Source: a virus. Taken from it: a stretch of DNA of 64,000 bases. The position numbers and the translations under genes are program-made. The stretch covers positions 1 to 64,000 of the IMG/VR virus record IMGVR_UViG_3300044825_003205. One strand, given 5' to 3'. This document shows, one piece after another, positions 1-64,000 of the stretch. Position 1 is the first letter of the stretch; every line of letters begins with the position of its first letter. The notes beneath the pieces are model-generated. The model was not told where the DNA came from. It saw nothing but the letters and a program-made list of their open reading frames with translations, and did not search any database.

Positions 1-800
1 TTCCTGATGAACCACTTGTACCTGAACTTCCTGAAGAGCCACTTGTTCCTGAAGAACCTGATGAACCACTTGTGCCAGAACTTCCTGATGTTCCTGATGA
101 ACCACTTGTACCTGAACTTCCTGATGTACCACTAGAGCCTGAAGAACCACTTGTTCCTGATGAACCACTTGTACCTGAACTTCCTGAAGAGCCACTTGTT
201 CCTGAAGAACCTGATGAACCACTTGTGCCAGAACTTCCTGATGTTCCTGATGAACCACTTGTACCTGAACTTCCTGATGTTCCTGATGAACCACTTGTAC
301 CTGAACTTCCTGAAGAACCACTTGTACCTGAAGAACCTGATGAGCCACTTGTGCCAGAACTTCCTGATGTTCCTGATGAACCACTTGTACCTGATGAGCC
401 TGAACTTCCTGATGTACCACTAGAGCCTGAAGAACCACTTGTTCCTGAAGAACCACTTGTACCTGAACTTCCTGAAGAGCCACTTGTTCCTGAAGAACCT
501 GATGAACCACTTGTGCCAGAACTTCCTGATGTTCCTGATGAACCACTTGTGCCAGAACTTCCTGATGTTCCTGAAGAACCTGATGAACCACTTGTACCTG
601 AACTTCCTGAAGAGCCACTTGTTCCTGAAGAACCACTTGTGCCAGAACTTCCTGATGTTCCTGATGAGCCACTTGTGCCAGAACTCCCTGATGTTCCTGA
701 TGAACCACTTGTTCCTGATGAACCTGATGAGCCACTTGTGCCAGAACTTCCTGACGAGCCACTTGTGCCAGAACTACCACTTGTTCCCGATGAACCATCC
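1..800 (-). repeat. 9-base periodic coding repeat (GSS/GTS triplets), first copy
   Basis: The strand encodes GSS and GTS triplets in a 9-base unit with Gly codons spaced every nine bases. It is cut by the window edge and has no fixed larger unit. It forms the collagen-like part of the beta-helix fibre gene. Confidence 0.9.
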
Positions 801-3800
801 GCACCTGAATTACTCCAAAAAGTGTTTCCTACATTATCAATTACCAAAAATTTAGTAAGTAAATTATCTTGAGTAATGTTTGTTAAAGTAAGATTACCTG
901 ATGTAGTTGCTGTGGCCGATATTGTATTTACGTTGAATAAATCATTTCCTCCTAACCCTAAGTCCCCTGTCATCTGTCTACCACCATCAACTAACAAATA
1001 TTGTTGGTGGTCATCAGCTGTGAGTCCTAATAAGTTACCGTGAATTGAAGTCGCGTTTACCCCACTGGCCTTGAAACCAATCACAGGTCTGATGTCTTCA
1101 ATCTGAACAATTCCTGTGAGTCCTTGTTGTATATAAATTGACGCAATAGAAACTACACCGTCTGTAAAGAAATCGGGTGGTAATGGTAATGGTGCATTTT
1201 CTGTTTCAACTAATGTCGCAAATTCTGTTTGTCCTAAAACTAAGAAATATTCTTCATTACTACCTTCACCAACAACATACAATGTATGTTTGGTGAAAGC
1301 TGATGCTGTCAATCCCGATAACCCTGTTTGGTTTGGATTATATTGAGAACTATTTACAAATGTAGTTGCAGATGTAACCCATCCTGAACCGTTATTCCAA
1401 TATTGGGTAAAAGTAATTGGTGTTGCTCCTGATGGAAGAAAATTATTTTCAGAGAACCAATAATTACCTGACGTTACATCTAAGGTAAATGCGGTTGACC
1501 CCGTTGTCGTAATCGAACCTGTTGCATATACAGGTCCAAGAGCTTGTCTATTGAAGCTTGATAATAAAGTTGCAGTATGTTGTGCATTATATGGTGATGC
1601 ATCTATCAATTCAACTCCTGTTGAATTTGTTACCACCCTACCCATTATTATATTATAGAATGGGTCAGGAAGTCCTGCGTTAGCTACTAATGTTCCATTA
1701 TTGGAAATATAAATGTAGTTGTCTGTATTTGCACTTAAAGTAAGTTGTCCATCAACCCAATCGTATCTTTTGATAATACTTGGGTCTAATTGGTCTGACA
1801 AGTAACCGAATCCTGCAGATGTGTTGATTGATGTTCCACTGATAATAGTAATGGTTCCACCACTCAAAAGTCCCATCGCACTTCCTTGGAAAATCAGGGT
1901 GGAAGCATCCGTATGTGTTCCATCAGCAAATGTTACGGAAAGTTTTCTTGTAATGTCGTTTTCACCATCAGTATCGTCCAAGAAGTTCCAATAAAAGTCT
2001 TGACTTGCAGTATTGATTTTTGAATGGTCAGAAACACCTTGATATCTACCTCTTGTTTGTGCATTTAATATATTAAAATCATAAGTTGTAGAACCATGAA
2101 TCATGGAACCTACAATTCTGAATGTTGGTCCGTCTCCTGTATTTGGAACATATACCGCAGTGTCCCAATCTTGAATGTCAAGTGCAGCCGCTTCTACCAC
2201 AGCACTGTCACTCATCTCTAAACACGTAGAGCCTGTTAGTGATGCACCTTCGAATGTACAGACGTACATATTCAAACTTGACCCTGAACCTGTAACTTTG
2301 TTACCTACAACGTTATCTGCTGTTGGGAATAGGTAATAGTTTTCCATGTTAACTAAACATCCTACACCGTTGCTAGCTTCTACTAGAACACCGTAACTGA
2401 AAACACCATTTATATCAACATATTCACCATAAAACTGTGTGTCTTGTGTTGAAGATTTTACCCAAATACCAATGTCAGAGTCGACTATAGTAATTTTATG
2501 ACATTGTCCGAAGTCCCCAATATCATCAGCATAAATTGCCGCATATCCTGCACCAGCACCTGAGAAACTCAAGAACGAAACTTCGTTATTTACACCAATT
2601 TTTAATATGTGTTGTGATGCCGAGTTAGGGAATAATTCGGTTGTTTGTATATTCGAACCTTGAATACTTACATATGGTTTACCTGTTAAATCTATTTGGT
2701 CTTCAAAGAATTGACCCGGACCAACACTAACTAAAAATCTATTACTTTCTGAAGAACCCGTAATCCAATCAACAGCGGCTTTAACTGAGGTAAATTCACC
2801 ACCCTTCTTAGCCACAGTGATAACTCTTGGGTCTTGACCAACAACATATATTGGAGCATTGATTGGTATTTCAGTTTTTAAGAATGTATCTGTACCTTGT
2901 AATTTACCTGTTGTATTTGGATTTTCAATTACAACATCTTTTGTGTTGTTTTCAAAGTTAAGTGCGATTGCATCAATAGACGGTGCCGAACCTGTGTTAG
3001 GTACGTAAATACCTGTCGCCCATCTTTGGAAGTTAACAGCTGTCAGTCTGAGAGAACCACCATTTTCAACCCAAAAACCTGTTCCTGATGCGGCACCTAC
3101 TGCCTTTGTTAAAAGACAACCGTTCACGATGAATGCACAACCTGGTTGGTCTGATTTTGCAAAAATTAAACCTGATGTTGTTGTAACCCCACCATTAGTA
3201 GATGTAACGTTTCTAAGTTGCATCCTACCAATACCACTTCCATCGTTTGTAACATAGAAACCTATAGTAAATGGATAACCACCATACTTTACGTTTGAAC
3301 ACTGCATGATACAGTTTCCACCACCAGTACCCACAGTTTTAGCATGAGTATAGTTTGCTCCAAATCTCACATCTTCAACATAAGAAATGGCATTCAATTG
3401 TGGTGTTGTTGATGAAGAGTAGACAACGCAGGCAACTCCTGTTCCCGTACAACCTTGAAGTTGAACGTTCGTGACCATCGATTGGTCTGCCATCAAAATC
3501 AAAGACTGATTCGGATTGTTTGCTTGAATTACCGTGCTTGTAGAACTATCACCAACGATAGTAACATAAGACTTTAATACTATTTGGTCTTCGTAATATT
3601 GACCAGCATAAACTCTTACAGTATAGGTATTTGCTGAGGTTGCCCCTGAAATACTATCAACAGCTTCTTTAACGGAAAAAAAATCTACACCGGAGCTTCC
3701 GGTCATACCAACCGTAACAACATTTTCAATGTTACCTGAAGAACCAGTACCTGCAACAATCCAATTGGTTCCATCACTTATAACTTGCACACTACCATAT

Positions 3801-4066
3801 TGTCTGAGAGTGGTTGTTATTTCTCCATCTATTGTTTGAGAACCTGAACCGTCTACAGTAATTGTACCTGTACCCGAGTTTTTAATTAAATAATTTTTTC
3901 CTGCAATATCAACCGCAGTTGGTAGGGTTATTGTAAACGTACCTGAGGTTGCGTCTACAACATAATCGTCTTCTCCAACAGTATATGTCGAAGTGACCGC
4001 AGTATATGGAACAGTAAGACTACCAAGGGATATTAGACCCCTACGAGCTATAAATTCATTTGCCAT
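1..4066 (-). CDS. Tail fibre/spike with beta-helix repeats and Gly-Ser-Thr collagen-like tail (3' end outside window)
   Basis: One open frame runs from the ATG at 4066 to the window edge (1355 codons, no stop), so the C-terminus is missing. After an N-terminal region of about 110 residues there are two related pectin-lyase-like segments, starting near residues 125 and 415. Each has the pattern FxSVKxAVD followed by GQxxEDQI and a polar beta-strand-rich stretch, which suggests a duplicated beta-helix. Near residue 1010-1030 is the fibre motif LTADDHQQYLLVDGG then MTGDL, known from many phage tail fibres. From about residue 1085 onward the protein is Gly-Ser-Ser/Gly-Thr-Ser triplets with Gly at every third position. 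GAGG lies about 7 nt before the ATG. A role in host recognition or glycan binding/cleavage is inferred; no catalytic residues were assigned. Confidence 0.85.
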   Translation of the reverse strand, partial: MANEFIARRGLISLGSLTVPYTAVTSTYTVGEDDYVVDATSGTFTITLPTAVDIAGKNYLIKNSGTGTITVDGSGSQTIDGEITTTLRQYGSVQVISDGTNWIVAGTGSSGNIENVVTVGMTGSSGVDFFSVKEAVDSISGATSANTYTVRVYAGQYYEDQIVLKSYVTIVGDSSTSTVIQANNPNQSLILMADQSMVTNVQLQGCTGTGVACVVYSSSTTPQLNAISYVEDVRFGANYTHAKTVGTGGGNCIMQCSNVKYGGYPFTIGFYVTNDGSGIGRMQLRNVTSTNGGVTTTSGLIFAKSDQPGCAFIVNGCLLTKAVGAASGTGFWVENGGSLRLTAVNFQRWATGIYVPNTGSAPSIDAIALNFENNTKDVVIENPNTTGKLQGTDTFLKTEIPINAPIYVVGQDPRVITVAKKGGEFTSVKAAVDWITGSSESNRFLVSVGPGQFFEDQIDLTGKPYVSIQGSNIQTTELFPNSASQHILKIGVNNEVSFLSFSGAGAGYAAIYADDIGDFGQCHKITIVDSDIGIWVKSSTQDTQFYGEYVDINGVFSYGVLVEASNGVGCLVNMENYYLFPTADNVVGNKVTGSGSSLNMYVCTFEGASLTGSTCLEMSDSAVVEAAALDIQDWDTAVYVPNTGDGPTFRIVGSMIHGSTTYDFNILNAQTRGRYQGVSDHSKINTASQDFYWNFLDDTDGENDITRKLSVTFADGTHTDASTLIFQGSAMGLLSGGTITIISGTSINTSAGFGYLSDQLDPSIIKRYDWVDGQLTLSANTDNYIYISNNGTLVANAGLPDPFYNIIMGRVVTNSTGVELIDASPYNAQHTATLLSSFNRQALGPVYATGSITTTGSTAFTLDVTSGNYWFSENNFLPSGATPITFTQYWNNGSGWVTSATTFVNSSQYNPNQTGLSGLTASAFTKHTLYVVGEGSNEEYFLVLGQTEFATLVETENAPLPLPPDFFTDGVVSIASIYIQQGLTGIVQIEDIRPVIGFKASGVNATSIHGNLLGLTADDHQQYLLVDGGRQMTGDLGLGGNDLFNVNTISATATTSGNLTLTNITQDNLLTKFLVIDNVGNTFWSNSGADGSSGTSGSSGTSGSSGSSGTSGSSGSSGTSGSSGTSGSSGTSGSSGTSGSSGTSGSSGTSGSSGSSGTSGSSGSSGTSGSSGTSGSSGTSGSSGTSGSSGSSGTSGSSGSSGTSGSSGTSGSSGSSGTSGSSGSSGTSGSSGTSGSSGTSGSSGSSGTSGSSGSSGTSGSSGTSGSSGTSGSSGTSGSSGTSGSSGSSGTSGSSGSSGTSGSSGTSGSSGSSGTSGSSGTSGSSGTSGSSGTSGSSGSSGTSGSSGSSGTSGSSG

Positions 4067-4121
4067 TCAGAACCTCTTTTTTCCCTATCCAAAAGAAAAA
4101 TTCCTTTATCTTTATTTTAAG

Positions 4122-4129
4122 ATAAATAG
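4122..4129 (-). promoter_or_regulatory. CTATTTAT motif upstream of the beta-helix fibre gene
   Basis: Coding-strand CTATTTAT 56 nt before the ATG at 4066; the start also has GAGG nearby. Confidence 0.35.
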
Positions 4130-4215
4130 CATGGATTTCAATAATCTAAAGCTTTTATTTTAATAAATTCGAATAGTTGTTAAATTAACAAATATGTAAT
4201 TCTATTTTATCTTTC

Positions 4216-4752
4216 CTAAGCAATTTCGTAACTACCATTCCAAATAAATCTATCAGTACTAGCCCAAGTGAATGGTTGTGTCGCATTTACATCACTTGCA
4301 GTTCCATTTGTAATATTTACATATTGTAATGGCGCTTTGGTGTTAAATCCCGCTCTTGCTCCATTCAGAGTGGCATTATACCAAGCAGAACCATTATCTA
4401 ATAAAGTAGCAGTCATTAATATTCCATCAGCATCTGCAGCTGTAAATGGCATTGATACATACCATTCTCCTGAACCAAATGTTGTTGTTGTCCCCATTGC
4501 AATATTACCTCTCACAAAACAAGTTTTACCTACAAGAGCATAATTACCTGTAATTGTCCCATTGCCAATAACAGGATTTACTGATGATGCTGTCCAAATA
4601 GGTGTATATGGTGTCCAAGAAATTTGAGAACCAAGTAATATCTCTCTTGTCACTTTATAGGATTCTGTTAGTCCGCTGTTGTCAATAACAATATAAACTC
4701 CTGTAGAGTTTCCTGTAAATGTTGGTAATGCACTTATTTTTGTATTTGCCAT
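4216..4752 (-). CDS. Small fibre-tip-like virion protein
   Basis: This 178-residue protein is rich in Thr, Asn, Gly and aromatic residues. Residues 45-110 resemble a beta-rich module found at the ends of phage tail fibres: a W-x-P-x-W-x-A start, then NGTITGNY, then a GTTTTFGSGEW strand and a PF motif. It lies between the LamG lectin gene and the beta-helix fibre gene and probably shares their transcript. The start MANTKISALP also fits a fibre-type N-terminus. It could be a separate tip or receptor-binding subunit, or an accessory of the neighbouring fibre; the sequence does not decide. No signal peptide or membrane segment is visible. Confidence 0.7.
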   Translation of the reverse strand: MANTKISALPTFTGNSTGVYIVIDNSGLTESYKVTREILLGSQISWTPYTPIWTASSVNPVIGNGTITGNYALVGKTCFVRGNIAMGTTTTFGSGEWYVSMPFTAADADGILMTATLLDNGSAWYNATLNGARAGFNTKAPLQYVNITNGTASDVNATQPFTWASTDRFIWNGSYEIA

Positions 4753-4763
4753 TTTTTCATGTT

Positions 4764-6581
4764 TTAAAGTCTATCTATTTCGATATTATCACCATTTTCG
4801 GCAGTGGCTATCGAACTATCCTCGAATAATAATAAATATGTTTCTGAGGTTGATGGAGTAGGTGTAACTGTTGGTGTGATTGTAGTAGTATTGGAAGGCG
4901 TTTGAGTATTAGTTATAGTAACTGTTGGTGTAGGAGTTGGGGTTTGACAATTATTTCCACATGGAAAACTCGCTCTTACCCAAGTAATACAATCTGTACT
5001 TTGACCAGGTTCACAGAACAAATCATTTGTAGTTAACGAACCTTCGAGCGCACAACTAATAATTGTTTGGTTTCCTCCACCGATTGCAACTACTGAATCA
5101 TTTGAACCATTACAATTGACATAGTAAACTATTTTAGATGTTGAATAATAATTTGTTATTTCATATTGATAACAATCACAAACAGGAGAAGATGTTGGTG
5201 TTGAAGTTAGTGTCGGTGTTTCTGTCAATGTTGGTGTTTCTGTCAATGTCGGTGTTGAAGTTAGTGTAGGTGTTTCTGTAAATGTCGGTGTTGCAGTTAG
5301 TGTAGGTGTTTCTGTCAATGTTGGTGTTTCTGTTAATGTCGGAGTTGAAGTTAGTGTAGGTGTTTCTGTAAATGTCGGAGTTGAAGTTAGTGTAGGTGTC
5401 TCTGTCAATGTCGGTGTTGCAGTAGGTGTGATTGTAGTAGTGTTGGAAGGTGTTTGAGTATTAGTTATAGTAACTGTTGGTGTAGGAGTTGGTGTTACAT
5501 CCAAGAATCTTGTATAAGTATCATTATAGTTTTGTAAAATCTGAGGACCTGATAACGCAGTGTTGTAAATTTTCACAATAGCCAAATCACCATCAACCAA
5601 ATTACCCGAACTAAGAGTTTCATCCCACCTTCTCATCAACCTGACTTCACCACCTGACTGAGATGTTCCAACATAATTTAATGTACCACCTGAAGCAAAA
5701 CCATTGACATATTGTCTTATTGTCGAACCATCATAAGTACCAACTACTTGGTACCACACATTAGTTTGTGGCACAAAACCTGTTGTAGTTCTCCAAGCAC
5801 CGTTGAAATATCCAACAGCCAAATTGTAGTTATTAGGTGCATTATTTGTCCCTATACTAAAATTTAATCTATTGACTAAGTTGAATTGATTTGAAACAAT
5901 CGAAGTCACTTTTCCTGTCAAGGATGTCGCTAACTTAAACCAAACCTCAACAGTCCAATTGGAAAGGTCTCCTATATTTGGAATCGTTCCATATTCTAAA
6001 GACACATCATCAAAACTTAGAATTCCACCGTAATTTGACGAATACGTTGGTGAGTTGAATAATGTTGCATTATTATTTCCTCCCGCTAAATCAGTCCAAG
6101 TTGAACCTGTCGTTGGGTATGAAAGTAAATTTCCTGAATCTAAATAAACTAATAGACTCGAAGGTATTGTTGATGGTGTTATTGTAGGTGTGTTTGTCGG
6201 AGTAGGAGTAGGGCTGGCTCCACTAAAAGAATTCCAATAACCGTTGTTTGTCAACCAAGTACTTGCATCTGTACCATTAGTGAATGTTTGTTGACCAGAT
6301 GCAACCCAATTCGCCAATTCAGTAAAAGATTCTTCAGTTTTTGTTGTAGACCTCCAAAAACCTAAATAAGCAGGAATAAATACTGGATTTGGTTGTGTTC
6401 CTCCTGTTGTTTGATGAGCTATAACGTATCCCAAATCTTCGTCAGGTCCCATCCACCATTTGACTCCACCAATATCCAAATCATATCTTAAACTCTCTAC
6501 CCCAATTGCCAAGTTACCAACTTGTTCAGTACCACTGATTGTTGACCCAGTGTTGTACGCAAATGGTCTAGTAGTTGCCAT
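4764..6581 (-). CDS. LamG-type lectin domain protein with Thr/Pro-rich linkers
   Basis: Domain order: an N-terminal virion-type region with a WWMGPDEDLGYVIAH segment (residues ~40-55); a PTPTPTNTPTITPS linker; a concanavalin/LamG-like jelly-roll from about residue 140 to 360 (LVYLDSGN, WTVEVWFKL, VWYQVVGTYDGS, LAIVKIYNTALS); a long repetitive [15 protein letters not shown] linker; a compact Cys-rich module (about ten Cys, residues ~480-550); and a second copy of the linker. A ~70-base segment encoding the linker occurs twice (near 4867-4940 and 5428-5491). LamG folds usually bind glycans, so a surface adhesin on the tail is inferred. I chose the ATG at 6581 because it follows the upstream stop as TAA-T-ATG; an in-frame ATG at 6605 would overlap the upstream gene. 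Confidence 0.8.
   Translation of the reverse strand: MATTRPFAYNTGSTISGTEQVGNLAIGVESLRYDLDIGGVKWWMGPDEDLGYVIAHQTTGGTQPNPVFIPAYLGFWRSTTKTEESFTELANWVASGQQTFTNGTDASTWLTNNGYWNSFSGASPTPTPTNTPTITPSTIPSSLLVYLDSGNLLSYPTTGSTWTDLAGGNNNATLFNSPTYSSNYGGILSFDDVSLEYGTIPNIGDLSNWTVEVWFKLATSLTGKVTSIVSNQFNLVNRLNFSIGTNNAPNNYNLAVGYFNGAWRTTTGFVPQTNVWYQVVGTYDGSTIRQYVNGFASGGTLNYVGTSQSGGEVRLMRRWDETLSSGNLVDGDLAIVKIYNTALSGPQILQNYNDTYTRFLDVTPTPTPTVTITNTQTPSNTTTITPTATPTLTETPTLTSTPTFTETPTLTSTPTLTETPTLTETPTLTATPTFTETPTLTSTPTLTETPTLTETPTLTSTPTSSPVCDCYQYEITNYYSTSKIVYYVNCNGSNDSVVAIGGGNQTIISCALEGSLTTNDLFCEPGQSTDCITWVRASFPCGNNCQTPTPTPTVTITNTQTPSNTTTITPTVTPTPSTSETYLLLFEDSSIATAENGDNIEIDRL
5190..5430 (-). repeat. Thr/Pro linker coding repeat
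   Basis: Tandem 18-base-type units encode [12 protein letters not shown] in the LamG gene. The flanking segment at 5428-5491 recurs at 4867-4940. Confidence 0.8.
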
Positions 6582-6582
6582 A

Positions 6583-9500
6583 TTAAAAAGTAATTTTTGT
6601 TGCAACTTTTACTAACCAAGTACCTGATGTTACAACAGCCTTTAATCTTATATTACTACTATTAACATCAACTTGGAAACTTATACCTTCGGTCGAACCG
6701 TTTAGGTCAGGAGTTGAATATTCTGTATATGTCGTTCCTGAACAATTCCAAGCTGCAAGAACAACCCCTGTTCTGATTTCATTCGAAACCCCTTGAACAA
6801 AGTAATCAAAATTTGCAGATGAACCAGAAACACATGGAATTAAAGAAATTACAGTAGTCCCACTTGTTAACGAACTTCCCGATGCAGAGTCAACAAAAAC
6901 ATTACCCAATATGGTCAATGACTTTGTCGTGGAATCGTAAGTGAATCCTGATTCCGCAATTGCCCCATCAGTAGTACCGTCAGATGTCAGTATTCTTGTT
7001 AATGCAGGATTTTGTACTGTTGAGAATCCCGTACCACTTGTCCCTGAAGAACCACTTGTTCCCGATGAACCTGATGTGCCAGAACTTCCACTTGTTCCCG
7101 ATGAACCTGATGTGCCAGAACTTCCACTTGTCCCTGAAGAACCACTTGTTCCAGAACTTCCACTTGTCCCTGAAGAACCACTTGTTCCCGATGAACCTGA
7201 TGTGCCAGAACTTCCACTTGTCCCTGAAGAACCACTTGTTCCAGAACTTCCACTTGTCCCTGAAGAACCACTTGTTCCACTAGAACCTGAAGAACCATCT
7301 TGGCCATCTTGGCCAGGTTCTCCTGATGGTGCAACTTGCCAAGAACTATATACACCTGAACCAACGGTTTCTTCAGTGATATACGTTAAAGAATTAGTCG
7401 TTGATGATACTATCTTACCTATGATATAGTTTTGATAGTCGTAAGATATTATTGCATGTTGTCCTGGAACCCAACAAGTATCACCTGTAATTGAAATTGT
7501 ATTTTGTGCACTTCCACCAGATAAACAAGCAATATTAACAGTCCATGTATCGGATGTTCCCGATATTGATGTCTCAACTTTTAGATAATAAGTGTCGTTG
7601 TCTACATTTATAGTTTGATTTCCTGTTGTAGGTGTATTGATTGAAGGTCCCCAAGGTCCTGGATAAGTAGCAAAACCAACCCAACCACTTGTCCAAACAT
7701 TTGTAAGGGTCGAATCTTGTACTGTAAACCTATTTGGAACATCAATAGCATACCACTGTAAAGATATCGAGCCCGAAAAAGATAAATAATCGAGAGTTTT
7801 GGATGGATAAGTATAGAATCCGCTTGTACCTGCCGGTGAACTTTCAGTGAAAGAATAATCAGTACAAGTATTACCTGTCACAGATATTGTTGAGTCTGAT
7901 GTTACACATATATCAGGTGAGGTTCCACTCGTTCCTGATGAACCGCTTGTACCAGAGCTACCACTCGTTCCAGAACTTCCTGATGTTCCTGAACTTCCGC
8001 TAGTTCCTGATGAACCGCTTGTACCAGAGCTACCACTTGTTCCTGAAGAACCATCTGAACCTGATGTACCAGAACTTCCTGATGTTCCTGAAGAACCGCT
8101 TGTACCAGAACTTCCTGATGTTCCTGAAGAACCATCTGAACCTGAGGTTCCTGAGCTTCCGCTAGTTCCTGATGAACCGCTTGTACCAGAGCTACCACTT
8201 GTTCCTGAAGAACCATCCGAACCTGATGTACCAGAACTTCCTGATGTTCCTGAAGAACCGCTTGTACCAGAACTTCCTGATGTTCCTGAGCTTCCACTAG
8301 TTCCTGATGAACCGCTTGTACCAGAGCTACCACTTGTTCCTGAAGAACCATCCGAACCTGATGTTCCTGAGCTTCCACTAGTTCCTGAAGAACCGCTTGT
8401 ACCAGAACTTCCTGATGTTCCTGAAGAACCGCTTGTACCAGAACTTCCTGATGTTCCTGATGAACCATCTGAACCTGAGGTTCCTGAGCTTCCGCTAGTT
8501 CCTGATGAACCGCTTGTACCAGAGCTACCACTCGTTCCAGAACTTCCTGATGTTCCTGAACTTCCGCTAGTTCCTGATGAACCGCTTGTACCAGAGCTAC
8601 CACTTGTTCCTGAAGAACCATCCGAACCTGATGTACCAGAACTTCCTGATGTTCCTGAAGAACCGCTTGTACCAGAGCTACCACTCGTTCCAGAACTTCC
8701 TGATGTTCCTGAACTTCCGCTAGTTCCTGATGAACCGCTTGTACCAGAGCTACCACTTGTTCCTGAAGAACCATCCGAACCTGATGTACCAGAACTTCCT
8801 GATGTTCCTGAAGAACCGCTTGTACCAGAGCTACCACTCGTTCCAGAACTTCCTGATGTTCCTGAGCTTCCACTAGTTCCTGATGAACCGCTTGTACCAG
8901 AACTTCCTGATGTTCCTGATGAACCATCTGAACCTGATGTACCAGAACTTCCTGATGTTCCTGAAGAACCGCTTGTACCAGAACTTCCTGATGTTCCTGA
9001 ACTTCCACTAGTTCCTGATGAACCGCTTGTACCAGAACTTCCTGATGTTCCTGAGCTTCCACTAGTTCCTGATGAACCGCTTGTACCAGAACTTCCTGAT
9101 GTTCCTGATGAACCATCTGAACCTGAGGTTCCTGAGCTCCCGCTAGTTCCTGATGAACCGCTTGTACCAGAGCTACCACTTGTTCCTGAAGAACCATCCG
9201 AACCTGATGTTCCTGAGCTTCCACTAGTTCCTGATGAACCGCTTGTACCAGAGCTACCACTCGTTCCAGAACTTCCTGATGTTCCTGAACTTCCGCTAGT
9301 TCCTGATGAACCGCTTGTACCAGAGCTACCACTTGTTCCTGAAGAACCATCCGAACCTGATGTACCAGAACTTCCTGATGTTCCTGATGAACCATCTGAA
9401 CCTGAGGTTCCTGAGCTTCCGCTAGTTCCTGATGAACCGCTTGTACCAGAGCTACCACTTGTTCCTGAAGAACCATCCGAACCTGATGTACCAGAACTTC

Positions 9501-12054
9501 CTGATGTTCCTGAGCTTCCACTAGTTCCTGATGAACCGCTTGTACCAGAGCTACCACTTGTTCCTGAAGAACCATCCGAACCTGAGGTTCCTGAACTTCC
9601 GCTAGTTCCTGATGAACCGCTTGTACCAGAACTACCTGATGTACCTGATGAACCATCTGAACCTGAGGTTCCTGAGCTTCCGCTTGTACCAGAACTTCCT
9701 GATGTTCCTGAGCTTCCGCTTGTACCAGAACTTCCTGATGTTCCTGAAGAACCATCTGAACCTGAGGTTCCTGAGCTACCACTTGTTCCTGAAGAACCAT
9801 CCGAACCTGATGTTCCTGAGCTTCCACTAGTTCCTGATGAACCGCTTGTACCAGAGCTACCACTTGTTCCTGAAGAACCATCCGAACCTGATGTACCAGA
9901 GCTACCACTTGTTCCTGAAGAACCGCTTGTACCAGAGCTACCACTTGTTCCAGAACTTCCTGATGTTCCTGAACTTCCGCTAGTTCCTGATGAACCGCTT
10001 GTACCAGAGCTACCACTTGTTCCTGAAGAACCATCTGAACCTGATGTTCCTGAGCTTCCACTTGTTCCTGAACTACCACTCGTACCACTTGACCCTGAGC
10101 TTCCTGATGTACCAGCCGAACCACTGGTTCCTGATGAACCTGATGTTCCGTCCACACCTGAAATACCTGAGGTTCCTGATGTACCAGAACTACCTGAAGA
10201 GCCACTCGTTCCTGAACTTCCTGAAGAACCACTTGTTCCTGATGAACCTGATGTACCAGAACTTCCTGATGTTCCTGAACTACCTGATGAACCACTTGTT
10301 CCTGAACTACCTGACGTACCGGAACTTCCACTTGTTCCTGATGAACCATCTGTTCCAGAACTTCCTGAAGAACCAGATGTACCACTCGAACCCGAAGTAC
10401 CCGAAGTACCTGATACACCATCAACACCACTTGTACCTGAACTTCCTGATGTACCGCTAGAACCTGAAGAACCACTCGTTCCTGAAGAACCAGATGAACC
10501 ACTTGTACCTGAACTTCCTGAAGAACCACTCGTTCCTGAAGAACCAGATGAACCACTTGTACCTGAACTTCCTGAAGAACCACTTGAACCAGATGTGCCT
10601 GAGCTGCCTGATGTACCTGAGCTACCGCTTGTTCCTGATGAACCACTTGTTCCACTTGACCCAGATGTTCCTGATGTTCCTGATACACCATCAACTCCAC
10701 TAGTACCTGAACTTCCACTGGTTCCACTTGAACCAGATGTACCTGAACTGCCACTTGTTCCTGATGAACCTGATGTACCTGAACTACCACTCGTTCCTGA
10801 TGAACCTGAGGAACCACTCGTACCAGAACTTCCTGAGGTTCCTGAACTACCACTAGTTCCTGATGACCCTGATGTTCCGCTAGAACCCGATGTACCCGAA
10901 CTTCCATCACTGCCGGATGTTCCCGAAGAACCCGACGTTCCACTAGAACCAGATGTTCCTGAGGTACCCGACACACCATCTACACCACTCGTTCCTGAGG
11001 AACCTGATGTTCCTGAGGTACCTGATACACCATCAACACCACTCGTTCCTGAAGAACCACTTGTGCCAGAACTTCCTGAAGAGCCACTTGTACCTGATGA
11101 ACCTGAAGTTCCAGATGTACCAGAACTACCTGAAGTTCCAGATGTACCAGAACTACCACTAGTTCCTGATGAACCAGAAGTACCTGAGCTTCCCGATTCT
11201 CCACTTAGTGTTACAGTTACCGAACTACCACTACTTGTGACGGTAATACCCGAACCTACAAAATCTATTGAGGTAACTCCTGAAGCAATAGGTACTCCCC
11301 CACTTGATATTGTGAGTGGGTTACTTGTTGTCAGTCCTGTAATAGAAATTGTACCACCCGTGTTATTGTATAAATCCAAAGTGGAAGTGGCACTGAAGTA
11401 TGTACCTCCAGTTATATAGATGTCTAATGGAAATATTTTCCACTTAGCATCGTTTCTATCAACACCATCAACACCTTCGATTGTATTACCTGTCCACGCG
11501 TCAATAAATGCAACACCCTCAGGTGTACTCGAATTACACTCAATTGAAGTAATAATTTCTTTTGTTCCTGGAGGGTCTGTTGGGTATGTGAATTCAGAAT
11601 AGAATTCGTATAAAGCTCCCGACGCTAATGCGTCTGTATATAATTGTGAGTAATTTTCAAATGAAAATTGATAAACCTTATTTGTTTCTGCAACATAAAC
11701 AAGCATACCAACTTTTCTTCTACCTGATGAAATTCCATCATTATTGAGATGAAGAACGTTTGGAAAACCTATCGGCTCAAAATAATCAAAATCAATTGGG
11801 ATTGTCGTATTAATATCGACAACTTCTCCTGTAGTTCCTGAAGGTATAGTAAAAAGTAAATCAGAAAGAAAATTTACCGACATGTATCCACCAATGTTGT
11901 ACACATCCCATGTAATACCGTCATTGGTTGGTGGTAACGGAACTAATGGCCCTACACCTTGGAAGGTAATAAGCCCATCGTTACCCATTTCTAGGTAGTT
12001 ATCGTCTCCCCCATAGTTAATAATCGGTAATGAATTAGTTTCGTCTATCGGCAT
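6583..12054 (-). CDS. Giant collagen-like Gly-Ser-Thr tail fibre
   Basis: A 1823-residue protein. Residues 1-290 are a folded head with no family I can name. Residues ~290-1380 are Gly-X-Y triplets in which X/Y are almost always Ser or Thr (GSSGTSG), broken periodically by GSDGSSGTSG and GVDGVSGTSG. A globular insert (~1380-1590, with several Cys) is followed by a second triplet block introduced by GEPGQDGQDG. The C-terminal ~130 residues (FDYFVQG ... VNSSNIRLKAVV) form a beta-rich tip like those ending other phage fibres. Gly at every third position fits a triple helix, although Pro is nearly absent. A homotrimeric extended fibre is inferred. The ATG lies 5 nt after a TATTTATA motif, with no Shine-Dalgarno. 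Antisense and alternate-frame open frames here are by-products of the 9-base repeat. Confidence 0.85.
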   Translation of the reverse strand: MPIDETNSLPIINYGGDDNYLEMGNDGLITFQGVGPLVPLPPTNDGITWDVYNIGGYMSVNFLSDLLFTIPSGTTGEVVDINTTIPIDFDYFEPIGFPNVLHLNNDGISSGRRKVGMLVYVAETNKVYQFSFENYSQLYTDALASGALYEFYSEFTYPTDPPGTKEIITSIECNSSTPEGVAFIDAWTGNTIEGVDGVDRNDAKWKIFPLDIYITGGTYFSATSTLDLYNNTGGTISITGLTTSNPLTISSGGVPIASGVTSIDFVGSGITVTSSGSSVTVTLSGESGSSGTSGSSGTSGSSGTSGTSGSSGTSGTSGSSGTSGSSGSSGTSGSSGTSGVDGVSGTSGTSGSSGTSGVDGVSGTSGTSGSSGTSGSSGTSGSDGSSGTSGSSGTSGSSGTSGSSGTSGSSGTSGSSGSSGTSGSSGTSGSSGTSGSSGTSGSSGTSGSSGTSGVDGVSGTSGTSGSSGTSGSSGTSGSSGTSGSSGTSGSSGSSGSSGTSGSSGSSGTSGSSGSSGTSGSSGSSGTSGSSGSSGTSGSSGTSGVDGVSGTSGTSGSSGTSGSSGSSGTDGSSGTSGSSGTSGSSGTSGSSGSSGTSGSSGTSGSSGTSGSSGSSGTSGSSGSSGTSGTSGISGVDGTSGSSGTSGSAGTSGSSGSSGTSGSSGTSGSSGTSGSDGSSGTSGSSGTSGSSGTSGSSGTSGSSGTSGSSGTSGSSGTSGSSGTSGSDGSSGTSGSSGTSGSSGTSGSSGTSGSDGSSGTSGSSGTSGSDGSSGTSGSSGTSGSSGTSGSSGTSGSSGTSGSDGSSGTSGSSGTSGSSGTSGSSGTSGSDGSSGTSGSSGTSGSSGTSGSSGTSGSSGTSGSDGSSGTSGSSGTSGSSGTSGSSGTSGSDGSSGTSGSSGTSGSDGSSGTSGSSGTSGSSGTSGSSGTSGSSGTSGSSGTSGSSGTSGSSGTSGSDGSSGTSGSSGTSGSSGTSGSSGTSGSDGSSGTSGSSGTSGSSGTSGSSGTSGSSGTSGSSGTSGSSGTSGSSGTSGSSGTSGSSGTSGSDGSSGTSGSSGTSGSSGTSGSSGTSGSSGTSGSSGTSGSSGTSGSSGTSGSDGSSGTSGSSGTSGSSGTSGSSGTSGSSGTSGSSGTSGSSGTSGSSGTSGSDGSSGTSGSSGTSGSSGTSGSSGTSGSSGTSGSSGTSGSSGTSGSSGTSGSDGSSGTSGSSGTSGSSGTSGSSGTSGSSGTSGSSGTSGSDGSSGTSGSSGTSGSSGTSGSSGTSGSSGTSGSSGTSGSSGTSGSDGSSGTSGSSGTSGSSGTSGSSGTSGSDGSSGTSGSSGTSGSSGTSGSSGTSGSDGSSGTSGSSGTSGSSGTSGSSGTSGSSGTSGSSGTSGSSGTSGTSPDICVTSDSTISVTGNTCTDYSFTESSPAGTSGFYTYPSKTLDYLSFSGSISLQWYAIDVPNRFTVQDSTLTNVWTSGWVGFATYPGPWGPSINTPTTGNQTINVDNDTYYLKVETSISGTSDTWTVNIACLSGGSAQNTISITGDTCWVPGQHAIISYDYQNYIIGKIVSSTTNSLTYITEETVGSGVYSSWQVAPSGEPGQDGQDGSSGSSGTSGSSGTSGSSGTSGSSGTSGSSGTSGSSGTSGSSGTSGSSGTSGSSGTSGSSGTSGSSGTSGSSGTSGSSGTSGSSGTSGTGFSTVQNPALTRILTSDGTTDGAIAESGFTYDSTTKSLTILGNVFVDSASGSSLTSGTTVISLIPCVSGSSANFDYFVQGVSNEIRTGVVLAAWNCSGTTYTEYSTPDLNGSTEGISFQVDVNSSNIRLKAVVTSGTWLVKVATKITF
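7030..7290 (-). repeat. Short collagen-like repeat block
   Basis: Second, shorter block of the same triplet repeat, in the distal part of the 1823-residue fibre, just after the GEPGQDGQDG spacer. Confidence 0.9.
7915..11200 (-). repeat. Main collagen-like repeat of the giant fibre
   Basis: About 3.3 kb of the same triplet repeat, broken by GSDGSSG and GVDGVSG variants. Blocks near 8150-8900 recur almost unchanged further along, so unequal recombination could alter fibre length. Confidence 0.9.
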
Positions 12055-12058
12055 TTCT

Positions 12059-12066
12059 TATAAATA
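12059..12066 (-). promoter_or_regulatory. TATTTATA motif before the collagen-like fibre gene
   Basis: Exact TATTTATA on the coding strand, 5 nt from the ATG at 12054. Confidence 0.5.
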
Positions 12067-12083
12067 TTTTTATAATTTTTTTA

Positions 12084-13934
12084 CTAAAGGTTTACTCGAT
12101 TATTTCCACCTCTAAAGTAGAAGTTTTGTCCGTTTAATCTTGGTCTTAAACCATTTTGTGAATATGAAGTATAAACTCTATAGTATCCCGCAGGTATATT
12201 TGTAGAGCCGGTGTAATTAACAACCCTGTTGTAGAAGTTAAGTGTTGAAGCAATTTCTTGTTGTGTCGTAGGATTTCTACTTATTGAAATTGCGGTGTAT
12301 GCTTGTCCTGGTGTTGAGCCTGTAGGTACGAACCATGTGTACCAAGCTTGAGGACTTTGACCGCCTGTTATAGGAAGTGTATTTCCAGAAACTACTGTAG
12401 TTTGGAATCTTCCCGCAACAACAGGAACACCAAATGAATCAACACCTCTTGACAAGCTTGATATTGGTGCCGTCAATATTGCAGGTTGTGTAGTTCCCCA
12501 TCCAGAGTAACTCATATATGCGTTGAATCTATTGTTGAAGTTTTGTTGTGCAAGTACCGGACCACTCACTCCTCTGAACGCAAATGCTATGTGTACAGAA
12601 GTTGGTGACAATCCTGTTGCTGTAGTATCAGGTGTAACCCCCATAAACTTGTAAGACCACCTGTACTGTACCCCTTGGTTTCCATTTTGACCATTAGTAT
12701 ATCCTACAGGTAAACTTTGTGCTGTGGCATCACTTGCACTTGCAATGACTACCAAATCATTTTCCTGTAGTCCCGTAGGTAGTGTAATTGATGTTGTTGT
12801 TGATTGTGTTTGTCCGATATATTGTATTTGTGGTATTGTACCTGCAACAGGTCTCAAGGCAATTGTTGAAGCAACCCAAGCATCACTTCCAGTTCCACCA
12901 AATACTCCAGGATTTGTTAATCCGGCAGTTGCTTGTTGTGTGAATGCTGCCATAACAGTAGCCCCGTTTTCAATGCTACCGTATTGTGCCGCCCCTATCA
13001 AACTATATCCTGTAGGTGCAAGTACTGAAGATGCAACCACCTCGTCATCCAAGAATCCTAATGAAACAATTACATCACCATTAGTAACTGTAGTAATTGC
13101 AGGTGAGTTCGGCATACCCGCAGCCCCCGTAGAGACAGCCGGTGTATTAACATCTAATGGACTGTCACCTAATGCCCCTAATGGGTTACCTATATTGAAT
13201 CCACCCCACGTACTTCCTTGACTTAACATGTAGGAAGCCAAATCATTTCTTTGGGCCACGGTATTTACATCCATAATTAAGTAAGCGGTTGTAATTATTG
13301 CCGGTGTTAACGACGGTGTTGGAGTTTGTGTAGGAGTTTCAGTGAGTGTTGGTGTAACTGTTGTTGTGACTGTAGGTGTCTGTGTTGGTGTTTCAGTTGG
13401 AGTTTGTGTTGGTGTTGGAGTTTGTGTTTCAGTTGGGGTAATTGTTGTAGTGACCGACGGTGTCGGTGTTGGCGTTGGTGTTGCTCCTTGTGTTTGTGAA
13501 ACAGAAGGTGTTATTGTCGGTGTTGGCGTTGGTGTTGCTCCTTGTGTTTGTGAAACAGAAGGTGTTATTGTCGGTGTTGGCGTATTAGTTGCTGTTATAG
13601 ATGGAGTTGGTGTGTTAGTTGCTGTTATAGATGGAGTGATTGTTATTGTCGGAGTGATTGTTGGAGTAATTGTCGGTGTTGGTGTCGGTGTTGGAGATGC
13701 AATCTGACAAGGTAATATTTCGAATCTTTGACAGTCGTTTGCATCAATCATAATCAACATGACGGATGGCGCATTGTCAAATATTGCGGGTAAAGTAGTA
13801 AACGCTAATTCTGGTGGAACTGGACCTGAAGATATAGTGGCAAGAAAATACCTATTGTTTCCGTATATGTCTGCAACATACAGGTCAACAGGATAAGTAA
13901 CCCCAGTTATACCATCTATTCTAATCTGTGTCAT
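12084..13934 (-). CDS. Adhesin-like virion protein with Thr/Pro linker
   Basis: A 616-residue protein with three parts. Residues 1-78 are a small beta-rich domain ([20 protein letters not shown], ending at Cys-Gln). Residues ~79-215 are a Thr/Pro/Ser linker with tandem copies of [17 protein letters not shown] and TQTPTETPT. Residues ~216-616 are a large folded domain with repeated NDLVVI-, [11 protein letters not shown]- and IAFAFRG-type strands, typical of secreted or virion beta-sandwich proteins, but I cannot assign a family. The linker style is the same as in the LamG protein encoded at 4764-6581, so the cassette appears to reuse one linker type. Its start overlaps the stop of the SprB-repeat gene as ATGA, implying coupled translation. 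A peripheral adhesion role is inferred from context only. Confidence 0.7.
13290..13700 (-). repeat. Thr/Pro linker coding repeat in second adhesin
   Basis: Short tandem units encode TPTPTQTPT; a longer unit of about 50 bases encoding [15 protein letters not shown] is duplicated near 13460-13580. Confidence 0.8.
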
Positions 13935-16057
13935 GATTCACATTTTACGTCATACTCAATCAGGACATCTATTGTTAGAATCTGATTTTGTAATGGACCG
14001 TCTACGTTTGTTTGTATTGTTATTTTATTATTTAAGGCGTCTATAGTAACACCAATAATACCTGGTATTGTCATTAATAAGGAATCTATCGCACTATACC
14101 ATTGATTATCTGACGGCGCTACAAGTAAAGAATTTGTTGTGAAGAACTGACTTGTGTATACACTCCCCAAAGGTTCAACTGTAACCTTGGCAATAAAATC
14201 TGCACTTATCAAATTACAATTTGTATTAGTCAAAGTCAGGTCGTAAAAACCTTCATTCAACATTTGTAAGAGACCACATTTAGAACCTCCTTTAGATTGG
14301 AAAGCCTCATTACCCATAACATAAACTTGGTAAGAAATAAGGTTTTGAGTACAATTTACAACCATACTTCTTCTTAAAGAACAACCAAGACTATCAACTA
14401 CAGTCACACTATAAGTTCCCGCAGTTAATCCTGTTACAGTAATCGATTGTGGATTACCAATAACATTACTAGACCAAGTGAATGTAAATGGAGGTTCACC
14501 TGAAGAAATAAATGCAGTCATAGTTCCTTGGTCTCCAGTACCACAACTTGTCGATATTAAACTATAAGTAAGTGGTTCTGAGGTATCTATAAAAATTTGT
14601 TGTGTTTGAATACATCCGTTTGCATCACTGACTGAAACCGAGTGAGAACCTGATGTTATATTTGTTAAGGTAACCGCCGATTGTATTGTGTTAGCCACTT
14701 GAACAACCCCGTCAAGTAAATAATTGTATGGTTCGGTACCTCCGGTCGATTTAACAATAGTTATTTGTCCGTTGTTTTGCCCACAAGTCGTACCGGTTGT
14801 TGATGCGGTTATTGTGAATAGATTTTCAGTTATAATTGTAACATAATCACCATAAGAACATCCTGAGAAATCTTGGACAGAAACAAAATACGTTCCACCT
14901 GACAATGAAGAAAAAGTATTAGAATTATTTGATGTTGAAACAACTGAGGTTCCACCATTTGGATTCACTAACGTATAAGTATATGGAGTTGTTCCATTGA
15001 TTACACTGATTTGTATCGACCCATCGTTGTCTGAGCAACCAGAATTATTCCCTTGAATTGAAACAGAACTAATCCCATTTGGTGTTAATAGTTCTGTTGT
15101 CTGAGTAAAAGTACAAAATCCTGCGTCGGTCACTGTTACGGAGTAAGAACCTGAGGGTAAACCTGAGACCGTAAAACTTTGTGCGTATGATATCTCGTTA
15201 TTCCCTGACGATGCAGAATAGTAATAAGGTGCAGTTCCTCCTGTTATGTTTAAAGTAACAACACCATTACTCGCAAAACAAGTTGGTTGTGTCACTATAA
15301 AATTTCCGAAACCAACTGGACTAACATCTACAATTACTCCGTTTTTGGTTACTACACATCCCGTTGCATCCGTAACTGTTACGGTATAATTACCTGAAGT
15401 CAAACCAGTAATCGAACTTGTAGTTTGATTGTTACTCCAAAGGTATGTATATGGTGCAGTTCCTGTTTGACCTGTCACATAAAGTTTACCGAGTGGAGCT
15501 CCACCACAACTAGAATTCGGAACTACGTAGAGTCCAAAATCCATAGGTGAAGATTCTTCGACAATAATGGTTTCTGAAATACCTGTACAACCTCCTATGT
15601 CTTGCACAAGTAAATAATATGTGCCTGCCGTTAGATTTTGAAATATAGCTTCGTTAGTATTTGTAACCGCTGATGTAATATAAACATCACTACCCGAATA
15701 CAAGTAAAAATTAGTTGAAGAATAGTTGGAAGTCGAACTACCCGTGATTGAACCATTGTTCAAACCACAAGTCGTATTCTGCACTGCAGTGACATTAGCA
15801 CAAACACCACTTGATACTGGTATGTTAATAAAAAATTCTAAATTTGTTGGAAGTGAACTATCGTTGACATTGACGGTATATTCACCAGCAGAAAGTCCTG
15901 TCCTTATCGAAGGGAATGAATACACCGTATCAACACCCAAATTTGGTGTTGTCCACTGAACTGTGTAAGGAGGTGTACCTCCTGACAGTCGAAGACTAAT
16001 TGCTCCTGAAGTTGAACAGGCACCTGTGGTTGATATGTTATATTGAAAACTAGCCAT
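13931..16057 (-). CDS. SprB-type repeat protein, probable virion adhesin
   Basis: A 708-residue protein built from seven consecutive repeats of about 75-90 residues, filling residues 1 to ~560. Each carries the SprB signature: a Cys-x-x-x-x-G start, GGTxPYTYxW, then [16 protein letters not shown]. The SprB repeat family is known from the gliding-motility adhesin of Flavobacterium and other large surface proteins of Bacteroidota. The last ~150 residues are a different, non-repeated domain ([19 protein letters not shown] to the C-terminus) that may anchor the protein to the virion. The gene overlaps both neighbours (ATGA downstream, 8 nt upstream) within the tail gene string and has no signal peptide, so it is more likely a virion component than a secreted protein. 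Receptor binding or mimicry of a host adhesin is inference. Confidence 0.8.
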
Positions 16058-19031
16058 CTACACAGTTGATTTCCAAATTAATTCCAACATTTAGTGTGAG
16101 TTCTTCACCTAAGTTCATCGCTGTAAGTGTGAGGTTATATATTGTGAGGAAGTTCCCATTTATAAAATATCCAAGATTATCATTAACTAAAGTTGGTAGA
16201 TATAAATTCAAGGCATTTTTCCAGTCTGTGTTTGATGGAACGTCATCGTTACCGAAACCAACATAGAACTGTCCTTGTATTAATATTTGATTTGATAATC
16301 TCAAATCAACGAACCATGTAGATTTAACACTATCAAGAGCACAATCATTGAGTGTTAAACCTAAACTGTTTACGTAATTTGTAATACGGTTATTCAATAT
16401 AGAATCAAAGTTTGAAACTGATACATCCCCATTTAACCAAGGATATATAAAGAAATCAACATACTCAGTATTACAATTGTAACTGAATATGTTCGATACA
16501 ATTTCACAAGGTTGTGCAGGTACAGGAATGAACTGACATCCTCTTTGTCTCCTGTAAACAAATTTCTGTTTGTGAAGTACTGAGTTTTCATATTTTATAC
16601 CTGTGTTCCATATTGTCGTTGCGGGAACCATTTGTTCAACCAACTTCATCCAATATGGACCCATACCAATTACATAATCAATTAACTTTTGATATGTATA
16701 TTTGTTATTCGGTATCCCGACAGTTTGTTCGGATTCAATATATTTCCAAAATATAGATTGTAAGTTTGGATAACCACCTGTTTTACCGTCTGTTATAAAT
16801 TGTCTATTTCTTGTATTAATCATGTTCTGCCAAAAAGTTTGGTAGAACTCAAAGAAAGTTTTCTTTTTTGGTTCGGGGTCCACAAAAGTAGAATCAACTC
16901 CTCCTGGTACAGGAAAATTAACTGTTAATCCACTTTCTGGTATTGGGTAATCAAATTTTACTGACTCATCCCAAACATCATAAACCAATCCTTGGCCAGG
17001 GTTTAGAGCAATTTCAACGTTTTTAACGTTCAATACTAATTTTTCTGTGTCAGCAAAATAATATGCATTATAATCTCCTCCCGTTGATATTCTTATTTTG
17101 TTGTCGTCTTCAAGCCAAGATTTTTTGTTATCAATAACTTTTCTTAGTTTGAATCCTTCTGTCATGTATGGAAACTGCCTGTACACATCAAGGTAAAGTT
17201 GTCCGTAAGTAAAAGGTTCTAATTGAGTTTGGATGTCAAAATTCTGACCCGTATAAACCTGACCCGTTATTGTTACTTGGTCCGGACTTCTGTGCTGAGG
17301 GGTACTTTCATACCAACCAGCACCTTTTTGAAAAAACATATCTTCAGTCGGTCGTGGTGCCCTTGGAAAACCAAACTCATCTACCGGATAGTCTAATCTA
17401 TCCACCACAACATCTTGATATATATCGGTTGTCGTAAATGCAGTATATAATTGTCCTTTTATACTATATGTTTCTCCAGGTAATAAACTTGGGACCTCTT
17501 GTTGGTAAGTTCCTCCCGATATTTGAGCAAATTCTGTACGGAAAGTTTCCATATTCACTCTTTGGTCGGCAAGGTATATGTTTTCGTTGAATTCTATCAA
17601 CGCGTCTGGCGCACCAATTAGTCTCAATAAAAACTCTATTGACCTCCTAGTTCCCTTTGATTTGAAAAGGTATGCAGAATTCAAAATTAAATTTCTATAA
17701 AATTGATAATTCAACTCAGTAGGTGTGTATGGTCTCGATAGACCTTCATACTCATTTAACGCACCTCCACCGAAAACACTTTGTAAAAAGTTTTCGGTAG
17801 TTATCGGTGAAAAGTTCGAAGACCATCCCAAAGTTTGTGATAAGTTATACAATAACTGTGATGGTATATCGTCTTGCGGTAAGTAGTTAACGGAATTCAT
17901 GTATGCCAACGCATCAATAAATTGTTTTACTTGGTCAAAAGACCTTCCATATATTTGAAATATTTTCTCTACTTTCTGTCCTAAAGTGTCGAAGTCTTTT
18001 AAAGAGCCTGACACTAAAAAACGAGAAATCAAATTCGTTTTAAACTCATCTAAATTAACCGCAATCGCATCTAGTTGTGATAAGTAGTTGTCAAAACTTG
18101 ATGACCTAATATCTAAATTCCAAACACCATCTTTAGGCCATGTCACGATTTGTTCTGCGATATAAAATTGACCTGAAGCGTCTTGTTGGGGAACTTTGAA
18201 CATTGCGGTATATTCAGGAGTTATAAGTCTGTTCAACAAAAATTTTTCAACTTCATCAAAATCTTCTTCAAAAACTTTGTCTACAGTCACAGTATTCGGT
18301 CTTATTTCGAAATCCTCATACCACGTAGTTGCCGTGAATCCAAATGGTGCTCCTGAAACATACATTCCTATATAACCACTCGATAATGAAGTCGACGGTT
18401 GAAAAGAAACTAAATTATATTCCTCTTCATTTAAAGAAATACAATAACTCAGATAAGTGTTATTTAGATTTCTATAAATCGAAGTTTCAAGTTCTCTTAC
18501 TTGTAAATTTGTTGTGGCACTAACACTAAAATCAATATCGAAAGGATTATGTATTCTGTCAACGTTAATCTCAAGGTAAGTCTCATTTTCTACAGGGTCA
18601 TAATCTATATTTACCGCAGTTGCCCCTGTAGTGAAATCTATTTGTGTATATAAAATATCCAACGCTGCTGGAAAGAAATTAATAATTTTTGATGCGGATA
18701 CTGCAAATCTTTTTGATAAAGAACCATACATGGTAAAGTTCAAAACTTCGGATACATCATAGTTAGGCACAACCCTGAATTGTGTCTGTTGTATGATTCT
18801 ACTATCAAATAATGTGTTGACATCAATATCACTCAAAGAAATTGGTGAAGAAAAAGCACCAATATTGAAAGTTCTATTAACTTTTTCAACTACTGATGTT
18901 GTGAATTCAAAGTTACCTTGGGTCAATCCTCCTCCTGTTACCGTCTGTAAACCAACGATATCATCCGAGAATGTTCCTGCACCATTACCAGGTCTCGGGG
19001 GATAAAAATATTTGTCTCTGATAACCGCCAT
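16050..19031 (-). CDS. Baseplate wedge/periphery protein with gpI-like segment
   Basis: A 993-residue protein. Residues ~350-510 resemble the tail-protein-I (gpI) type of baseplate protein. They include the LGWSSNF and YRNLILNSAYLFKSKGTRRS segments followed by IEFLLRLIGAPD, a typical wedge-assembly signature. The rest is beta-rich with many aromatics and ends in a region with paired Cys (RGCQFIPVPAQPCEIV). The position downstream of gp6 and gp25 in the same direction matches where T4 places its large wedge proteins, so this may correspond functionally to gp7 or to a gpI-type subunit. It overlaps the upstream gene as TAATG and the downstream gene by 8 nt. Structural role likely; exact T4 equivalent uncertain. 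Confidence 0.7.
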   Translation of the reverse strand: MAVIRDKYFYPPRPGNGAGTFSDDIVGLQTVTGGGLTQGNFEFTTSVVEKVNRTFNIGAFSSPISLSDIDVNTLFDSRIIQQTQFRVVPNYDVSEVLNFTMYGSLSKRFAVSASKIINFFPAALDILYTQIDFTTGATAVNIDYDPVENETYLEINVDRIHNPFDIDFSVSATTNLQVRELETSIYRNLNNTYLSYCISLNEEEYNLVSFQPSTSLSSGYIGMYVSGAPFGFTATTWYEDFEIRPNTVTVDKVFEEDFDEVEKFLLNRLITPEYTAMFKVPQQDASGQFYIAEQIVTWPKDGVWNLDIRSSSFDNYLSQLDAIAVNLDEFKTNLISRFLVSGSLKDFDTLGQKVEKIFQIYGRSFDQVKQFIDALAYMNSVNYLPQDDIPSQLLYNLSQTLGWSSNFSPITTENFLQSVFGGGALNEYEGLSRPYTPTELNYQFYRNLILNSAYLFKSKGTRRSIEFLLRLIGAPDALIEFNENIYLADQRVNMETFRTEFAQISGGTYQQEVPSLLPGETYSIKGQLYTAFTTTDIYQDVVVDRLDYPVDEFGFPRAPRPTEDMFFQKGAGWYESTPQHRSPDQVTITGQVYTGQNFDIQTQLEPFTYGQLYLDVYRQFPYMTEGFKLRKVIDNKKSWLEDDNKIRISTGGDYNAYYFADTEKLVLNVKNVEIALNPGQGLVYDVWDESVKFDYPIPESGLTVNFPVPGGVDSTFVDPEPKKKTFFEFYQTFWQNMINTRNRQFITDGKTGGYPNLQSIFWKYIESEQTVGIPNNKYTYQKLIDYVIGMGPYWMKLVEQMVPATTIWNTGIKYENSVLHKQKFVYRRQRGCQFIPVPAQPCEIVSNIFSYNCNTEYVDFFIYPWLNGDVSVSNFDSILNNRITNYVNSLGLTLNDCALDSVKSTWFVDLRLSNQILIQGQFYVGFGNDDVPSNTDWKNALNLYLPTLVNDNLGYFINGNFLTIYNLTLTAMNLGEELTLNVGINLEINCVDG

Positions 19032-19939
19032 TAACTTGTGATGGTGTTAAAGTTCTTACTAAAATCAATATTATTACCTCTACTTTGTCTAACCTCATAA
19101 AGAAGAGCATTAAATTGGTCTCTAATTTCATAAAGGTTGTATTGTCTGTAGATGTTATTTTGAGAGTCGTAGATTGTGTAGATACCATCATCGATAGATT
19201 TGGTCTGATTACCGTAAAGAGCAATTGCAAGAGAAGATATATCGTATTCAACCATTTCAATCTCCAATGTTACAGGATTAAAAAACGTGTTTGTTATAAT
19301 AATTTCTTGGTCTGGTTGTCCAATAAATGGAGTTGCGTTAGGTTTGTTAGTGGGTGAGGATGAAGGTGAAACAGTTAAAAATAAAAGATTAGACTGACCA
19401 TCGACATATCTATACCTTATCGCTTTTTGTGTTGTGTTAACTTGATTTGTTACTACAGGTTCACAGTAAAATGATGATGTAACTATTCTAAAGAAGTTTG
19501 GTATTTTTGAACCGTCATTATTTAGATATTCAATTCTGAATCCTACAAGCCCTTGTGGTACGAATTTATTTAAAGACGCTGGTGGGACATTTGATAAATC
19601 AATAACGAGTCCTTTAACATTAGGTAATGCACTTAATACACCGCAATCCGTAATTACTGTTCTTATTTGAGCTGGTCTCAAATAGAGTGTGTATATACCG
19701 AGTTGAGTAAACTCATTTGCTGGTAATGTTAAATTGTATAATCCACCCAAAACTTCAACTCCATCATTTCCTCCTGTTGCATCATTGTTGAAGTAAGGTC
19801 TCAAAACTGTTGGAGCGTCCAAGGTTTTTAAAACGAAATTATCTGTAACATCTCTTGAGGGTGTGTAGTTCATTATTATCTGAACATCTTCAGGTGAAAC
19901 GTCACTTGGCCTTAGTGTTCCGTATGTACCGATTGCCAT
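19031..19939 (-). CDS. Baseplate-region structural protein, unrecognised
   Basis: A 302-residue protein with no family I recognise. The N-terminus (MAIGTYGTLRPSDVSPEDVQ) and a beta-strand-rich body (GIYTLYLRPAQIRTVI, GLVGFRIEYLNNDG) are followed by an alpha-helical C-terminus (YRQYNLYEIRDQFNALLYEV). It has no signal peptide or membrane segment. The stop overlaps the next gene's start as TAATG, so the two products are probably made in a fixed ratio. A CTATTTAT motif lies 18 nt before the ATG in a short gap, and may mark the start of a transcript or processed segment. Its place between wedge genes suggests a baseplate subunit, perhaps in the position T4 gives gp8, but no sequence support for that identity was seen. 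Confidence 0.65.
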   Translation of the reverse strand: MAIGTYGTLRPSDVSPEDVQIIMNYTPSRDVTDNFVLKTLDAPTVLRPYFNNDATGGNDGVEVLGGLYNLTLPANEFTQLGIYTLYLRPAQIRTVITDCGVLSALPNVKGLVIDLSNVPPASLNKFVPQGLVGFRIEYLNNDGSKIPNFFRIVTSSFYCEPVVTNQVNTTQKAIRYRYVDGQSNLLFLTVSPSSSPTNKPNATPFIGQPDQEIIITNTFFNPVTLEIEMVEYDISSLAIALYGNQTKSIDDGIYTIYDSQNNIYRQYNLYEIRDQFNALLYEVRQSRGNNIDFSKNFNTITS

Positions 19940-19957
19940 ATCTAAAAATTATATTTA

Positions 19958-19965
19958 ATAAATAG
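19958..19965 (-). promoter_or_regulatory. CTATTTAT motif in the wedge operon
   Basis: CTATTTAT 18 nt before the ATG at 19939, between two wedge genes. Confidence 0.45.
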
Positions 19966-19966
19966 T

Positions 19967-21085
19967 TTATGTCTCAAAACCCTCTGCGGTTTCTCCACCA
20001 TCTTTTTCAACTATATTGAAGAATCCGTATCCATAATTTTCCAAAGCACCTAAACTACTCACTTCTCCCAACCTTTGGATTCTTTCATACCCACTGTTTT
20101 TACCTCGTTCAACAAAAACATCTGTTTGAATTTGTCCTTGGTCGATAATTTTCATCAATGATTCATCTTTTGTAATAGGTCTTGCTTCTATATTATCTTG
20201 AGTAAATCCTGACGAACTTGTAAAAAATAAAGTGAGTCCATTTGAATAGTCGTAATAATCAACGTTTTGTATAGTGTATGCAGTGTAAACAGGGTTAATA
20301 TTTGTAATAGTACCGTATATTTCCCCATTCTTGATGATTGGTAAACCAACCCTTTGTTGTGGTGTGAATTTACCATATGGTTCTAGTTCTGTTAATCGTG
20401 AGGTTGTTTGTGAAGAAACAACAAATGGTATTGATGTGTATCCACTACTTACCTGAGCTTGCACAGTATTGACCGCATCACCACTAAAAATATAATCATA
20501 GCTAATTGGTGTTGCTGACCAAGACCCGATATTCGAAGTGAAGAACGCTCTACCCTTAGGATTATATATAATAGCATTTTTGAATGGTGTTATAATTGTC
20601 TTGAATACTTCTACGATACCCCAAGGATTAACTTGTCTTAAAGATATCTGATATTTTTTGTTTGCAATTGGATAGTTATGAGACGTAAAATTAGGTGTAT
20701 AACCTGTTACAGTTTCTATTGGACTACCGTCACCCCAATTGATAGAGTAAGATGAAAGGTCAATAAATTTTTGATATTCACTTGAAGTGTTATAAACTTG
20801 ATATGTATATGGTGAAGTCGTGGTTGAAGAAAAAATAAAATTTGTCACTACATCTTTTTGAGAAATCTCTCCATCAAATGGGCTATAATATCCGATATCT
20901 ACCGTACTTTGATTAAGTAAGATAGGTACAGTCAACCCTGTAAGAGTAGACGTTCCGTTAGGTCCCGATGAAATAACCTGTGACATTCCTGAATAAACAC
21001 CAAAGGTTTCTCCACTATATGTAACTTGGCTAATGTCTCCAAGTATTGTTTCAGGTGAAATTATTATTCTATAAGAATCACTCAT
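19967..21085 (-). CDS. Structural protein with PKD-like domain
   Basis: A 372-residue protein. Residues ~118-170 match the shape of a PKD domain: SINWGDGSPIETVTG, then HNYPIANKKYQISLRQVN with a closing PWG. PKD domains are beta-sandwiches used in surface-exposed or protein-contacting parts of large assemblies. The remainder is beta-rich with short repeats of Thr/Ser/Tyr and ends in an acidic tail (EKDGGETAEGFET). It overlaps the upstream gene by ATGA, inside the wedge cluster. A peripheral baseplate or fibre-attachment role is inferred from position; no enzymatic motif is present. Confidence 0.65.
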   Translation of the reverse strand: MSDSYRIIISPETILGDISQVTYSGETFGVYSGMSQVISSGPNGTSTLTGLTVPILLNQSTVDIGYYSPFDGEISQKDVVTNFIFSSTTTSPYTYQVYNTSSEYQKFIDLSSYSINWGDGSPIETVTGYTPNFTSHNYPIANKKYQISLRQVNPWGIVEVFKTIITPFKNAIIYNPKGRAFFTSNIGSWSATPISYDYIFSGDAVNTVQAQVSSGYTSIPFVVSSQTTSRLTELEPYGKFTPQQRVGLPIIKNGEIYGTITNINPVYTAYTIQNVDYYDYSNGLTLFFTSSSGFTQDNIEARPITKDESLMKIIDQGQIQTDVFVERGKNSGYERIQRLGEVSSLGALENYGYGFFNIVEKDGGETAEGFET

Positions 21086-21891
21086 GATAAAGGTGGGTTT
21101 AGATATTCATACCATCTTATTGGTGTTGTAGTACCAACTCTTTCATTTGTTTTAATATCATATATACGATAAACTTTATCTATATAATCTAAAACTACTC
21201 TGTAGTAAAAGAAGGTAGTATAATCAAAATCATAAAGATTACTCCCTAAGGTTGTGTTTGTAAAAATAGATTGTGGTTGATTAGAAAGTTTAGTGAAAGA
21301 ACCTGTTTCCGCATTGTAAAACTTTGCAGTCATGTAGAATGTGTTGATTGGTATAAATTTTAAACTTTTAAGCCAATACAGAAAAAAACCTTCTTTGTCT
21401 CCAATGTAGTCCAAAATGAACTTTGGTTTTTTAATCGTAACAGTATCCCTTGCCATTCCCGAGACCATCTCACCACCTTGAGTGGTAGGGATAATTACTG
21501 TGAAGTAATTTTTTTGTCTTTTGTCATCCACAGTATCATAAAAATCCAATTTAAAAAATGACTTAGTGAAACTATTAGAATAATAAAAAACATCTTGTAC
21601 CGTGAATCCTTCTCTTAAATAACTATTTTTCCAATTTGTTTGGTCCTCTAGTGAACCTCCTGAGTAAAAATAAAATTCATAATCAATGAAAGTATTCTCG
21701 CTGTTGTCATGTTTATCATGTGGAAACCTTTCGACCTCAAAATCATAACCTTTCCCTAAAACTTGCTCCACCGCTTTAGTTTCATATTGGTCTATAGCAT
21801 CATCAATTCCCTCTAGGTCCCAAGTGAGTTCTATCGGAATATTTATCTGCTTATTCAGACCATTTATTTGTTTTATAATAAAATTATTCAC
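21082..21891 (-). CDS. Baseplate-region structural protein, unrecognised
   Basis: A 269-residue protein rich in Tyr, Phe, Asp and Lys, with no family I recognise. It starts MNNFIIKQINGLNKQINIPI and contains alternating aromatic strands (FFKLDFYDTVDD, YFTVIIPTT) typical of phage beta-rich structural proteins. It overlaps both neighbours (ATGA downstream, 8 nt upstream), so it is firmly inside the wedge operon and likely co-translated. No signal peptide, membrane segment or catalytic motif is seen. Its role is presumably in baseplate architecture, inferred only from location. Confidence 0.6.
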   Translation of the reverse strand: MNNFIIKQINGLNKQINIPIELTWDLEGIDDAIDQYETKAVEQVLGKGYDFEVERFPHDKHDNSENTFIDYEFYFYSGGSLEDQTNWKNSYLREGFTVQDVFYYSNSFTKSFFKLDFYDTVDDKRQKNYFTVIIPTTQGGEMVSGMARDTVTIKKPKFILDYIGDKEGFFLYWLKSLKFIPINTFYMTAKFYNAETGSFTKLSNQPQSIFTNTTLGSNLYDFDYTTFFYYRVVLDYIDKVYRIYDIKTNERVGTTTPIRWYEYLNPPLS

Positions 21892-23602
21892 ACTTATCTA
21901 TTATTGGGTCAAATGGTACATTCAATCCGAATAAACCATCATTTATATTATATCCTTCATTATCAGGAATTAATTTGAAAACAAAATCCTTAAACGGGTA
22001 TTGTGCATTGTTCATAAATGGATAATCCACTCCTCTACCTTCAGAATCTATGAATCCATATTGATACAAGTCTCTCCATCTGAACTCTTGGTCTGCGTTT
22101 GAATAATATGCGTAATTTGGAATCTCCTCCACTTCGTTCACAGAACCTGTTTCCACATAATCAGAAAAGGTTCTTAAGGTAATTGGGTTATGTGGTTTGT
22201 AATAATACCCAGGTGAGTTGGTTGTCTGACCTTCAGTAGTCTTAAAGATACTCTGATTATATTTAATTTTTTGATAATAATTTGAGTAGACTCTTTCGAC
22301 TTGTAAGTAATCGTTCCATTCACACAAATCACCATCTATAATATCACCAACTTTGAGTGAGTTGTTGTAATAGAAGGTTCTTGTTACCCCATCAGTATTT
22401 TGATATGAAGAAGTTGTAATATTTGTTTTGGACAATGTATTATTATCATCCCACCAAGAATTATTTGTATTCGTTATATTAAAACCCCAACCTTGTTTCA
22501 ATCCTGAACCGAAGAAGGGTTTGTTGAAATAACCTGAATACCCTTTATTTATAATTGTCAAATATAATTCAGTCACGGGTCTCAATTGATTGTCCAATAG
22601 TCCCCCTATGTTAATGTCTATTTTACCTGTAAAAGTATATGAACTTGAACTAGTCTTTTGAGATATCCTTGTAATTTTATTAGGAGTGATTGAACTTAAT
22701 TCTAATTTGAAATCGTCTTTGAACGGATTTTTTTCAAATCCCGATTTTGTTAGAATAATTCCATTAGTATCCAAAATAACTTTTTGTTGTCTTACATAAT
22801 ACTTTGACCTAGTTTCGTTAGGTATTGATGCATTTGCCACTCTTCTAAACGTGCCAATCATACCATCGAAAAACGTATTCCCCGTATAACCTATATTATA
22901 AATGTTAAATACGTGAGATTCACTATCAAATTTTTCGTTCCCTAATGAAAAAACATCAAAAAGAGCTTGGGTTCTATATAAATAAGGTTGTCCGTTTACA
23001 AGTAGTTCCACTGATTCTCCAGCCGCCAGTCCATGAGGACAAATACATTCGAAAGAAATTAATCCTGCACCATTTTCTGAAGTTCTCCTTATTTTGAATG
23101 GTATCCCATCAGATACAATCCAATCGAAAAAACTACCATTTAAACTCGCAGTTATTCTTTTGTCTGAAACATTCTGTGATGGATAAGTTATATAATAATC
23201 CCAATTATACGAATATGCACTAACCGCCTTATAATTGATATGTGTGTTATTGATATCGTCTCTATAGAAGTCAAATTCATAATACTGAGGATAACCATAC
23301 CAAACATTACTGAATATCGATACTTGCGGATTAACATAATACAACTCATTTCTGAACTTTATATATTCTGTAGTTCCAGTAAGAACATTATCATAAACGT
23401 ATGTCATTTTAAATGTGGGTCTAAAGACCGTACAACTTTGACGTTCTTGGTCATAGACTTCTGCTAAACTTACATTTGTAGTCCTATCGAACTCGACCAT
23501 AGATTGAGCTTGTTGTTCGAGTGATAACTGAACCTGTTGGTCTATCAGTGGTGCAGACTCGTAAGACAATCCGCTCGGTATAATTCGATATCTATTCATC
23601 AA
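21884..23602 (-). CDS. Baseplate-region structural protein, unrecognised
   Basis: A 572-residue protein starting MMNRYRIIPSGLSYESAPLI. It is very rich in Tyr, Asn and Phe throughout, and has one short Cys pair region (ISFECICPHGLAAGESVELL). The stretch AAGESVELLVNGQPY looks like a beta-barrel or hub-type loop seen in tail proteins, but I cannot assign it to a family. The gene overlaps the preceding 1548-residue gene by 11 nt and the next by 8 nt. The likely role is a wedge or peripheral subunit that works with the 1548-residue protein, inferred from the tight coupling. Confidence 0.6.
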   Translation of the reverse strand: MMNRYRIIPSGLSYESAPLIDQQVQLSLEQQAQSMVEFDRTTNVSLAEVYDQERQSCTVFRPTFKMTYVYDNVLTGTTEYIKFRNELYYVNPQVSIFSNVWYGYPQYYEFDFYRDDINNTHINYKAVSAYSYNWDYYITYPSQNVSDKRITASLNGSFFDWIVSDGIPFKIRRTSENGAGLISFECICPHGLAAGESVELLVNGQPYLYRTQALFDVFSLGNEKFDSESHVFNIYNIGYTGNTFFDGMIGTFRRVANASIPNETRSKYYVRQQKVILDTNGIILTKSGFEKNPFKDDFKLELSSITPNKITRISQKTSSSSYTFTGKIDINIGGLLDNQLRPVTELYLTIINKGYSGYFNKPFFGSGLKQGWGFNITNTNNSWWDDNNTLSKTNITTSSYQNTDGVTRTFYYNNSLKVGDIIDGDLCEWNDYLQVERVYSNYYQKIKYNQSIFKTTEGQTTNSPGYYYKPHNPITLRTFSDYVETGSVNEVEEIPNYAYYSNADQEFRWRDLYQYGFIDSEGRGVDYPFMNNAQYPFKDFVFKLIPDNEGYNINDGLFGLNVPFDPIIDKCE

Positions 23603-26600
23603 TAGAGTATTTTGTTTTAAACTTATCTAATGCAGTTGCACCCACCGTAGTTCCAAAGTAAAAATGAAAAGGAGCACCCACAATAAATCTATTACTATAA
23701 GCAGGACCCTCAGGTTTATAATCTTGACTAAACTGACTTATAGTATCTCCATTAACATTGAAAATGTATCCTCTCTCACTTATATCATTTTGTAAACCTC
23801 TGGCTAAAAAGTAATGTTCAGGATTTGTTCTATCTAAAGACTGATATTGGTATTGTACTAAATCTCCTCTTGATGTCGCCCAATTATTATCCTCGTCTCC
23901 AAATATTTGAGTATCATTCCTCAATCCCCATCTATAGAATGGAACTAATTGTGATTTAATTCCGTAAGTGTATGGTGTAGACGTATAACTTGGTGTAGGT
24001 CTAAAATTAATTCTACCTGGTGTAATGAAATCTTTGAATTGTAAGTTCTCTGTTGTTGAAGAATAGAATATTCCAATTGTAGGTCTACTCGGAGTTCCGT
24101 AATACCCTAAGGGACTTTCCTGTCCTCCTTCAGCACTATAATATTCTGGTGAAAACTTAATTAAACCTTCCTCAGAATTCATAGAAAGTAACTGAACCAA
24201 ATCTCCGTCAACTCTTCGGTTTCTCTCAACGGTCCTGTTTCTTGTAAACAATTCATTTATGGATGAATTACCTAATAATCTTGATAAAAAACTACTGTTT
24301 ATAATTCTAGAAATTACAAAAAAGTTTACAATATCTGAGGTGTCTGAATAACTTGATGGGTTCAGTTCCCCCATTACATAGGCATCTGTTGATGGTTCGA
24401 AAGTTATTTCGCCATAGAATGAATCTTTATATCCCAAATCAACAACAGTTGTAGGAAATAAAAGATTTGTTTGGTTTACCATAGTTGGTTCATCGATAGG
24501 TTTCGGTTTTCCTACAAATTTTTCTCCATTATAAGGACTACTTCTATAGTAGAAATTATTACTTACCTTTTCATAATACACTACGTCCGCACAATATTTT
24601 ACATCACTAACTCTATTTTGTTTATTATAAAAAGTGTCAACTTGAATTGGGAAAGCGTATAACGCTCCATTAACCCAGTTATTTGTAAACGTTTGTGAAA
24701 GGACTCCTCTACACAATGCATAGAAGAATCTGAATCTATAACCCCACTCCGAGAATAGTCTTATATCTTGACCAACACCAAATAATGGTCGTGTAAAAAA
24801 TACATAACAACCTCTTTCAACATTATCATTTTGAAGACAATTTGAAGATATACCAAAATTATTACTGTAACCTGTATAACAACTAAGTTGCACCATATTA
24901 TCACATTCAAAACTACTCAGAACATTTACATCAGGCAAACCCTCTACATCTGGTGGTACTTCTTGAAAACCAGTACTATAGGCAGGAACTATAGCACCCT
25001 CCCCTTCATCAGGAACCTCGTAGAAGGCAAATGCTCTATTCTGTTGCAATAAAAATGCCGTACTATTTGTACCTGCACCATCTAATTGGTCTGAAGAGGG
25101 CAATCTATCAGTCCTCATTACATTTTTCGTTCTGTCTGAGAATTGAAAAGGTGGTATAGCCGGAAAATAATATGTCACATACGAATAATATCGACTAAAC
25201 GAATCTCTCCCGATACCATTACTAGTGTAGGAAGCATTAGCATTTATATCTTCAGCCGAATCATATTTTGTTGGTGTTTGTGTAAATGAGTATTGATAAC
25301 TAGTTGAAGGGCTAACTCCTAAAGCCCCATAGTAATTTTGATTACTAACAAATGCACCACCGTCAGAATATGCAAAACCATAATAATAAACCGTATTAGA
25401 AGTAAATGCGGAATATTGTGAGCCAGGCGTGAAGAAATAAGAATTATAAAACATGTCGTTTTGTGTGAACGACTGTAAACTTGAATTTGGTGAGTTCAGT
25501 TTCTGTATAGGTATATTTAATTTGGTAGATGCGGTAACAACATATTTCGGGTCATCGATTGTAGAACCGAATAGAACACCCAAATTATAGCGATTCGTGT
25601 ACCTTGGTGAATAAGGGTCTACCCCTCTTTGTAAGATTACTACGTATTGGTTATCAAAATCCTCATATAGTTCTCTTAATTTTATTGGCTGTCTTGCAAA
25701 TGACGCTGTTTGGAATGTTCTCCACCCCAATCCCCCTTTGATTTCGGGAAATATAGTTATTGTAGAATCTAAAACTTTTGGTAACGTTTGGTATTGAGGT
25801 ATTTGTGTCTGTCCTGTTAGTTTGAAATATTCACTCACAGTAATTGCCGTAATAACCTGAAAATATTCCCTGTCACTTGGATAGGAATAGTTGTCTATCG
25901 TTGACCCTATTGGTAAATTATAACTGGTTGTTATCTCTTGTAGTTGATTTGAAGGATTAACATATCGTACGTTTATTGTGCTTGGTCCTACGATAGTGTT
26001 ACCAGTTATACCAAAATCGCCAGTAACTCCTGTAAAATTGAAGTTGGGGTCTAAAGAGGTTTGTGGATTTACTGTTGTAAGAACTGTACCTGCTTCATAT
26101 GGATTCGTTGCTAAAACTGTTACAGTATTATCTAAATGAAATGTCGACGTGTTGTTTGAATGGTCGACAGCAAAGCTTACTTTAACCCTATTGAGGTTTG
26201 AAAAATACGACACTCTACTATTGAAAATATTTATTCTTTCTCCAAAGGGTAAATCAAGACTATATGCCCTAAATTTATCATCCTCACCCTCTTGAACGTT
26301 AGATTTAAGTATTTTGTAAACTGTTGGGTCGGTACCATCAATATTACCTCCAGTCGCTTGTGAGTATATACTGGCAATTGCCGTTGCATTTGTTGAGTCG
26401 CTGCCAGCACCAATTAATTTATTAAACCAAATCTCATAATATCTATCCGGGTCGGAGAGAGGTGATAATTGCCCTCCTGAAGATATTACAACACCTAGTC
26501 CATCCGTGGTTGCTGGCCTACACTCACAAGCATCACAGTTTGGGTATGTTACCATAGGTAATCTTATTGGTAGGCCCCCTTTTTTTGGTTTTCGGAAAGT

Positions 26601-28238
26601 TAATATCCTAATACCATTTATTATCTGATATATCAACCCTACGGTAAAATGCGCCACCAATAATAAAGCCAAACCAATAAATTGGAGATTTTGAAAAATT
26701 AAAGAAAATATAAAGTATAAAAAATCAAAATTTTTGAATCCCTCATTTACAGGGAACTTATTTACAGTACTAGAACAACTGTCGTCATCAATTTCTTTTA
26801 TACCAATGAATCTACCTCTAGCCCCTTGCTTATATTGGTCTATTAAACTTGCAACGGTATAAACTCTGTTGAAATTAAACTCATAAAAAGTATCTTCACA
26901 ATTGACTATCGAATCTATTTTACTATTCGATTCTGTTGTTGATAATCCTTCAGTATAACCAGACCAATCTAAACCGAAATAATAAGAACTACGTTGTTGT
27001 CTATATGTTGAACTGTTTATTGGGTCATCGGAAGGGTCATTATTTGGATTTGAACCTATCCATCCATACTCCCTTATGTTAGGAACCAAATAATAAGGTC
27101 TTCTTACTTGTGCTGTAAGTTCTCTTGATTGTTGCCATTTTATTTTAAATCTATACTTGGCCTTTGTTGGAACCCCGACATTTGGGTCGAACGATATAAC
27201 TCTTTCACCGAACTCATTAGTTGTGATGTAATCCAAATTCATAGGTAACTCAGTTAACCATGTTCCATCTTCATCGATAACATTTCCCGATTGTTCTAAC
27301 TGATATTGCTCTAATATTGGATTTCCGTTTGTATCTTGTCTAATTGTTTGTCTGATTGCTAAAATTTGTCCTGGACCTGAAACCAAGTCACATAGATTAC
27401 CCATATTATCTCTAGGCTTACAATTTTTTCTCAACCTAAACTTATCTGGACTAGAAAACATAGAACCCATAAAGACCGACGTGGGCTGAATATCTATATT
27501 TGCATCGTCTCTCAAATCAAAGTCAACTCTGTTTACTGCAATTTGACAAATTTCAGGTTCTCCCCATAAAGGTGATATTTCAGCTATCTTTGTTAATCTA
27601 ACGATTTGAGGTAAAGAATTCAAATCGGTCGAAGTCCTGAACTCGTTTCCACTAACTTGATTTTCTGTTGCCCTTCCAATTCTTATTAAATCTTGTGGTG
27701 TAAGTGAGAATTCACCCATGTCGGACAAATCAACATCCATAACAAGTCTTTGGAATCCTAAAGGAACTCCAAATATCATATAGTCTCCACTCTCATTAGT
27801 CTTTACTGTAAATCTGAAATATTTTTCGTATATCTTCGAAGCAACCGAGTTTGTTAGAACATCTCTCGAACTTGGAAAGGTTCCTGTTGCAGCATGTTTA
27901 CTATATGATTTTTCATATGGAAGAAGATTATATCTATACCCATCTTCATTTTTTTCATCAATTGTTCTGTAGGGATAAATTGTATTAATTGTGTTGTCTA
28001 ATAAATCTTCTTCCTCCACTGGTATAAAAACAGAAACCTTTGCGTTGGGTATACCTAAACCGTTGTTTGCTGTCACTCTTCCTACGACAACACCATAATC
28101 AGCACACGAACGTGTATAAACATCCGCTTGTTGTATCTTAAGTGAAAGTATTTCTAAAAATTCGAAATCTTGGTTAAGTTCAACATTGATGGATTTATTT
28201 ATCCCAAGCTCAGTTCGTATACGATAGCTTTGACCCAT
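23592..28238 (-). CDS. Very large baseplate protein with carboxypeptidase-regulatory-like domain and hydrophobic segment
   Basis: A 1548-residue protein. Residues ~48-170 resemble a carboxypeptidase-regulatory-like beta-sandwich (VVVGRVTANNGLGIPNAKVS near the start, later TNESGDYMIFGVPLG), a fold common in Bacteroidota surface proteins. Residues ~500-545 form an unusually long hydrophobic run including FIGLALLLVAHFTVGLIYQI, followed by a basic patch (RKPKKGG) and a Cys cluster (NCDACEC). The remaining ~950 residues are Tyr/Asn/Ser-rich beta structure. It follows gp6 in the same direction after an 87-base gap that holds CTATTTATAG 13 nt before the ATG and an AAAGG at SD distance. Size and position suggest a gp7/gp10-like wedge scaffold, but homology to those was not visible. 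The hydrophobic run could be a buried core or a membrane-contacting element. Confidence 0.7.
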   Translation of the reverse strand: MGQSYRIRTELGINKSINVELNQDFEFLEILSLKIQQADVYTRSCADYGVVVGRVTANNGLGIPNAKVSVFIPVEEEDLLDNTINTIYPYRTIDEKNEDGYRYNLLPYEKSYSKHAATGTFPSSRDVLTNSVASKIYEKYFRFTVKTNESGDYMIFGVPLGFQRLVMDVDLSDMGEFSLTPQDLIRIGRATENQVSGNEFRTSTDLNSLPQIVRLTKIAEISPLWGEPEICQIAVNRVDFDLRDDANIDIQPTSVFMGSMFSSPDKFRLRKNCKPRDNMGNLCDLVSGPGQILAIRQTIRQDTNGNPILEQYQLEQSGNVIDEDGTWLTELPMNLDYITTNEFGERVISFDPNVGVPTKAKYRFKIKWQQSRELTAQVRRPYYLVPNIREYGWIGSNPNNDPSDDPINSSTYRQQRSSYYFGLDWSGYTEGLSTTESNSKIDSIVNCEDTFYEFNFNRVYTVASLIDQYKQGARGRFIGIKEIDDDSCSSTVNKFPVNEGFKNFDFLYFIFSLIFQNLQFIGLALLLVAHFTVGLIYQIINGIRILTFRKPKKGGLPIRLPMVTYPNCDACECRPATTDGLGVVISSGGQLSPLSDPDRYYEIWFNKLIGAGSDSTNATAIASIYSQATGGNIDGTDPTVYKILKSNVQEGEDDKFRAYSLDLPFGERINIFNSRVSYFSNLNRVKVSFAVDHSNNTSTFHLDNTVTVLATNPYEAGTVLTTVNPQTSLDPNFNFTGVTGDFGITGNTIVGPSTINVRYVNPSNQLQEITTSYNLPIGSTIDNYSYPSDREYFQVITAITVSEYFKLTGQTQIPQYQTLPKVLDSTITIFPEIKGGLGWRTFQTASFARQPIKLRELYEDFDNQYVVILQRGVDPYSPRYTNRYNLGVLFGSTIDDPKYVVTASTKLNIPIQKLNSPNSSLQSFTQNDMFYNSYFFTPGSQYSAFTSNTVYYYGFAYSDGGAFVSNQNYYGALGVSPSTSYQYSFTQTPTKYDSAEDINANASYTSNGIGRDSFSRYYSYVTYYFPAIPPFQFSDRTKNVMRTDRLPSSDQLDGAGTNSTAFLLQQNRAFAFYEVPDEGEGAIVPAYSTGFQEVPPDVEGLPDVNVLSSFECDNMVQLSCYTGYSNNFGISSNCLQNDNVERGCYVFFTRPLFGVGQDIRLFSEWGYRFRFFYALCRGVLSQTFTNNWVNGALYAFPIQVDTFYNKQNRVSDVKYCADVVYYEKVSNNFYYRSSPYNGEKFVGKPKPIDEPTMVNQTNLLFPTTVVDLGYKDSFYGEITFEPSTDAYVMGELNPSSYSDTSDIVNFFVISRIINSSFLSRLLGNSSINELFTRNRTVERNRRVDGDLVQLLSMNSEEGLIKFSPEYYSAEGGQESPLGYYGTPSRPTIGIFYSSTTENLQFKDFITPGRINFRPTPSYTSTPYTYGIKSQLVPFYRWGLRNDTQIFGDEDNNWATSRGDLVQYQYQSLDRTNPEHYFLARGLQNDISERGYIFNVNGDTISQFSQDYKPEGPAYSNRFIVGAPFHFYFGTTVGATALDKFKTKYSIDE

Positions 28239-28251
28239 TAGACCTTTAATC

Positions 28252-28259
28252 TATAAATA
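28252..28259 (-). promoter_or_regulatory. TATTTATA motif before the 1548-aa gene
   Basis: CTATTTATAG, a perfect match, 13 nt before the ATG at 28238. AAAGG between it and the ATG could be a ribosome-binding site. Confidence 0.5.
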
Positions 28260-28325
28260 GTTTAGGGCAAATTTTTAAAAACTTACCAACTTAAATCTAA
28301 ATGGGATAGAAAATAAATAAACCTA

Positions 28326-30164
28326 TTAAGAGAAGGTTGAAGACTGGAAGTTCTTGACACTAACTTTGATATCTCTAGTCGGATATCTAACTTGATATAC
28401 TTGGCTTGGTTCTGCAAACAACGTGTCGTCTACGGGTTGTATTTTTCTTGTTTCAGCATTCTCATAAGCCATAGAAGTTTCTGCAGATGAATATTGTCCA
28501 CCAACAAGATTATAAGTGTCTAATCCTGTAACAGTAATTACACCTTCTTGATTTTGTATTATACTTTTGAGTTCTGAAAGATAGACATTTTGACCTAATT
28601 CTCTAATCTGTGGATTGAGGTATGCCGAAACTTTATTTACAACGTCAGTTATAATTTGACCTGAGTTTTGTGTTGCCTCTAAAACAACTGAAACTTCAAT
28701 ACCCAAATCAATAACTTGTGCAGTTGTTATAGAAATATAATCATTCATCATTCTGTAATTAGAAAGATAGTCGGCAATATTTTGTCTCAATGTATTAGAA
28801 ACAATATTTGTCAATTTACCTGAACTATCATATGATAAAATTTGAACTATAATTTTATTGTTATTCTCTGTTATTGAAACCTTAGCTGGCGAGCCGAACT
28901 CAGGTGGCATATTCCTAATTATTGCTTCATAGTCTTGTACTGTGACAGCTCTTTTTTGTGCAGCAAAATTGAATGATACATAATTTCTAACCTCTTCAAC
29001 ATTTGGTGCATTTGCACCTCCAATTGCCGCAGTAATATTAACACACCTTAATGAATTGATGACTGAAGAGTTTGTAATTTCTGAAGGTCCGTTAACGTAA
29101 AAATTTACTGTCCCTACTTGATTAATTACATTTGTACCCAAGTTAGTTGCAAGTCCACCACCAATTCTATATTGAACAAACAATGTTGAATTCGGTGTTA
29201 GTGTTGAACCTAATGCAAAATTATTGAAATAATTATTTATTGTTAACGGAATTCCTAAATTAGTGAAAGCGTTCAATTGTTCTTGTGCGGAAGTACTTCC
29301 TCCTCCAAATGTCATTTTTTTAAATCCTTCAGGTGTAAATTCAGAAATAAATCTATTACTGGTCTGAATGTATCTTCCAACTTTAATTCCAGGTTGGTCT
29401 GAAACTTTGGTTGGGTCTTCAATGAAGACTCTGTCCTCCGCTAAAGCATCAACCTCGTACCATTTATTTTCCAAACCTAAAAACTCAGCAGCTGTCGGTA
29501 CATTTGTAAAATCAGTGCCATTTTTCAATAACACACTTGTTATTCCTAAAACATTTTTTTCAGGTAGGAATAACTCAAAAAAAGGTCTAACATCATTAGC
29601 AGATATAACACGTTTGAAAACTTTAGTTATACCATTAACAACTAACTCTCTCTTTGTTATTGTATAATTTATTAATATCCCGTTAGAATTAAAATTTGGT
29701 ATTTTTAATCTATTTGGAAAACCTTGTGCATTGTAAGGAGAGGCAAAGTTAACATCATAAACATTTTCAAATACAATCCCCGCACCCGAAACTTGTGAAC
29801 CTCTTACTAAAGTCCCTAAATACCTTTCGTCTTCTTTGTCCCCAAAAACGGGTACAGTAATAGAAAAATCAACCAAAGAAACACTCGGTTTCAAGTTTGG
29901 TATTTTTAATCCATATGTTCTAGCTATATTATATATAGAAGACCTTTGTTGAGCATATTGGAGAACTGTTTCTTGAATACTTCTATCAATATGATAATGT
30001 AGGTTGTCAGCAACTGCCGCATTTAAATCTAAGAATACTGAGAATACAGATGCATCATTGAAATCTTGTATTAAGTCAGGGTAATATTGTTTGACGTAAT
30101 TAACTAACTCAGCACGAATACCTTGGTAATCTCTGACTGTATATGAAATTTTGTTATTGGCCAT
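28326..30164 (-). CDS. 6: Baseplate wedge protein gp6-like
   Basis: A 612-residue protein of the T4 gp6/gpJ family, the wedge protein that closes the inner baseplate ring. The N-terminus shows the expected helical pattern (YTVRDYQGIRAELVNYVKQY ... DFNDASVFSVFLDLNAAVAD), the ring-forming start of gp6. The C-terminal half has a gpJ-like region (KRAVTVQDYEAIIRNMPPEF, then VVNKVSAYLNPQIRELGQNV) that is strongly typical. Length is close to T4 gp6 (660). It lies 5 nt after gp25, the same partner order as T4 reversed, and the two products contact each other in known baseplates. The start MANNKISYTVRDYQ is the only plausible one. Confidence 0.9.
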   Translation of the reverse strand: MANNKISYTVRDYQGIRAELVNYVKQYYPDLIQDFNDASVFSVFLDLNAAVADNLHYHIDRSIQETVLQYAQQRSSIYNIARTYGLKIPNLKPSVSLVDFSITVPVFGDKEDERYLGTLVRGSQVSGAGIVFENVYDVNFASPYNAQGFPNRLKIPNFNSNGILINYTITKRELVVNGITKVFKRVISANDVRPFFELFLPEKNVLGITSVLLKNGTDFTNVPTAAEFLGLENKWYEVDALAEDRVFIEDPTKVSDQPGIKVGRYIQTSNRFISEFTPEGFKKMTFGGGSTSAQEQLNAFTNLGIPLTINNYFNNFALGSTLTPNSTLFVQYRIGGGLATNLGTNVINQVGTVNFYVNGPSEITNSSVINSLRCVNITAAIGGANAPNVEEVRNYVSFNFAAQKRAVTVQDYEAIIRNMPPEFGSPAKVSITENNNKIIVQILSYDSSGKLTNIVSNTLRQNIADYLSNYRMMNDYISITTAQVIDLGIEVSVVLEATQNSGQIITDVVNKVSAYLNPQIRELGQNVYLSELKSIIQNQEGVITVTGLDTYNLVGGQYSSAETSMAYENAETRKIQPVDDTLFAEPSQVYQVRYPTRDIKVSVKNFQSSTFS

Positions 30165-30169
30165 CTTAA

Positions 30170-30637
30170 TTAAATATTGATTATTACAAAATCACTCTGA
30201 GAAAATACCGAATTACCTATTGAGTAATCTATTCTTACTTTTGCAGTATATTCGTATGTCCCTTTACCGGGAACCCTGTATATATCCCAAAGTCGATTGC
30301 CCTCTGTTCCGGTGTAATCCCCATCTACTTGGTCTTCAGCGGTGATTGGTTCTATTGAAACATTATTCAAAATTAGGTTGGGTAAAAATTCTTGCACCGA
30401 GTCCCTGATATCTGATTCAATCGCACTAAATGTCAAACCGTCAAAAGGTTCAAAAATATATTCATATAATCTTGTCCCGAAAGTTGGTAAGAAATACCTT
30501 GACCCTTTCCTAGTTAAAAGTAAATGAATTAAGTCAGACCTTATTTCCTGTTGTTCAAATTCTGTTAAAGCTAAATAATCACCTCTTCTTGAATCTTGGA
30601 ACGGAAAATAAAGACCATATGTAGTACCATCTGCCAT
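30170..30637 (-). CDS. 25: Baseplate wedge protein gp25-like (lysozyme-like fold family)
   Basis: A 155-residue protein of the gp25/GPW family, the small wedge subunit conserved in all contractile injection systems. Visible signatures are DLIHLLLTRKGSRYFLPTFG, then TRLYEYIFEPFDG, and LSAIESDI-like helix spacing (SAIESDIRDSVQEFLPNL). The family resembles lysozyme in name only and is structural. It is slightly longer than T4 gp25 (132 residues), with an N-terminal extension (MADGTTYGLYFPFQDSRRGD). A TATTTATG motif lies 4 nt before the ATG and no Shine-Dalgarno is present. It begins the wedge gene string that runs to the fibre genes. Confidence 0.9.
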   Translation of the reverse strand: MADGTTYGLYFPFQDSRRGDYLALTEFEQQEIRSDLIHLLLTRKGSRYFLPTFGTRLYEYIFEPFDGLTFSAIESDIRDSVQEFLPNLILNNVSIEPITAEDQVDGDYTGTEGNRLWDIYRVPGKGTYEYTAKVRIDYSIGNSVFSQSDFVIINI

Positions 30638-30641
30638 ATTA

Positions 30642-30649
30642 CATAAATA
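30642..30649 (-). promoter_or_regulatory. TATTTATG motif before gp25-like gene
   Basis: One mismatch from TATTTATA, 4 nt before the ATG at 30637. Confidence 0.45.
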
Positions 30650-30657
30650 TACAACGA

Positions 30658-30855
30658 TTATTTTTCAACTAAAGTTGTATTTCCTTTTACACCCTTTGGT
30701 TCGTATGGACAATGTCTACATCCACCATGAGAACCACAACAAGTTCCTCTCTTGATATGATACTCTTCGGTGAAGACTACTCTGTTATTTTCGATGTAAT
30801 AATCAGAAGGGAGAATCTCATTTGGATTCTCCCTTTCTTTTTTTGTATTTTCCAT
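30658..30855 (-). CDS. Small Cys-rich DUF5522-type protein
   Basis: A 65-residue protein with the motif VVFTEEYHIKRGTCCGSHGG followed by CRHCPYEP. The CC-x-x-x-x-x-C-x-x-CPY arrangement matches the small DUF5522 family, which is widespread in Bacteroidota and of unknown function. The four Cys and two His could bind zinc or another metal. It sits 6 nt after the ribonucleotide reductase gene in the same direction, so it may be co-transcribed with it; whether it helps that enzyme is not known. Its presence suggests acquisition from a bacterial host. Confidence 0.75.
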   Translation of the reverse strand: MENTKKERENPNEILPSDYYIENNRVVFTEEYHIKRGTCCGSHGGCRHCPYEPKGVKGNTTLVEK

Positions 30856-30861
30856 AGGTTA

Positions 30862-32718
30862 TTATACTAAAACACAAGCACCACCTGCACAAGCTAACTC
30901 ACCACTCAAATCTGTTTCATCTTCCATTTCAACAATCTTAGACAAATCAACCTCATGTAAAGTTTGCATCAACTCTTCATATCTTTCTTTTGTACAATCT
31001 TCGAAAGGTGCTTGAATATATGTTCCTCCGTCATATGGTAACACTGATAATCCATTATAATGGTCTCTGTTTTCCCACATCCATTCACCTACCGCAGGCC
31101 ATTCATGTTCTCTAATTGATACTGTTGCTGAAACATTATGTGAATTACTACCACTTCTATGTCCAGGCTTAATCCAATCAACATGAACTTTTTTCACTCT
31201 ATCTAAAAGTTGAATTGGTGATTCATTTCTTAAAATTGAACCTTCAGGAGCTTTTTGTGGAATACCGATAACCGCAGTGTCGTGTGGTCTAAAATATTCA
31301 TCTTCAACTAACTCAGGATGATTTTCCTTTAAGTAAGTATAAATCGCCTCATTCTTACCAACTCTTACTCTTCTGATATAATAGTCGTTGTGCCAAGCGT
31401 GGATTCCTGATGAAGTACCTAAAGTAAGTGAAGTTGTACCTGCTGGTTTTACTGTAGTTGTTCTTGCTGCAGGATTAATACCAAGAAGTTCTGCAACTCT
31501 TTTATTCTCTTCCTTAACAATTTTAGAAGCAGACTTCATATCCAACTTTAACACAGCACCTGAACCAATACCTGTCATAGATACTCCAATCAAAGCATCC
31601 TTCTCGGTTGTTCTTTGCCATATTGGTCTTAAATAATGGAAGTTTGTGTATCCTGCTTGAAGTGTTCCACAGAAAGCCGCAGCTCTTACTCTGTCCTCAA
31701 AGTCTTCTTGTGATACAACGTTAGATACATTTACTTCTGTAAGATTACAGAATTGGAACGGTCTAAGTGCAATTTCACAACAAGGATTAGTTCCCCAATC
31801 TTTATCGTTAGTTAAGTAAATACCGGGTTCACCAGCTCCGCTAGCTTCAATTCTCTTCCAAAGGTCCATGAAGTAGTCTTTTGTTATTTTGTGTCGGAGC
31901 AACACAGCTGAGTTATTTGCTCTACCTCTTTGTGGATTTGTTTCCCACCAAGCACCTGACTTACAACCAATCATTTCATCATCAGTTGCTGAGAAAAGTG
32001 AAATCAAAGCAGCTCTTCTAATACCACCTGCCAACACTGCGTCTGCAATATGACATACCATATCATGAACTTCGATAGCTTTTAATTTCTCACCATTATC
32101 TTTTGAATCTAAAATACCTTCAAGTTTAATAAGACATTCCTTGAGTGGTTGTGGGCCAGGAGCCTTTCCACCTGATGTTACCAATCTTGCACCTTTAGGT
32201 CTGATATCGCTAAAGTCAAATTCAATATGAGAACCACCGTAGAAATATGATTTTACTAAAATTTTGACTGCATCTGCCCATCCTTCGATTGAGTCAGCAA
32301 CTAACCATCTCCTTTTTCTTTCTTTGTTTGGTTTAAGTATTTCAGGTAACGTTTCAACATGATGTTTTTGAACAGAATATCCTACACCCGTACCTCCTAA
32401 CAACAAGAACATAATTTCAGAAAAGACTCTCCAATCATCAATTGGTGCAAACGCACAATTGTATATTCTGTTTGGTGAAATTTCAATTGGTTTACCCGCA
32501 AACTGCATTGACCTCATTGATGGAAGAACTTGTTTCTTGAAAACATACATGTAGTTCTCTCTTATTTCTTTTTCTAAATTTGGAAACTGCTTGATATGCA
32601 TCTCCATGTTTCTTGTGACTAGTTCTTGCCACGTCTCTCTTCTGTTCAATTCAGGAATATATTTCGCGTATTTCATATACACGGTTATATCACTGAGAAT
32701 CCTGTTTGAAATGTCCAT
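30862..32718 (-). CDS. nrdJ: Adenosylcobalamin-dependent (class II) ribonucleoside-triphosphate reductase
   Basis: A 618-residue class II ribonucleotide reductase, which makes deoxynucleotides using B12-derived radicals and needs no second subunit. Visible landmarks are the first redox Cys (C88 in NRIYNCAFAPID), a glycine-rich LLLGGTGVGYSVQ loop, the radical-site motif NPCCEIALRPFQFCNL near residue 310, the phosphate-binding KPAGTTSLTLGTSSG, and a C-terminal shuttle pair C610-x4-C615 (CAGGAC). This resembles the monomeric Lactobacillus-type enzyme. It is shorter than that enzyme (~740), so an allosteric segment may be reduced. The host or environment must supply cobalamin. A TATTTATA motif and a hairpin lie 51-80 nt upstream. 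It leads the replication block toward the wedge genes. Confidence 0.92.
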   Translation of the reverse strand: MDISNRILSDITVYMKYAKYIPELNRRETWQELVTRNMEMHIKQFPNLEKEIRENYMYVFKKQVLPSMRSMQFAGKPIEISPNRIYNCAFAPIDDWRVFSEIMFLLLGGTGVGYSVQKHHVETLPEILKPNKERKRRWLVADSIEGWADAVKILVKSYFYGGSHIEFDFSDIRPKGARLVTSGGKAPGPQPLKECLIKLEGILDSKDNGEKLKAIEVHDMVCHIADAVLAGGIRRAALISLFSATDDEMIGCKSGAWWETNPQRGRANNSAVLLRHKITKDYFMDLWKRIEASGAGEPGIYLTNDKDWGTNPCCEIALRPFQFCNLTEVNVSNVVSQEDFEDRVRAAAFCGTLQAGYTNFHYLRPIWQRTTEKDALIGVSMTGIGSGAVLKLDMKSASKIVKEENKRVAELLGINPAARTTTVKPAGTTSLTLGTSSGIHAWHNDYYIRRVRVGKNEAIYTYLKENHPELVEDEYFRPHDTAVIGIPQKAPEGSILRNESPIQLLDRVKKVHVDWIKPGHRSGSNSHNVSATVSIREHEWPAVGEWMWENRDHYNGLSVLPYDGGTYIQAPFEDCTKERYEELMQTLHEVDLSKIVEMEDETDLSGELACAGGACVLV

Positions 32719-32768
32719 TTTTTAAATTTTTTTTGTTTTTGTTTTTATAAAAAATCGGTGATTTTAGT

Positions 32769-32776
32769 TATAAATA
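32769..32776 (-). promoter_or_regulatory. TATTTATA motif after the hairpin, upstream of the reductase
   Basis: Directly follows the hairpin at 32778-32800; 51 nt before the ATG at 32718. Confidence 0.4.
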
Positions 32777-32777
32777 T

Positions 32778-32800
32778 AGGGTCGTGCAATATACGACCCT
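32778..32800 (-). terminator. Hairpin upstream of the class II reductase gene
   Basis: 8-bp perfect stem (agggtcgt with acgaccct) and 7-base loop between the helicase stop and the reductase start. It is followed on the coding strand after 1 nt by TATATTTATA, so it could terminate helicase transcription. Confidence 0.65.
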
Positions 32801-32846
32801 TATTTTGATTAAAAAAAAGTAAGTTTTTTTCTAAAAAAGTAGATAT

Positions 32847-34229
32847 TTAGTTTGAAGTGTTTTTTGATTGTTCTTTTTGTTTTCTCTTATCAAGCAACTC
32901 TCTAACCCTATCTCTTTTCTTTTCTTCTTGTTGTTCTTCGAATCCTAAGAAAGTTACAGATGACTCAGTATCAATCTCTAATAATTCATTATTAAATTTA
33001 CAATTTTCAAATACAACTCCGTCTTTACCCAATCTTGATTTGGTAATCGCTATCGTTGCTAAATTCATTTCTTTTTGTTGTAGAGTTTTAGCGATAGAAA
33101 TAATTACGTGACCTACTTGAGCCTTTTTGATTGACCCACCCATTTGGTCGGTAGTTACAACCTCAGATGAAATCGAAGACCTGTTACCTTGTGTTGCAGT
33201 CCACCCTACTAAACTTAGTTCGTGACACATTGCCTCAAACTGCCTCATTACCGAACCTTCACTTTTCCATTCATCTTTGTTTGGATTTTCAGGGAGAACA
33301 CAATCAATATAATCTAACATAATCAAATCGATTTTGATTCCATCTGCAATCATCTTCCTAACCTGATTCTTAATTTGTAACATCGTCATAGTATCTGATG
33401 GTAACTTTCTAAGAACAAGTCTGTTCTGCATTGTTTCTTTTATTTCATGGATTTTATCCATTACTTTATCCTTATGTAAAACTAAGTTATCTGGTTCTAT
33501 ACCCGTCCAAAGTGTGAAATGTTTCCTTTGGATAATTTTGGGATTGTCTTCAAAAAATACTTGAAGTACGTTGTATCCATGATTGAATGCAGTATTTGCA
33601 ATCTTGGTTAGAATTGTTGTTTTACCAACACCTGTTGGAGCCAGTATGACACCAATCTCACCTTTAGCTAGTCCACCTTTCAGAAGTCGGTCGATACCTG
33701 GAATTCCCATCGGTATCGGATGTCTGAAGTCTTCATCAAGTACAGTTTCTAAATCGGAGAATACATCAGACATACCATCTGTTGTCTGTCCAACTTGAAG
33801 AGCATCTCTTACCAAAGTTTCTACTTTATCATAAGATTCGAAATCACCTTCGTTAATGATTTTTTGTGCCTTTTCCATGGCTTTCTGTAACTCTTGTTGT
33901 TTACAGAACTTTAACCCTTTTTCTTGAACAAAAGTAACTCCCTCAAAAGGTGCCGATTTTATTTGTTTTAGTGTATCCAAAACAATTTTAGCAACTAACT
34001 CTTGTTGAATTTCTGATTTAACAATTTGTTCTATTGTCTCAAAGGCAGGTGTGGACTCGTATTTTGCGTAATACTCTTTAATCATCTGTACGATGATTTT
34101 GAAGTATTTGTTATCGAAGTAAGAACTTTCTAAAACATCCATAATGGTGGATGAGAATGTCTTATCAAGGATAATCTGATTGATAAGTTGTAACTGAAAT
34201 GTATTACCGAGGTAATCGAAATTTTTCAT
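32847..34229 (-). CDS. 41: Replicative DNA helicase, DnaB/gp41 type
   Basis: A 460-residue RecA-fold hexameric helicase. The N-terminal ~160 residues are helical like the DnaB N-domain. The motor has Walker A APTGVGKTT (residues ~195-203), Walker B LIMLDYID (~300), and a downstream TQGNRSS sensor and QMGGSIKKAQ segment typical of DnaB and T4 gp41. It unwinds DNA ahead of the fork and would load with a primase, which is not in the window. The C-terminus is highly charged (EEKKRDRVRELLDKRKQKEQ), possibly for partner contact. The 128-base gap after it holds a hairpin terminator candidate at 32778-32800. Confidence 0.9.
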   Translation of the reverse strand: MKNFDYLGNTFQLQLINQIILDKTFSSTIMDVLESSYFDNKYFKIIVQMIKEYYAKYESTPAFETIEQIVKSEIQQELVAKIVLDTLKQIKSAPFEGVTFVQEKGLKFCKQQELQKAMEKAQKIINEGDFESYDKVETLVRDALQVGQTTDGMSDVFSDLETVLDEDFRHPIPMGIPGIDRLLKGGLAKGEIGVILAPTGVGKTTILTKIANTAFNHGYNVLQVFFEDNPKIIQRKHFTLWTGIEPDNLVLHKDKVMDKIHEIKETMQNRLVLRKLPSDTMTMLQIKNQVRKMIADGIKIDLIMLDYIDCVLPENPNKDEWKSEGSVMRQFEAMCHELSLVGWTATQGNRSSISSEVVTTDQMGGSIKKAQVGHVIISIAKTLQQKEMNLATIAITKSRLGKDGVVFENCKFNNELLEIDTESSVTFLGFEEQQEEKKRDRVRELLDKRKQKEQSKNTSN

Positions 34230-34261
34230 AGTAGAACTGAGCCCCTCTATTAATTAAATAC

Positions 34262-34717
34262 TTACTTTGCTAAGTCGTATTCTAGATATTTGAAAGATAA
34301 TTTGGTTTCTGAAAAAATGTCAGTTAGAGTTTTCAAAATTTCTTTCAAGTATGGTCTAACATCCACGGTATAACGAACTTTTGGTGGGAACATTTTTCCG
34401 TCAAAAATTCTATGACAAATTGTCTGGTCATTGAATTTTACATAAAGGTTAAAATACTCAGGTCCGTCAGTGAAAGATGTTTCCATAACAGATGGGTCAT
34501 GCATGATTGACTCTTTGTTATCCATCATGTAAATAACTGTCTTCATTTTTAAGTCATACTTCAGTGTATCCGCAGTTCTTTTCATAAAGTCATACAACTC
34601 TAATGAATTTTTTGCCTTCGGATTAAATCCTTTGACGTTAAAGAATCTTTGGACAACGATGTTGTCATTCAAGGTTAGTAGGAATTCTAATTTAGTAATT
34701 TCCTGTTCTCTGTTCAT
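34262..34717 (-). CDS. Conserved-looking hypothetical protein in replication block
   Basis: A 151-residue soluble protein that I do not recognise. It is mostly alternating alpha/beta with no Cys cluster, nucleotide-binding loop or membrane segment. Notable segments are RFFNVKGFNPKAKNSLELYD, DGPEYFNLYVKFND and VRPYLKEILKTLTDIFSETK. It lies between the nuclease and helicase genes, with gaps of about 18 and 32 nt, in the same direction, so a replication or recombination accessory role is plausible (for example, helicase loading), but only the context supports this. Confidence 0.65.
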   Translation of the reverse strand: MNREQEITKLEFLLTLNDNIVVQRFFNVKGFNPKAKNSLELYDFMKRTADTLKYDLKMKTVIYMMDNKESIMHDPSVMETSFTDGPEYFNLYVKFNDQTICHRIFDGKMFPPKVRYTVDVRPYLKEILKTLTDIFSETKLSFKYLEYDLAK

Positions 34718-34735
34718 TTTTTGTTTTTTTGGTTA

Positions 34736-35734
34736 TTAAATTTTTCGTTTTTCTTTTCTAATCAATTTCATGAATGGTTTAACAAAGTTGACCCAAGCCT
34801 CATCATTTTTTGGTAGAAACTTAAATAGACCGTCAGAGACCATCATTTTCATCAAGTTTTTATATCCCCTGTTTTCGGGGTCGAAAACATCATTATAAAT
34901 CTGTTCGACAATTTGTTTTCCTTCATCGGAAATTAATGGTTGTTGTAGGTCAACAAGTTTTTGGTTAGTAATAAAGTATTCTTCTCCAAGTATACCTCTT
35001 TTTGTTGTTCCCGTCAATAGGTTACTAATCAATTTAACCTTGGACTTTTGCTCGATTTCTCGTGCATTGTTGATTATTTCATCAATAGTGCATGGTTTAT
35101 CAAGCATCTGAGGAAAAAATTTCAACATACTTTTTTCACCGAAAAGTTTTATTCCGTCTATGTTGTCTGATTTGTCGCCAGTTAATACTTTATAAACCAT
35201 AACATTTTGATGTGGTATGTCTATCGAACCCATTTTTATTTTATCACCGTACTTGTAATATCTTTTTTGAACTGGCGAATATATAGTAACTTTATTAGAT
35301 ATTAATTGCGTTAGGTCTTTATCTGCTGAAAATATAATAACTTGTTCTTCCTTACATATTTGTGTGTAGTACGCAATTAAATCGTCTGCCTCATTACCAA
35401 ACATTTCAACTTGTCTAACGAAAACTTCTTCAAGATATTCTTTTACTCTTTGTTTTTGTTGTAGATAGGATTCATACTTAAAATCCATCATAGATTGTTT
35501 ACGGTTCGCCTTGTATTCAGAGTATAGTAGCTTCCTCGCACTTGAATTAGATTCGGCATCCCAAAAGACAACAACCTTATCATGGTTATGTTCTTCCAAA
35601 AATTTTCTTAGGGTGTTTATAAAATGAAAGATTCCACCAACATGTTCAGACTCATTGAATAAATCTTTAACACCGTGGAATCCTATTTTGAATAAATTAT
35701 CACCATCTACCAAAAGGGTTTTAGTCATAATCAT
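34736..35734 (-). CDS. rnh: 5'-3' exonuclease / RNase H of the FEN-1/T4 Rnh family
   Basis: A 332-residue flap-type nuclease that removes RNA primers at Okazaki fragments. Metal-binding acidic motifs of the PIN/FEN fold are visible in order: LLVDGDN (~5-11), VVFWDAESNSSARK with YKANRK, then GNEADDLIAYYT (~111-122), SADKDLTQLIS (~133-143), and the helix-hairpin-helix region TGDKSDNIDGIKLFGEKS. Length matches T4 Rnh (305). It starts a few bases after the UvsX-like gene's stop and precedes the helicase, a natural replication grouping. The first Met (MIMTKT) or third residue could be the true start. Confidence 0.88.
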   Translation of the reverse strand: MIMTKTLLVDGDNLFKIGFHGVKDLFNESEHVGGIFHFINTLRKFLEEHNHDKVVVFWDAESNSSARKLLYSEYKANRKQSMMDFKYESYLQQKQRVKEYLEEVFVRQVEMFGNEADDLIAYYTQICKEEQVIIFSADKDLTQLISNKVTIYSPVQKRYYKYGDKIKMGSIDIPHQNVMVYKVLTGDKSDNIDGIKLFGEKSMLKFFPQMLDKPCTIDEIINNAREIEQKSKVKLISNLLTGTTKRGILGEEYFITNQKLVDLQQPLISDEGKQIVEQIYNDVFDPENRGYKNLMKMMVSDGLFKFLPKNDEAWVNFVKPFMKLIRKEKRKI

Positions 35735-35743
35735 TCTATATTG

Positions 35744-36748
35744 TTAACTATCTTCTTTTTCTTCTTTCAAGTCAAAATCACCTTCACTTCCAATAATATC
35801 TTTCCAATAGTCGGCATATTCTTTTTTGTATGACTCAATGGAGGCTTTCTCTTCTGTAGAATCCTTACCCGCTAAAAATCCATGTGGTGTTACAATAATT
35901 TTGCCGTCGTCGAAACCTAATCCATTTATGTGGTTTTTCATTACCGATACTTTGGACCTAATTGCAAATTTGACACTCCTCTTATCTTTAGTCGCAGTAA
36001 TTTTAGTTGTACCAGCACCTTTTTGGTTTCCAAATAAAAATACTAATGATGAGTTTAACCAAACTGATTCACCACCTTTAGCTTTAATTTTTGGTTGACC
36101 GAAAGGATTATCGGGAAGTTCAACCCAAGGTTGATTAATAATGATGAGGGTATTTTCATATTCAGTGTCTGCCTTTCTTGAACCTGAAATTCTTTGGTTG
36201 ATACCCATTCCAATTTTATCAGAAAGGACAGAAGCATTGTGTTGTTTTCCTCCCTTACCTTCATAAGTCATTTTACATGGAACCGAACCAACTGAATCCC
36301 AAATGAAACATAAACTATAGTTTAGTTCCCCTTTTTCTTGAGCATCCAACAACTGATTTATGTAATCAGTAATTTGTTCTATATAACTAAAATTGTTATT
36401 GAAAAGGAAGAATCCATCCCAATCCATTTCACCTGTTTCCTTATCAGGAACTTCTTCACAATCGAAACCCATCAGTCTCGCATGGTCAAAACTCCATTTT
36501 TGTTCTGTGATTATGAAGACAGGAAGTATCCCTTTTTTTTGAGCATCGACCGCAGATTTGACTGCCGCAGTAGTTTTCCCTGTGTCCGAGTGTCCTAAAA
36601 ACATATTGATGTGTCCAATAGCAGGACCAGGTATACCAACAGCATCCAAGAAATCTTGACCTAAGTCTAAAAATCTTTGTGGTTTATATTTTGCTGAAGT
36701 TGAAAACTTTTTCTTAAGACTGCTAAATTCAGTTTTTTTAATTGCCAT
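35744..36748 (-). CDS. uvsX: UvsX/RecA-like recombinase
   Basis: A 334-residue RecA-family strand-exchange protein. Walker A GHSDTGKTT is at residues 52-60, a Walker B-like CFIWDSVGS near residue 145, and a later ISGSRKADTEY/IIINQPW segment corresponds to the L1/L2 DNA-binding region of UvsX-type proteins. The C-terminus is acidic (KEEKEDS), as in other RecA proteins. In T4 this protein loads on gp32-coated DNA and drives recombination-dependent replication; the gp32-like gene lies immediately upstream here, separated by a strong hairpin at 36765-36807 that may make SSB far more abundant than recombinase. Confidence 0.88.
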   Translation of the reverse strand: MAIKKTEFSSLKKKFSTSAKYKPQRFLDLGQDFLDAVGIPGPAIGHINMFLGHSDTGKTTAAVKSAVDAQKKGILPVFIITEQKWSFDHARLMGFDCEEVPDKETGEMDWDGFFLFNNNFSYIEQITDYINQLLDAQEKGELNYSLCFIWDSVGSVPCKMTYEGKGGKQHNASVLSDKIGMGINQRISGSRKADTEYENTLIIINQPWVELPDNPFGQPKIKAKGGESVWLNSSLVFLFGNQKGAGTTKITATKDKRSVKFAIRSKVSVMKNHINGLGFDDGKIIVTPHGFLAGKDSTEEKASIESYKKEYADYWKDIIGSEGDFDLKEEKEDS

Positions 36749-36764
36749 AAATTGTAGTTGAAAA

Positions 36765-36807
36765 AAAGGACTTAGATACTCGATTGATTCCGGTACCTAA
36801 GTCCTTT
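36765..36807 (-). terminator. Terminator after the gp32-like gene
   Basis: 11-bp stem (aaaggacttag with ctaagtccttt) with a 21-base loop, followed on the minus strand by seven T. It ends the SSB gene and lies 17 nt before the UvsX-like start. Confidence 0.75.
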
Positions 36808-36816
36808 GTATTTTAA

Positions 36817-37659
36817 TTAGAATGGTAAGTCACCATCAACATCCGCATCCGCTTGTGGGTCCACATAGCTTTTCTTACTTCCTCCCATTGATGTCTCAGA
36901 GTCCGTAGAATCACCGTAAACGTATCCACCTCTCTCACTATCCCATCTTGGAGTTTCACCTCTTGCAATAGCCTCTAAATACTCTACAGGTTTTTTGCTA
37001 TAAACATCTAACCAAGTCAACTCATCATCAACCCATACTTTACCTTGTTTTTTGTCTTCATGAACAGGTGATGGGTCATCGTACATAATTGTTGATACAG
37101 TGGTATACTCTTTCCCTTTTGGGGTTTTAGACTTAGTCAATTCGATAATGAGGTCACGACCTTTTTCAGGGTCAGTGATATCACCCTTGTTTCTCCAAAT
37201 AGGAATAATCTTATCCAAGATACCGTCGTTTTTATAGTTGTGTTTGAACCTCCAAAACTTTGGTCCTTCTTCCTCCTTATCTCTATCAATAACTTTTACA
37301 ATATAAAACTTACGTGACTTGTATTGTTTAGCTAATTCTTTGTCAGATTCTTTACCCGTTGAGATAAGTTCTTCGTAGACTTCATTCAAAGGTGAACGTT
37401 CGTTGTCGTTTTTTCCTGGGTCGTAGAACTTTTGCCATTTACCACCTACTTGGATTTCGTGATACCAAGCCTCAACAAATGGTGAAGAACCATCTTTGGT
37501 TGGCAAGATTCGGATTCTTCTTTGACCTGAATTTTCTTTATCTCCTAAAATAAGAGCAAAGTATTTTTTCATTCTTTCCTCTTGAGACATGTTAGATTGG
37601 GCCCCGCCCGATTGTTTTGATTTTTCGTACTGTGCCAATACGGCGTCTAATGTATTCAT
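36817..37659 (-). CDS. 32: gp32-like single-stranded DNA-binding protein without the zinc site
   Basis: A 280-residue SSB resembling T4 gp32. The basic N-terminal arm and LAST-like region (RMKKYFALILGDKENSGQ) precede an OB-fold core with FYIVKVIDRDKEEEGPKFWR, a hallmark segment of gp32 proteins. The insert that in T4 carries the zinc site (His-Cys-Cys-Cys) is present in position (EAWYHEIQVGGKWQ ...), but the protein has no Cys at all, so it cannot bind that zinc. The C-terminus is Gly/Ser-rich and ends DADVDGDLPF, an acidic tip like that of bacterial SSB rather than T4 gp32. It is flanked by hairpins on both sides (37714-37735, 36765-36807), so it is probably a monocistronic, highly expressed unit. 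Confidence 0.85.
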   Translation of the reverse strand: MNTLDAVLAQYEKSKQSGGAQSNMSQEERMKKYFALILGDKENSGQRRIRILPTKDGSSPFVEAWYHEIQVGGKWQKFYDPGKNDNERSPLNEVYEELISTGKESDKELAKQYKSRKFYIVKVIDRDKEEEGPKFWRFKHNYKNDGILDKIIPIWRNKGDITDPEKGRDLIIELTKSKTPKGKEYTTVSTIMYDDPSPVHEDKKQGKVWVDDELTWLDVYSKKPVEYLEAIARGETPRWDSERGGYVYGDSTDSETSMGGSKKSYVDPQADADVDGDLPF

Positions 37660-37713
37660 ATTTTAAAATTTATAATGCAAATATAATTACTATTTTAATA
37701 TCAGTCAAATAAA

Positions 37714-37735
37714 AAAGGTCACCTCAGTGACCTTT
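37714..37735 (-). terminator. Terminator after the Pro-rich gene
   Basis: 9-bp perfect stem (aaaggtcac with gtgaccttt), 4-base loop, followed on the minus strand by TTTTATTTG. It separates the Pro-rich gene from the SSB gene. Confidence 0.75.
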
Positions 37736-37740
37736 CTAAA

Positions 37741-38376
37741 TTAATATTCGTTTTCCGATTGTGGTGAGAAGCTGTCTTTAACTTCCTTATCTACAATGTC
37801 GGTGACTTGGTCTGAAGTTAAAACATAATCTTTTTTTCCTGTTTTTTCCATTTCTTCTTTTTTATCTTCAAAAAAGTCAGAAAGTTTCTGAGTGAAAGGA
37901 TATGAATCGTATGTTCTTAATTCCAACTTTTCTTGTGGAGTTTTTTCCCTATACTTCTCTATTTTACTTTCGAGAGAATTTAATTTACTCACGATAGAAT
38001 CCATTTCAGAAAGTTTCTTTTCTAAATTTTCTATTTGACTGAATAAGTTATTGAAATAATCTTCTTGTTTTTTCTCTATTGTCTCTTGTGACTTAACTAA
38101 GTCCGTAACATCCAATTCCTCAGTACCTCCACCTGATTCTTCAGACTCACCCTTGTCATCGATTTTTTCAACTTCAGGGTCTGCTTCAACATCTATTGGT
38201 GTTGGTGGTACATCAGGTTGTGGTGTTTCACCTGCGGGAGGAGCGACTTCCTCACCGGGAGCTGGTGGCGGTGGCGGTACAGCACCTGCGGTCTCAGGAG
38301 CAACTTGTTCATTTACATAATTATTTATGAAATGATACCTTTCTATTTCACTTAATATTTTCTTATCGATTCCCAT
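37741..38376 (-). CDS. Pro-rich/coiled-coil protein, unrecognised
   Basis: A 211-residue protein with an N-terminal helix (MGIDKKILSEIERYHFINNY), a Pro/Glu/Ala-rich segment (residues ~25-90, including PPPPPAPGEEVAPP), an acidic patch, and a predicted coiled coil (~100-150; FNNLFSQIENLEKKLSEM is typical heptad composition). It ends in a charged helix (VTDIVDKEVKDSF). The composition resembles phage scaffold/core or tail-assembly proteins, but I cannot name a family. It follows the 74-aa gene after 2 nt and is ended by a hairpin at 37714-37735. Confidence 0.65.
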   Translation of the reverse strand: MGIDKKILSEIERYHFINNYVNEQVAPETAGAVPPPPPAPGEEVAPPAGETPQPDVPPTPIDVEADPEVEKIDDKGESEESGGGTEELDVTDLVKSQETIEKKQEDYFNNLFSQIENLEKKLSEMDSIVSKLNSLESKIEKYREKTPQEKLELRTYDSYPFTQKLSDFFEDKKEEMEKTGKKDYVLTSDQVTDIVDKEVKDSFSPQSENEY

Positions 38377-38378
38377 TT

Positions 38379-38603
38379 TTATCCGTTTAATAATTGTTTA
38401 ATACCTTTTGCGGTTTCTACCTTAACTTTTCTATTGGTGTAAACTTGGTGTCCTGCTCTCTCAATCAATCCATCTTTTTCTCTTACGATGTAGCAATCAC
38501 CAGTATCTAAATCACAAACTTCTTTGGTTCCATTACCCATATCTTCTTCACTAAACCTAACTTGTTTACCCAAATAATTGTTCAAAACGTTATTTAAATT
38601 CAT
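38379..38603 (-). CDS. Small hypothetical protein
   Basis: A 74-residue protein, MNLNNVLNNYLGKQVRFSEE at the start, with the short beta-rich segment EVCDLDTGDCYIVREKDGL and a basic C-terminal helix. The two Cys are spaced Cys-x6-Cys. I do not recognise it. It has a TATTTATA motif 14 nt before the ATG and AGGA closer in, and is followed after 2 nt by the Pro-rich gene. Its coding nature is supported by position and clean boundaries. Confidence 0.6.
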   Translation of the reverse strand: MNLNNVLNNYLGKQVRFSEEDMGNGTKEVCDLDTGDCYIVREKDGLIERAGHQVYTNRKVKVETAKGIKQLLNG

Positions 38604-38616
38604 AAAATTTGTTTCC

Positions 38617-38624
38617 TATAAATA
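38617..38624 (-). promoter_or_regulatory. TATTTATA motif before the 74-aa gene
   Basis: Exact motif 14 nt before the ATG at 38603, with AGGA between. Confidence 0.5.
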
Positions 38625-38667
38625 TATGTGAAATAACAAATATTAAAAAATCTTCGTACTTGAACTG

Positions 38668-41600
38668 TTATCTTGTAGTGGTGGCACTAGAATTATTAAC
38701 GAACACATAAGTATCTGTGCTTTCCACGGTGCCACCGCTAGTTATAATTTTAATTTTGCCTGACACCTTTGTGATTGGTGTAAAAGTAATACCGGTCGCG
38801 TTAATCGACTGAATTGTGACTTTATTTTCATTCAGAAATACTTGAGTGTTACCGAGTAGATTTGTTCCTGACAAACTAATTGGTTGTATAACTCCCGAAG
38901 TTGTTTGACTCTTTGGGTCAAATTTAGTAATCGTTGGTGGTAAACATTTTGGTTTACCTGAAGTACTTGTACCCTGATTGTTTGTAGGATTATTTTGTCT
39001 TTCCGGGTCATTCGTTCCGACTGTCCCGTCTATTAGTTTTCTAACGTCAATTTGTTGTATACCTAATGAAGTGTTCGTTGCTAGTTGATTGAAAGAATTT
39101 AAACCTGCTTCCAATCTTGCACCGTTTTGTTTGATGTTGTCATTAGTCCTTCTTCCCGAATAGAAAAACGGTTCACTCACTGAACTTTTAGTGTTCGGAT
39201 AGTAACAATTATAGAATAACCATAAACCTTCCTTTTCGATTAAGTTTCTTCTTTGTCTTAGTCTTTCATATAAAAATTCGACAAACTTATCGGTTGTGTT
39301 GAAAACCGCCCAAGGGGAATCTCTTAATTTATTTTTCACACACATATATGTTTTTTCAAAGTAATCATTATATGTAGGAGAAAAATTTTCACTTAGATTT
39401 ATTGCCGCACTATAATTGTTTCCATAACCCATGAACTTATTTTCTTTAAATGTTGAGACATAACAAATAGAATAGATAATTGCCTTCATACTTATGTCCG
39501 TAACATTTTTCTTGATAAGAACATCATTTATCGAAGTTATCATCTGTTCTGGTGTTATATTTGTTGCAACAAATTTTGTACTAACGAATTGGTTATTCAG
39601 ATATACCAAATCTACGTTATTAACACAAGAGTTTTCAGGACTTGGTGATTGTTTCGCATCTGAAACTTTTTTATCCGCCTTTCCTTGGTCTGTAGTTGGT
39701 GGTACCGATGGTTTTTCCGAACTATTTTTTATGAGTGCTTCTACCTTCGTCAGTAAGTTTTGATTTATACTTTGTAGGTATTTGTCAATTTGAGGATAAT
39801 CAAATACAGCCTGTCTTATTCCATTGAATTGTGTTTGGAACGAACCTGGTGTTATAGTGTGAGTAACCTCTTGAATCATATAAGGTCCATTGAACATAGG
39901 AACATGTCTAAGATTAAAATACATTGTAGGTTGAATCATAGCATTACCCACAGCTACAACTGTACAAGGGTAACTTCTTTGGTTATATAAATTATATAAT
40001 CCTACGTTCTGTGTTGCGTTACCAAGTCCGCTTGCAAGTGTTGACATGTTGTATACCTGTGATATAGCTTCAGCAGTTGCTTTACCTGAATCTTGTCCTA
40101 CCTGAAACGAATAAAAAATATTTTGATTTCTTACTCCGATATCAACGTTAAACCCAACACATTTATTAGATAATCCCCAATCTGTTTTTCCCTGTTGATT
40201 TTCAACTAATGGATTGTCTGAAGCCCTCCTCAAATCAAACGCATCTGTTTTGAATCTATAATAGTTGTTGTCGGGTAATTCCAAATAATTAGATGGTTTA
40301 CCTGTAAAGAAACAAACCATTTTCGGACCTGAATCTCTATAGTCAACACTTAAGAAAGTTCCCCATAAGTTGTTAGCAAAATTTAAAGTACCTTCAGGTT
40401 TCCTATTCGAAATACCATCAACATCTTGAACGTTATAAAAATTAACATATGCCGGTAGATTCATGATTGAAAAATTATTGTCAATCAATATACCAGCTAA
40501 AAGTGTGTAAACACTCATAATTTCGTTCATAGAACTTGTTGATAACATACTCTTGAGTCTGAAGACATCAATCAGTAAATCGTCTCCTATGTTTCTTGAA
40601 GCCCTATCTAAGAAAAGAATGTCTTCAAATATTGTTTTACTTTCATAATCTCCTCCTGCAATCCATTTGTCATTTAGTGCTTTGAATGTTTCATATATTG
40701 TGACCTTGGATTGTTGTCCGTCAACAACTGATTGTTTTGTTGTTTCTTGAACCTGACTTTGTCCACTCAAATTTTGTCTCAAGTTGTTCATTACACTGTT
40801 TATGAATAAATCCTGCAGACTTTGACATTGGTCAATATATTGCTGAAGTCTGACTCTAAATCCTGCGACGGTGATGGATTGTAGTTTTTGAGTTGCATAC
40901 ATTTTTATAATAGGTGCAAGTATCTGAATATTCGGAACAGAAAATTTAATATTATTGTCTATGAAAAAATCTGTGATGTAAGACCCTTGGTCTTTGTACC
41001 TCAAAGCCTCAATTGTCGAAAAACCAACTTGTAGTTCCAACTCTAACCATTCTTTTGGGTATTGTTGTTTGGATAGTCCAAGAGTTATTCCTCCTGTTGT
41101 AGGCAGTGAACCTTTCACATAGGGTTCGAAGTTTATTGGGTCAACAAGTTGTGGTGTTGTGTTATGTGAGAGGAACGATGCAAAAATTCTCCTATTATAT
41201 TCAGAGGGATTACCGTATTTGAATACAATATCATATTCCATGAAAGTAGTAAGTTGGTTATTTACAACATCGAACTGTTCTCCAATTGTCTTCGTGAAAA
41301 AGGTTTCTTGTGGTATATTTGATGTATTAGGTTTGACCAACATCATATTTTTAAAAAGTAGTTGAAAGTTTCTAAAAACGTCATTCGCCTCTGAGGCAAA
41401 ATTGTTGTAGGATGCAATACTAGTATCTGTAATATCTGAAATAGGTTTACTGAAGTTCAGGAACTCTTCTTCAAACCTATCTAGAATATTTTTTTCAAAA
41501 ACACCGAACACATCATCGATTTTCATATAGTTCTCCAATTCAGAAAATCTAAATGGGACCATGTCGATTGCATTTGGTTGGTATGTGTTTAAGTATTCAT

Positions 41601-44600
41601 CGTATTTAGGTTGTTTTATCTTCGAAGTATCAAAATACCCAAAGTTCGATGCAGACCAAAATAATCTAGCTGAGCCATTGAATACCGCTTTGTTTCCTAC
41701 GAAGGTATAACCATTCGCTATTCCCTCGGGAGTTACCAAAGCTTCATTCGCCTCATTTATGTTTGCACCGAAAGACGGTACAACATACAACCTTTGTATG
41801 TCACCAATTATCGGTGGTTGACACTCTTGTGTTTTTGCACTGAACTCGACATTTGCTGGAAGCAATACGCTCCAAGGATAAACGTTAAAAGTCGTGTCGT
41901 TAAGACCTCCTACGTTTTCTATATTTCCTCCTGGCAAATTAACAATCTGCAGCCCTCTATTCACGAGACTTTGTAATTCTTCGTTTGTATAATCCTTGAA
42001 TAAGTCGTATCCATTGTAAAAAACGTTGAAGTCGTTTAAAACTTTGGGATAAAACCCTGGTTGTATTTTATATGTTGTGTTATTGTTTGCTTGGAGTTGG
42101 ATGTCTATTATCTGTGATTTATCCTTATTACCACTTGTATTAGTAAAAGTATATTTTTTCCCTACATTTTTGGTGATTGGGTCGTAAGCCGAAACATAAT
42201 CGAAATCTTTCCAAGCCTCCGAAATAATATCTACACCTGTCTGTTTGTAAGTTTTATACCTATGCCAAATAGAACCAAACTTGAGAATCCACGCATATGG
42301 TAATTTGTGAATCGCACCAAATTTCTTCATTACCGCAAACATATAATTCATATCGTCTATCTGAGATATTTGAGTAATTGTTTCCGATAAAGCATTGTTA
42401 GTCACAGAGGTAGATAGAGATTTCAGTTTTTCTCTCAAGGAAATCAAAGGTAATGAATTCAAGAAAAGATATGCCGCAACTTTATATGGTGTCTTATTAC
42501 CCCTTCTCCAATTATCAACACCTTGTAAAATTGAGTTTACAAAGAAGGGAGTGTTCAACATAGATGTTGTTGTTACAACAGGTAATCCTCTACCCCAATA
42601 AAAAACCGCAGGTGAGTCAGTAAATGTTTTACCCACTGTCATTGGCAGTGTAGTCGGGATTGCTAAATTATAAAAGTTACTTAACTCGAAGTTGTTTTGG
42701 ACAAGATTCGATTGGTTTTCCGGTGTTTGGAAGGCAAAGTTTGTAACAGGTCTATTAGTGTCGAAGTTCTTTAAATCAGTGAAATTCGATATTACATTTT
42801 GCTCTTTGTAAATTCTTAAACTTTCCGTTGTCTGATACCTTTTTGGAAAAATATTTGTGTTGTTTCCTACCAAGTTTGTTTCACACCATTTATCATCGGT
42901 AAATGGATATGTATCTATGATTGATAATACATTTGGTGTAGTATCAATAATCTTTTCTAGCTGAACCGAATACTTGGCTAAATTATTTTGTAACGTTGGT
43001 CCTATATCATTTAGTTCTCTAATTTCAAAAGAGTTTCTAAGATATCCGTTGATATATGGGGTTACAAAAAAATCTCTAATATATTGTTGATATAACCTAC
43101 CAGTACCTTGATTGGAAAAACTATATAAAGTATTTTGGTAATTTTGAGCAGTTATTTGATAATTTTTCAGTTTGTATGTTAAATAAGGTGAGCTTGTGCC
43201 CAAGCTTGTTTTGATGTTTTCACTTTCGTAGTTTGTTACTAATAGGTTCAACTCATCTTTTGATGTTCCTTGTACTCTACCTAAACCCGTATAAAAAGAT
43301 GTCAAATATTGTCTTTCCCAAATTTCATAAAAAAATTTAATCTCATCCTTATTTCTATACGCAATATTATTTTGAGGAAATTCTAATGAGTTTATATTCA
43401 ACAAGTTTGTTTGCGAAGAATTTTCTAATGGTGGAGGTGCAATTGGTGATTGAAATTTTTGAGTTAGACCTTTCAGGTATTCTTCAACAAATTCCACTTC
43501 AGGCCAAACGTCGTATCTATTACCTTTGGTAACATCAACAACAGAAGGGTCCGCTAAATATTTCAACTGAAACTTACCCTTTTTGTCTTCATTCGTTTCG
43601 ACAAAAAATTGTGGCCATGGGTATATTGGAATGTTCGAACTGTTCAAAGTTGAATTGGGTGAAGACCCTTCCACATTTTGTTTTGCGTCAGAACTTACTG
43701 CCGCAGACTCGTTGTTTAAAATTGCACTTCTTCTGACTGGGTCGTTCCTCAAACTCCAAGATTTTGTATGAACTTCGTCCATTAGTCTAATGAAACCTTC
43801 TGTGGAAGCCATAATGATTGCTGAAATATTTCTTACAGTCGGTCTGAATCCTAAACCTATCTTATCATCCTCTAATTTTTTCGCAAGTGTTGCAGTAATC
43901 TCAGATTCATAATCACTTAATTTTTTATTCGCTTGAGCTTCCATTGACCTTATATTATCTATAAAGGTTTGTAAGTTGAAAGTATTGTCGGATAAGAGTT
44001 GGGTTTTTCCTGAGTTTTGCTCTTTGACAAACTTAGGTAAAAGTGAAGGGATTATAAGGCTTAAAGCATCTTTATACTCCTTGGAGGTTTCATTCTCGAA
44101 GAAAACTCCTCTTTCCTTTAAAGTTTCTAAACCATCAATTTCCGCCAAATTAAGTTTTGGTTCTGTGAAAATATCTTTAGTGATTGGGTTATTTATGACA
44201 GACTTAGAACTAACAACACCCAACGTTCCATTTTCCGCCAAAGCTTTATTATATTCTTTGATGTATTTTGTTAAATCACCAATAGCATCTGTTTTTGCTT
44301 GAGGTGAAAGGCCTTGTTTATAGGTAAATCTTTTCTGACCATCTTTCAGGACTATAGGATTTGGGTTCAAATATGTGTTGAACCATGAATCATTAGATTG
44401 ATATATTTTTTCATAGTATTTTGTGAGAGTTGATTTATAACTTCTACAATCTGTTAGTGGTTGAACATCAGCTTGAGTATATTGGGACATGATGTTTTTC
44501 TCGAATGTGTCTATTTTCTGAATTAGCTGATAGAATGTAATTTCGGGAAAGTCAGGCTCTATTAATCCTTTCGCCTTGTATTCACTGTATACTTGTGATA

Positions 44601-45543
44601 TCTTTTCATACCCCCTCTCACTTACCACCGAAGTAACAATATTTTGTTGGTTATTCGTTGGTGCGGAAGCACCCTTTCCGTTTACCGATTCTTGTTTGAC
44701 TTGACCAACAGTTGGGTTTGGGTTTACTGTTAAATCATATCTTTTGGAGTACATGTGTGGTGTTGCCAACAAATGACCCACTAAAATTTCGTTCAGAATA
44801 TTAAATTTATATCCTTTGAATTCCAAACTCACTTGGTAGTTACCACTGAACGAGTTAAACCTTGCATTAAATTTTTCTAAATTAAGTTGATATCTGATTG
44901 CCTGTCCATAGTAACCCTTAAGGGTTAAATAGAAAGGTGGATAAGGTAAATTGAAAAATGCCGCATAAGGTGAATTATCACCCAATTGAAATAATGCTCG
45001 TCCTTGTACGTCTTCAAGTTCTATGGTAACACTTGGTATGAAGCTAAGTCCAACCCTAACATTTATACTTGTTATACCCAAAAGTCCATTATCTACTGCA
45101 CCGTCAACTCCATTAGTAACAACACCAGCTTTATAAGATGCTGTTTTTTCTCTTGGGTTACCTTGTATTGTTTCTGTTGGTTGATTCACCCCCATACCAT
45201 TCAAACCTGTTTTTGGCGACTTACCTGTCGTATTCAAACCTGTCAATTCGTCGTAGTATGAAGTTGAAAAATAATCTTTTTCGTTAGGTGCCAAAAAATT
45301 TATCTTGGCAATTGAAACTGTGGTTGCTGCGTTTTGAGGACTTCCACCTACAGCTAATTTTGTTCTTGGTAGTACTTCCGCCTCCAAATTACAAAACATT
45401 ACAAGATTCTCGTGGTCAACAAGTCTTTCCTGTATGTTACCATTCGCATCAATAGTTTTGTTGGGGTCAACTACAATGATGTTGTTGTAATCGAACTCAA
45501 CCAAAATACCACCCGCGTTATCTGGAAGTAAGTTACCTACCAT
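38668..45543 (-). CDS. Giant baseplate hub protein with C-terminal TIG domain
   Basis: A 2291-residue protein. Residues ~140-270 look like the first domain of gp27/gpD-type hubs (FIPSVTIELEDVQGRALF, then YLTLKGYYGQAIRYQLNLEK). Residues ~1855-1920 match the closing hub domain (PCTVVAVGNAMIQPTMYFNL, then GPYMIQEVTHTITPGSFQTQ). In between are long Asn/Tyr-rich insertions. Residues ~1970-2130 form a helical module containing ENKFMGYGNNYSAAINLS that could be a cell-wall-acting domain, but no catalytic residues were assigned. An IPT/TIG-like Ig fold (ITKFDPKSQTTSGVIQPISL) closes the protein. It follows the LysM wedge gene with an 11-nt overlap. T4 splits these tasks between gp27 and gp5; here they may be fused. 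It is the largest gene in the window. Confidence 0.75.
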   Translation of the reverse strand: MVGNLLPDNAGGILVEFDYNNIIVVDPNKTIDANGNIQERLVDHENLVMFCNLEAEVLPRTKLAVGGSPQNAATTVSIAKINFLAPNEKDYFSTSYYDELTGLNTTGKSPKTGLNGMGVNQPTETIQGNPREKTASYKAGVVTNGVDGAVDNGLLGITSINVRVGLSFIPSVTIELEDVQGRALFQLGDNSPYAAFFNLPYPPFYLTLKGYYGQAIRYQLNLEKFNARFNSFSGNYQVSLEFKGYKFNILNEILVGHLLATPHMYSKRYDLTVNPNPTVGQVKQESVNGKGASAPTNNQQNIVTSVVSERGYEKISQVYSEYKAKGLIEPDFPEITFYQLIQKIDTFEKNIMSQYTQADVQPLTDCRSYKSTLTKYYEKIYQSNDSWFNTYLNPNPIVLKDGQKRFTYKQGLSPQAKTDAIGDLTKYIKEYNKALAENGTLGVVSSKSVINNPITKDIFTEPKLNLAEIDGLETLKERGVFFENETSKEYKDALSLIIPSLLPKFVKEQNSGKTQLLSDNTFNLQTFIDNIRSMEAQANKKLSDYESEITATLAKKLEDDKIGLGFRPTVRNISAIIMASTEGFIRLMDEVHTKSWSLRNDPVRRSAILNNESAAVSSDAKQNVEGSSPNSTLNSSNIPIYPWPQFFVETNEDKKGKFQLKYLADPSVVDVTKGNRYDVWPEVEFVEEYLKGLTQKFQSPIAPPPLENSSQTNLLNINSLEFPQNNIAYRNKDEIKFFYEIWERQYLTSFYTGLGRVQGTSKDELNLLVTNYESENIKTSLGTSSPYLTYKLKNYQITAQNYQNTLYSFSNQGTGRLYQQYIRDFFVTPYINGYLRNSFEIRELNDIGPTLQNNLAKYSVQLEKIIDTTPNVLSIIDTYPFTDDKWCETNLVGNNTNIFPKRYQTTESLRIYKEQNVISNFTDLKNFDTNRPVTNFAFQTPENQSNLVQNNFELSNFYNLAIPTTLPMTVGKTFTDSPAVFYWGRGLPVVTTTSMLNTPFFVNSILQGVDNWRRGNKTPYKVAAYLFLNSLPLISLREKLKSLSTSVTNNALSETITQISQIDDMNYMFAVMKKFGAIHKLPYAWILKFGSIWHRYKTYKQTGVDIISEAWKDFDYVSAYDPITKNVGKKYTFTNTSGNKDKSQIIDIQLQANNNTTYKIQPGFYPKVLNDFNVFYNGYDLFKDYTNEELQSLVNRGLQIVNLPGGNIENVGGLNDTTFNVYPWSVLLPANVEFSAKTQECQPPIIGDIQRLYVVPSFGANINEANEALVTPEGIANGYTFVGNKAVFNGSARLFWSASNFGYFDTSKIKQPKYDEYLNTYQPNAIDMVPFRFSELENYMKIDDVFGVFEKNILDRFEEEFLNFSKPISDITDTSIASYNNFASEANDVFRNFQLLFKNMMLVKPNTSNIPQETFFTKTIGEQFDVVNNQLTTFMEYDIVFKYGNPSEYNRRIFASFLSHNTTPQLVDPINFEPYVKGSLPTTGGITLGLSKQQYPKEWLELELQVGFSTIEALRYKDQGSYITDFFIDNNIKFSVPNIQILAPIIKMYATQKLQSITVAGFRVRLQQYIDQCQSLQDLFINSVMNNLRQNLSGQSQVQETTKQSVVDGQQSKVTIYETFKALNDKWIAGGDYESKTIFEDILFLDRASRNIGDDLLIDVFRLKSMLSTSSMNEIMSVYTLLAGILIDNNFSIMNLPAYVNFYNVQDVDGISNRKPEGTLNFANNLWGTFLSVDYRDSGPKMVCFFTGKPSNYLELPDNNYYRFKTDAFDLRRASDNPLVENQQGKTDWGLSNKCVGFNVDIGVRNQNIFYSFQVGQDSGKATAEAISQVYNMSTLASGLGNATQNVGLYNLYNQRSYPCTVVAVGNAMIQPTMYFNLRHVPMFNGPYMIQEVTHTITPGSFQTQFNGIRQAVFDYPQIDKYLQSINQNLLTKVEALIKNSSEKPSVPPTTDQGKADKKVSDAKQSPSPENSCVNNVDLVYLNNQFVSTKFVATNITPEQMITSINDVLIKKNVTDISMKAIIYSICYVSTFKENKFMGYGNNYSAAINLSENFSPTYNDYFEKTYMCVKNKLRDSPWAVFNTTDKFVEFLYERLRQRRNLIEKEGLWLFYNCYYPNTKSSVSEPFFYSGRRTNDNIKQNGARLEAGLNSFNQLATNTSLGIQQIDVRKLIDGTVGTNDPERQNNPTNNQGTSTSGKPKCLPPTITKFDPKSQTTSGVIQPISLSGTNLLGNTQVFLNENKVTIQSINATGITFTPITKVSGKIKIITSGGTVESTDTYVFVNNSSATTTR

Positions 45544-45856
45544 AATAATAAAAATAATTTTCTAATGCACCTTTATAGTCTTGTAATGATGGTAGAAGAG
45601 GAAAAGGAATTGTCAATATTGCACCGTCAGGTATATAATTTTCCAAACCTCCATACTGTGGATTTGCTTGTAAAATAAGCCAACCAAAAAAGGGACTACC
45701 ATAAAAATCTTGAGAAACCTTATCAAGTCTGCTTCTACCGACCTTATAAATAAAAGTCTTGTCTGATGGTTTATTTGGTAGATAAACAAATGGCACAACG
45801 GTCTGTTGTCCGTTGATTAGAAAATCCGTGTATCTGTTATAATATGCGAATGGCAT
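45533..45856 (-). CDS. 53: gp53-like baseplate wedge protein with LysM fold
   Basis: A 107-residue protein whose residues ~35-90 form a LysM-like module: YKVGRSRLDKVSQDFYGSPF, LILQANPQYGG, then IPDGAILTIPFP. T4 gp53, which joins wedges around the hub, contains such a LysM fold, and similar short tail proteins X exist in other myophages. It is shorter than gp53 (196). Its start shares one base with the stop of the 1662-residue gene (TAATG), and its end overlaps the giant hub gene by 11 nt, so the three are translationally coupled. No peptidoglycan binding need be implied; in baseplates the fold is structural. Confidence 0.8.
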   Translation of the reverse strand: MPFAYYNRYTDFLINGQQTVVPFVYLPNKPSDKTFIYKVGRSRLDKVSQDFYGSPFFGWLILQANPQYGGLENYIPDGAILTIPFPLLPSLQDYKGALENYFYYYGR

Positions 45857-48800
45857 TAGTTAAATTTTGTTTTTGTTATTACGATTGGTCCTTGACTATC
45901 GTTGAAGGTTTGATTATTAGTGTTTGTCGCTGGTAGTATAAGTGAATTAATAAGTGTTTTTCTATTTGACATCAAAATATCTTCTGTCGTATTTCCTGGT
46001 TCGTTAGTGAAAGTCATATCTCTAACTTGTGTTTTATCAACTTCCACAAAATTTATAAAGTTTTGTAGTTGGTTTGTTTCCATATAATTTAAAAATTCTA
46101 ACGCTGCCTTATTTTGTTTTTCGAAGGCAGGTTTTGCCTTTCCTAACCAATAAGCATCAAATTCTTTTTGCAAATCTTTATCAACGTCTTCCAAAAGTTT
46201 TGCATTACTCAAAATATTACCAATCATTTCATTTTTGAATGTCTCATATTTTTTACTATCAGTGACATCTGTACTCAGTATTGTATATTCTCTCCTAAAA
46301 CTTTGACTATTAAATTCGGAACCTGTTCCAATTGCCCTGAATGTATCATTTTCTGAAGCTGAATTCTCTCCAGTTTCAGGAAGAATTACCAAATTGTTAT
46401 ATGGTTTACCCTCGAAAGTGAAAGTATATTTATTATTTAGTTTTGCAAGATATTGATTCAGACTTGTTTTAATTTTCACACCATCCGTTGTGAGACCATT
46501 TAGTGTTGTACTTCCTGATGTATAATAAACAACTGGGTCTTTACCATTTGGTTGATACCCGTCTGAACCGGTTTGAGTTGGTGTTCCATAGGTAATAATA
46601 TTATATCTCGCAATAAGGTTATTGTAACTTGTTTGTTGGTTTGTTAATCCCTGTATTACTGTGAATACTGAATTTGTAAACGTATTTTTTTTCCTATTTA
46701 AAGTGTCTTTATAATTATTTTTTAAAGTTCGTAATACTTTTTTCGAAAAGTTTTTTACGTCCATATATTTCAAGAAATCATCTTGGTCTGATTCAATATC
46801 AGCCAAATATTTTTGGAAAATAGTATCGACTCTTTTCTGAATCACGGAAGGTTTTCCGTATAGGAAAGTATCAACACCGGAACCTATTATTATTTCTCCT
46901 TTAGTATAATTTCTACCTAAAGTCGCTTGTTGTCTAATTGACTCGTTGTATTGTGCTAAAATTTCTTTGTTCTTGTTCATGATGTCTCTGAAATAATTCT
47001 GAGTACCTTCAACAAAATCAGACATGAATTTTGTGTATGAGGTAACTCCGCTTACTCCGTTTGGAGTGGAAACACTTTGAACAATATTACCAATAGTCGT
47101 TGAATTACTTTGACCAGGGTTATTTTGAACTTGGTTCTGTGTTGGTGGTGCTTGTTGTCCGTAGAGTGAAGCGAACTCAGCATCAAGACTTGCCAAACTT
47201 TCTGTATCAGTTGCTTCAGCTCTGTCGTCATAAACCTCGGTGTTAGCATAGTAATTAAACGTGAGTGCATTCTGTATTTTATCTACCGCATCTTTGATTC
47301 CACTTCCACCGACAAACTTGAAACCTAATGTAACATTTGCAATCATTGGTTGAACTCCGATACCTTCTGGATTTAAATCCAAACTTTCATACTGTAATTG
47401 CAATGACTCAGGTATAATTTTAGTATTATAAAAATCTCCCACTCTTAAGACTAGTACAGGTGGTGTACCAAAAGCAGTATTCACCGCATTACTATAATCT
47501 AAAACCTGTTTTCCATTTACTGATTTTATTGTCGGTATCGTGTCACCAGGTCTCATGCATTGATTCAAGAATGTTAGTCTCGAATTCAATCCTTCGGGTG
47601 TTGTTGAGTGGAAACCGGGGTGAAAGAACTTTAATTTGTCTTTCAAATTATCATAAACCATGGGAGTGTCTTCTTTGATACTTTCGAAATAATCACATTC
47701 TGTGAGTAAAAGTCTTAAAACTCTTTTGGACAAATTATCGGCAAGCCTTGTTCTTTGGACCTCAACAGTTTCTGTTGTAGTTTGTTGTGTTATTTGTTGT
47801 ACCGACTGTGTAGTTGTCGTAACCTGTGGCTGAGTGTTTGTAGGTTGTGTGTCAGTTATTCCCTGTTGTATCGGTGTTATTTTCACATTAGAAATCAAAA
47901 CTCTTCTACAAGCCATAGCGTTGACTGTATATATTTTTTTTGTTGCCGCCTGACTATCTTTAGTGTCTTCTTTACAGTTGTATTTTACAGATTCCTTATT
48001 AATCATTTTGGTGGTGACCTCACCTTCTTCCCCTAATGCGACTGAGTCGTTGAAAGTTATTCCACCTTTAATTAATTCCCCTAAAGGTTTCTTACCAGTA
48101 ACAGATGGATAACCTAAAATAAATTTCTTGACTGATTCATTTCTTCTTTCAGAAAGACTTTTATTGTATGCCACACTTGCCGGTGCTGAAGCTGTTCCTG
48201 ATAAGGTAAAATTAATAGATTCAATTTGTGCAGCGTTTTCATAAATTTTATCTAATTGCTTCGAAATTTCACTATAATTATTTTTTATTACTTCAGTGAA
48301 AAATGTTTCAACAACACTTGGGTTCGATGTGTATGGTGTGGTTTGATTTGGTGCTTCTTTTACATACGTAGGTTCCTGCTTTTCATAATCATTATAGTAA
48401 TTTTTAAAACTAGTTACATTCCCTTTTGGAATATCATTATCGAAATAGAATCCTTGACCTCTCAATGCTTCTTCGATAGGAGCAACTGAAAGAGATGGAT
48501 TTGCCACTTTTTGATTATTGATATCTGAACTTGTATTTACCCCTGTCTGAACGTCTCTCTTAATCCAATCTACCTGTTCTTTTGTAAGTTGTTTCGAATC
48601 TAATTCAGTTTGTATGACATATAAATCGTTCGGATTTGCCAAAGGATATCTTTTAGCCAGCTCATACAAATCGTATTTCACACAACCAGCAAAGAAAGAT
48701 TCTAATAAACTATTAATTTTATCTCTGTTTGTTTCATTATTTAAAACTTTGTTAACGACTAAATTCAAAACTGATGGATGGTCAACAACTATTTTCCATG

Positions 48801-50844
48801 AAAGACTACCTCCCCTACTTGTGTTACTATAAGTGTATATTGGTTCAGGTCTTCCGATGAAACTCGAATCTTTCCATGAAGCATTTGTACTTTCACTGAA
48901 AGTTAGTCCATATGGTGGAAACCACATGATTCTACCTCCGTTAGGTCCTCTTTCACACACCGGTAAGTCAGAATAAGTAAATCCGGGTTTGGAAGAACTT
49001 CTCCATGCTAAATTTTCCAAAGAGAACATATATTTCTTTACATGACCATCTGTGTCAGGATTTCCGACTAAATTTGTCGAATCAGCAGTACCATCTTTCC
49101 TGTTTGGGTAAATGTTTAAATTGTATGTACTATCTAAAACAGAATATGAAATCTTTCTGTTTTGTGTGGTTATACCTTCTGTTTTTTGTAAGTTACTAAA
49201 ATTTAGATATGGTATATCTTTAGCAAACACTCTACAATATTCCACTCCTCTCTCCTGTCCAATTGCACCTGTATATTTTATAACTCTTGAACCTTTAGTT
49301 AATTCTTTATATCCATCATTGAATACTTTACTAACTTGGTCTATAGCATTCCCAACGTGTTGTAGTCTTCTCCCTCCAGCTGGTTGACTATCAATGAGCT
49401 TCTGTGTGTCATCTAAGATTGAACCTTCCCTAAATTGAAGGTTATTCGATTCTGTATTTACATAAGATGATGGTCTGAAATTTTCATCAATATCTAAAAT
49501 CTCTCCTCCAATACCAACTTTTTTACCAGCATTTGCCCTATACTTAGGTGATACCCAAGTGAATCCTCCTTCAATACCACCACCATTGCTATAGGTTGGT
49601 CCATTTGCACCTAACTTAACTTCTCTCGAAGGTCCTTCGTATAATTGGGCGAGTTCTTGGGGTCCGTATACAGGTGATTGTACTTCTCTTGCAAAGTTGT
49701 CAACGGGTAAATCACCGCCCGGTGAGAAAACTCTTGATGGTTCCGATGTTATAGAACCAATATAGTAATTACTATTATTTGTGTTTGTTCCAACTATGAC
49801 ACCACCAAGTCTATCGAAAATAGACCTGTTGTATCCAGGTTTAAATCTGTTATAATCTAAGTTACCAAATAACCTGGATTTCTGACCACCACCTGTATTT
49901 TCTAAAAAAATTTGAGAACCTGTTTTAGTTCCACCTAATAATCTATTAAAAAACTTTCCTGTAGTACTTCTTCTAAAAGCGTTACCTAGTTGTTGTATTG
50001 TTGTTGGTTGTCCAATTTGTATTGAAGGGTCAAAGTAAGACCCGGGTATTGGCGAAAGTGGAATGATTGAACCGGCCAATCTTAATGCGAAATCTGTTGC
50101 AGCTAAAATTGGACCGGCCGGAACTGTAATTTGATAGTTAGGCTCAATCACAGGTATTCTACCTGTCAATAAACTAAGAACATCTGTTCCACTTCTAACA
50201 TTGAAAATGTTAATCCTTCCTGTTGTCCTTTGTATTATTTCCCTACCAATCCTTGTCTCAAACTCTTTTCTTAGGATTGTAGCTCCGAGTCTAGCAATGT
50301 ATGAGTCAGAACTTAGTAGTCCGTTACTACCCAGAGGGTCTGGAGACAAAAGTATGGATACTGGATTGTATGATGATGGGTTAAAAGTTGAGGGATATGG
50401 TTGTCCATTAGTTGCTCGGTTGTTATTTAGTTGAACTGTCTCGAGTGTTGCAATATATTCTCCCGCATCTGTAACGTCATTTGGGAATGAGTAAGCGTTG
50501 ACACTTTTCCATCTTTTAGCCTCTATTGGTGCTTGGTCTAAGATATTAGCATCTTGATAACCATATTCTCCCTCGTTTGATTTCGTACCGTTGAGAGAAC
50601 CTGGGTCGGGAACTTGTTTGTACCCTCCCTCTGCTCCGTATTGATTGTTTTTATAAAGTTGTTGAGCGAACCTCGGTTCGTCTATGAGAACATCAGGTGA
50701 GTCTATTACCGCAGAGTCTGATAGGGTTGTATCGTAGTCTATTGGTGGCGTAATTCTACTTGGTGACTTTGGATAAGGCACAAGGTTCTTTACGATAATT
50801 TTTTTTCTGAATGACTCAGAGTTTACGAGTAATGGACTTGCCAT
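45856..50844 (-). CDS. Large tube-cap/baseplate protein with OmpA-like domain
   Basis: A 1662-residue protein. Around residues 640-710 is a tube-like domain as in gp48/gp54-type tail-tube caps (GLTFSESTNASWKDSSFIGR, PEPIYTYSNTSRGGSLSW). Around 1125-1206 is a second related domain (LDLNPEGIGVQPMIANVTLG, KIQNALTFNYYANTEVYDD). Between them, at about 860-985, lies an OmpA-like module: SGTASAPASVAYNKSLSERR, VKKFILGYPS, and closing ACRRVLISNVKI, equivalent to the NRRVEI end of OmpA C-domains that bind peptidoglycan. The rest is long Gly/Asn/Ser-rich sequence without assignment. It is preceded by a CTATTTAT motif 15 nt upstream and precedes the gp53-like gene. Role: cap linking tube to hub, perhaps with cell-wall contact during injection (inference). 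Confidence 0.75.
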   Translation of the reverse strand: MASPLLVNSESFRKKIIVKNLVPYPKSPSRITPPIDYDTTLSDSAVIDSPDVLIDEPRFAQQLYKNNQYGAEGGYKQVPDPGSLNGTKSNEGEYGYQDANILDQAPIEAKRWKSVNAYSFPNDVTDAGEYIATLETVQLNNNRATNGQPYPSTFNPSSYNPVSILLSPDPLGSNGLLSSDSYIARLGATILRKEFETRIGREIIQRTTGRINIFNVRSGTDVLSLLTGRIPVIEPNYQITVPAGPILAATDFALRLAGSIIPLSPIPGSYFDPSIQIGQPTTIQQLGNAFRRSTTGKFFNRLLGGTKTGSQIFLENTGGGQKSRLFGNLDYNRFKPGYNRSIFDRLGGVIVGTNTNNSNYYIGSITSEPSRVFSPGGDLPVDNFAREVQSPVYGPQELAQLYEGPSREVKLGANGPTYSNGGGIEGGFTWVSPKYRANAGKKVGIGGEILDIDENFRPSSYVNTESNNLQFREGSILDDTQKLIDSQPAGGRRLQHVGNAIDQVSKVFNDGYKELTKGSRVIKYTGAIGQERGVEYCRVFAKDIPYLNFSNLQKTEGITTQNRKISYSVLDSTYNLNIYPNRKDGTADSTNLVGNPDTDGHVKKYMFSLENLAWRSSSKPGFTYSDLPVCERGPNGGRIMWFPPYGLTFSESTNASWKDSSFIGRPEPIYTYSNTSRGGSLSWKIVVDHPSVLNLVVNKVLNNETNRDKINSLLESFFAGCVKYDLYELAKRYPLANPNDLYVIQTELDSKQLTKEQVDWIKRDVQTGVNTSSDINNQKVANPSLSVAPIEEALRGQGFYFDNDIPKGNVTSFKNYYNDYEKQEPTYVKEAPNQTTPYTSNPSVVETFFTEVIKNNYSEISKQLDKIYENAAQIESINFTLSGTASAPASVAYNKSLSERRNESVKKFILGYPSVTGKKPLGELIKGGITFNDSVALGEEGEVTTKMINKESVKYNCKEDTKDSQAATKKIYTVNAMACRRVLISNVKITPIQQGITDTQPTNTQPQVTTTTQSVQQITQQTTTETVEVQRTRLADNLSKRVLRLLLTECDYFESIKEDTPMVYDNLKDKLKFFHPGFHSTTPEGLNSRLTFLNQCMRPGDTIPTIKSVNGKQVLDYSNAVNTAFGTPPVLVLRVGDFYNTKIIPESLQLQYESLDLNPEGIGVQPMIANVTLGFKFVGGSGIKDAVDKIQNALTFNYYANTEVYDDRAEATDTESLASLDAEFASLYGQQAPPTQNQVQNNPGQSNSTTIGNIVQSVSTPNGVSGVTSYTKFMSDFVEGTQNYFRDIMNKNKEILAQYNESIRQQATLGRNYTKGEIIIGSGVDTFLYGKPSVIQKRVDTIFQKYLADIESDQDDFLKYMDVKNFSKKVLRTLKNNYKDTLNRKKNTFTNSVFTVIQGLTNQQTSYNNLIARYNIITYGTPTQTGSDGYQPNGKDPVVYYTSGSTTLNGLTTDGVKIKTSLNQYLAKLNNKYTFTFEGKPYNNLVILPETGENSASENDTFRAIGTGSEFNSQSFRREYTILSTDVTDSKKYETFKNEMIGNILSNAKLLEDVDKDLQKEFDAYWLGKAKPAFEKQNKAALEFLNYMETNQLQNFINFVEVDKTQVRDMTFTNEPGNTTEDILMSNRKTLINSLILPATNTNNQTFNDSQGPIVITKTKFN

Positions 50845-50858
50845 TTATTTCTTTTATA

Positions 50859-50866
50859 ATAAATAG
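50859..50866 (-). promoter_or_regulatory. CTATTTAT motif before the 1662-aa gene
   Basis: CTATTTAT 15 nt before the ATG at 50844; no Shine-Dalgarno. Confidence 0.5.
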
Positions 50867-50884
50867 ATTCTTTGAAACTTTTTA

Positions 50885-52828
50885 TTAGGCGGTGGTGTTC
50901 TTCATAGAACCGAAATTCATTGTTTTCATTTTTTCTACAACATTTGTTGTAAATGTTTCCTTAAGTCTTTCACTATTGACTAAATTGTCCTCTATTTTTG
51001 CATAATCCATTCCACTGTCCCCTTTGATATTTAATTCAAAAATTGCCGGTTTAGAAGCATCGAAACTTACAACAACCTGTTTATCACTGTCAACCATTGT
51101 TGTTTTTATCTCTCTTACAATTTCAGTTACTGTGGTGTTTCCCATGTTGTTTGCTACTGGTGTTGCAATTCTTCCTACCTTTGAATCTAAGTTATCTATT
51201 TTTGTATTAATGCTTGAGGTTGTTGTTTTTATCTCACCCATAATTTCACCCGAAGTATTCGGATTGGCGTTCGCCATTTTATCTATAGTTTTTACAGACC
51301 CTTTTTTTAATTGACTTTCGTCGTATTCTTTCTGAACGAACTTTTGAACCGCTCTACCAATCTCGGTATTGTTATTTGCATTTTCCTGTAAAAACTTCTC
51401 TATTCCCGTTCTTAGTTCCTCATCTCCCTTACCTTGAAGTTTTTGTAGTTCTTTGATTGCGTTTTCCACTTCTTTCATACCACCCTCACTCAAACCATCT
51501 CCTTTACCCACCGCACTCACAAAGTTTCTTATTAGGTCCATAGATTTTTCGGCACCATCTCTGAACATTTTCAAATCAACACTACTCGCCAATGCGTTTG
51601 AGCCGGCAGCTAACACTCCACGAGCACCTTCAGCTCCTTCTCTAACTGTTGGTGTAGAAACTATCCCAAGAACCACTTTGTCTTTGATTGACTTAACGTC
51701 ACTTTTTACTAAAGTAAAAGCATCCAATTGAGCTCTCTGTAAGTCTTCAACTGTCTTTGGACCTTTTTTTTGTTCTTCTATTAGTTTGTCTATCTGTTGT
51801 TGTGAAAGTTTTTCTAATTGTAAAGTATCATCGCCAACTTTGATTTCATATTTACCACCATCCCCCATCTTAGCAATATTTGCCAAATATTTCTTATCCT
51901 CTTCATTTTCGAATTGTATGTCAGGTCTAATCTGTGAGAGTTTTTTATCTAATTCCGCAGCATTCAAAGACATTTTTGAGAGTTCTTGACTACTTAAACC
52001 AGTCTGTTTTTGTAATTCTCTCATCATCAACATACCCTGAGGATTAATTTTAAACTGTCCTGCTTTTTCATCGAAGTAAGCAAATTGTTTGGACATATTC
52101 ACAATACTATTTTGTAAACCCTCTGGGTCATTCAACGATTTGTTCATCAATTGGAAGGGGTCTGTCAAATCTCCTGCTGAAACACCTAATCTTTGGAAAG
52201 CCGATGCTAATTCTATAGCTCCTTCTGGGTCTAATGCTCTCTCAGCTAAATCCATAGTAACTCTCATGTCGGTTTTTAACATGGCCGCCTGTGCCGCCAT
52301 TTTTGTAAGTCCTACAACACCATCCTGAAAATTAAACCTGTTCATAGCCGACATATCGTTAAGAACATTGCGCATTATCAACCTTGTGTTTCCTCCAACA
52401 CTTTGTATGTATTGAATTGATTCTTCTATTTTTCCACCCACTTGAGTAAACTCTACCCCTACCTCTGAAAAACTTTCTACAATAGTTTGAACTTCTTCCC
52501 CCAAAACTTGACTACTTGCAAATAATTTGGATACTTGTTCTTCTCCAGCAACAACATTTCTTCTTGTTGCTTTACCAACGGCTTCGATAGTTTCGACAGC
52601 GTCTTTAAGGTTACCACCCAATCTATCAACTGCAGGAGTGGCATCAGTAACCGCCCCCATGAGTTCTTGCATTCTCTGTCTACCAATTCCGAATTGTTTA
52701 ATCAACTCTTCAGCACCACCAACCATGTTAGCAAAACCTGCTGCAATATCATCACTACCAATTTTTGCCTCATCATATAATTTTCTGAGTGCTTCGGTAA
52801 GACTTTTGACTTTATCCTCTTCGTTCAT
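50885..52828 (-). CDS. Tail tape-measure protein (gp29-like position)
   Basis: A 647-residue, mostly helical protein with tape-measure features. It has an N-terminal run of amphipathic helices with Gly/Ala breaks (DIAAGFANMVGGAEELIKQF), repeated IEAVGKATRR/FSEVGVEFTQ patterns, QLMNKSLNDPEGLQNSIVNM, and a C-terminal Asp/Lys-rich beta region (VVVSFDASKPAIFELNIKGD). T4 gp29 is 590 residues, so the length fits a T4-sized tail. Position also fits: it is directly downstream of the chaperone-like pair and upstream of the tube-cap gene. TATTTATATAG lies 17 nt before the ATG, right after a hairpin at 52855-52879. Confidence 0.78.
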   Translation of the reverse strand: MNEEDKVKSLTEALRKLYDEAKIGSDDIAAGFANMVGGAEELIKQFGIGRQRMQELMGAVTDATPAVDRLGGNLKDAVETIEAVGKATRRNVVAGEEQVSKLFASSQVLGEEVQTIVESFSEVGVEFTQVGGKIEESIQYIQSVGGNTRLIMRNVLNDMSAMNRFNFQDGVVGLTKMAAQAAMLKTDMRVTMDLAERALDPEGAIELASAFQRLGVSAGDLTDPFQLMNKSLNDPEGLQNSIVNMSKQFAYFDEKAGQFKINPQGMLMMRELQKQTGLSSQELSKMSLNAAELDKKLSQIRPDIQFENEEDKKYLANIAKMGDGGKYEIKVGDDTLQLEKLSQQQIDKLIEEQKKGPKTVEDLQRAQLDAFTLVKSDVKSIKDKVVLGIVSTPTVREGAEGARGVLAAGSNALASSVDLKMFRDGAEKSMDLIRNFVSAVGKGDGLSEGGMKEVENAIKELQKLQGKGDEELRTGIEKFLQENANNNTEIGRAVQKFVQKEYDESQLKKGSVKTIDKMANANPNTSGEIMGEIKTTTSSINTKIDNLDSKVGRIATPVANNMGNTTVTEIVREIKTTMVDSDKQVVVSFDASKPAIFELNIKGDSGMDYAKIEDNLVNSERLKETFTTNVVEKMKTMNFGSMKNTTA

Positions 52829-52844
52829 GTATAATTGGTTTCTA

Positions 52845-52852
52845 TATAAATA
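52845..52852 (-). promoter_or_regulatory. TATTTATA motif before the tape-measure gene
   Basis: CTATTTATATAG just after the hairpin at 52855-52879, 17 nt before the ATG at 52828. Confidence 0.5.
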
Positions 52853-52854
52853 GA

Positions 52855-52879
52855 AGAAGGGTTATAATTTAACCCTTCT
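52855..52879 (-). terminator. Hairpin between the 59-aa ORF and tape-measure gene
   Basis: 10-bp stem (agaagggtta with taacccttct), 5-base loop. It contains the stop codon of the 59-aa frame and is followed after 2 nt by TATTTATA. Confidence 0.6.
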
Positions 52880-53048
52880 GATTTTCTTGAATCCATTTAT
52901 CAAGTAGATATTTCCTTACAAAAATTGGCATTTTCTCGAAATCAGTCCAACTAACTTTCAACAACGTTGATAAGTAATAGAATTCGTCGAGTTGACCTTT
53001 CCTATAATCAGAAGAAAGGGCGAAAGAAATCAACCCCAAAACCAACAT
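52869..53048 (-). CDS. Out-of-frame small ORF after the gp26-like gene; possible tail-assembly chaperone partner
   Basis: A 59-codon frame in the +1 (equivalently -2) phase relative to the gp26-like gene, overlapping its last 41 nt. The part beyond the overlap reads as a real protein: YRKGQLDEFYYLSTLLKVSW then DFEKMPIFVRKYLLDKWIQE. The MPxxxRKYLxD motif resembles short proteins and C-terminal extensions that pair with hub/chaperone genes in T4-like phages. It lies immediately before the tape-measure gene, where many tailed phages encode a frameshifted chaperone. It may start at the ATG at 53048 (AGGAG about 15 nt upstream is rather far) or be made as a fusion by frameshifting. I saw no canonical slippery heptamer in the right phase. 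Its stop codon lies inside the hairpin at 52855-52879. Confidence 0.6.
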   Translation of the reverse strand: MLVLGLISFALSSDYRKGQLDEFYYLSTLLKVSWTDFEKMPIFVRKYLLDKWIQENQKG

Positions 53049-53751
53049 TAACTGTAAGTTTTTCTCCTGATGGGGTTGTTACTATTTTAGACATATCGAG
53101 TTTTGGTTCGTTGTCATTCATAAACTTCTTAATGTATTTGGAATCTGCAATTGGTAATTGTTCTACAAACTTAGCAATTTCTCCCTTATCTTGTGTTCCG
53201 TTGACCTCAACTATTTGTCGTTGTAACTTTAATGTTACATAAGGAGCAACTCTTCCTTGGGGATAGGAGTCTATAGTTTTACTTATTTCTCTAATTTCAC
53301 CATATGTTAATGGTTTTAACTTGATAGTTGAACCAGTTTTGGGTAGAGTAGTTATAAAGTACCCATCAGATGTTGGTTCCTGACCTTTTAAAATTGACAT
53401 TTGGTCCAAAGTCACGTTAACTTGAAATTGTTTCCCTGTCTTGGGGTCAGTAGTTGTAATCATCATGTCGGGACCAAAAGCGGTATTCCTCAAAAAGATT
53501 AATACAGATTCAACATCACCTTCCAACATGTCTTCAACTTTTAAATCAGGTTCGTAAATTTTGTTCCTGAGAAGATTGATTGCAAGATTATCACCCCCTG
53601 CCATGATAATATTTTCATCATAAGCGGTTAGATATCCAACTTTAATTGACTTTTTCTTGTTCTTATAAAAAATCCCCTCTGATGGTAGAGGTACTACGTC
53701 GTGTGGTAAAGAAATGTTCTCTTGACCATACATTCTTGATTGTTCATCCAT
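53008..53751 (-). CDS. 26: gp26-like baseplate hub/tail-assembly protein
   Basis: A 247-residue protein resembling T4-like gp26 hub-assembly proteins. It has the N-terminal pattern LPSEGIFYKNKKKSIKVGYL then TAYDENIIM (the P-S-x-G-x-x-Y...LTxxxE layout), an AFGPDMMITTTDPKTGKQF strand pair, and a C-terminal end in VDFFRPFF, similar to the aromatic-Pro end of such proteins. It is encoded between the tail tube gene and the tape-measure gene, which is where assembly chaperones sit in most tailed phages. A perfect 12-bp hairpin lies just before its start (53763-53794). The next reading frame overlaps its end (see the 59-aa frame). Confidence 0.7.
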   Translation of the reverse strand: MDEQSRMYGQENISLPHDVVPLPSEGIFYKNKKKSIKVGYLTAYDENIIMAGGDNLAINLLRNKIYEPDLKVEDMLEGDVESVLIFLRNTAFGPDMMITTTDPKTGKQFQVNVTLDQMSILKGQEPTSDGYFITTLPKTGSTIKLKPLTYGEIREISKTIDSYPQGRVAPYVTLKLQRQIVEVNGTQDKGEIAKFVEQLPIADSKYIKKFMNDNEPKLDMSKIVTTPSGEKLTVNVGFGVDFFRPFF

Positions 53752-53762
53752 AATATAAAAAA

Positions 53763-53794
53763 TTAACCCTGAAGTTTATGTTCTTCAGGGTTAA
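53763..53794 (-). terminator. Hairpin after the tail tube gene
   Basis: 12-bp perfect stem (ttaaccctgaag with cttcagggttaa), 8-base loop, then a T-rich AATTTTTTATATT. It ends the tail tube gene and sits just before the gp26-like start. Confidence 0.75.
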
Positions 53795-53815
53795 ATATAA
53801 AAAAAGTATTTATTT

Positions 53816-53823
53816 TATAAATA
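53816..53823 (-). promoter_or_regulatory. TATTTATA motif downstream of the tube gene
   Basis: Lies between the tube stop and the hairpin at 53763-53794, 65 nt before the gp26-like ATG, so the hairpin would be in the 5' leader. Confidence 0.35.
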
Positions 53824-53826
53824 ATA

Positions 53827-54315
53827 TTAGTAAACCAATACACAACGGTCCATTCTCATAGAAGCAGTAATTGTTGCTAAACCATCTTGGTTGTATGCCA
53901 ATGTATTAAAATTCACATCAGTCAAGAAAGTTCCATAAAGAATCCACTTCTCAACTACAACACCTGTTGGGTCCAACATCTCGAGGTCAATATCTTTTTT
54001 GTAACCCGCAGCATAACCCATACGACCTGTTACAGACTCAGCGTGTAAACGAACCCACTCCATGAGAGCTTGCGCTGCTGAAGGACCAATCGGGTCTCTA
54101 AATGTCACGTTAAGTGCTTGCCAGTTGAATCTACCGGCTACATATGTAGATGTATTTAAAAAAGGTATTTCTGTTGCAGCGATTTGAATATGTGGTCTAG
54201 CCGTACTCTCTACAAACCATTCGTTGATACCCAAACTTGAAGGAAACCTTAGGATGAATCGATTCTGACGTTTCGGTTCGTAAGGTATCGGCATTTTCAT
54301 TAATAAATCAGCCAT
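53827..54315 (-). CDS. 19: Tail tube protein gp19-like
   Basis: A 162-residue tube protein of the T4 gp19 family, almost exactly the length of T4 gp19 (163). Typical segments are the N-terminal MPIPYEPKRQNRFILRFP, a central ALNVTFRDPIGPSAAQALME, WVRLHAESVTGRMGYAAGYK, then DIDLEMLDPTGVVVEKWILY and a C-terminal GLATITASMRMDRCVLVY. It polymerises to form the inner tube inside the sheath. A TATATTTATA motif lies 36 nt upstream and a perfect hairpin follows the stop at 53763-53794, so it may be an independently expressed, abundant product. Confidence 0.92.
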   Translation of the reverse strand: MADLLMKMPIPYEPKRQNRFILRFPSSLGINEWFVESTARPHIQIAATEIPFLNTSTYVAGRFNWQALNVTFRDPIGPSAAQALMEWVRLHAESVTGRMGYAAGYKKDIDLEMLDPTGVVVEKWILYGTFLTDVNFNTLAYNQDGLATITASMRMDRCVLVY

Positions 54316-54350
54316 GTTATTATAAATTTAAATTTTTTTTGTTTATATGT

Positions 54351-54358
54351 TATAAATA
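54351..54358 (-). promoter_or_regulatory. TATTTATA motif before the tail tube gene
   Basis: TATATTTATA 36 nt before the ATG at 54315. Confidence 0.45.
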
Positions 54359-54409
54359 TACTCACAGGTAAAATTTTTCTATTTACTTCCTGTTTTAAAA
54401 AAAATATAC

Positions 54410-55237
54410 TTATTTAACTTCCTTTTTAGTTCCAGATGCAGTAGAAAATGTCTTTACCTCTTTACCTGGTTTATTTTCGAAATGTTTCTTCATTACTTCT
54501 ACATTCTTAGGGTCATCATCAGAAAAACCTATAAATGTTTTAGCTGGTACAAATTTATTTCCTATGTCACTTTTTATATAAGCTTTCTTATTCAATACAG
54601 CCGCCATTCCTTTAATATAAGATACAAAATCATCCATAGCCATTACTTTTAATTCTTCAGGACTAGCAGCCCCTTTCTCTTCACCGAAACTGACAGGATG
54701 ATACTTATTTAATTCTAAATAGGATTTTATTAATTCAGAATCACTCATGTCGTCTTCATCAACAAAGGTTCTATATTTTCTTAAATTTTTTAGTAACATA
54801 TCTTTGTCGATTCCGTTGAAACCACTTACGATGTAATTATAAACCGCTTTCTTTAATGTCTCAGGTTTGTGTCCCCTTGCAGTAATAATTGCAAAAATCG
54901 AACCGTTATTAATTGCTTCTTTGAAATCGTCGAAAGCAGGACCCGGTTCTGCTCTCATAGCGTCTATCAAAAATTGTTTGTCACCTTCTACTCTAAAGTT
55001 TCTGAAAGGTTCTTTTCCGTAGCCAGTGATGGTTTTACCTTTGTATTCGAAATTATTTTTACCTATTTCATGTCTATATTCCGCAAAGTCTTTTGTGGAC
55101 ATTCCCACTTCTTCACCATCATCAGTTGATAGAATAATTTCTGTAGGCATGTGAACTATGTTGTCGTCCCAATCGAAAGCATAATACTTCATGTTAGGAA
55201 CAAGTCTCTCACTGAAATTCTCTATTAAATAAATCAT
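54410..55237 (-). CDS. HAD-superfamily phosphatase-like protein
   Basis: A 275-residue protein with HAD signatures: motif I FDWDDN (residues 21-26, nucleophile and acid Asp), motif II-like IITARGHKPET (~116), and motif IV GFSDDDPKNVEVM (~238). These make it a plausible magnesium-dependent phosphatase or nucleotidase. A cap region lies between motifs I and II. Its insertion between the tube and sheath genes is unusual, and its substrate is unknown. The first Met at 55237 adds 15 residues before MKYYAFDWDD; an ATG at residue 16 is an equally good start. CTATTTAT lies 5 nt before the longer start. A role in DNA/nucleotide metabolism or virion processing cannot be told apart. Confidence 0.75.
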   Translation of the reverse strand: MIYLIENFSERLVPNMKYYAFDWDDNIVHMPTEIILSTDDGEEVGMSTKDFAEYRHEIGKNNFEYKGKTITGYGKEPFRNFRVEGDKQFLIDAMRAEPGPAFDDFKEAINNGSIFAIITARGHKPETLKKAVYNYIVSGFNGIDKDMLLKNLRKYRTFVDEDDMSDSELIKSYLELNKYHPVSFGEEKGAASPEELKVMAMDDFVSYIKGMAAVLNKKAYIKSDIGNKFVPAKTFIGFSDDDPKNVEVMKKHFENKPGKEVKTFSTASGTKKEVK

Positions 55238-55241
55238 TCTA

Positions 55242-55249
55242 ATAAATAG
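55242..55249 (-). promoter_or_regulatory. CTATTTAT motif before the HAD gene
   Basis: 5 nt before the longer HAD start at 55237; a second copy lies at 55266-55273. Confidence 0.4.
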
Positions 55250-55265
55250 CTTTATATTTTATTTC

Positions 55266-55273
55266 TATAAATA
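55266..55273 (-). promoter_or_regulatory. TATTTATA motif directly after the sheath hairpin
   Basis: Exact motif, 2 nt after the hairpin at 55276-55302 in the direction of transcription. Confidence 0.45.
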
Positions 55274-55275
55274 TA

Positions 55276-55302
55276 AAACCCCCACTTGAAGTGTGGGGGT
55301 TT
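55276..55302 (-). terminator. Terminator after the sheath gene
   Basis: 10-bp stem (aaacccccac with gtgggggttt), 7-base loop, followed on the minus strand by TTATATTTATA. It is one of the most G/C-rich hairpins in the window and ends the sheath gene. Confidence 0.75.
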
Positions 55303-55323
55303 ATTTTTAATTGTTAAAATTTA

Positions 55324-58300
55324 TTAGATATTCTCGAACGAAGCACCTGTAGGTGTGATAAAGAATTCTATATCAATGAATTCAAGTGCTTTTGTTGGTT
55401 TTAGATAAATTTTACCTGTAAGTGTATTTCTATCCAAATCCTCAGGTGTAGACAATACTGTTACACGGAAATCATAAAGACCTCTGTCTCTTCTGATACC
55501 ATCAAGAATTGGGTTTACACTGTCAAGGAACTGTTGTCTCACAATTTGGTCGTTTTGTTCGAACAATAACCTTACCGCTACTGCTGAAATCAACTTACGA
55601 GCTTGTAAAAGTAATCTTCTAACATTCAATCTGTTGAGTGCAGAATCCGCAACTTGTAAAGTTTTGTTACCCCAAATTACAGTACCAACGTCAGAGAAAG
55701 TTGCAATTGGGTTTATTCTACCTTGATACAACGTATCTCTATCTTCTTGTGTTAGTTTCAATCTAGCTTTAACTGAATTTACAAGACCTCTCGTATAACC
55801 CGCTGATGCGAACCAAGGGAATGCAATATTATCAGTTAGTGCTAAGTTTCTACAAACCTCACCTGTTGGAGGAAGATACAATTGTGTATTGTTTACAGTA
55901 TCTCTAACCAAAATCCAAGGATAGTATGTTGCTGTATAATTTGAATCAATTGCTGAATTATCCAAGTTATCAACAGCTTCTTGTGGATAGATTATCAAGT
56001 CAGTATTGTTAGAATCTGTAGTATACATCGGATAATCTGGTGTTGTTGCTATGTATACAGAATCCGCTCTTGAGAATTGAATCATGTTGATAGCCGCTTC
56101 CACAAGCTTGGGATTGTTTACATAATCAATACTCGAAGTTGCAAATACATTGATATTAGTTGATTCAGGGTTTTGGAATGATAAGATACCGAGTAAGTAA
56201 GCATAATAATCGGTATTTGCAAAATCTTGTGAATTTTTATCGACAATTATCCTCTTAAACATACCTTCACCCGAAGCTGTTGGGTATCTTGTTGATGGAG
56301 CAGCTCCTGCTAAGTAACCCGAAGCACCCAATCTAAATCTATCTTCATTCGTTCTATACTCTCTGTAGATATCCCAACCATCGAATCCACCAGCAAAACA
56401 TACTGTGAATTTCCTTGAGTAGATATAATAGTACGGGTTTTCTTGACTTTCAATTTCTGCTCTGAATTCAGCATCTCCACAATCAAATGCAGTTTCACCA
56501 CTTGTTACATATTCAGAACCAATGGTCACAACAGTAGCACCTGAGTCCATATGGAAACCTTTAGTAAGGTAGTTCCAAGGTTCAGAGTCTGTTGCTACAC
56601 CCCAAGTTGCTGCTGAAGGATTTCTTTTACCTTTATATTGTAAGAAAGATAAATCAGTCCCTATTCTTGTTGAAAAACCTAAGTAAGTTCTTCTAACATT
56701 ATCACCGGCAGATTCATCTATTGAAGCACCCGCTGCGGAGATACCGAATGGAGGATTATAAATTACTTCACCAGGGAAATTGTATTGTGTTTTGTAGATT
56801 GGGACAGGAGAAGGGTTTGCAATTGTATCATAAACTCTTTGGTCGTAACCATAGAATCCACAAGGTAATGCATCTATTGGAGCTTCGTTAGAAAGTTCAA
56901 CCATTATGTTTGTTGATACTAATGGATATTCACCATCGAAAGAACCTATCTTTTTACCAATGAAGCTGTTAGAAGCTGGGTCCATTGTACAGTTAGTGAA
57001 TTTTTCAATCACTACCGGATTTTGGTCAGTATCAAAGAAGTCTCTCACCAATACATCAAAAGATAGATTTGAGAAAGAAATGTTCGCAATAGAAACCTTT
57101 ATTTGTGTGTTTGCATCAGAACCATCTGAAATAGAATGGAATCTAAATAACTTATAAACTTTATTACCTCTAAGTTCGGAAACTAAGAATGGGGTAAGAG
57201 GAGTTTGATATTTTTCTAAATTCCATGCAATAGAATCAGAATTATAAGAAACTGCGGCAGGGAGAGCAACCATATTACAATCCAAACCTCTGATGTAACC
57301 TTTATCATATAGTTCATTAAGTTCCACAGGATAGATTTCTTCAACAAAGATAGGAACTTCATTTCTATTTTTATCAAAGTTAGAAACACCCAAAACTTTA
57401 GTTAGGTACCTACTATCACTTATGGAGAATGAAGATTGGAAACTGAAGTTGTCGCCATCTGCTGTTACACCTGATAACAAGAAAGTTCCGAAAGGATTTT
57501 CACTAACTCCTGAGTAAGAACCTGTACAATCCATGATTAAATCTGTTGTACCTGTAACCTGATACTGAGGACCATGTAGTGTTGTAGAATAACTACTTAT
57601 TCCTCTAGAACGTAAAGTTGCTAATACTAGATTATTGTATTCAGAATATGCTGTACCTGAGTAAGAATATACGTTACCTGAAATAGTACCAGTAAAGTTT
57701 CCACCACCGCTATTCGTTAAAGAACTAACCACATAATTAAAAGAAAAACCTGAGTATTGATTACCTGAATAGTTTGAAAAATTCGAATAGTACCAAGGGT
57801 AGTTATCTCCATCGCTCAAAACATTTGATGAAAAATTCAAAGAATTTACACCAAATACGTTTGTGATTGCTGAGTAAGATGCCGAAAGAGCAGTGTAGTC
57901 AGCTCCGATAATCGAACCATAAACTATTGCAGTTGAGGCAGAAGAAGATGGTGTGTCCAATATTTGACCCAAATAAACTTGAAAATCATTATTAAAAGTT
58001 GAAGTCGAACCATCAGATAATCTATACTGAGAATTTAACAAAGCATTTACAGTAGCAGGTAGTGAGCCTGTTAAAGTAATTGTATTACCCGTTGAGTTAC
58101 CCGAGAAGTTACAAGTCCAAGGAGTACCTGAACCCTCAGACAAACCAATTGTTGAAGTATTAACGTTTGCCTTCGCCAATATAGTCCATGAAGGTCCTGC
58201 ATCATAACCTGAAAGACCTAAAATTCTTGTTACGAAAAGTTGGTTAGATTGTTGTAGATATGATTTAGCAATATATGCTGCTTCATATTTTGGGATTTGT

Positions 58301-58518
58301 GTACCCTGAAATTTTGTAGGTTCTGTCCCTCCAAAAAAAGATTGAAATTCATCGTAGTTTGTTATGAAAATAGGTTCGAAAGCGGGACCTCTAAGAGTCT
58401 CACCAACCAAACCCAACGTCGTAACACCTACACTCTGCGCCACAAAAGACAAGTCAGTTTCTGAGGTATAAACACCTGGAGAAACGAACACTTTCTGATT
58501 TACTTGAGCTGTTGCCAT
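55324..58518 (-). CDS. 18: Tail sheath protein gp18-like, enlarged
   Basis: A 1064-residue contractile sheath subunit. The N-terminus (FVSPGVYTSETDLSFVAQSV, then GETLRGPAFEPIFITNYDEF) and the C-terminus (LLQARKLISAVAVRLLFEQN, then GLYDFRVTVLSTPEDLDRNT) are diagnostic of gp18. T4 gp18 has 659 residues, so about 400 extra residues are present, mainly Ser/Gly/Tyr-rich beta sequence at about residues 105-380 (for example NSLNFSSNVLSDGDNYPWYY), which probably forms protruding domains on the tail surface. It is followed by a strong terminator-like hairpin (55276-55302). Motif TATTTATG lies 34 nt upstream. Confidence 0.92.
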   Translation of the reverse strand: MATAQVNQKVFVSPGVYTSETDLSFVAQSVGVTTLGLVGETLRGPAFEPIFITNYDEFQSFFGGTEPTKFQGTQIPKYEAAYIAKSYLQQSNQLFVTRILGLSGYDAGPSWTILAKANVNTSTIGLSEGSGTPWTCNFSGNSTGNTITLTGSLPATVNALLNSQYRLSDGSTSTFNNDFQVYLGQILDTPSSSASTAIVYGSIIGADYTALSASYSAITNVFGVNSLNFSSNVLSDGDNYPWYYSNFSNYSGNQYSGFSFNYVVSSLTNSGGGNFTGTISGNVYSYSGTAYSEYNNLVLATLRSRGISSYSTTLHGPQYQVTGTTDLIMDCTGSYSGVSENPFGTFLLSGVTADGDNFSFQSSFSISDSRYLTKVLGVSNFDKNRNEVPIFVEEIYPVELNELYDKGYIRGLDCNMVALPAAVSYNSDSIAWNLEKYQTPLTPFLVSELRGNKVYKLFRFHSISDGSDANTQIKVSIANISFSNLSFDVLVRDFFDTDQNPVVIEKFTNCTMDPASNSFIGKKIGSFDGEYPLVSTNIMVELSNEAPIDALPCGFYGYDQRVYDTIANPSPVPIYKTQYNFPGEVIYNPPFGISAAGASIDESAGDNVRRTYLGFSTRIGTDLSFLQYKGKRNPSAATWGVATDSEPWNYLTKGFHMDSGATVVTIGSEYVTSGETAFDCGDAEFRAEIESQENPYYYIYSRKFTVCFAGGFDGWDIYREYRTNEDRFRLGASGYLAGAAPSTRYPTASGEGMFKRIIVDKNSQDFANTDYYAYLLGILSFQNPESTNINVFATSSIDYVNNPKLVEAAINMIQFSRADSVYIATTPDYPMYTTDSNNTDLIIYPQEAVDNLDNSAIDSNYTATYYPWILVRDTVNNTQLYLPPTGEVCRNLALTDNIAFPWFASAGYTRGLVNSVKARLKLTQEDRDTLYQGRINPIATFSDVGTVIWGNKTLQVADSALNRLNVRRLLLQARKLISAVAVRLLFEQNDQIVRQQFLDSVNPILDGIRRDRGLYDFRVTVLSTPEDLDRNTLTGKIYLKPTKALEFIDIEFFITPTGASFENI

Positions 58519-58551
58519 TATTTACGGTTTCTATTTAGATTTATTTTTATT

Positions 58552-58559
58552 CATAAATA
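58552..58559 (-). promoter_or_regulatory. TATTTATG motif before the sheath gene
   Basis: 34 nt before the ATG at 58518, one mismatch from TATTTATA. Confidence 0.4.
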
Positions 58560-58638
58560 TTCAAGTAAGAATGAAAAAACTTTACTTTTTCAAATCTATT
58601 TATAAACAGGAAGAAACTATTCTACCTTTTTTATCTTT

Positions 58639-58806
58639 ATGGGAGGATTATACGATAACGAAATAAAAAACATTAAAATATCAAAAGAAGTACACGATAT
58701 TCTAAAAAAGTATTGTGACAAAAAAGGAATTAAAATATACAAATTCTTAGAGACCTTGATATTAGAAAAGTGTAAAGAGAAAAAAGATATATACGGAGAG
58801 GATTAA
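58639..58806 (+). CDS. Small 55-aa protein, possible ribbon-helix-helix type
   Basis: A plus-strand frame of 55 codons between the sheath gene and the gp15-like gene, both of which are on the minus strand. The product starts MGGLYDNEIKNIKISKEVHD and has a beta-strand-then-two-helices layout (IKISKEVHDILKKYCDKKGI then YKFLETLILEKC), which fits a CopG/ribbon-helix-helix DNA-binding fold of short regulators or antitoxins. Its stop overlaps the end of the convergent gp15-like gene by 4 nt. No Shine-Dalgarno is present. The Lys/Glu-rich, low-complexity A/T composition means a chance frame is possible, but it is clean and well placed. Confidence 0.5.
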   Translation: MGGLYDNEIKNIKISKEVHDILKKYCDKKGIKIYKFLETLILEKCKEKKDIYGED

Positions 58807-59846
58807 ACCAATCTGTTAGCTATTTGCATAATTGAATTTCGTGAGTTGTCGTCTTTAGTGACTTCCACTCTCAAAATATCATTTGTATCTAAAAATATTT
58901 CCGAAACATCAGAACCGAAATATTGGTTGTTGATAAAAATATCATAAGATGAAATGTTTGTAGTGTTAGTAATTGTGACATTAACACGATTATCAATTAT
59001 TTCACTAAGAACTGTGGTGCCTGATACAAATAAAAATTCATTAACAAATGTACTGGTGTTAGGTGGTTCAGATTTTCTTTTCCTTCCAATTGAAGGTCCA
59101 TCCGAAACTTCCATCATGGTAAGCACTCTCGAAATTGCTGGCTTAACTTCAAACTCATCTTCGTCAATCAAATACCCTAACATTGTGAAGTCATAGTTTT
59201 GAACATAATATTTTCTTTTATCTAAGTCACTCACACTTTCATCGCTTACATTATTCATTATGATAGGAACATATTGACCTTTGATAAAAGTATATGCTTG
59301 ACGAGAAGAAAATTTTTGTAATACAATTTTGTTAAACTCATTGAGTTCTCTCATTCTATTACAAACAATCCTAACATTGAAAGTCATATCTACTGGAACA
59401 GGTTGTGGTATTTTATATATGTCCATACCTTCCTGATTTCCATTCCATGTTGGTACCGATGCATAATAGAATTCTTTTCTATTTGGAATTGTATATTGTA
59501 GAGAAGGGTTTGTTCCATATTTCACATCTGGATTCCTCACAACCGTTATGAACGGGGGTTTTACATTAAAGTCTTGGTCAACAAAATTCCAAGTCTCTGT
59601 GAACTGAGTCCAATTCTGAGTCGTAATTATTATATCGATTAGAGGAACTAATTTACCCGCAGTTACTAAACGTAAATCTTCTTTAACAAAATCTAACATA
59701 CCTCTATCTAAATCTGAGTGTAGAACTGATTTAGGTAAGTAAGTACCATCCTTGTTTATATATTCAAGAAGTTGTTGCCTTCTCGCATACAAGGTTTTTT
59801 TTGGTTCTAAAGGTAAAGATTTTATGACTTTTTTCGGATAACCCAT
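58803..59846 (-). CDS. 15: gp15-like tail completion/sheath terminator protein
   Basis: A 347-residue protein resembling T4 gp15, which caps the tail tube and sheath at the neck. Typical features are a central VDMTFNVRIVCNRMRELNEF and IVLQKFSSRQAYTFIKGQYV, then DLDKRKYYVQNYDFTMLGYL, equivalent to the gp15 core that follows the YELSI-type strand. A C-terminal ~100 residues of Ser/Asn-rich Ig-like sequence are extra compared with T4 gp15 (272). I chose the start at 59846 because it follows the preceding stop as TAA-T-ATG, the same junction as 6583/6581; an upstream ATG at 59864 gives six more residues and overlaps the upstream gene. Confidence 0.72.
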   Translation of the reverse strand: MGYPKKVIKSLPLEPKKTLYARRQQLLEYINKDGTYLPKSVLHSDLDRGMLDFVKEDLRLVTAGKLVPLIDIIITTQNWTQFTETWNFVDQDFNVKPPFITVVRNPDVKYGTNPSLQYTIPNRKEFYYASVPTWNGNQEGMDIYKIPQPVPVDMTFNVRIVCNRMRELNEFNKIVLQKFSSRQAYTFIKGQYVPIIMNNVSDESVSDLDKRKYYVQNYDFTMLGYLIDEDEFEVKPAISRVLTMMEVSDGPSIGRKRKSEPPNTSTFVNEFLFVSGTTVLSEIIDNRVNVTITNTTNISSYDIFINNQYFGSDVSEIFLDTNDILRVEVTKDDNSRNSIMQIANRLV

Positions 59847-59847
59847 A

Positions 59848-60375
59848 TTATAATTTATCACCAAATTTATTGAAAAAGAATTTAGGGATATCCGAGTGAC
59901 CCAAAGAAACCGAATATATGTCCTCCACCCCCGAATCTTTCAATTTATTTATTGCATATTTCAAAGAGGACGACCCCCATTGTCTTCCCTTTTGATAAAC
60001 TACCACCACATCTGAATTTTGAGGAATTTTTACTGATGTATACGAACCTTCTATTGAAGGGTCTATCAGTCCAACAAAGTTATAACCTTGTCCTATGGCC
60101 GGATAAGCTCTGAGACCACCCTTAGAAAACCCCGAAACAGAACTTATTTTTATCCCTTCAATTCTCCTTTTAACCTCATCAATTGTATATTGCCAAGGAA
60201 TAAAACAAAAAGGTTTGTTTCTTAATAAAGATTTAGGTACTTGTTCCATCATCCAATTAGGTGTTGCGTAATAAAGCCCTCCAAAAACCAAAGCCCCTGG
60301 TTCCGACTTGAAGTCATCTGGAACTGTTACAATTATTTCGCCAACCTTTTTAATTCTATAACCTAACTGTGACAT
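59848..60375 (-). CDS. Alpha/beta-hydrolase-like protein in neck cluster
   Basis: A 175-residue protein with a nucleophile elbow SVSGFSKGGLRA (Ser84 in G-F-S-K-G-G), a possible acid at D105 (FVGLIDPSIEG), and H160 near the C-terminus (SVSLGHSDIPKF), so a Ser-Asp-His triad in the correct order is possible. The surrounding strands (VVVVYQKGRQWGSSSL) fit an alpha/beta-hydrolase core. It is small for the family (usually over 200). It lies between the gp14-like and gp15-like genes, 5 nt from one and adjoining the other, so it is expressed with the neck proteins. Possible roles are lysis, cell-surface esterase activity or a purely structural descendant; substrate unknown. Confidence 0.6.
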   Translation of the reverse strand: MSQLGYRIKKVGEIIVTVPDDFKSEPGALVFGGLYYATPNWMMEQVPKSLLRNKPFCFIPWQYTIDEVKRRIEGIKISSVSGFSKGGLRAYPAIGQGYNFVGLIDPSIEGSYTSVKIPQNSDVVVVYQKGRQWGSSSLKYAINKLKDSGVEDIYSVSLGHSDIPKFFFNKFGDKL

Positions 60376-60380
60376 AACTT

Positions 60381-60896
60381 TTATATTCCTTTGAATTCAT
60401 TTTCATTTACAGGGGTTGCAGTAATCGTCCTGTAGAATGGTTTATAACCACCATAAGTATGTTTATTATCTGAAACTACCCTACCATCATCTGCAACTAC
60501 ATAATATCTCACTTTTCTTTCTGTTTCATAATAAGCAAAGTAGTCACCGAAAGCGATATCCACTTGTAGAGATTCCAAGTAGTTTTGATAAATAGAAAAT
60601 CTCATATTACCAGGTTCTTCCAACTCAACTTTACTTTGACCTATTTTCTGATTTGTAGGTTGAACAATTTGAACATAACCCTTGAGTTCAATAGGAGGTA
60701 AAAACTGAATTCCATCCTCAGGTGCTTCCCCATAAACATCATCCGTTTTGGTTTTGTATCTATCAATCCTATATAAAACTACAGTAAAATTCATGTCACC
60801 CTCTAGCCACTCTTGACCCATTTCAATGTCTAAGGCATAATCCTCAGCGCCGAAAAACTTACCAAGTCTTGTTATAGGGACTAATTTTTGTTCCAT
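60381..60896 (-). CDS. 14: gp14-like neck protein
   Basis: A 171-residue protein in the position of T4 gp14, the neck component that works with gp13 and gp15. Visible fits are an N-terminal FGAEDYALDIEMGQEWLEGD, a beta-barrel core (YVQIVQPTNQKIGQ), and GDYFAYYETERKVRYYVVAD, like the GDLIYFPM... segment of gp14. It is shorter than T4 gp14 (256), so the assignment is moderate. A TATTTATC motif lies 9 nt before the ATG. It is divergently arranged from the SET-domain gene, with 49 nt between the starts. Confidence 0.6.
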   Translation of the reverse strand: MEQKLVPITRLGKFFGAEDYALDIEMGQEWLEGDMNFTVVLYRIDRYKTKTDDVYGEAPEDGIQFLPPIELKGYVQIVQPTNQKIGQSKVELEEPGNMRFSIYQNYLESLQVDIAFGDYFAYYETERKVRYYVVADDGRVVSDNKHTYGGYKPFYRTITATPVNENEFKGI

Positions 60897-60904
60897 AGTT
60901 ATTT

Positions 60905-60912
60905 GATAAATA
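60905..60912 (-). promoter_or_regulatory. TATTTATC motif before the gp14-like gene
   Basis: 9 nt before the ATG at 60896, in the 49-nt divergent gap with the SET gene. Confidence 0.4.
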
Positions 60913-60945
60913 CTTAATTCTTGTTTATATTTTATACAAAAATTA

Positions 60946-61344
60946 ATGAGAATATTTCCCCCTACGAAAATTTTTCTAGCGAAAAGCCCTATTCATGGGT
61001 ATGGAATATTTGCAAACTCTTTTATAAAAAAAGACGAAATAATCGAAGAGTGTCCTATTTTAGATTTGAAAGTTCCGAAAGGTGAAAGATGTGATATACT
61101 ATCTGACTATAGATTTAATTGGCCTTACGGAACTTCTGATTGGGAAAAACAAGTAGTCGCTTGGGGATGGGGTTCATTGTATAATCATTCAGAAACCCCA
61201 AACGCATCTTGGAGGTCAAATCATGAGAGAAATACTTTCGAGTTTTATGCTCTAACTGAAATAAATCCATTTGAAGAAATACTCATATTTTACGGAGGAA
61301 CTGACTATTGGTTGGATGGGAGAACACACGTTAATGTTATATGA
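60946..61344 (+). CDS. SET-domain protein (putative methyltransferase)
   Basis: A 132-residue compact SET domain with no pre- or post-SET regions. The signatures are KSPIHGYGIFANSFIKKDEI (residues 13-32), the SAM-binding LYNHSETPNASW (N80-H81), and the closing EEILIFYGG with the catalytic-type Tyr116. Such small SET proteins exist in bacteria and phages; most methylate lysines of protein substrates. The stop overlaps the following SNF2 gene as ATGA, so the two are translationally coupled. Substrate unknown; possibilities include host ribosomal or transcription proteins, or a virion protein. It starts the plus-strand segment. Confidence 0.85.
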   Translation: MRIFPPTKIFLAKSPIHGYGIFANSFIKKDEIIEECPILDLKVPKGERCDILSDYRFNWPYGTSDWEKQVVAWGWGSLYNHSETPNASWRSNHERNTFEFYALTEINPFEEILIFYGGTDYWLDGRTHVNVI

Positions 61345-63095
61345 TGAATGAGGATACTTTAGAAAACAGAGCACTTGCAATACTTTCAGAATATGAAGGT
61401 TCAAATAATTTTATTTTAGAACTAAAAAGGAAATCTGAGATAAATAGAAGATTTTATCCTACAAGAAGTCAATCTGATTACATAATCAACAATCATACAA
61501 AACAACCAAAGGTTGCAAAAAAGTGGGTTGTATTAGATTCTTATTTTGCTTTAAAATTTGCAAACGATTGGAATTTAATAAGAATACCTGATAAGTTTTG
61601 GATTGAAAAACTTTTAACTGAAACAGAAAAAGCGTTTCATGTGTGGGGTAAAATTGAAGAAGACGGTGAACTTCGTGATTATTGGTTACCTAAAGCATCA
61701 ATAATAAAAGACAATACTGTCAAAGACGTTGTTATTGATTACAAAAAATATAAAAAACGTCCTCCAATGGAACACCAAAAGGAGGCAATACAAAAACTCG
61801 CAGAAAATAAAAGATTTATATTGGCGGATGACATGGGATTGGGTAAGACAACCTCAACCATAATCGCGGCATTAGAAACCGGTGCAAAGAAAATTTTAAT
61901 AATTTGTCCCGCAACTTTGAAAATAAATTGGAAGAGAGAAATTGAAAACTATTCTAAAAAAAGTGTCTTTATTGCGGAAGGTAAAAACTTTGAAACAAAT
62001 CACGATTTTGTAATCATCAACTACGATATAATTAAAAACTTTCACGACCCAAAGAAAAAAGGGGAATCTAAGATATTAGAAGGAAAGTTTGATTTGGTAA
62101 TAGTTGACGAAGCACATTATATCAAAAATGCTCAAGCTCAAAGAACAAAGTTAATAAATGACATTGTAAAAGATATCGAAAGGGTTTGGTTATTAACAGG
62201 AACTCCGATGACATCAAGACCTATAGATTACTTCAACTTATTGAGTTTGGTTGACTCACCTGTTGCAAAAAATTGGATGGCTTATGTTATAAGATATTGT
62301 GCGGGATATCAATTCAAAGTTGGCCCGAGAAAAGTGTGGAACGTCATGGGAGCGTCAAACTTAGAAGAATTAAGAGATAGAACAACAAACACAATATTAA
62401 GAAGACTCAAAGAAGACGTGCTCGATTTACCTGAAAAAATAATAACACCAATCTATTTGAGATTGAAATCTAAAGAATATGAAAACTTGATGGGTGAGTA
62501 TTACGAATGGTATAGAAGTAAGCCCGATGAATCCAATTCTCTCACCGTTCAGTTCACAAAACTTACAAAAGTAAGACAAGTTATAGCCAATGAAAAAACT
62601 TTACAAACTATAGAATTGGCCGAGAACATAATTGAACAAGGAAAAAAAGTAATCATTTTTTGTAATTTCACAGAATCCTTAGATTCAATAGTTCAACACT
62701 TCGGAAAGTCTGCGGTGAAGGTTAACGGTTCTATGTCCAAAGCTGAAAGACAAAATAGTGTAGACAGATTTCAAGAAGATGAGAAAGTCAAAGTGTTTGT
62801 AGGCAACATCAAAGCGGCTGGTGTTGGTATAACTTTGACAGCAGCTGAAGCCGTTATTATGAATGATTTATCTTTCTTACCTTCCGACCACTCTCAGGCA
62901 GAAGATAGAGCTTATCGTATTGGACAAAAGAACAATGTTCTTGTTTATTACCCTCTTTTCGAAAATACAATAGAAGGTTTGATTTACGATATTTTGATGG
63001 CAAAAAAACAAGTTATTGCCACGGTCATGGGTGATAATGTTAACAGTGCAGACTTCGTTGAAGAAATTATGAACAGAATCAACAAAGAGGCATAA
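61341..63095 (+). CDS. SNF2-family DNA helicase/translocase
   Basis: A 584-residue SNF2-type ATPase. Motifs in order: MEHQKEAIQ Q-type motif (~145), Walker A LADDMGLGKTT (~160-170), DEAH box VIVDEAHYIKN (~252-262), motif III LLTGTPMTSRP (~284-294), motif IV/V KVIIFCNFTE and GVGITLTAAEAVIMND, and motif VI DRAYRIGQ (~522). The C-lobe matches SMARCAL1/HARP-like proteins. Such enzymes remodel stalled forks or anneal strands. In T4 UvsW performs similar branch migration, so a fork-restart role is plausible. Translation probably begins at the ATG overlapping the SET stop. The gene follows the SET gene and precedes the gp13-like neck gene. Confidence 0.9.
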   Translation: MMNEDTLENRALAILSEYEGSNNFILELKRKSEINRRFYPTRSQSDYIINNHTKQPKVAKKWVVLDSYFALKFANDWNLIRIPDKFWIEKLLTETEKAFHVWGKIEEDGELRDYWLPKASIIKDNTVKDVVIDYKKYKKRPPMEHQKEAIQKLAENKRFILADDMGLGKTTSTIIAALETGAKKILIICPATLKINWKREIENYSKKSVFIAEGKNFETNHDFVIINYDIIKNFHDPKKKGESKILEGKFDLVIVDEAHYIKNAQAQRTKLINDIVKDIERVWLLTGTPMTSRPIDYFNLLSLVDSPVAKNWMAYVIRYCAGYQFKVGPRKVWNVMGASNLEELRDRTTNTILRRLKEDVLDLPEKIITPIYLRLKSKEYENLMGEYYEWYRSKPDESNSLTVQFTKLTKVRQVIANEKTLQTIELAENIIEQGKKVIIFCNFTESLDSIVQHFGKSAVKVNGSMSKAERQNSVDRFQEDEKVKVFVGNIKAAGVGITLTAAEAVIMNDLSFLPSDHSQAEDRAYRIGQKNNVLVYYPLFENTIEGLIYDILMAKKQVIATVMGDNVNSADFVEEIMNRINKEA

Positions 63096-63116
63096 TAACA
63101 ATATTATCTATATAGA

Positions 63117-63123
63117 TATTTAT
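63117..63123 (+). promoter_or_regulatory. TATTTAT motif before the gp13-like gene
   Basis: Coding-strand TATTTAT on the plus strand, 4 nt before the ATG at 63128. This shows that the motif follows gene direction. Confidence 0.5.
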
Positions 63124-63127
63124 TGTT

Positions 63128-64000
63128 ATGTCAGTAATTGCAGAACCAGAAAGAAGTAAACTTTATACAAGAATCAAACATCTTTTAGGTGCACCGATAA
63201 GAAGTGTAGAAGTAGAAGATGAAATGATGGATTCATTGCTTGAATTAGCAATTGGAGATTACGAACAATATATATTGGATTGGTTAATTGAATCACAATG
63301 GGTTAACCTTGTTAATTTAGATATGAACAACCAATCAGTTGCCAACGCATTAATTACAAGAACTATGAACTTTGAACAACAGTTTCAATATTCATATTCG
63401 AAAATTGTTGGTCTTCAGACTAATGGTCCGTGGGTTCTGAAAAAAGACTATTTTACTTTAAGTGCAAATACACAAACTTATGAAATACCTGCAGGTCGTG
63501 AAGTGAATGAATTACTATGGTATAGTAATCAACCGTGGGGTCTTTTTGGATTAGCCGGTATGGGATTGGGTTTTGGATATGATGGTGCTGGTTTGGGTGC
63601 AAACCAATCGGGATATGCACAGTTTGGATACCAAGGTTCTTATTTTATGATGTCAGGATTCGACTACTTAGTTAGGGCTCAAGAAGCAAATATCTTGAAT
63701 AGAATTTTAGGTGGTAGTTTAACATACAGAATTACTGCATTACCTGATGGAAAAAAATTAGTTCATTTGATGAATACACCTAATGGTAGATTCAATTGGA
63801 CAAGTTATAGTCAATACGTTGGAAAAAATGTATGGTATTGGTACTACGATACTACAGGTAAAGATAGAAACGATTGTTTGAAGGCTAACCCCGATATTAT
63901 CAAATTACCTTCAGATGTACCTATTGGAGCTTTGGAGTGGGGAGACTTGAACGACCCTGCAAGACAATGGGTCCGTAGATGGTTCACAGCATATGTAAAA
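63128..64000 (+). CDS. 13: gp13-like neck protein (3' end outside window)
   Basis: 291 codons run to the window end without a stop. The N-terminus (SKLYTRIKHLLGAPIRSVEV, then DEMMDSLLELAIGDYEQYIL) resembles the start of T4-like neck protein gp13 and related head-tail adaptors, where a short helix precedes a LGAPxxxxEVxDxxxxxxxxxA pattern. It is followed by a long Trp/Tyr/Gly-rich region (GLFGLAGMGLGFGYDGAGLG) that is more extensive than in T4. A TATTTATT motif lies 4 nt before the ATG and there is no Shine-Dalgarno. It begins a new plus-strand run, so more head genes probably follow outside the window. Confidence 0.65.
   Translation, partial: MSVIAEPERSKLYTRIKHLLGAPIRSVEVEDEMMDSLLELAIGDYEQYILDWLIESQWVNLVNLDMNNQSVANALITRTMNFEQQFQYSYSKIVGLQTNGPWVLKKDYFTLSANTQTYEIPAGREVNELLWYSNQPWGLFGLAGMGLGFGYDGAGLGANQSGYAQFGYQGSYFMMSGFDYLVRAQEANILNRILGGSLTYRITALPDGKKLVHLMNTPNGRFNWTSYSQYVGKNVWYWYYDTTGKDRNDCLKANPDIIKLPSDVPIGALEWGDLNDPARQWVRRWFTAYVK

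Follow-up and report, generated by a model that had tools for sequence, protein, structure and literature searches.

A fixed seven-unit SprB array in a putative adsorption-apparatus protein encoded in the baseplate/fibre operon of T4-like viruses

The analysed stretch of DNA (hereafter the window) comprises positions 1 to 64,000 of the IMG/VR record IMGVR_UViG_3300044825_003205 (134,630 bases), which belongs to a T4-like virus and carries, within its structural operon, the gene of an SprB-repeat protein (P0001). The relevant features are given below; the boundaries of the repeat units are approximate and were drawn by us from motif and structural model.

4764..6605, minus strand: P0005, 613 aa, with a Laminin_G_3 domain and Pro/Thr linkers
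6583..12054, minus strand: P0004, 1823 aa, with a long GSSGTSG collagen-like repeat
12084..13934, minus strand: P0002, 616 aa, overlapping the P0001 stop by 4 nt
13689..13934, minus strand: P0002 adaptor segment (residues 1-82)
13931..16057, minus strand: P0001, SprB-repeat tail-operon protein, 708 aa, ATG start
13934..14359, minus strand: P0001 C-terminal alpha/beta domain (residues 567-708, linker 571-593), common to P0003
14360..14578, minus strand: unit R7 (residues 494-566), Pfam place and model
14579..14824, minus strand: unit R6 (residues 412-493), Pfam place and model
14825..15073, minus strand: unit R5 (residues 329-411), Pfam place and model
15074..15316, minus strand: unit R4 (residues 248-328), top Pfam stretch
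15317..15544, minus strand: unit R3 (residues 172-247), Pfam place and model
15545..15802, minus strand: unit R2 (residues 86-171), without Pfam match, beta-sandwich in the model
15803..16039, minus strand: SprB-type unit R1 (residues 7-85), Pfam place and model
16050..19031, minus strand: P0003, 993 aa, baseplate-operon protein directly upstream of P0001 (8-nt overlap)
16053..16463, minus strand: P0003 C-terminal domain (residues 857-993), homologous with that of P0001
28326..30164, minus strand: gp6-type baseplate wedge protein (Baseplate_J)
30170..30637, minus strand: gp25-type baseplate wedge protein (PF04965)
53008-53751: baseplate hub (tail context of P0001)
55324-58518: tail sheath (tail context of P0001)

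In hmmscan, P0001 matched the SprB model (PF13573) over six stretches with an E-value of 5.5e-23 and a score of 80.7 bits (cut-off 28), and a search of the whole record with the same model returned six places, all inside the P0001 gene (2 of the 6 exceeding the cut-off as single matches). These places correspond to units 1 and 3-7, unit 2 being missed by Pfam. None of 14 control genomes was matched by the model, while all 55 aligned relatives of P0001 were (E <= 0.01). The AlphaFold model (mean pLDDT 84.6, pTM 0.35) depicts seven beta-sandwich units in succession, a disordered linker (residues 571-593) and an alpha/beta C-terminal domain. The original prediction of seven SprB-type units followed by a distinct C-terminal domain is thereby confirmed by both the Pfam profile and a confident model, and the tail gene context that it had proposed is borne out by the presence of gp25, gp6, baseplate hub and tail sheath on the same record. 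Two further Pfam models that scored above cut-off in P0001 (BiPBP_C, 40.5 bits; DUF1918, 25.2 bits) are read as cross-hits among Ig-like folds.

By profile comparison, P0001 and P0003 have homologous C-terminal domains (hhalign probability 94.9, E 4.4e-8, 95 columns); all 13 control slices remained at or below 1.0%. Each family's domain HMM recovers its counterpart (4.5e-5 for P0001 of the window and, more weakly, 6.5e-3 for P0003 of the window), the P0001-domain HMM being not significant on some P0003 relatives, and the order of secondary structure elements (H-E-E-H-E-E-E) is identical in the two separately built models. The relation is detectable by profiles only: a single-sequence search of the record with the C-terminal domain returned at E <= 1 nothing except P0001 itself. 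The suggestion that this domain may anchor P0001 to the virion thus gained support from its homology with the C-terminal end of P0003, which is encoded in the baseplate operon, and we infer from homology and gene adjacency that P0001 may dock at the baseplate.

P0003 comes after gp25 and gp6 within a single gene run, and at least 594 of its relatives were matched. Its core was found in gp109 of Flavobacterium phage immuto (E 2.5e-5, 75%) and in a Mel-JY01 protein (E 1.9e-6, 90%), both located a few genes past gp6. In the immuto operon (gp113-gp101) the order is the same as here, with an annotated baseplate assembly protein (gp113), the gp6 homologue (gp112) and the P0003-core protein (gp109) followed by genes annotated as tail fibre and tail spike, and no SprB protein was found in it. 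The same operon logic (wedge genes and then fibres) typifies the T4 module gp6-gp7-gp8-gp9-gp10-gp11-gp12-wac; hhalign comparisons of P0001 or P0003 with T4 gp6-gp12, Wac and Hoc (each represented by a single T4 sequence) and with P2 gpI and gpH gave at most 2.0%. An identity of P0003 as gpI/gp7 was not established, the match with a 9-sequence gpI profile being a weak one (P 0.005, probability 7%, one KGT motif; 0.15 with the reversed profile). For P0003 and the five proteins preceding it, as far as gp6, Pfam searches gave nothing above cut-off, and a single weak PHROG of unknown function was matched. The structural model of P0003 is of low overall quality (mean pLDDT 58.5) and retrieved nothing from the PDB at E <= 0.001 with Foldseek. 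On re-alignment, the first nine rows aligning to its C-terminal domain carry, without exception, titles of phage tail complexes (Z 4.1-5.8); among the matches listed these stand barely above unrelated rows, and Z-scores of 4-6 are below the level that the tool advises trusting. We do not claim a T7-nozzle or sheath identity for the common domain, since the Z-scores are too low and the chain identities are known from complex titles and lengths only.

The P0001 gene shows conserved linkage within the baseplate/fibre operon. Across 203 loci, P0001-family proteins (122 distinct ones, some cut by contig ends) occur in 192, with the gene immediately after that of P0003 in 191. Among the loci found through P0003 (n=133), the SprB gene is directly downstream in 121, 246 nt away in one and absent in 11, ten of which have less than 300 nt left before the contig end; conversely, P0003 is adjacent in all 70 loci found through P0001. 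The two genes overlap by 1 nt in 77 of the 126 distinct pairs. The SprB protein is not universal, since in L136 (and, by shape, in L135) P0003 occurs as a fusion without an SprB-family gene.

The SprB array is fixed in repeat number and under purifying selection. The core of P0001 measures 694-725 aa in 54 of 55 relatives, and repeats at the same position in different phages score 152-224 against each other, as compared to 36-110 for different positions within one protein. In three close pairs the omega of P0001 is 0.03-0.05 (P0003: 0.02-0.03), that is, some 1.5-2 times that of P0003, and it ranges from 0.05 to 0.29 in eight other pairs. No hypervariable unit was found in the array. In a tree of 98 phage repeats (from 14 phages) and 235 bacterial ones (drawn from 1198, with at most three per locus), R2, R3 and R4 each form one clade and R1 nearly does, while R5-R7 are without resolution. 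The 98 phage repeats are not monophyletic (smallest side 274 of 333, support 0.23) and are intermixed with bacterial ones; therefore no source lineage can be named, and the comparison with candidate hosts suggested in the original prediction points to none.

Variation is instead concentrated in the flanking modules, i.e. at the ends of the protein and in the downstream gene. Some relatives of P0001 carry extra Pro/Thr-linked modules at either end. The downstream P0002 is composed of a conserved N-terminal adaptor (~80 aa), a Pro/Thr linker and a less widely retained C-terminal part: homologues of the adaptor are present in 156 of the 203 loci, those of the remainder in 60. In 86 of 110 distinct relatives having room downstream, an adaptor homologue adjoins P0001. 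Within these 110, 80 have the adaptor gene only, 11 a C-terminal extension only, 6 both and 13 neither (Fisher P 3.3e-5, an association confounded by relatedness), and a strict either/or is ruled out by the 6 that carry both. By eye, at least four of the 13 loci with neither (L020, L082, L111 and L237) contain an adaptor-like ORF that failed the counting rule. Further downstream, P0004 is a probable fibre and P0005 a probable fibre or tip.

The host of the virus is probably a member of the Bacteroidota, as had been predicted from the repeats. Every one of the 79 SprB loci retained from genomes has a Bacteroidota title; Shine-Dalgarno motifs are nearly absent from the virus, as they are from two Bacteroidota phages and unlike in T4; and gp6 and gp23 are close to Flavobacterium phages, but a Microcystis phage is about equally close. 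By match ranking, the first gp23 matches are the uncultured LR756508, Mel-JY01, Flavobacterium immuto and RM378. A Bacteroidota host has been predicted for a Far-T4-like virus from other evidence (PMC7198788).

We consider the best explanation (with a probability of roughly 0.6 for the whole) to be that the virus is a Far-T4-type myovirus of Bacteroidota, and that P0001 is a structural component of its adsorption apparatus: a stalk of fixed length, docked at the baseplate and associated with exchangeable tips. The C-terminal domain would dock at the baseplate, beside or through the homologous domain of P0003, and the seven SprB/Ig-like units would form a stalk of constant length that stands next to, or bears, the tips. 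Host contact would be made by exchangeable modules, namely, in some relatives, the extra domains attached by Pro/Thr linkers to one or the other end of P0001 and, in most, the adaptor-bearing downstream proteins.

An alternative that we regard as unlikely is that P0001 is a head decoration or a neck whisker, with an Ig-like array on capsid or collar that aids weak surface attachment in the manner of Hoc or whiskers. The two best PHROGs of P0001 are 'Hoc-like head decoration' families (E 1.9e-16 for PHROG 2973, over the Ig units, and 4.3e-13), Hoc-like/Ig-like decoration proteins (PHROG 2973, 3945) matching its Ig-like tandem, and the PDB profile search is headed by a 'putative neck whiskers protein' (gp24, 2.2e-5), with 'decoration proteins' at 2.8e-4 and 1.8e-3; in T4, furthermore, wac, which encodes the whiskers, comes after gp12 within one gene run. 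Ig-like folds, however, would readily cross-match, and hhalign of the P0001 family gave only 1.1% with T4 Hoc and 0.2% with Wac. The gene sits among baseplate genes and not head genes: its C-terminal domain is common to P0003 downstream of gp25/gp6, which it directly follows in nearly all loci, and about 96 kb of the linear record separate the gene from gp23.

Receptor binding by mimicry of a host adhesin, as envisaged in the original prediction, would mean that the array binds the ligands of host SprB-type adhesins, or those adhesins themselves. In its favour are the host-adhesin repeat type (with Bacteroidota titles on every genome locus), the mingling of phage and bacterial repeats in the tree, and the naming of gliding adhesins or gliding machinery as possible phage receptors (PMC13288928 and PMC7345892). 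The four best Foldseek matches of P0001 in the PDB are, in addition, pieces of GhpA, the grappling-hook protein of Aureispira (9flp/9flw/9fly; top E 5.4e-20), but on re-alignment these rank only 19th and 28th and tie with many Ig and fibronectin proteins, so that the fold is best viewed as generic. Bacteroidota SprB proteins (gliding adhesins, GhpA) share the repeat family and Ig-like fold with P0001, from which they differ in that the phage array is short, fixed at seven, and made of diverged repeats locked by position. As the array shows low omega in the close pairs and no hypervariable unit, and as variation lies outside it, we hold this role of the array to be quite improbable; C-terminal anchoring and a Bacteroidota host are the parts of the original prediction that stand.

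It is highly improbable that P0001 is a moron, secreted or displayed on the surface by the infected cell and absent from the virion. Bacterial SprB-repeat proteins are treated as type IX substrates (PMC7073777), and Por_Secre_tail was matched at E <= 0.01 in 17 of 55 relatives; in P0001 itself this match (E 1.8e-4, Pfam type A model only) falls short of the cut-off and lies inside the protein (348-396), in contrast to the C-terminal type IX sorting domain of the bacterial adhesins. Simple tests revealed no secretion signal, the first 40 residues lacking a hydrophobic stretch by simple hydropathy (best 12-residue mean 0.85). Moreover, the gene is locked in a structural operon, and none of the 79 bacterial SprB loci matched either P0003 or the C-terminal domain. 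Secretion of P0001 as an adhesin was accordingly rejected. Finally, a chance or low-complexity match is next to negligible: P0001 is Ser/Thr/Gly-rich and the phage repeats reach at most 34 bits each (against up to 66 in seven bacterial genomes searched), but the matches in all relatives, the seven modelled beta-sandwiches and the GhpA pieces heading the Foldseek results refute it as far as sequence can.

The database name of one relative was already known: UniProt A0A6J5LD72, 'SprB repeat [uncultured Caudovirales phage]', is, as judged from the fold, a whole-length relative of P0001 (714 aa, 36% identity, E 7.5e-62), for which our text searches gave no paper on function, linkage or C-terminal domain. 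What is new is the homology of the C-terminal domains, the linkage to P0003, the fixed array under purifying selection and the variation in flanking modules. As to origin, we put forward tentatively, as a rather unlikely scenario, that a lineage of aquatic T4-like phages acquired from a Bacteroidota adhesin a segment of seven units, already diversified, joined it to a duplicate of the C-terminal docking domain of the baseplate protein and fixed the product as a component of the tail; descent from an adhesin may still be of use, through like-with-like contact of the tail with the host adhesin layer or surface ligands before variable tips find the receptor. The P0001 family is a conserved adsorption-module candidate in a largely uncultured phage group, for which P0003 and the SprB protein provide a marker gene pair; it also adds to the link with Bacteroidota, and the neighbouring modules that likely set host range are pointed out. 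Should the array indeed stem from a host adhesin, these phages would have made a host surface-protein repeat into a part of the virion.

The window belongs to a 134,630-base IMG/VR virus record, and the virus is T4-like: the window holds genes for the gp25 and gp6 wedge proteins, gp32, UvsX, a DnaB-type helicase, tail sheath and hub, while a prohead protease and gp23 lie further on in the record. The top-ranked relatives of gp23 among phage records (an uncultured 484-kb phage, Microcystis phage Mel-JY01, the Flavobacterium immuto phages and Rhodothermus phage RM378) and those of gp6 (immuto, LR756508 and Mel-JY01) fit a position within the Far-T4 group. The features concerned are:

6583-12054, minus strand: 1823-aa protein containing a GSSGTSG collagen-like repeat of great length (lengths of relatives vary greatly, many being cut by contig ends)
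13689-13934, minus strand: adaptor opening P0002 (12084-13934), here in one ORF with a Pro/Thr linker and another domain, elsewhere usually a separate gene
13931-16057, minus strand: P0001, the SprB-repeat protein, an ORF of 708 aa
16050-19031, minus strand: P0003, 993 aa, overlapping the P0001 start by 8 nt
19031-19939, minus strand: 302-aa protein directly before P0003, highly conserved (69-89% identity among relatives, near-identical loci left out), unmatched among 50,697 phage records at E <= 1e-3
38668-45543 and 45856-50844, minus strand: ORFs of 2291 and 1662 aa, both very large, lying between the replication genes and the hub genes; a PHROG search with the second gave no match

The original prediction of seven SprB-type repeats followed by a different C-terminal domain was borne out in both parts. 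The Pfam SprB model matched P0001 (E 5.5e-23), all six matching places in the 134,630-base record fell within this gene, and none was found in 14 control genomes; the AlphaFold model (built on an alignment of 55 sequences; mean pLDDT 84.6, and pTM 0.35, not surprising for a flexible chain) displayed seven beta-sandwich units in a row, then a linker (571-593) that is disordered, and at the C-terminus an alpha/beta domain. As Pfam misses unit 2, the count of seven derives from the model and the alignment. Foldseek ranked pieces of the Aureispira grappling-hook protein GhpA first, yet on re-alignment they came 19th and 28th (Z 9.4-9.6; the top row has 10.9) among tied Ig/fibronectin proteins, so that the predicted fold by itself is uninformative.

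The core of P0001 spans 694-725 aa in 54 of the 55 aligned sequences, at identities down to 35%, the single outlier (657 aa) being most likely the locus L063, whose ORF reaches the contig end. Repeats at the same position in different phages resembled each other more (mean score 152-224) than those at different positions of one protein (36-110), in contrast to the uniform array of one Flavobacterium contig, where repeats are evenly spaced at 237 nt and score equally. A tree built from 98 phage repeats and 235 bacterial ones placed units R2, R3 and R4 each in a single clade, R1 nearly so, and left R5-R7 unresolved; the phage repeats did not unite in one clade. Taken together, same-position likeness, constant core length and tree clades show that the array was fixed before these phages diverged, and we infer that it was already diversified on arrival in phages.

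The P0003 family is present in 203 viral loci. P0001 and P0003 were adjacent in all 70 loci fetched through P0001; among the 133 fetched through P0003 (the best 80 of 594 matches plus 64 from another, overlapping search), P0001 lay within 50 nt in 121 and at 246 nt in one, and was missing in 11, ten of which have < 300 nt of contig remaining. Because some contigs were fetched repeatedly, distinct pairs number 126, and 77 of these overlap by 1 nt. The remaining locus, L136, genuinely lacks P0001, and its P0003 is fused inside a 2931-aa ORF; L135, one of the ten, looks like the same fusion type. At L136:9971-18766 and L135:9971-15115 (ORF cut in the latter), the fused P0003 homologue has no P0001-family match, a different design in the same place.

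The P0003 core (about 300-484) has matches in two phages: gp109 of immuto (E 2.5e-5, probability 75%) and a 1336-aa protein of Mel-JY01 (E 1.9e-6, 90%), both encoded a few genes past the gp6 homologue. Ahead of gp6, Mel-JY01 has a gp25-type gene and immuto a gene annotated as baseplate assembly protein; the immuto operon continues with genes annotated as tail fibre and tail spike. This recurrence amid baseplate and fibre genes makes P0003 most likely a baseplate component; profile comparison with T4 and P2 proteins pointed to no clear equivalent.

Moreover, P0001 and P0003 proved homologous over their final ~95 columns (probability 94.9, E 4.4e-8; all 13 control slices <= 1.0%). In reciprocal HMM searches (figures from the 60 weakest matches listed per search) each family found the other, albeit unevenly: the window's P0001 at 4.5e-5, its P0003 at 6.5e-3, with no significant match for some P0003 relatives. 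Both separately computed models share a helix-strand-strand-helix-strand-strand-strand order (P0001 from 596, P0003 from 875), while a single-sequence search of the 134,630-base record did not see the relation. In the second-look list of the P0003 model, the nine top rows aligning to this domain (Z 4.1-5.8) all carry titles of phage tail complexes; rows of the unrelated DNA polymerase eta come next (Z <= 4.1), and the resemblance is suggestive only. A search of 79 bacterial SprB loci detected the domain in none.

A UniProt relative of P0001 is named 'SprB repeat [uncultured Caudovirales phage]', and text searches of open-licence literature brought up no publication dealing with SprB repeats in phages. 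PMC7073777 concerns toxins of bacteria; possible phage receptors according to PMC7345892 and PMC13288928 are the gliding machinery or the adhesins belonging to it. Within the phage collection (E <= 1e-5), P0001 matched only a 1670-aa ORF (L296:10591-15603, aligning to the SprB array) of LR756502, a 642-kb uncultured phage lacking any P0003 match at E <= 1e-3; this ORF may represent an independent phage use of the repeat.

With regard to the host, a genome-collection scan with SprB-type peptides gave 79 distinct loci (from the best 80 of 155 matches), all Bacteroidota by title, which, given the peptides used, mostly restates the distribution of the repeat. Bacteroidota, though other groups too, are known to lack Shine-Dalgarno motifs. 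As a line of evidence independent of that scan, such motifs were present before only 2 of the 34 ORFs in the window (background 0.10; 3 of 33 with hand-picked starts). The corresponding counts are 25 of 43 (background 0.07) for a T4 48-kb stretch, 2 of 47 (0.06) for Flavobacterium phage FCL-2 and 4 of 49 (0.13) for 50 kb of Cellulophaga phage phi38:1. Adenine stands at -11 in 62% of window starts and in 47% of those in the T4 stretch. PMC7198788 predicts Bacteroidetes as the host of a marine Far-T4-like virus. Pointing the other way, no host could be named for freshwater Far-T4 phages, three contigs of which were linked by tetranucleotides to an alphaproteobacterial family, a link classed by the authors as spurious/inconsistent (PMC4360716). 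The Microcystis phage, moreover, is about equally close by gp6 and gp23. The Bacteroidota host is probable.

In three close pairs omega was 0.03-0.05 for P0001 versus 0.02-0.03 for P0003, and eight other P0001 pairs gave 0.05-0.29 (highest in L118/L140, C-terminal extension included), ratios that are rough owing to high dS in many pairs. Variation appears to sit in Pro/Thr-linked end modules (among the 55 sequences, N-terminal extensions > 10 aa in 6, C-terminal ones > 5 aa in 12) and in the downstream gene: homologues of the opening ~80 residues of P0002 occur in 156 of 203 loci, those of the remainder in 60 (raw counts, contig ends included). This adaptor adjoins P0001 in 86 of 110 distinct relatives (contig room allowed for), 69 of which have it as a gene of <= 140 aa. 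Such a pairing of an invariant base with a variable tip is characteristic of receptor-binding modules. In L049, L050, L051, L060, L061 and L076 the gene after the SprB protein opens, by eye, with an apparent SprB-like repeat.

PHROGs and PDB profile matches of P0001 point to Hoc-like or whisker proteins, for which reason a head decoration or neck whisker, rather than a baseplate-seated protein, stays a real rival. On the baseplate reading, the likeliest one, which draws on homology and gene order, the C-terminal domain would seat P0001 beside P0003; the seven units, fixed in number and under purifying selection, would form a stalk of set length, and variable tips, on its ends or on the adaptor-bearing downstream proteins, would be what touches the host.

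Follow-up and report, generated by a model that had tools for sequence, protein, structure and literature searches.

The window, a stretch of 64,000 nt that forms part of the 134.6-kb virus record of an uncultured T4-type phage, carries on its minus strand a tail module in the order sheath, tube, a 247-aa ORF of the T4 gp26/gp51 family (ORF1, the G part), a +1 reading frame (the T part) and a 647-aa ORF (Table 1). ORF1 including its stop codon occupies 53751..53008(-). The +1 frame, which as an ATG ORF covers 53048..52869, lies in a phase one base downstream of ORF1, i.e. +1/-2. It runs about 45 codons beyond the ORF1 stop, with the sequence MPIFVRKYLLDKW, and ends 40 bases before the presumed tape-measure gene, which starts at 52828. 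Both the protein-like overlapping frame and its end just before the tape measure had been put forward in the original prediction, and both were found, the latter by position. The G/T locus thus sits between the tail tube gene and a tape-measure gene that is named by position only, as the 647-aa ORF gave no significant match to PHROG or Pfam profiles. In Flavobacterium phage immuto a tape-measure gene is found at the corresponding place downstream.

Table 1. Features of the G/T locus and its neighbours, with positions in the window
Feature	Position	Strand	Basis or remark
Tail tube protein (gp19-like), upstream context	53827..54315	(-)	phrog_4542, E 7e-21
G part (TAC-N-like, short form), 247 aa	53011..53751	(-)	T4 gp26/gp51 family, PF12322 / phrog_150
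RNA hairpin upstream of the slip codon (predicted to stimulate +1 shifting), with lower stem CAACCCCA/UGGGGUUG and inner stem	53031..53078	(-)	Covariation
Slip codon UUU (codon 243), P site, +1 re-pairing as UUC	53023..53025	(-)	TTT in 139/139 distinct loci
A-site codon CGC (Arg 244)	53020..53022	(-)	Rare in phage; CGN in 139/139 distinct loci
Zero-frame stop UGA of short form	53008..53010	(-)	Same codon UGA or UAA in all relatives
T part, +1 frame, 50 aa, three helices	52872..53021	(-)	Selection, hhalign chain, AlphaFold2 pLDDT 84
+1-frame stop	52869..52871	(-)	
Presumed tape-measure protein, 647 aa	50885..52828	(-)	Position only

Profile searches with the G part returned Pfam PF12322 with an E-value of 3.9e-9 (37 bits, cut-off 24.5) and phrog_150 with an E-value of 1.4e-13, and by these profile matches the G part is a member of the T4 gp26/gp51 family. 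The G and T parts were modelled separately with AlphaFold2 and not as a fused protein. The G model (pLDDT 86) matched baseplate-hub chaperones in BFVD, and a search of BFVD with the T model gave no significant match. No significant match was obtained in a fold search of the PDB, where the G fold gave a marginal hit to the HK97 tail assembly chaperone 2OB9 (prob 0.51, TMt 0.48, E 1.3).

Conservation of the phase change, a check proposed with the original prediction, was evident in two sets of sequences. Close relatives, found through other parts of the protein, comprised 80 IMG/VR loci that yielded 55 distinct full sequences; ORF1 was 247 aa long in 55 of 55, and wherever the sequence was long enough the +1 extension ended at codon 293 or 294. 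Wider relatives were collected by a pattern scan for the coding sequence of FFRPFF followed by a stop; 117 of 118 loci encoded a relative, down to 48% protein identity, and approximately 100 further distinct loci all retained an LSS-type T part, except for a few cut by the contig end. No relatives were found in GTDB genomes with the patterns used. After dereplication at 3%, the T region of 37 relatives had 0 stops in the +1 frame and means of 5.8 and 4.2 in the other two; only the +1 frame was stop-free in every sequence. Synonymous sites were saturated (pS 0.76) and nonsynonymous change was limited (pN 0.164; dN 0.185, dS saturated). Judged from these substitution patterns, the T frame is under strong purifying selection, more than chance would give.

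Frameshifting and reinitiation had both been considered possible routes to the T part. No ATG, GTG or TTG that could start T precedes the conserved SSDY in 5 of the 55 close and 11 of the 139 wider distinct loci, and because of these 11 loci reinitiation is disfavoured, even though the window itself carries an in-frame ATG for T and many relatives share a +1-frame ATG at codon 235 or a TTG at codon 236 or 238. Synthesis of T as a separate small protein, whether by internal initiation or by termination-reinitiation, from the ATG in the overlap (53048) or a nearby TTG, would agree with the annotation of T as a separate gene in KVP40 and the cyanophages and with the related locus L215, where T has its own ATG after the G stop. 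However, the ATG of the +1 frame is not conserved among relatives, the AGGAG found in the window is, as had been pointed out, distant (about 16 nt from the overlap ATG) and indeed too distant, and the phase, the length of ORF1 and the slip codon are all held constant by selection, which separate genes would not need. We consider a separately initiated T protein very improbable; of the two routes frameshifting is favoured, and it is best read as a +1 shift. Its site is best explained as UUU_CGY (53025-53020) and not as the TTTTGGGG tract singled out originally. The tract is conserved, but it cannot be the site of the frame change in all relatives: four loci (L050, L051, L056 and L058) have a +1 stop at codon 240, and the frame must therefore change there between codons 241 and 248, a region that reads GAY TTY TTT CGY CCT TTC TTC TRA. 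In 7 of the 139 distinct loci a stop in the +1 frame lies 3' of GGG (codon 239). The window reads GAT TTC TTT CGC, and since codon 242 is TTC in its lineage, UUU_C is the only place there with good +1 re-pairing in the P site. Of about 18,500 phage codons 3 are CGC and 445 are AGA; among the Arg codons 91% are AGA or AGG and 9% are CGN. The invariance of codons 243 and 244 has to be read with the reservation that the pattern-scan loci were pre-selected for TTT and CGN, but the independently found IMG/VR loci agree. It is scarcely credible that the shift is of another type or lies elsewhere, be it a +1 shift at GGGG, a Mu-like -2 slip or slippage during transcription of the T run. A -2 slip would place the Phe-tRNA on UCU, and the run in the window lineage is only TTTC, too short for transcriptional slippage, although TTTTTTC is present in most relatives. 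The GGGG, which starts about 12 nt upstream of the UUU, would let the tRNA re-pair perfectly in +1, and its codon is almost fully conserved (136/139), but it was rejected as the slip site, as the +1 stops of the four loci fall between GGGG and UUU, and as the tract is a hairpin arm in which the compensatory changes to GGTG and GGAC break the run and keep the pairing.

In 37 dereplicated sequences the only fully synonymous-identical codons that keep the amino acid are 229, 239, 243, 245, 246 and 247; the invariance of codons 245-247 is due to double coding. Codon 239 has its pairing partner in codons 226-227 (ACCCC/GGGGU); an inner stem completes the hairpin, in which the GGGG tract, 9-12 nt upstream of the slip site, constitutes the paired 3' arm. 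Across 74 dereplicated sequences pairing in the lower helix amounted to 97.7%, and covariation was supported by 90 double-changed cells as compared with 34 expected (0/500 shuffles). Exchanges of G-C to C-G and of A-U to G-C were seen in the inner stem, and each of the three loci without GGG restores pairing, two by GGT with GCA and one by GGA with TGT. Between the stem and the slip codon there are 5 nt in the window if the 8-bp version is taken and 7 nt with the consensus, and a comparably strong upstream hairpin was present at only 1 of 225 other codons. A downstream hairpin, CCUUUCUU/AGGAAAGG, was rejected for lack of covariation. That the upstream hairpin stimulates the +1 shift by pulling on the mRNA is inferred from its position and covariation. 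Precedents for upstream hairpins that stimulate +1 shifting exist (PMC12661321, PMC6321510, PMC3639245): artificially placed hairpins do so on 70S ribosomes (PMC6321510), and in yeast ABP140, where a natural hairpin lies 6 nt from the site, a model of mRNA pulling was proposed (PMC12661321). The frameshift could be real and the hairpin conserved for some other role, such as mRNA stability, chaperone autoregulation or slowed translation. In the other +1 lineages of the family we found no comparably strong upstream hairpin, apart from megaphage LR756508, so that there is no support for the hairpin as something common to every +1 lineage, and it may modulate the shift without being required for it. 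Throughout the clade, on the other hand, the base of the hairpin keeps a constant distance from the slip codon beside it, in the geometry of the proven ABP140 stimulator (PMC12661321), and full synonymous invariance in the gene is restricted to its last codons. We therefore regard a role unrelated to frameshifting as unlikely, though it remains a serious possibility, and stimulation of the shift as the preferred reading.

The +1 arrangement extends to deep lineages of PF12322, which keep the T frame in +1 at UUU_C, UUU_U or CUU_U. G followed by a +1 T part was found in Streptococcus phage GXN1 (UUU_CGU), Bacillus phage SP-15 (UUU_CAC), Listeria phage LIS04, megaphage LR756508 (UUU_CUA), and Microcystis phage Mel-JY01 with the L205 clade (UUU_UGG). 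Unannotated +1 T frames were also noticed in Flavobacterium phage immuto (CUU_UGG; L315:2495-3458), a cultured phage and possible test system, and in Rhodothermus phage RM378 (UUU_UGG; L316:2498-3377). KVP40, the cyanophages and Agrobacterium phage Atu_ph07 differ in that their T part lies in -1, at U_UUU_UUC, a motif invariant in 80 of 80 cyanophage-like loci. The gp26 genes of cyanophages and KVP40 (L228:3968-4869, L229:3974-4989 and L230-L309) end in this invariant motif, with a small 'gp51-like' ORF in -1 that probably supplies the T part of a -1 fusion despite its annotation as a separate gene. In the related lineage of L215 (4001-5050) the T part has a longer N-terminus and begins, in the +2 frame, with an ATG that closely follows the G stop, a layout that suggests a split into two genes. 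In T4 itself gp26 lacks T and gp51 contains it: Pfam coverage is 1-206 of 208 residues for gp26 and 1-201 of 249 for gp51, and of the two only gp51 reaches the end of phrog_150. The match to phrog_150 extends to position 273 of 282 for the fused megaphage protein and to 248 for that of the window. Homology of the T part to the C-terminus of T4 gp51 can be linked only through intermediates, by a three-step chain of hhalign profile comparisons from the window to L205/megaphage (91.5%), from these to cyanophage/KVP40 (82.4%) and from there to the gp51 C-terminus (73.3%), with 0/50 shuffles at each step. Direct profile comparison of the window T part was weak (1.6% with cyanophage T, 0.3% with T4 gp51 alone), as was direct hhalign of the fused profile with T4 gp51 alone.

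Family membership, synteny, the conserved phase change and the T homology chain to T4 gp51 strongly support the recoded tail-assembly chaperone that had been suggested from the overlap, and we are highly confident that the locus encodes the chaperone pair of a T4-type contractile tail, with a short G and a long GT produced by a +1 frameshift with an upstream hairpin. There are no expression data, and the occurrence of the shift and its efficiency are inferred. Most ribosomes would terminate at 53008 and yield G. A minority would shift +1 at codon 243, where the Phe-tRNA in the P site would re-pair from UUU to UUC with the rare Arg codon CGC waiting in the A site, and would read on through the T part, the predicted GT fusion of 293 aa consisting of G codons 1-243 and the T part. 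On leaving the ribosome the hairpin, whose base lies 5-7 nt before the UUU, may refold, pull the mRNA back and so favour the forward slip. A chaperone function is inferred from lambda and T4; if lambda G/GT is taken as the model, G would coat the tape measure and GT would recruit tube subunits.

Like lambda G/GT, the locus has a short and a long form in overlapping frames between the tube and tape-measure genes, but lambda shifts -1. With the T4-like TAC genes it shares the family PF12322/phrog_150 and a T part chained to the C-terminal extension of gp51; it differs from T4, where the two forms are separate genes, by its overlapping frames with T in +1, and from the cyanophages by the absence of their -1 arrangement at U_UUU_UUC. 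A parallel in mechanism may be yeast ABP140 (Fenton et al. 2025, PMC12661321), with +1 P-site re-pairing, a slow Arg codon in the A site, a conserved stem-loop about 6 nt upstream and reduced synonymous change, although the phage site is UUU_CGY read by a 70S ribosome and that of ABP140 is CUU_AGG. Influenza PA-X (UUU_CGU) also has UUU in the P site followed by CGN, a type of +1 site known from it through a reference title quoted in PMC5009743; there no stimulator is reported, the ribosome is eukaryotic and the gene is unrelated. RF2 (prfB) likewise combines a +1 slip of a pyrimidine-rich P-site codon with a duplex upstream, whereas the phage site has CGC and no stop codon in the A site and no Shine-Dalgarno sequence 3 nt upstream.

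The identity of the G/GT pair in T4-like phages is not new. The 2022 study by Vladimirov et al. reportedly states that frameshifting is retained in several T4-like groups. T4 gp26 was identified as TAC-N and gp51 as TAC-NC (Vladimirov, Gautam & Davidson 2022, Virology 566:9-15), according to accounts of that work in PMC10885494 and PMC12846349; the PRFect report describes some T4-like phages with two separate genes, one short and the other long and fused, and the phage Adele paper describes polyT signals in their TAC-N genes. For a long time T4 was named as the exception among long-tailed phages, in which tail-assembly frameshifting was otherwise said to be conserved (PMC5009743). What does look new is that the shift goes +1 and that a natural hairpin lies upstream: in the open literature, to which our search was confined, we found no report of a +1 shift in the gp26/gp51 family, nor of a natural upstream hairpin that stimulates +1 shifting on a bacterial ribosome. 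We think it reasonably probable, though far from settled, that a large clade of T4-type phages makes its chaperone by a +1 shift driven by a natural forward-pulling upstream hairpin and that its cyanophage relatives shift -1. If so, this would be the first natural hairpin of such kind for +1 shifting on a bacterial ribosome known to us, and the covarying hairpin would extend to phage the forward-pulling stimulator proposed for ABP140 in 2025 in work that foresaw it in other organisms. The G/T split runs through the whole gp26/gp51 family; its branches use -1 shifts, +1 shifts or separate genes, and the family offers a natural experiment on the evolution of recoding signals around a constant product. 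For annotation, two ORFs now listed apart or missed should be joined.

Downstream of the tape-measure position the minus strand contains two very large ORFs, one of 2291 aa (38668-45543) without a Pfam match and one of 1662 aa (45856-50844) without a significant PHROG match. At the end of the record, at about record bases 134130-134630, there is a tmRNA gene (L313:10130-10552 (+); Rfam RF00023, 106 bits), and it is followed by the only tRNA gene found in the record, a tRNA-Glu (L313:10561-10630 (+)).
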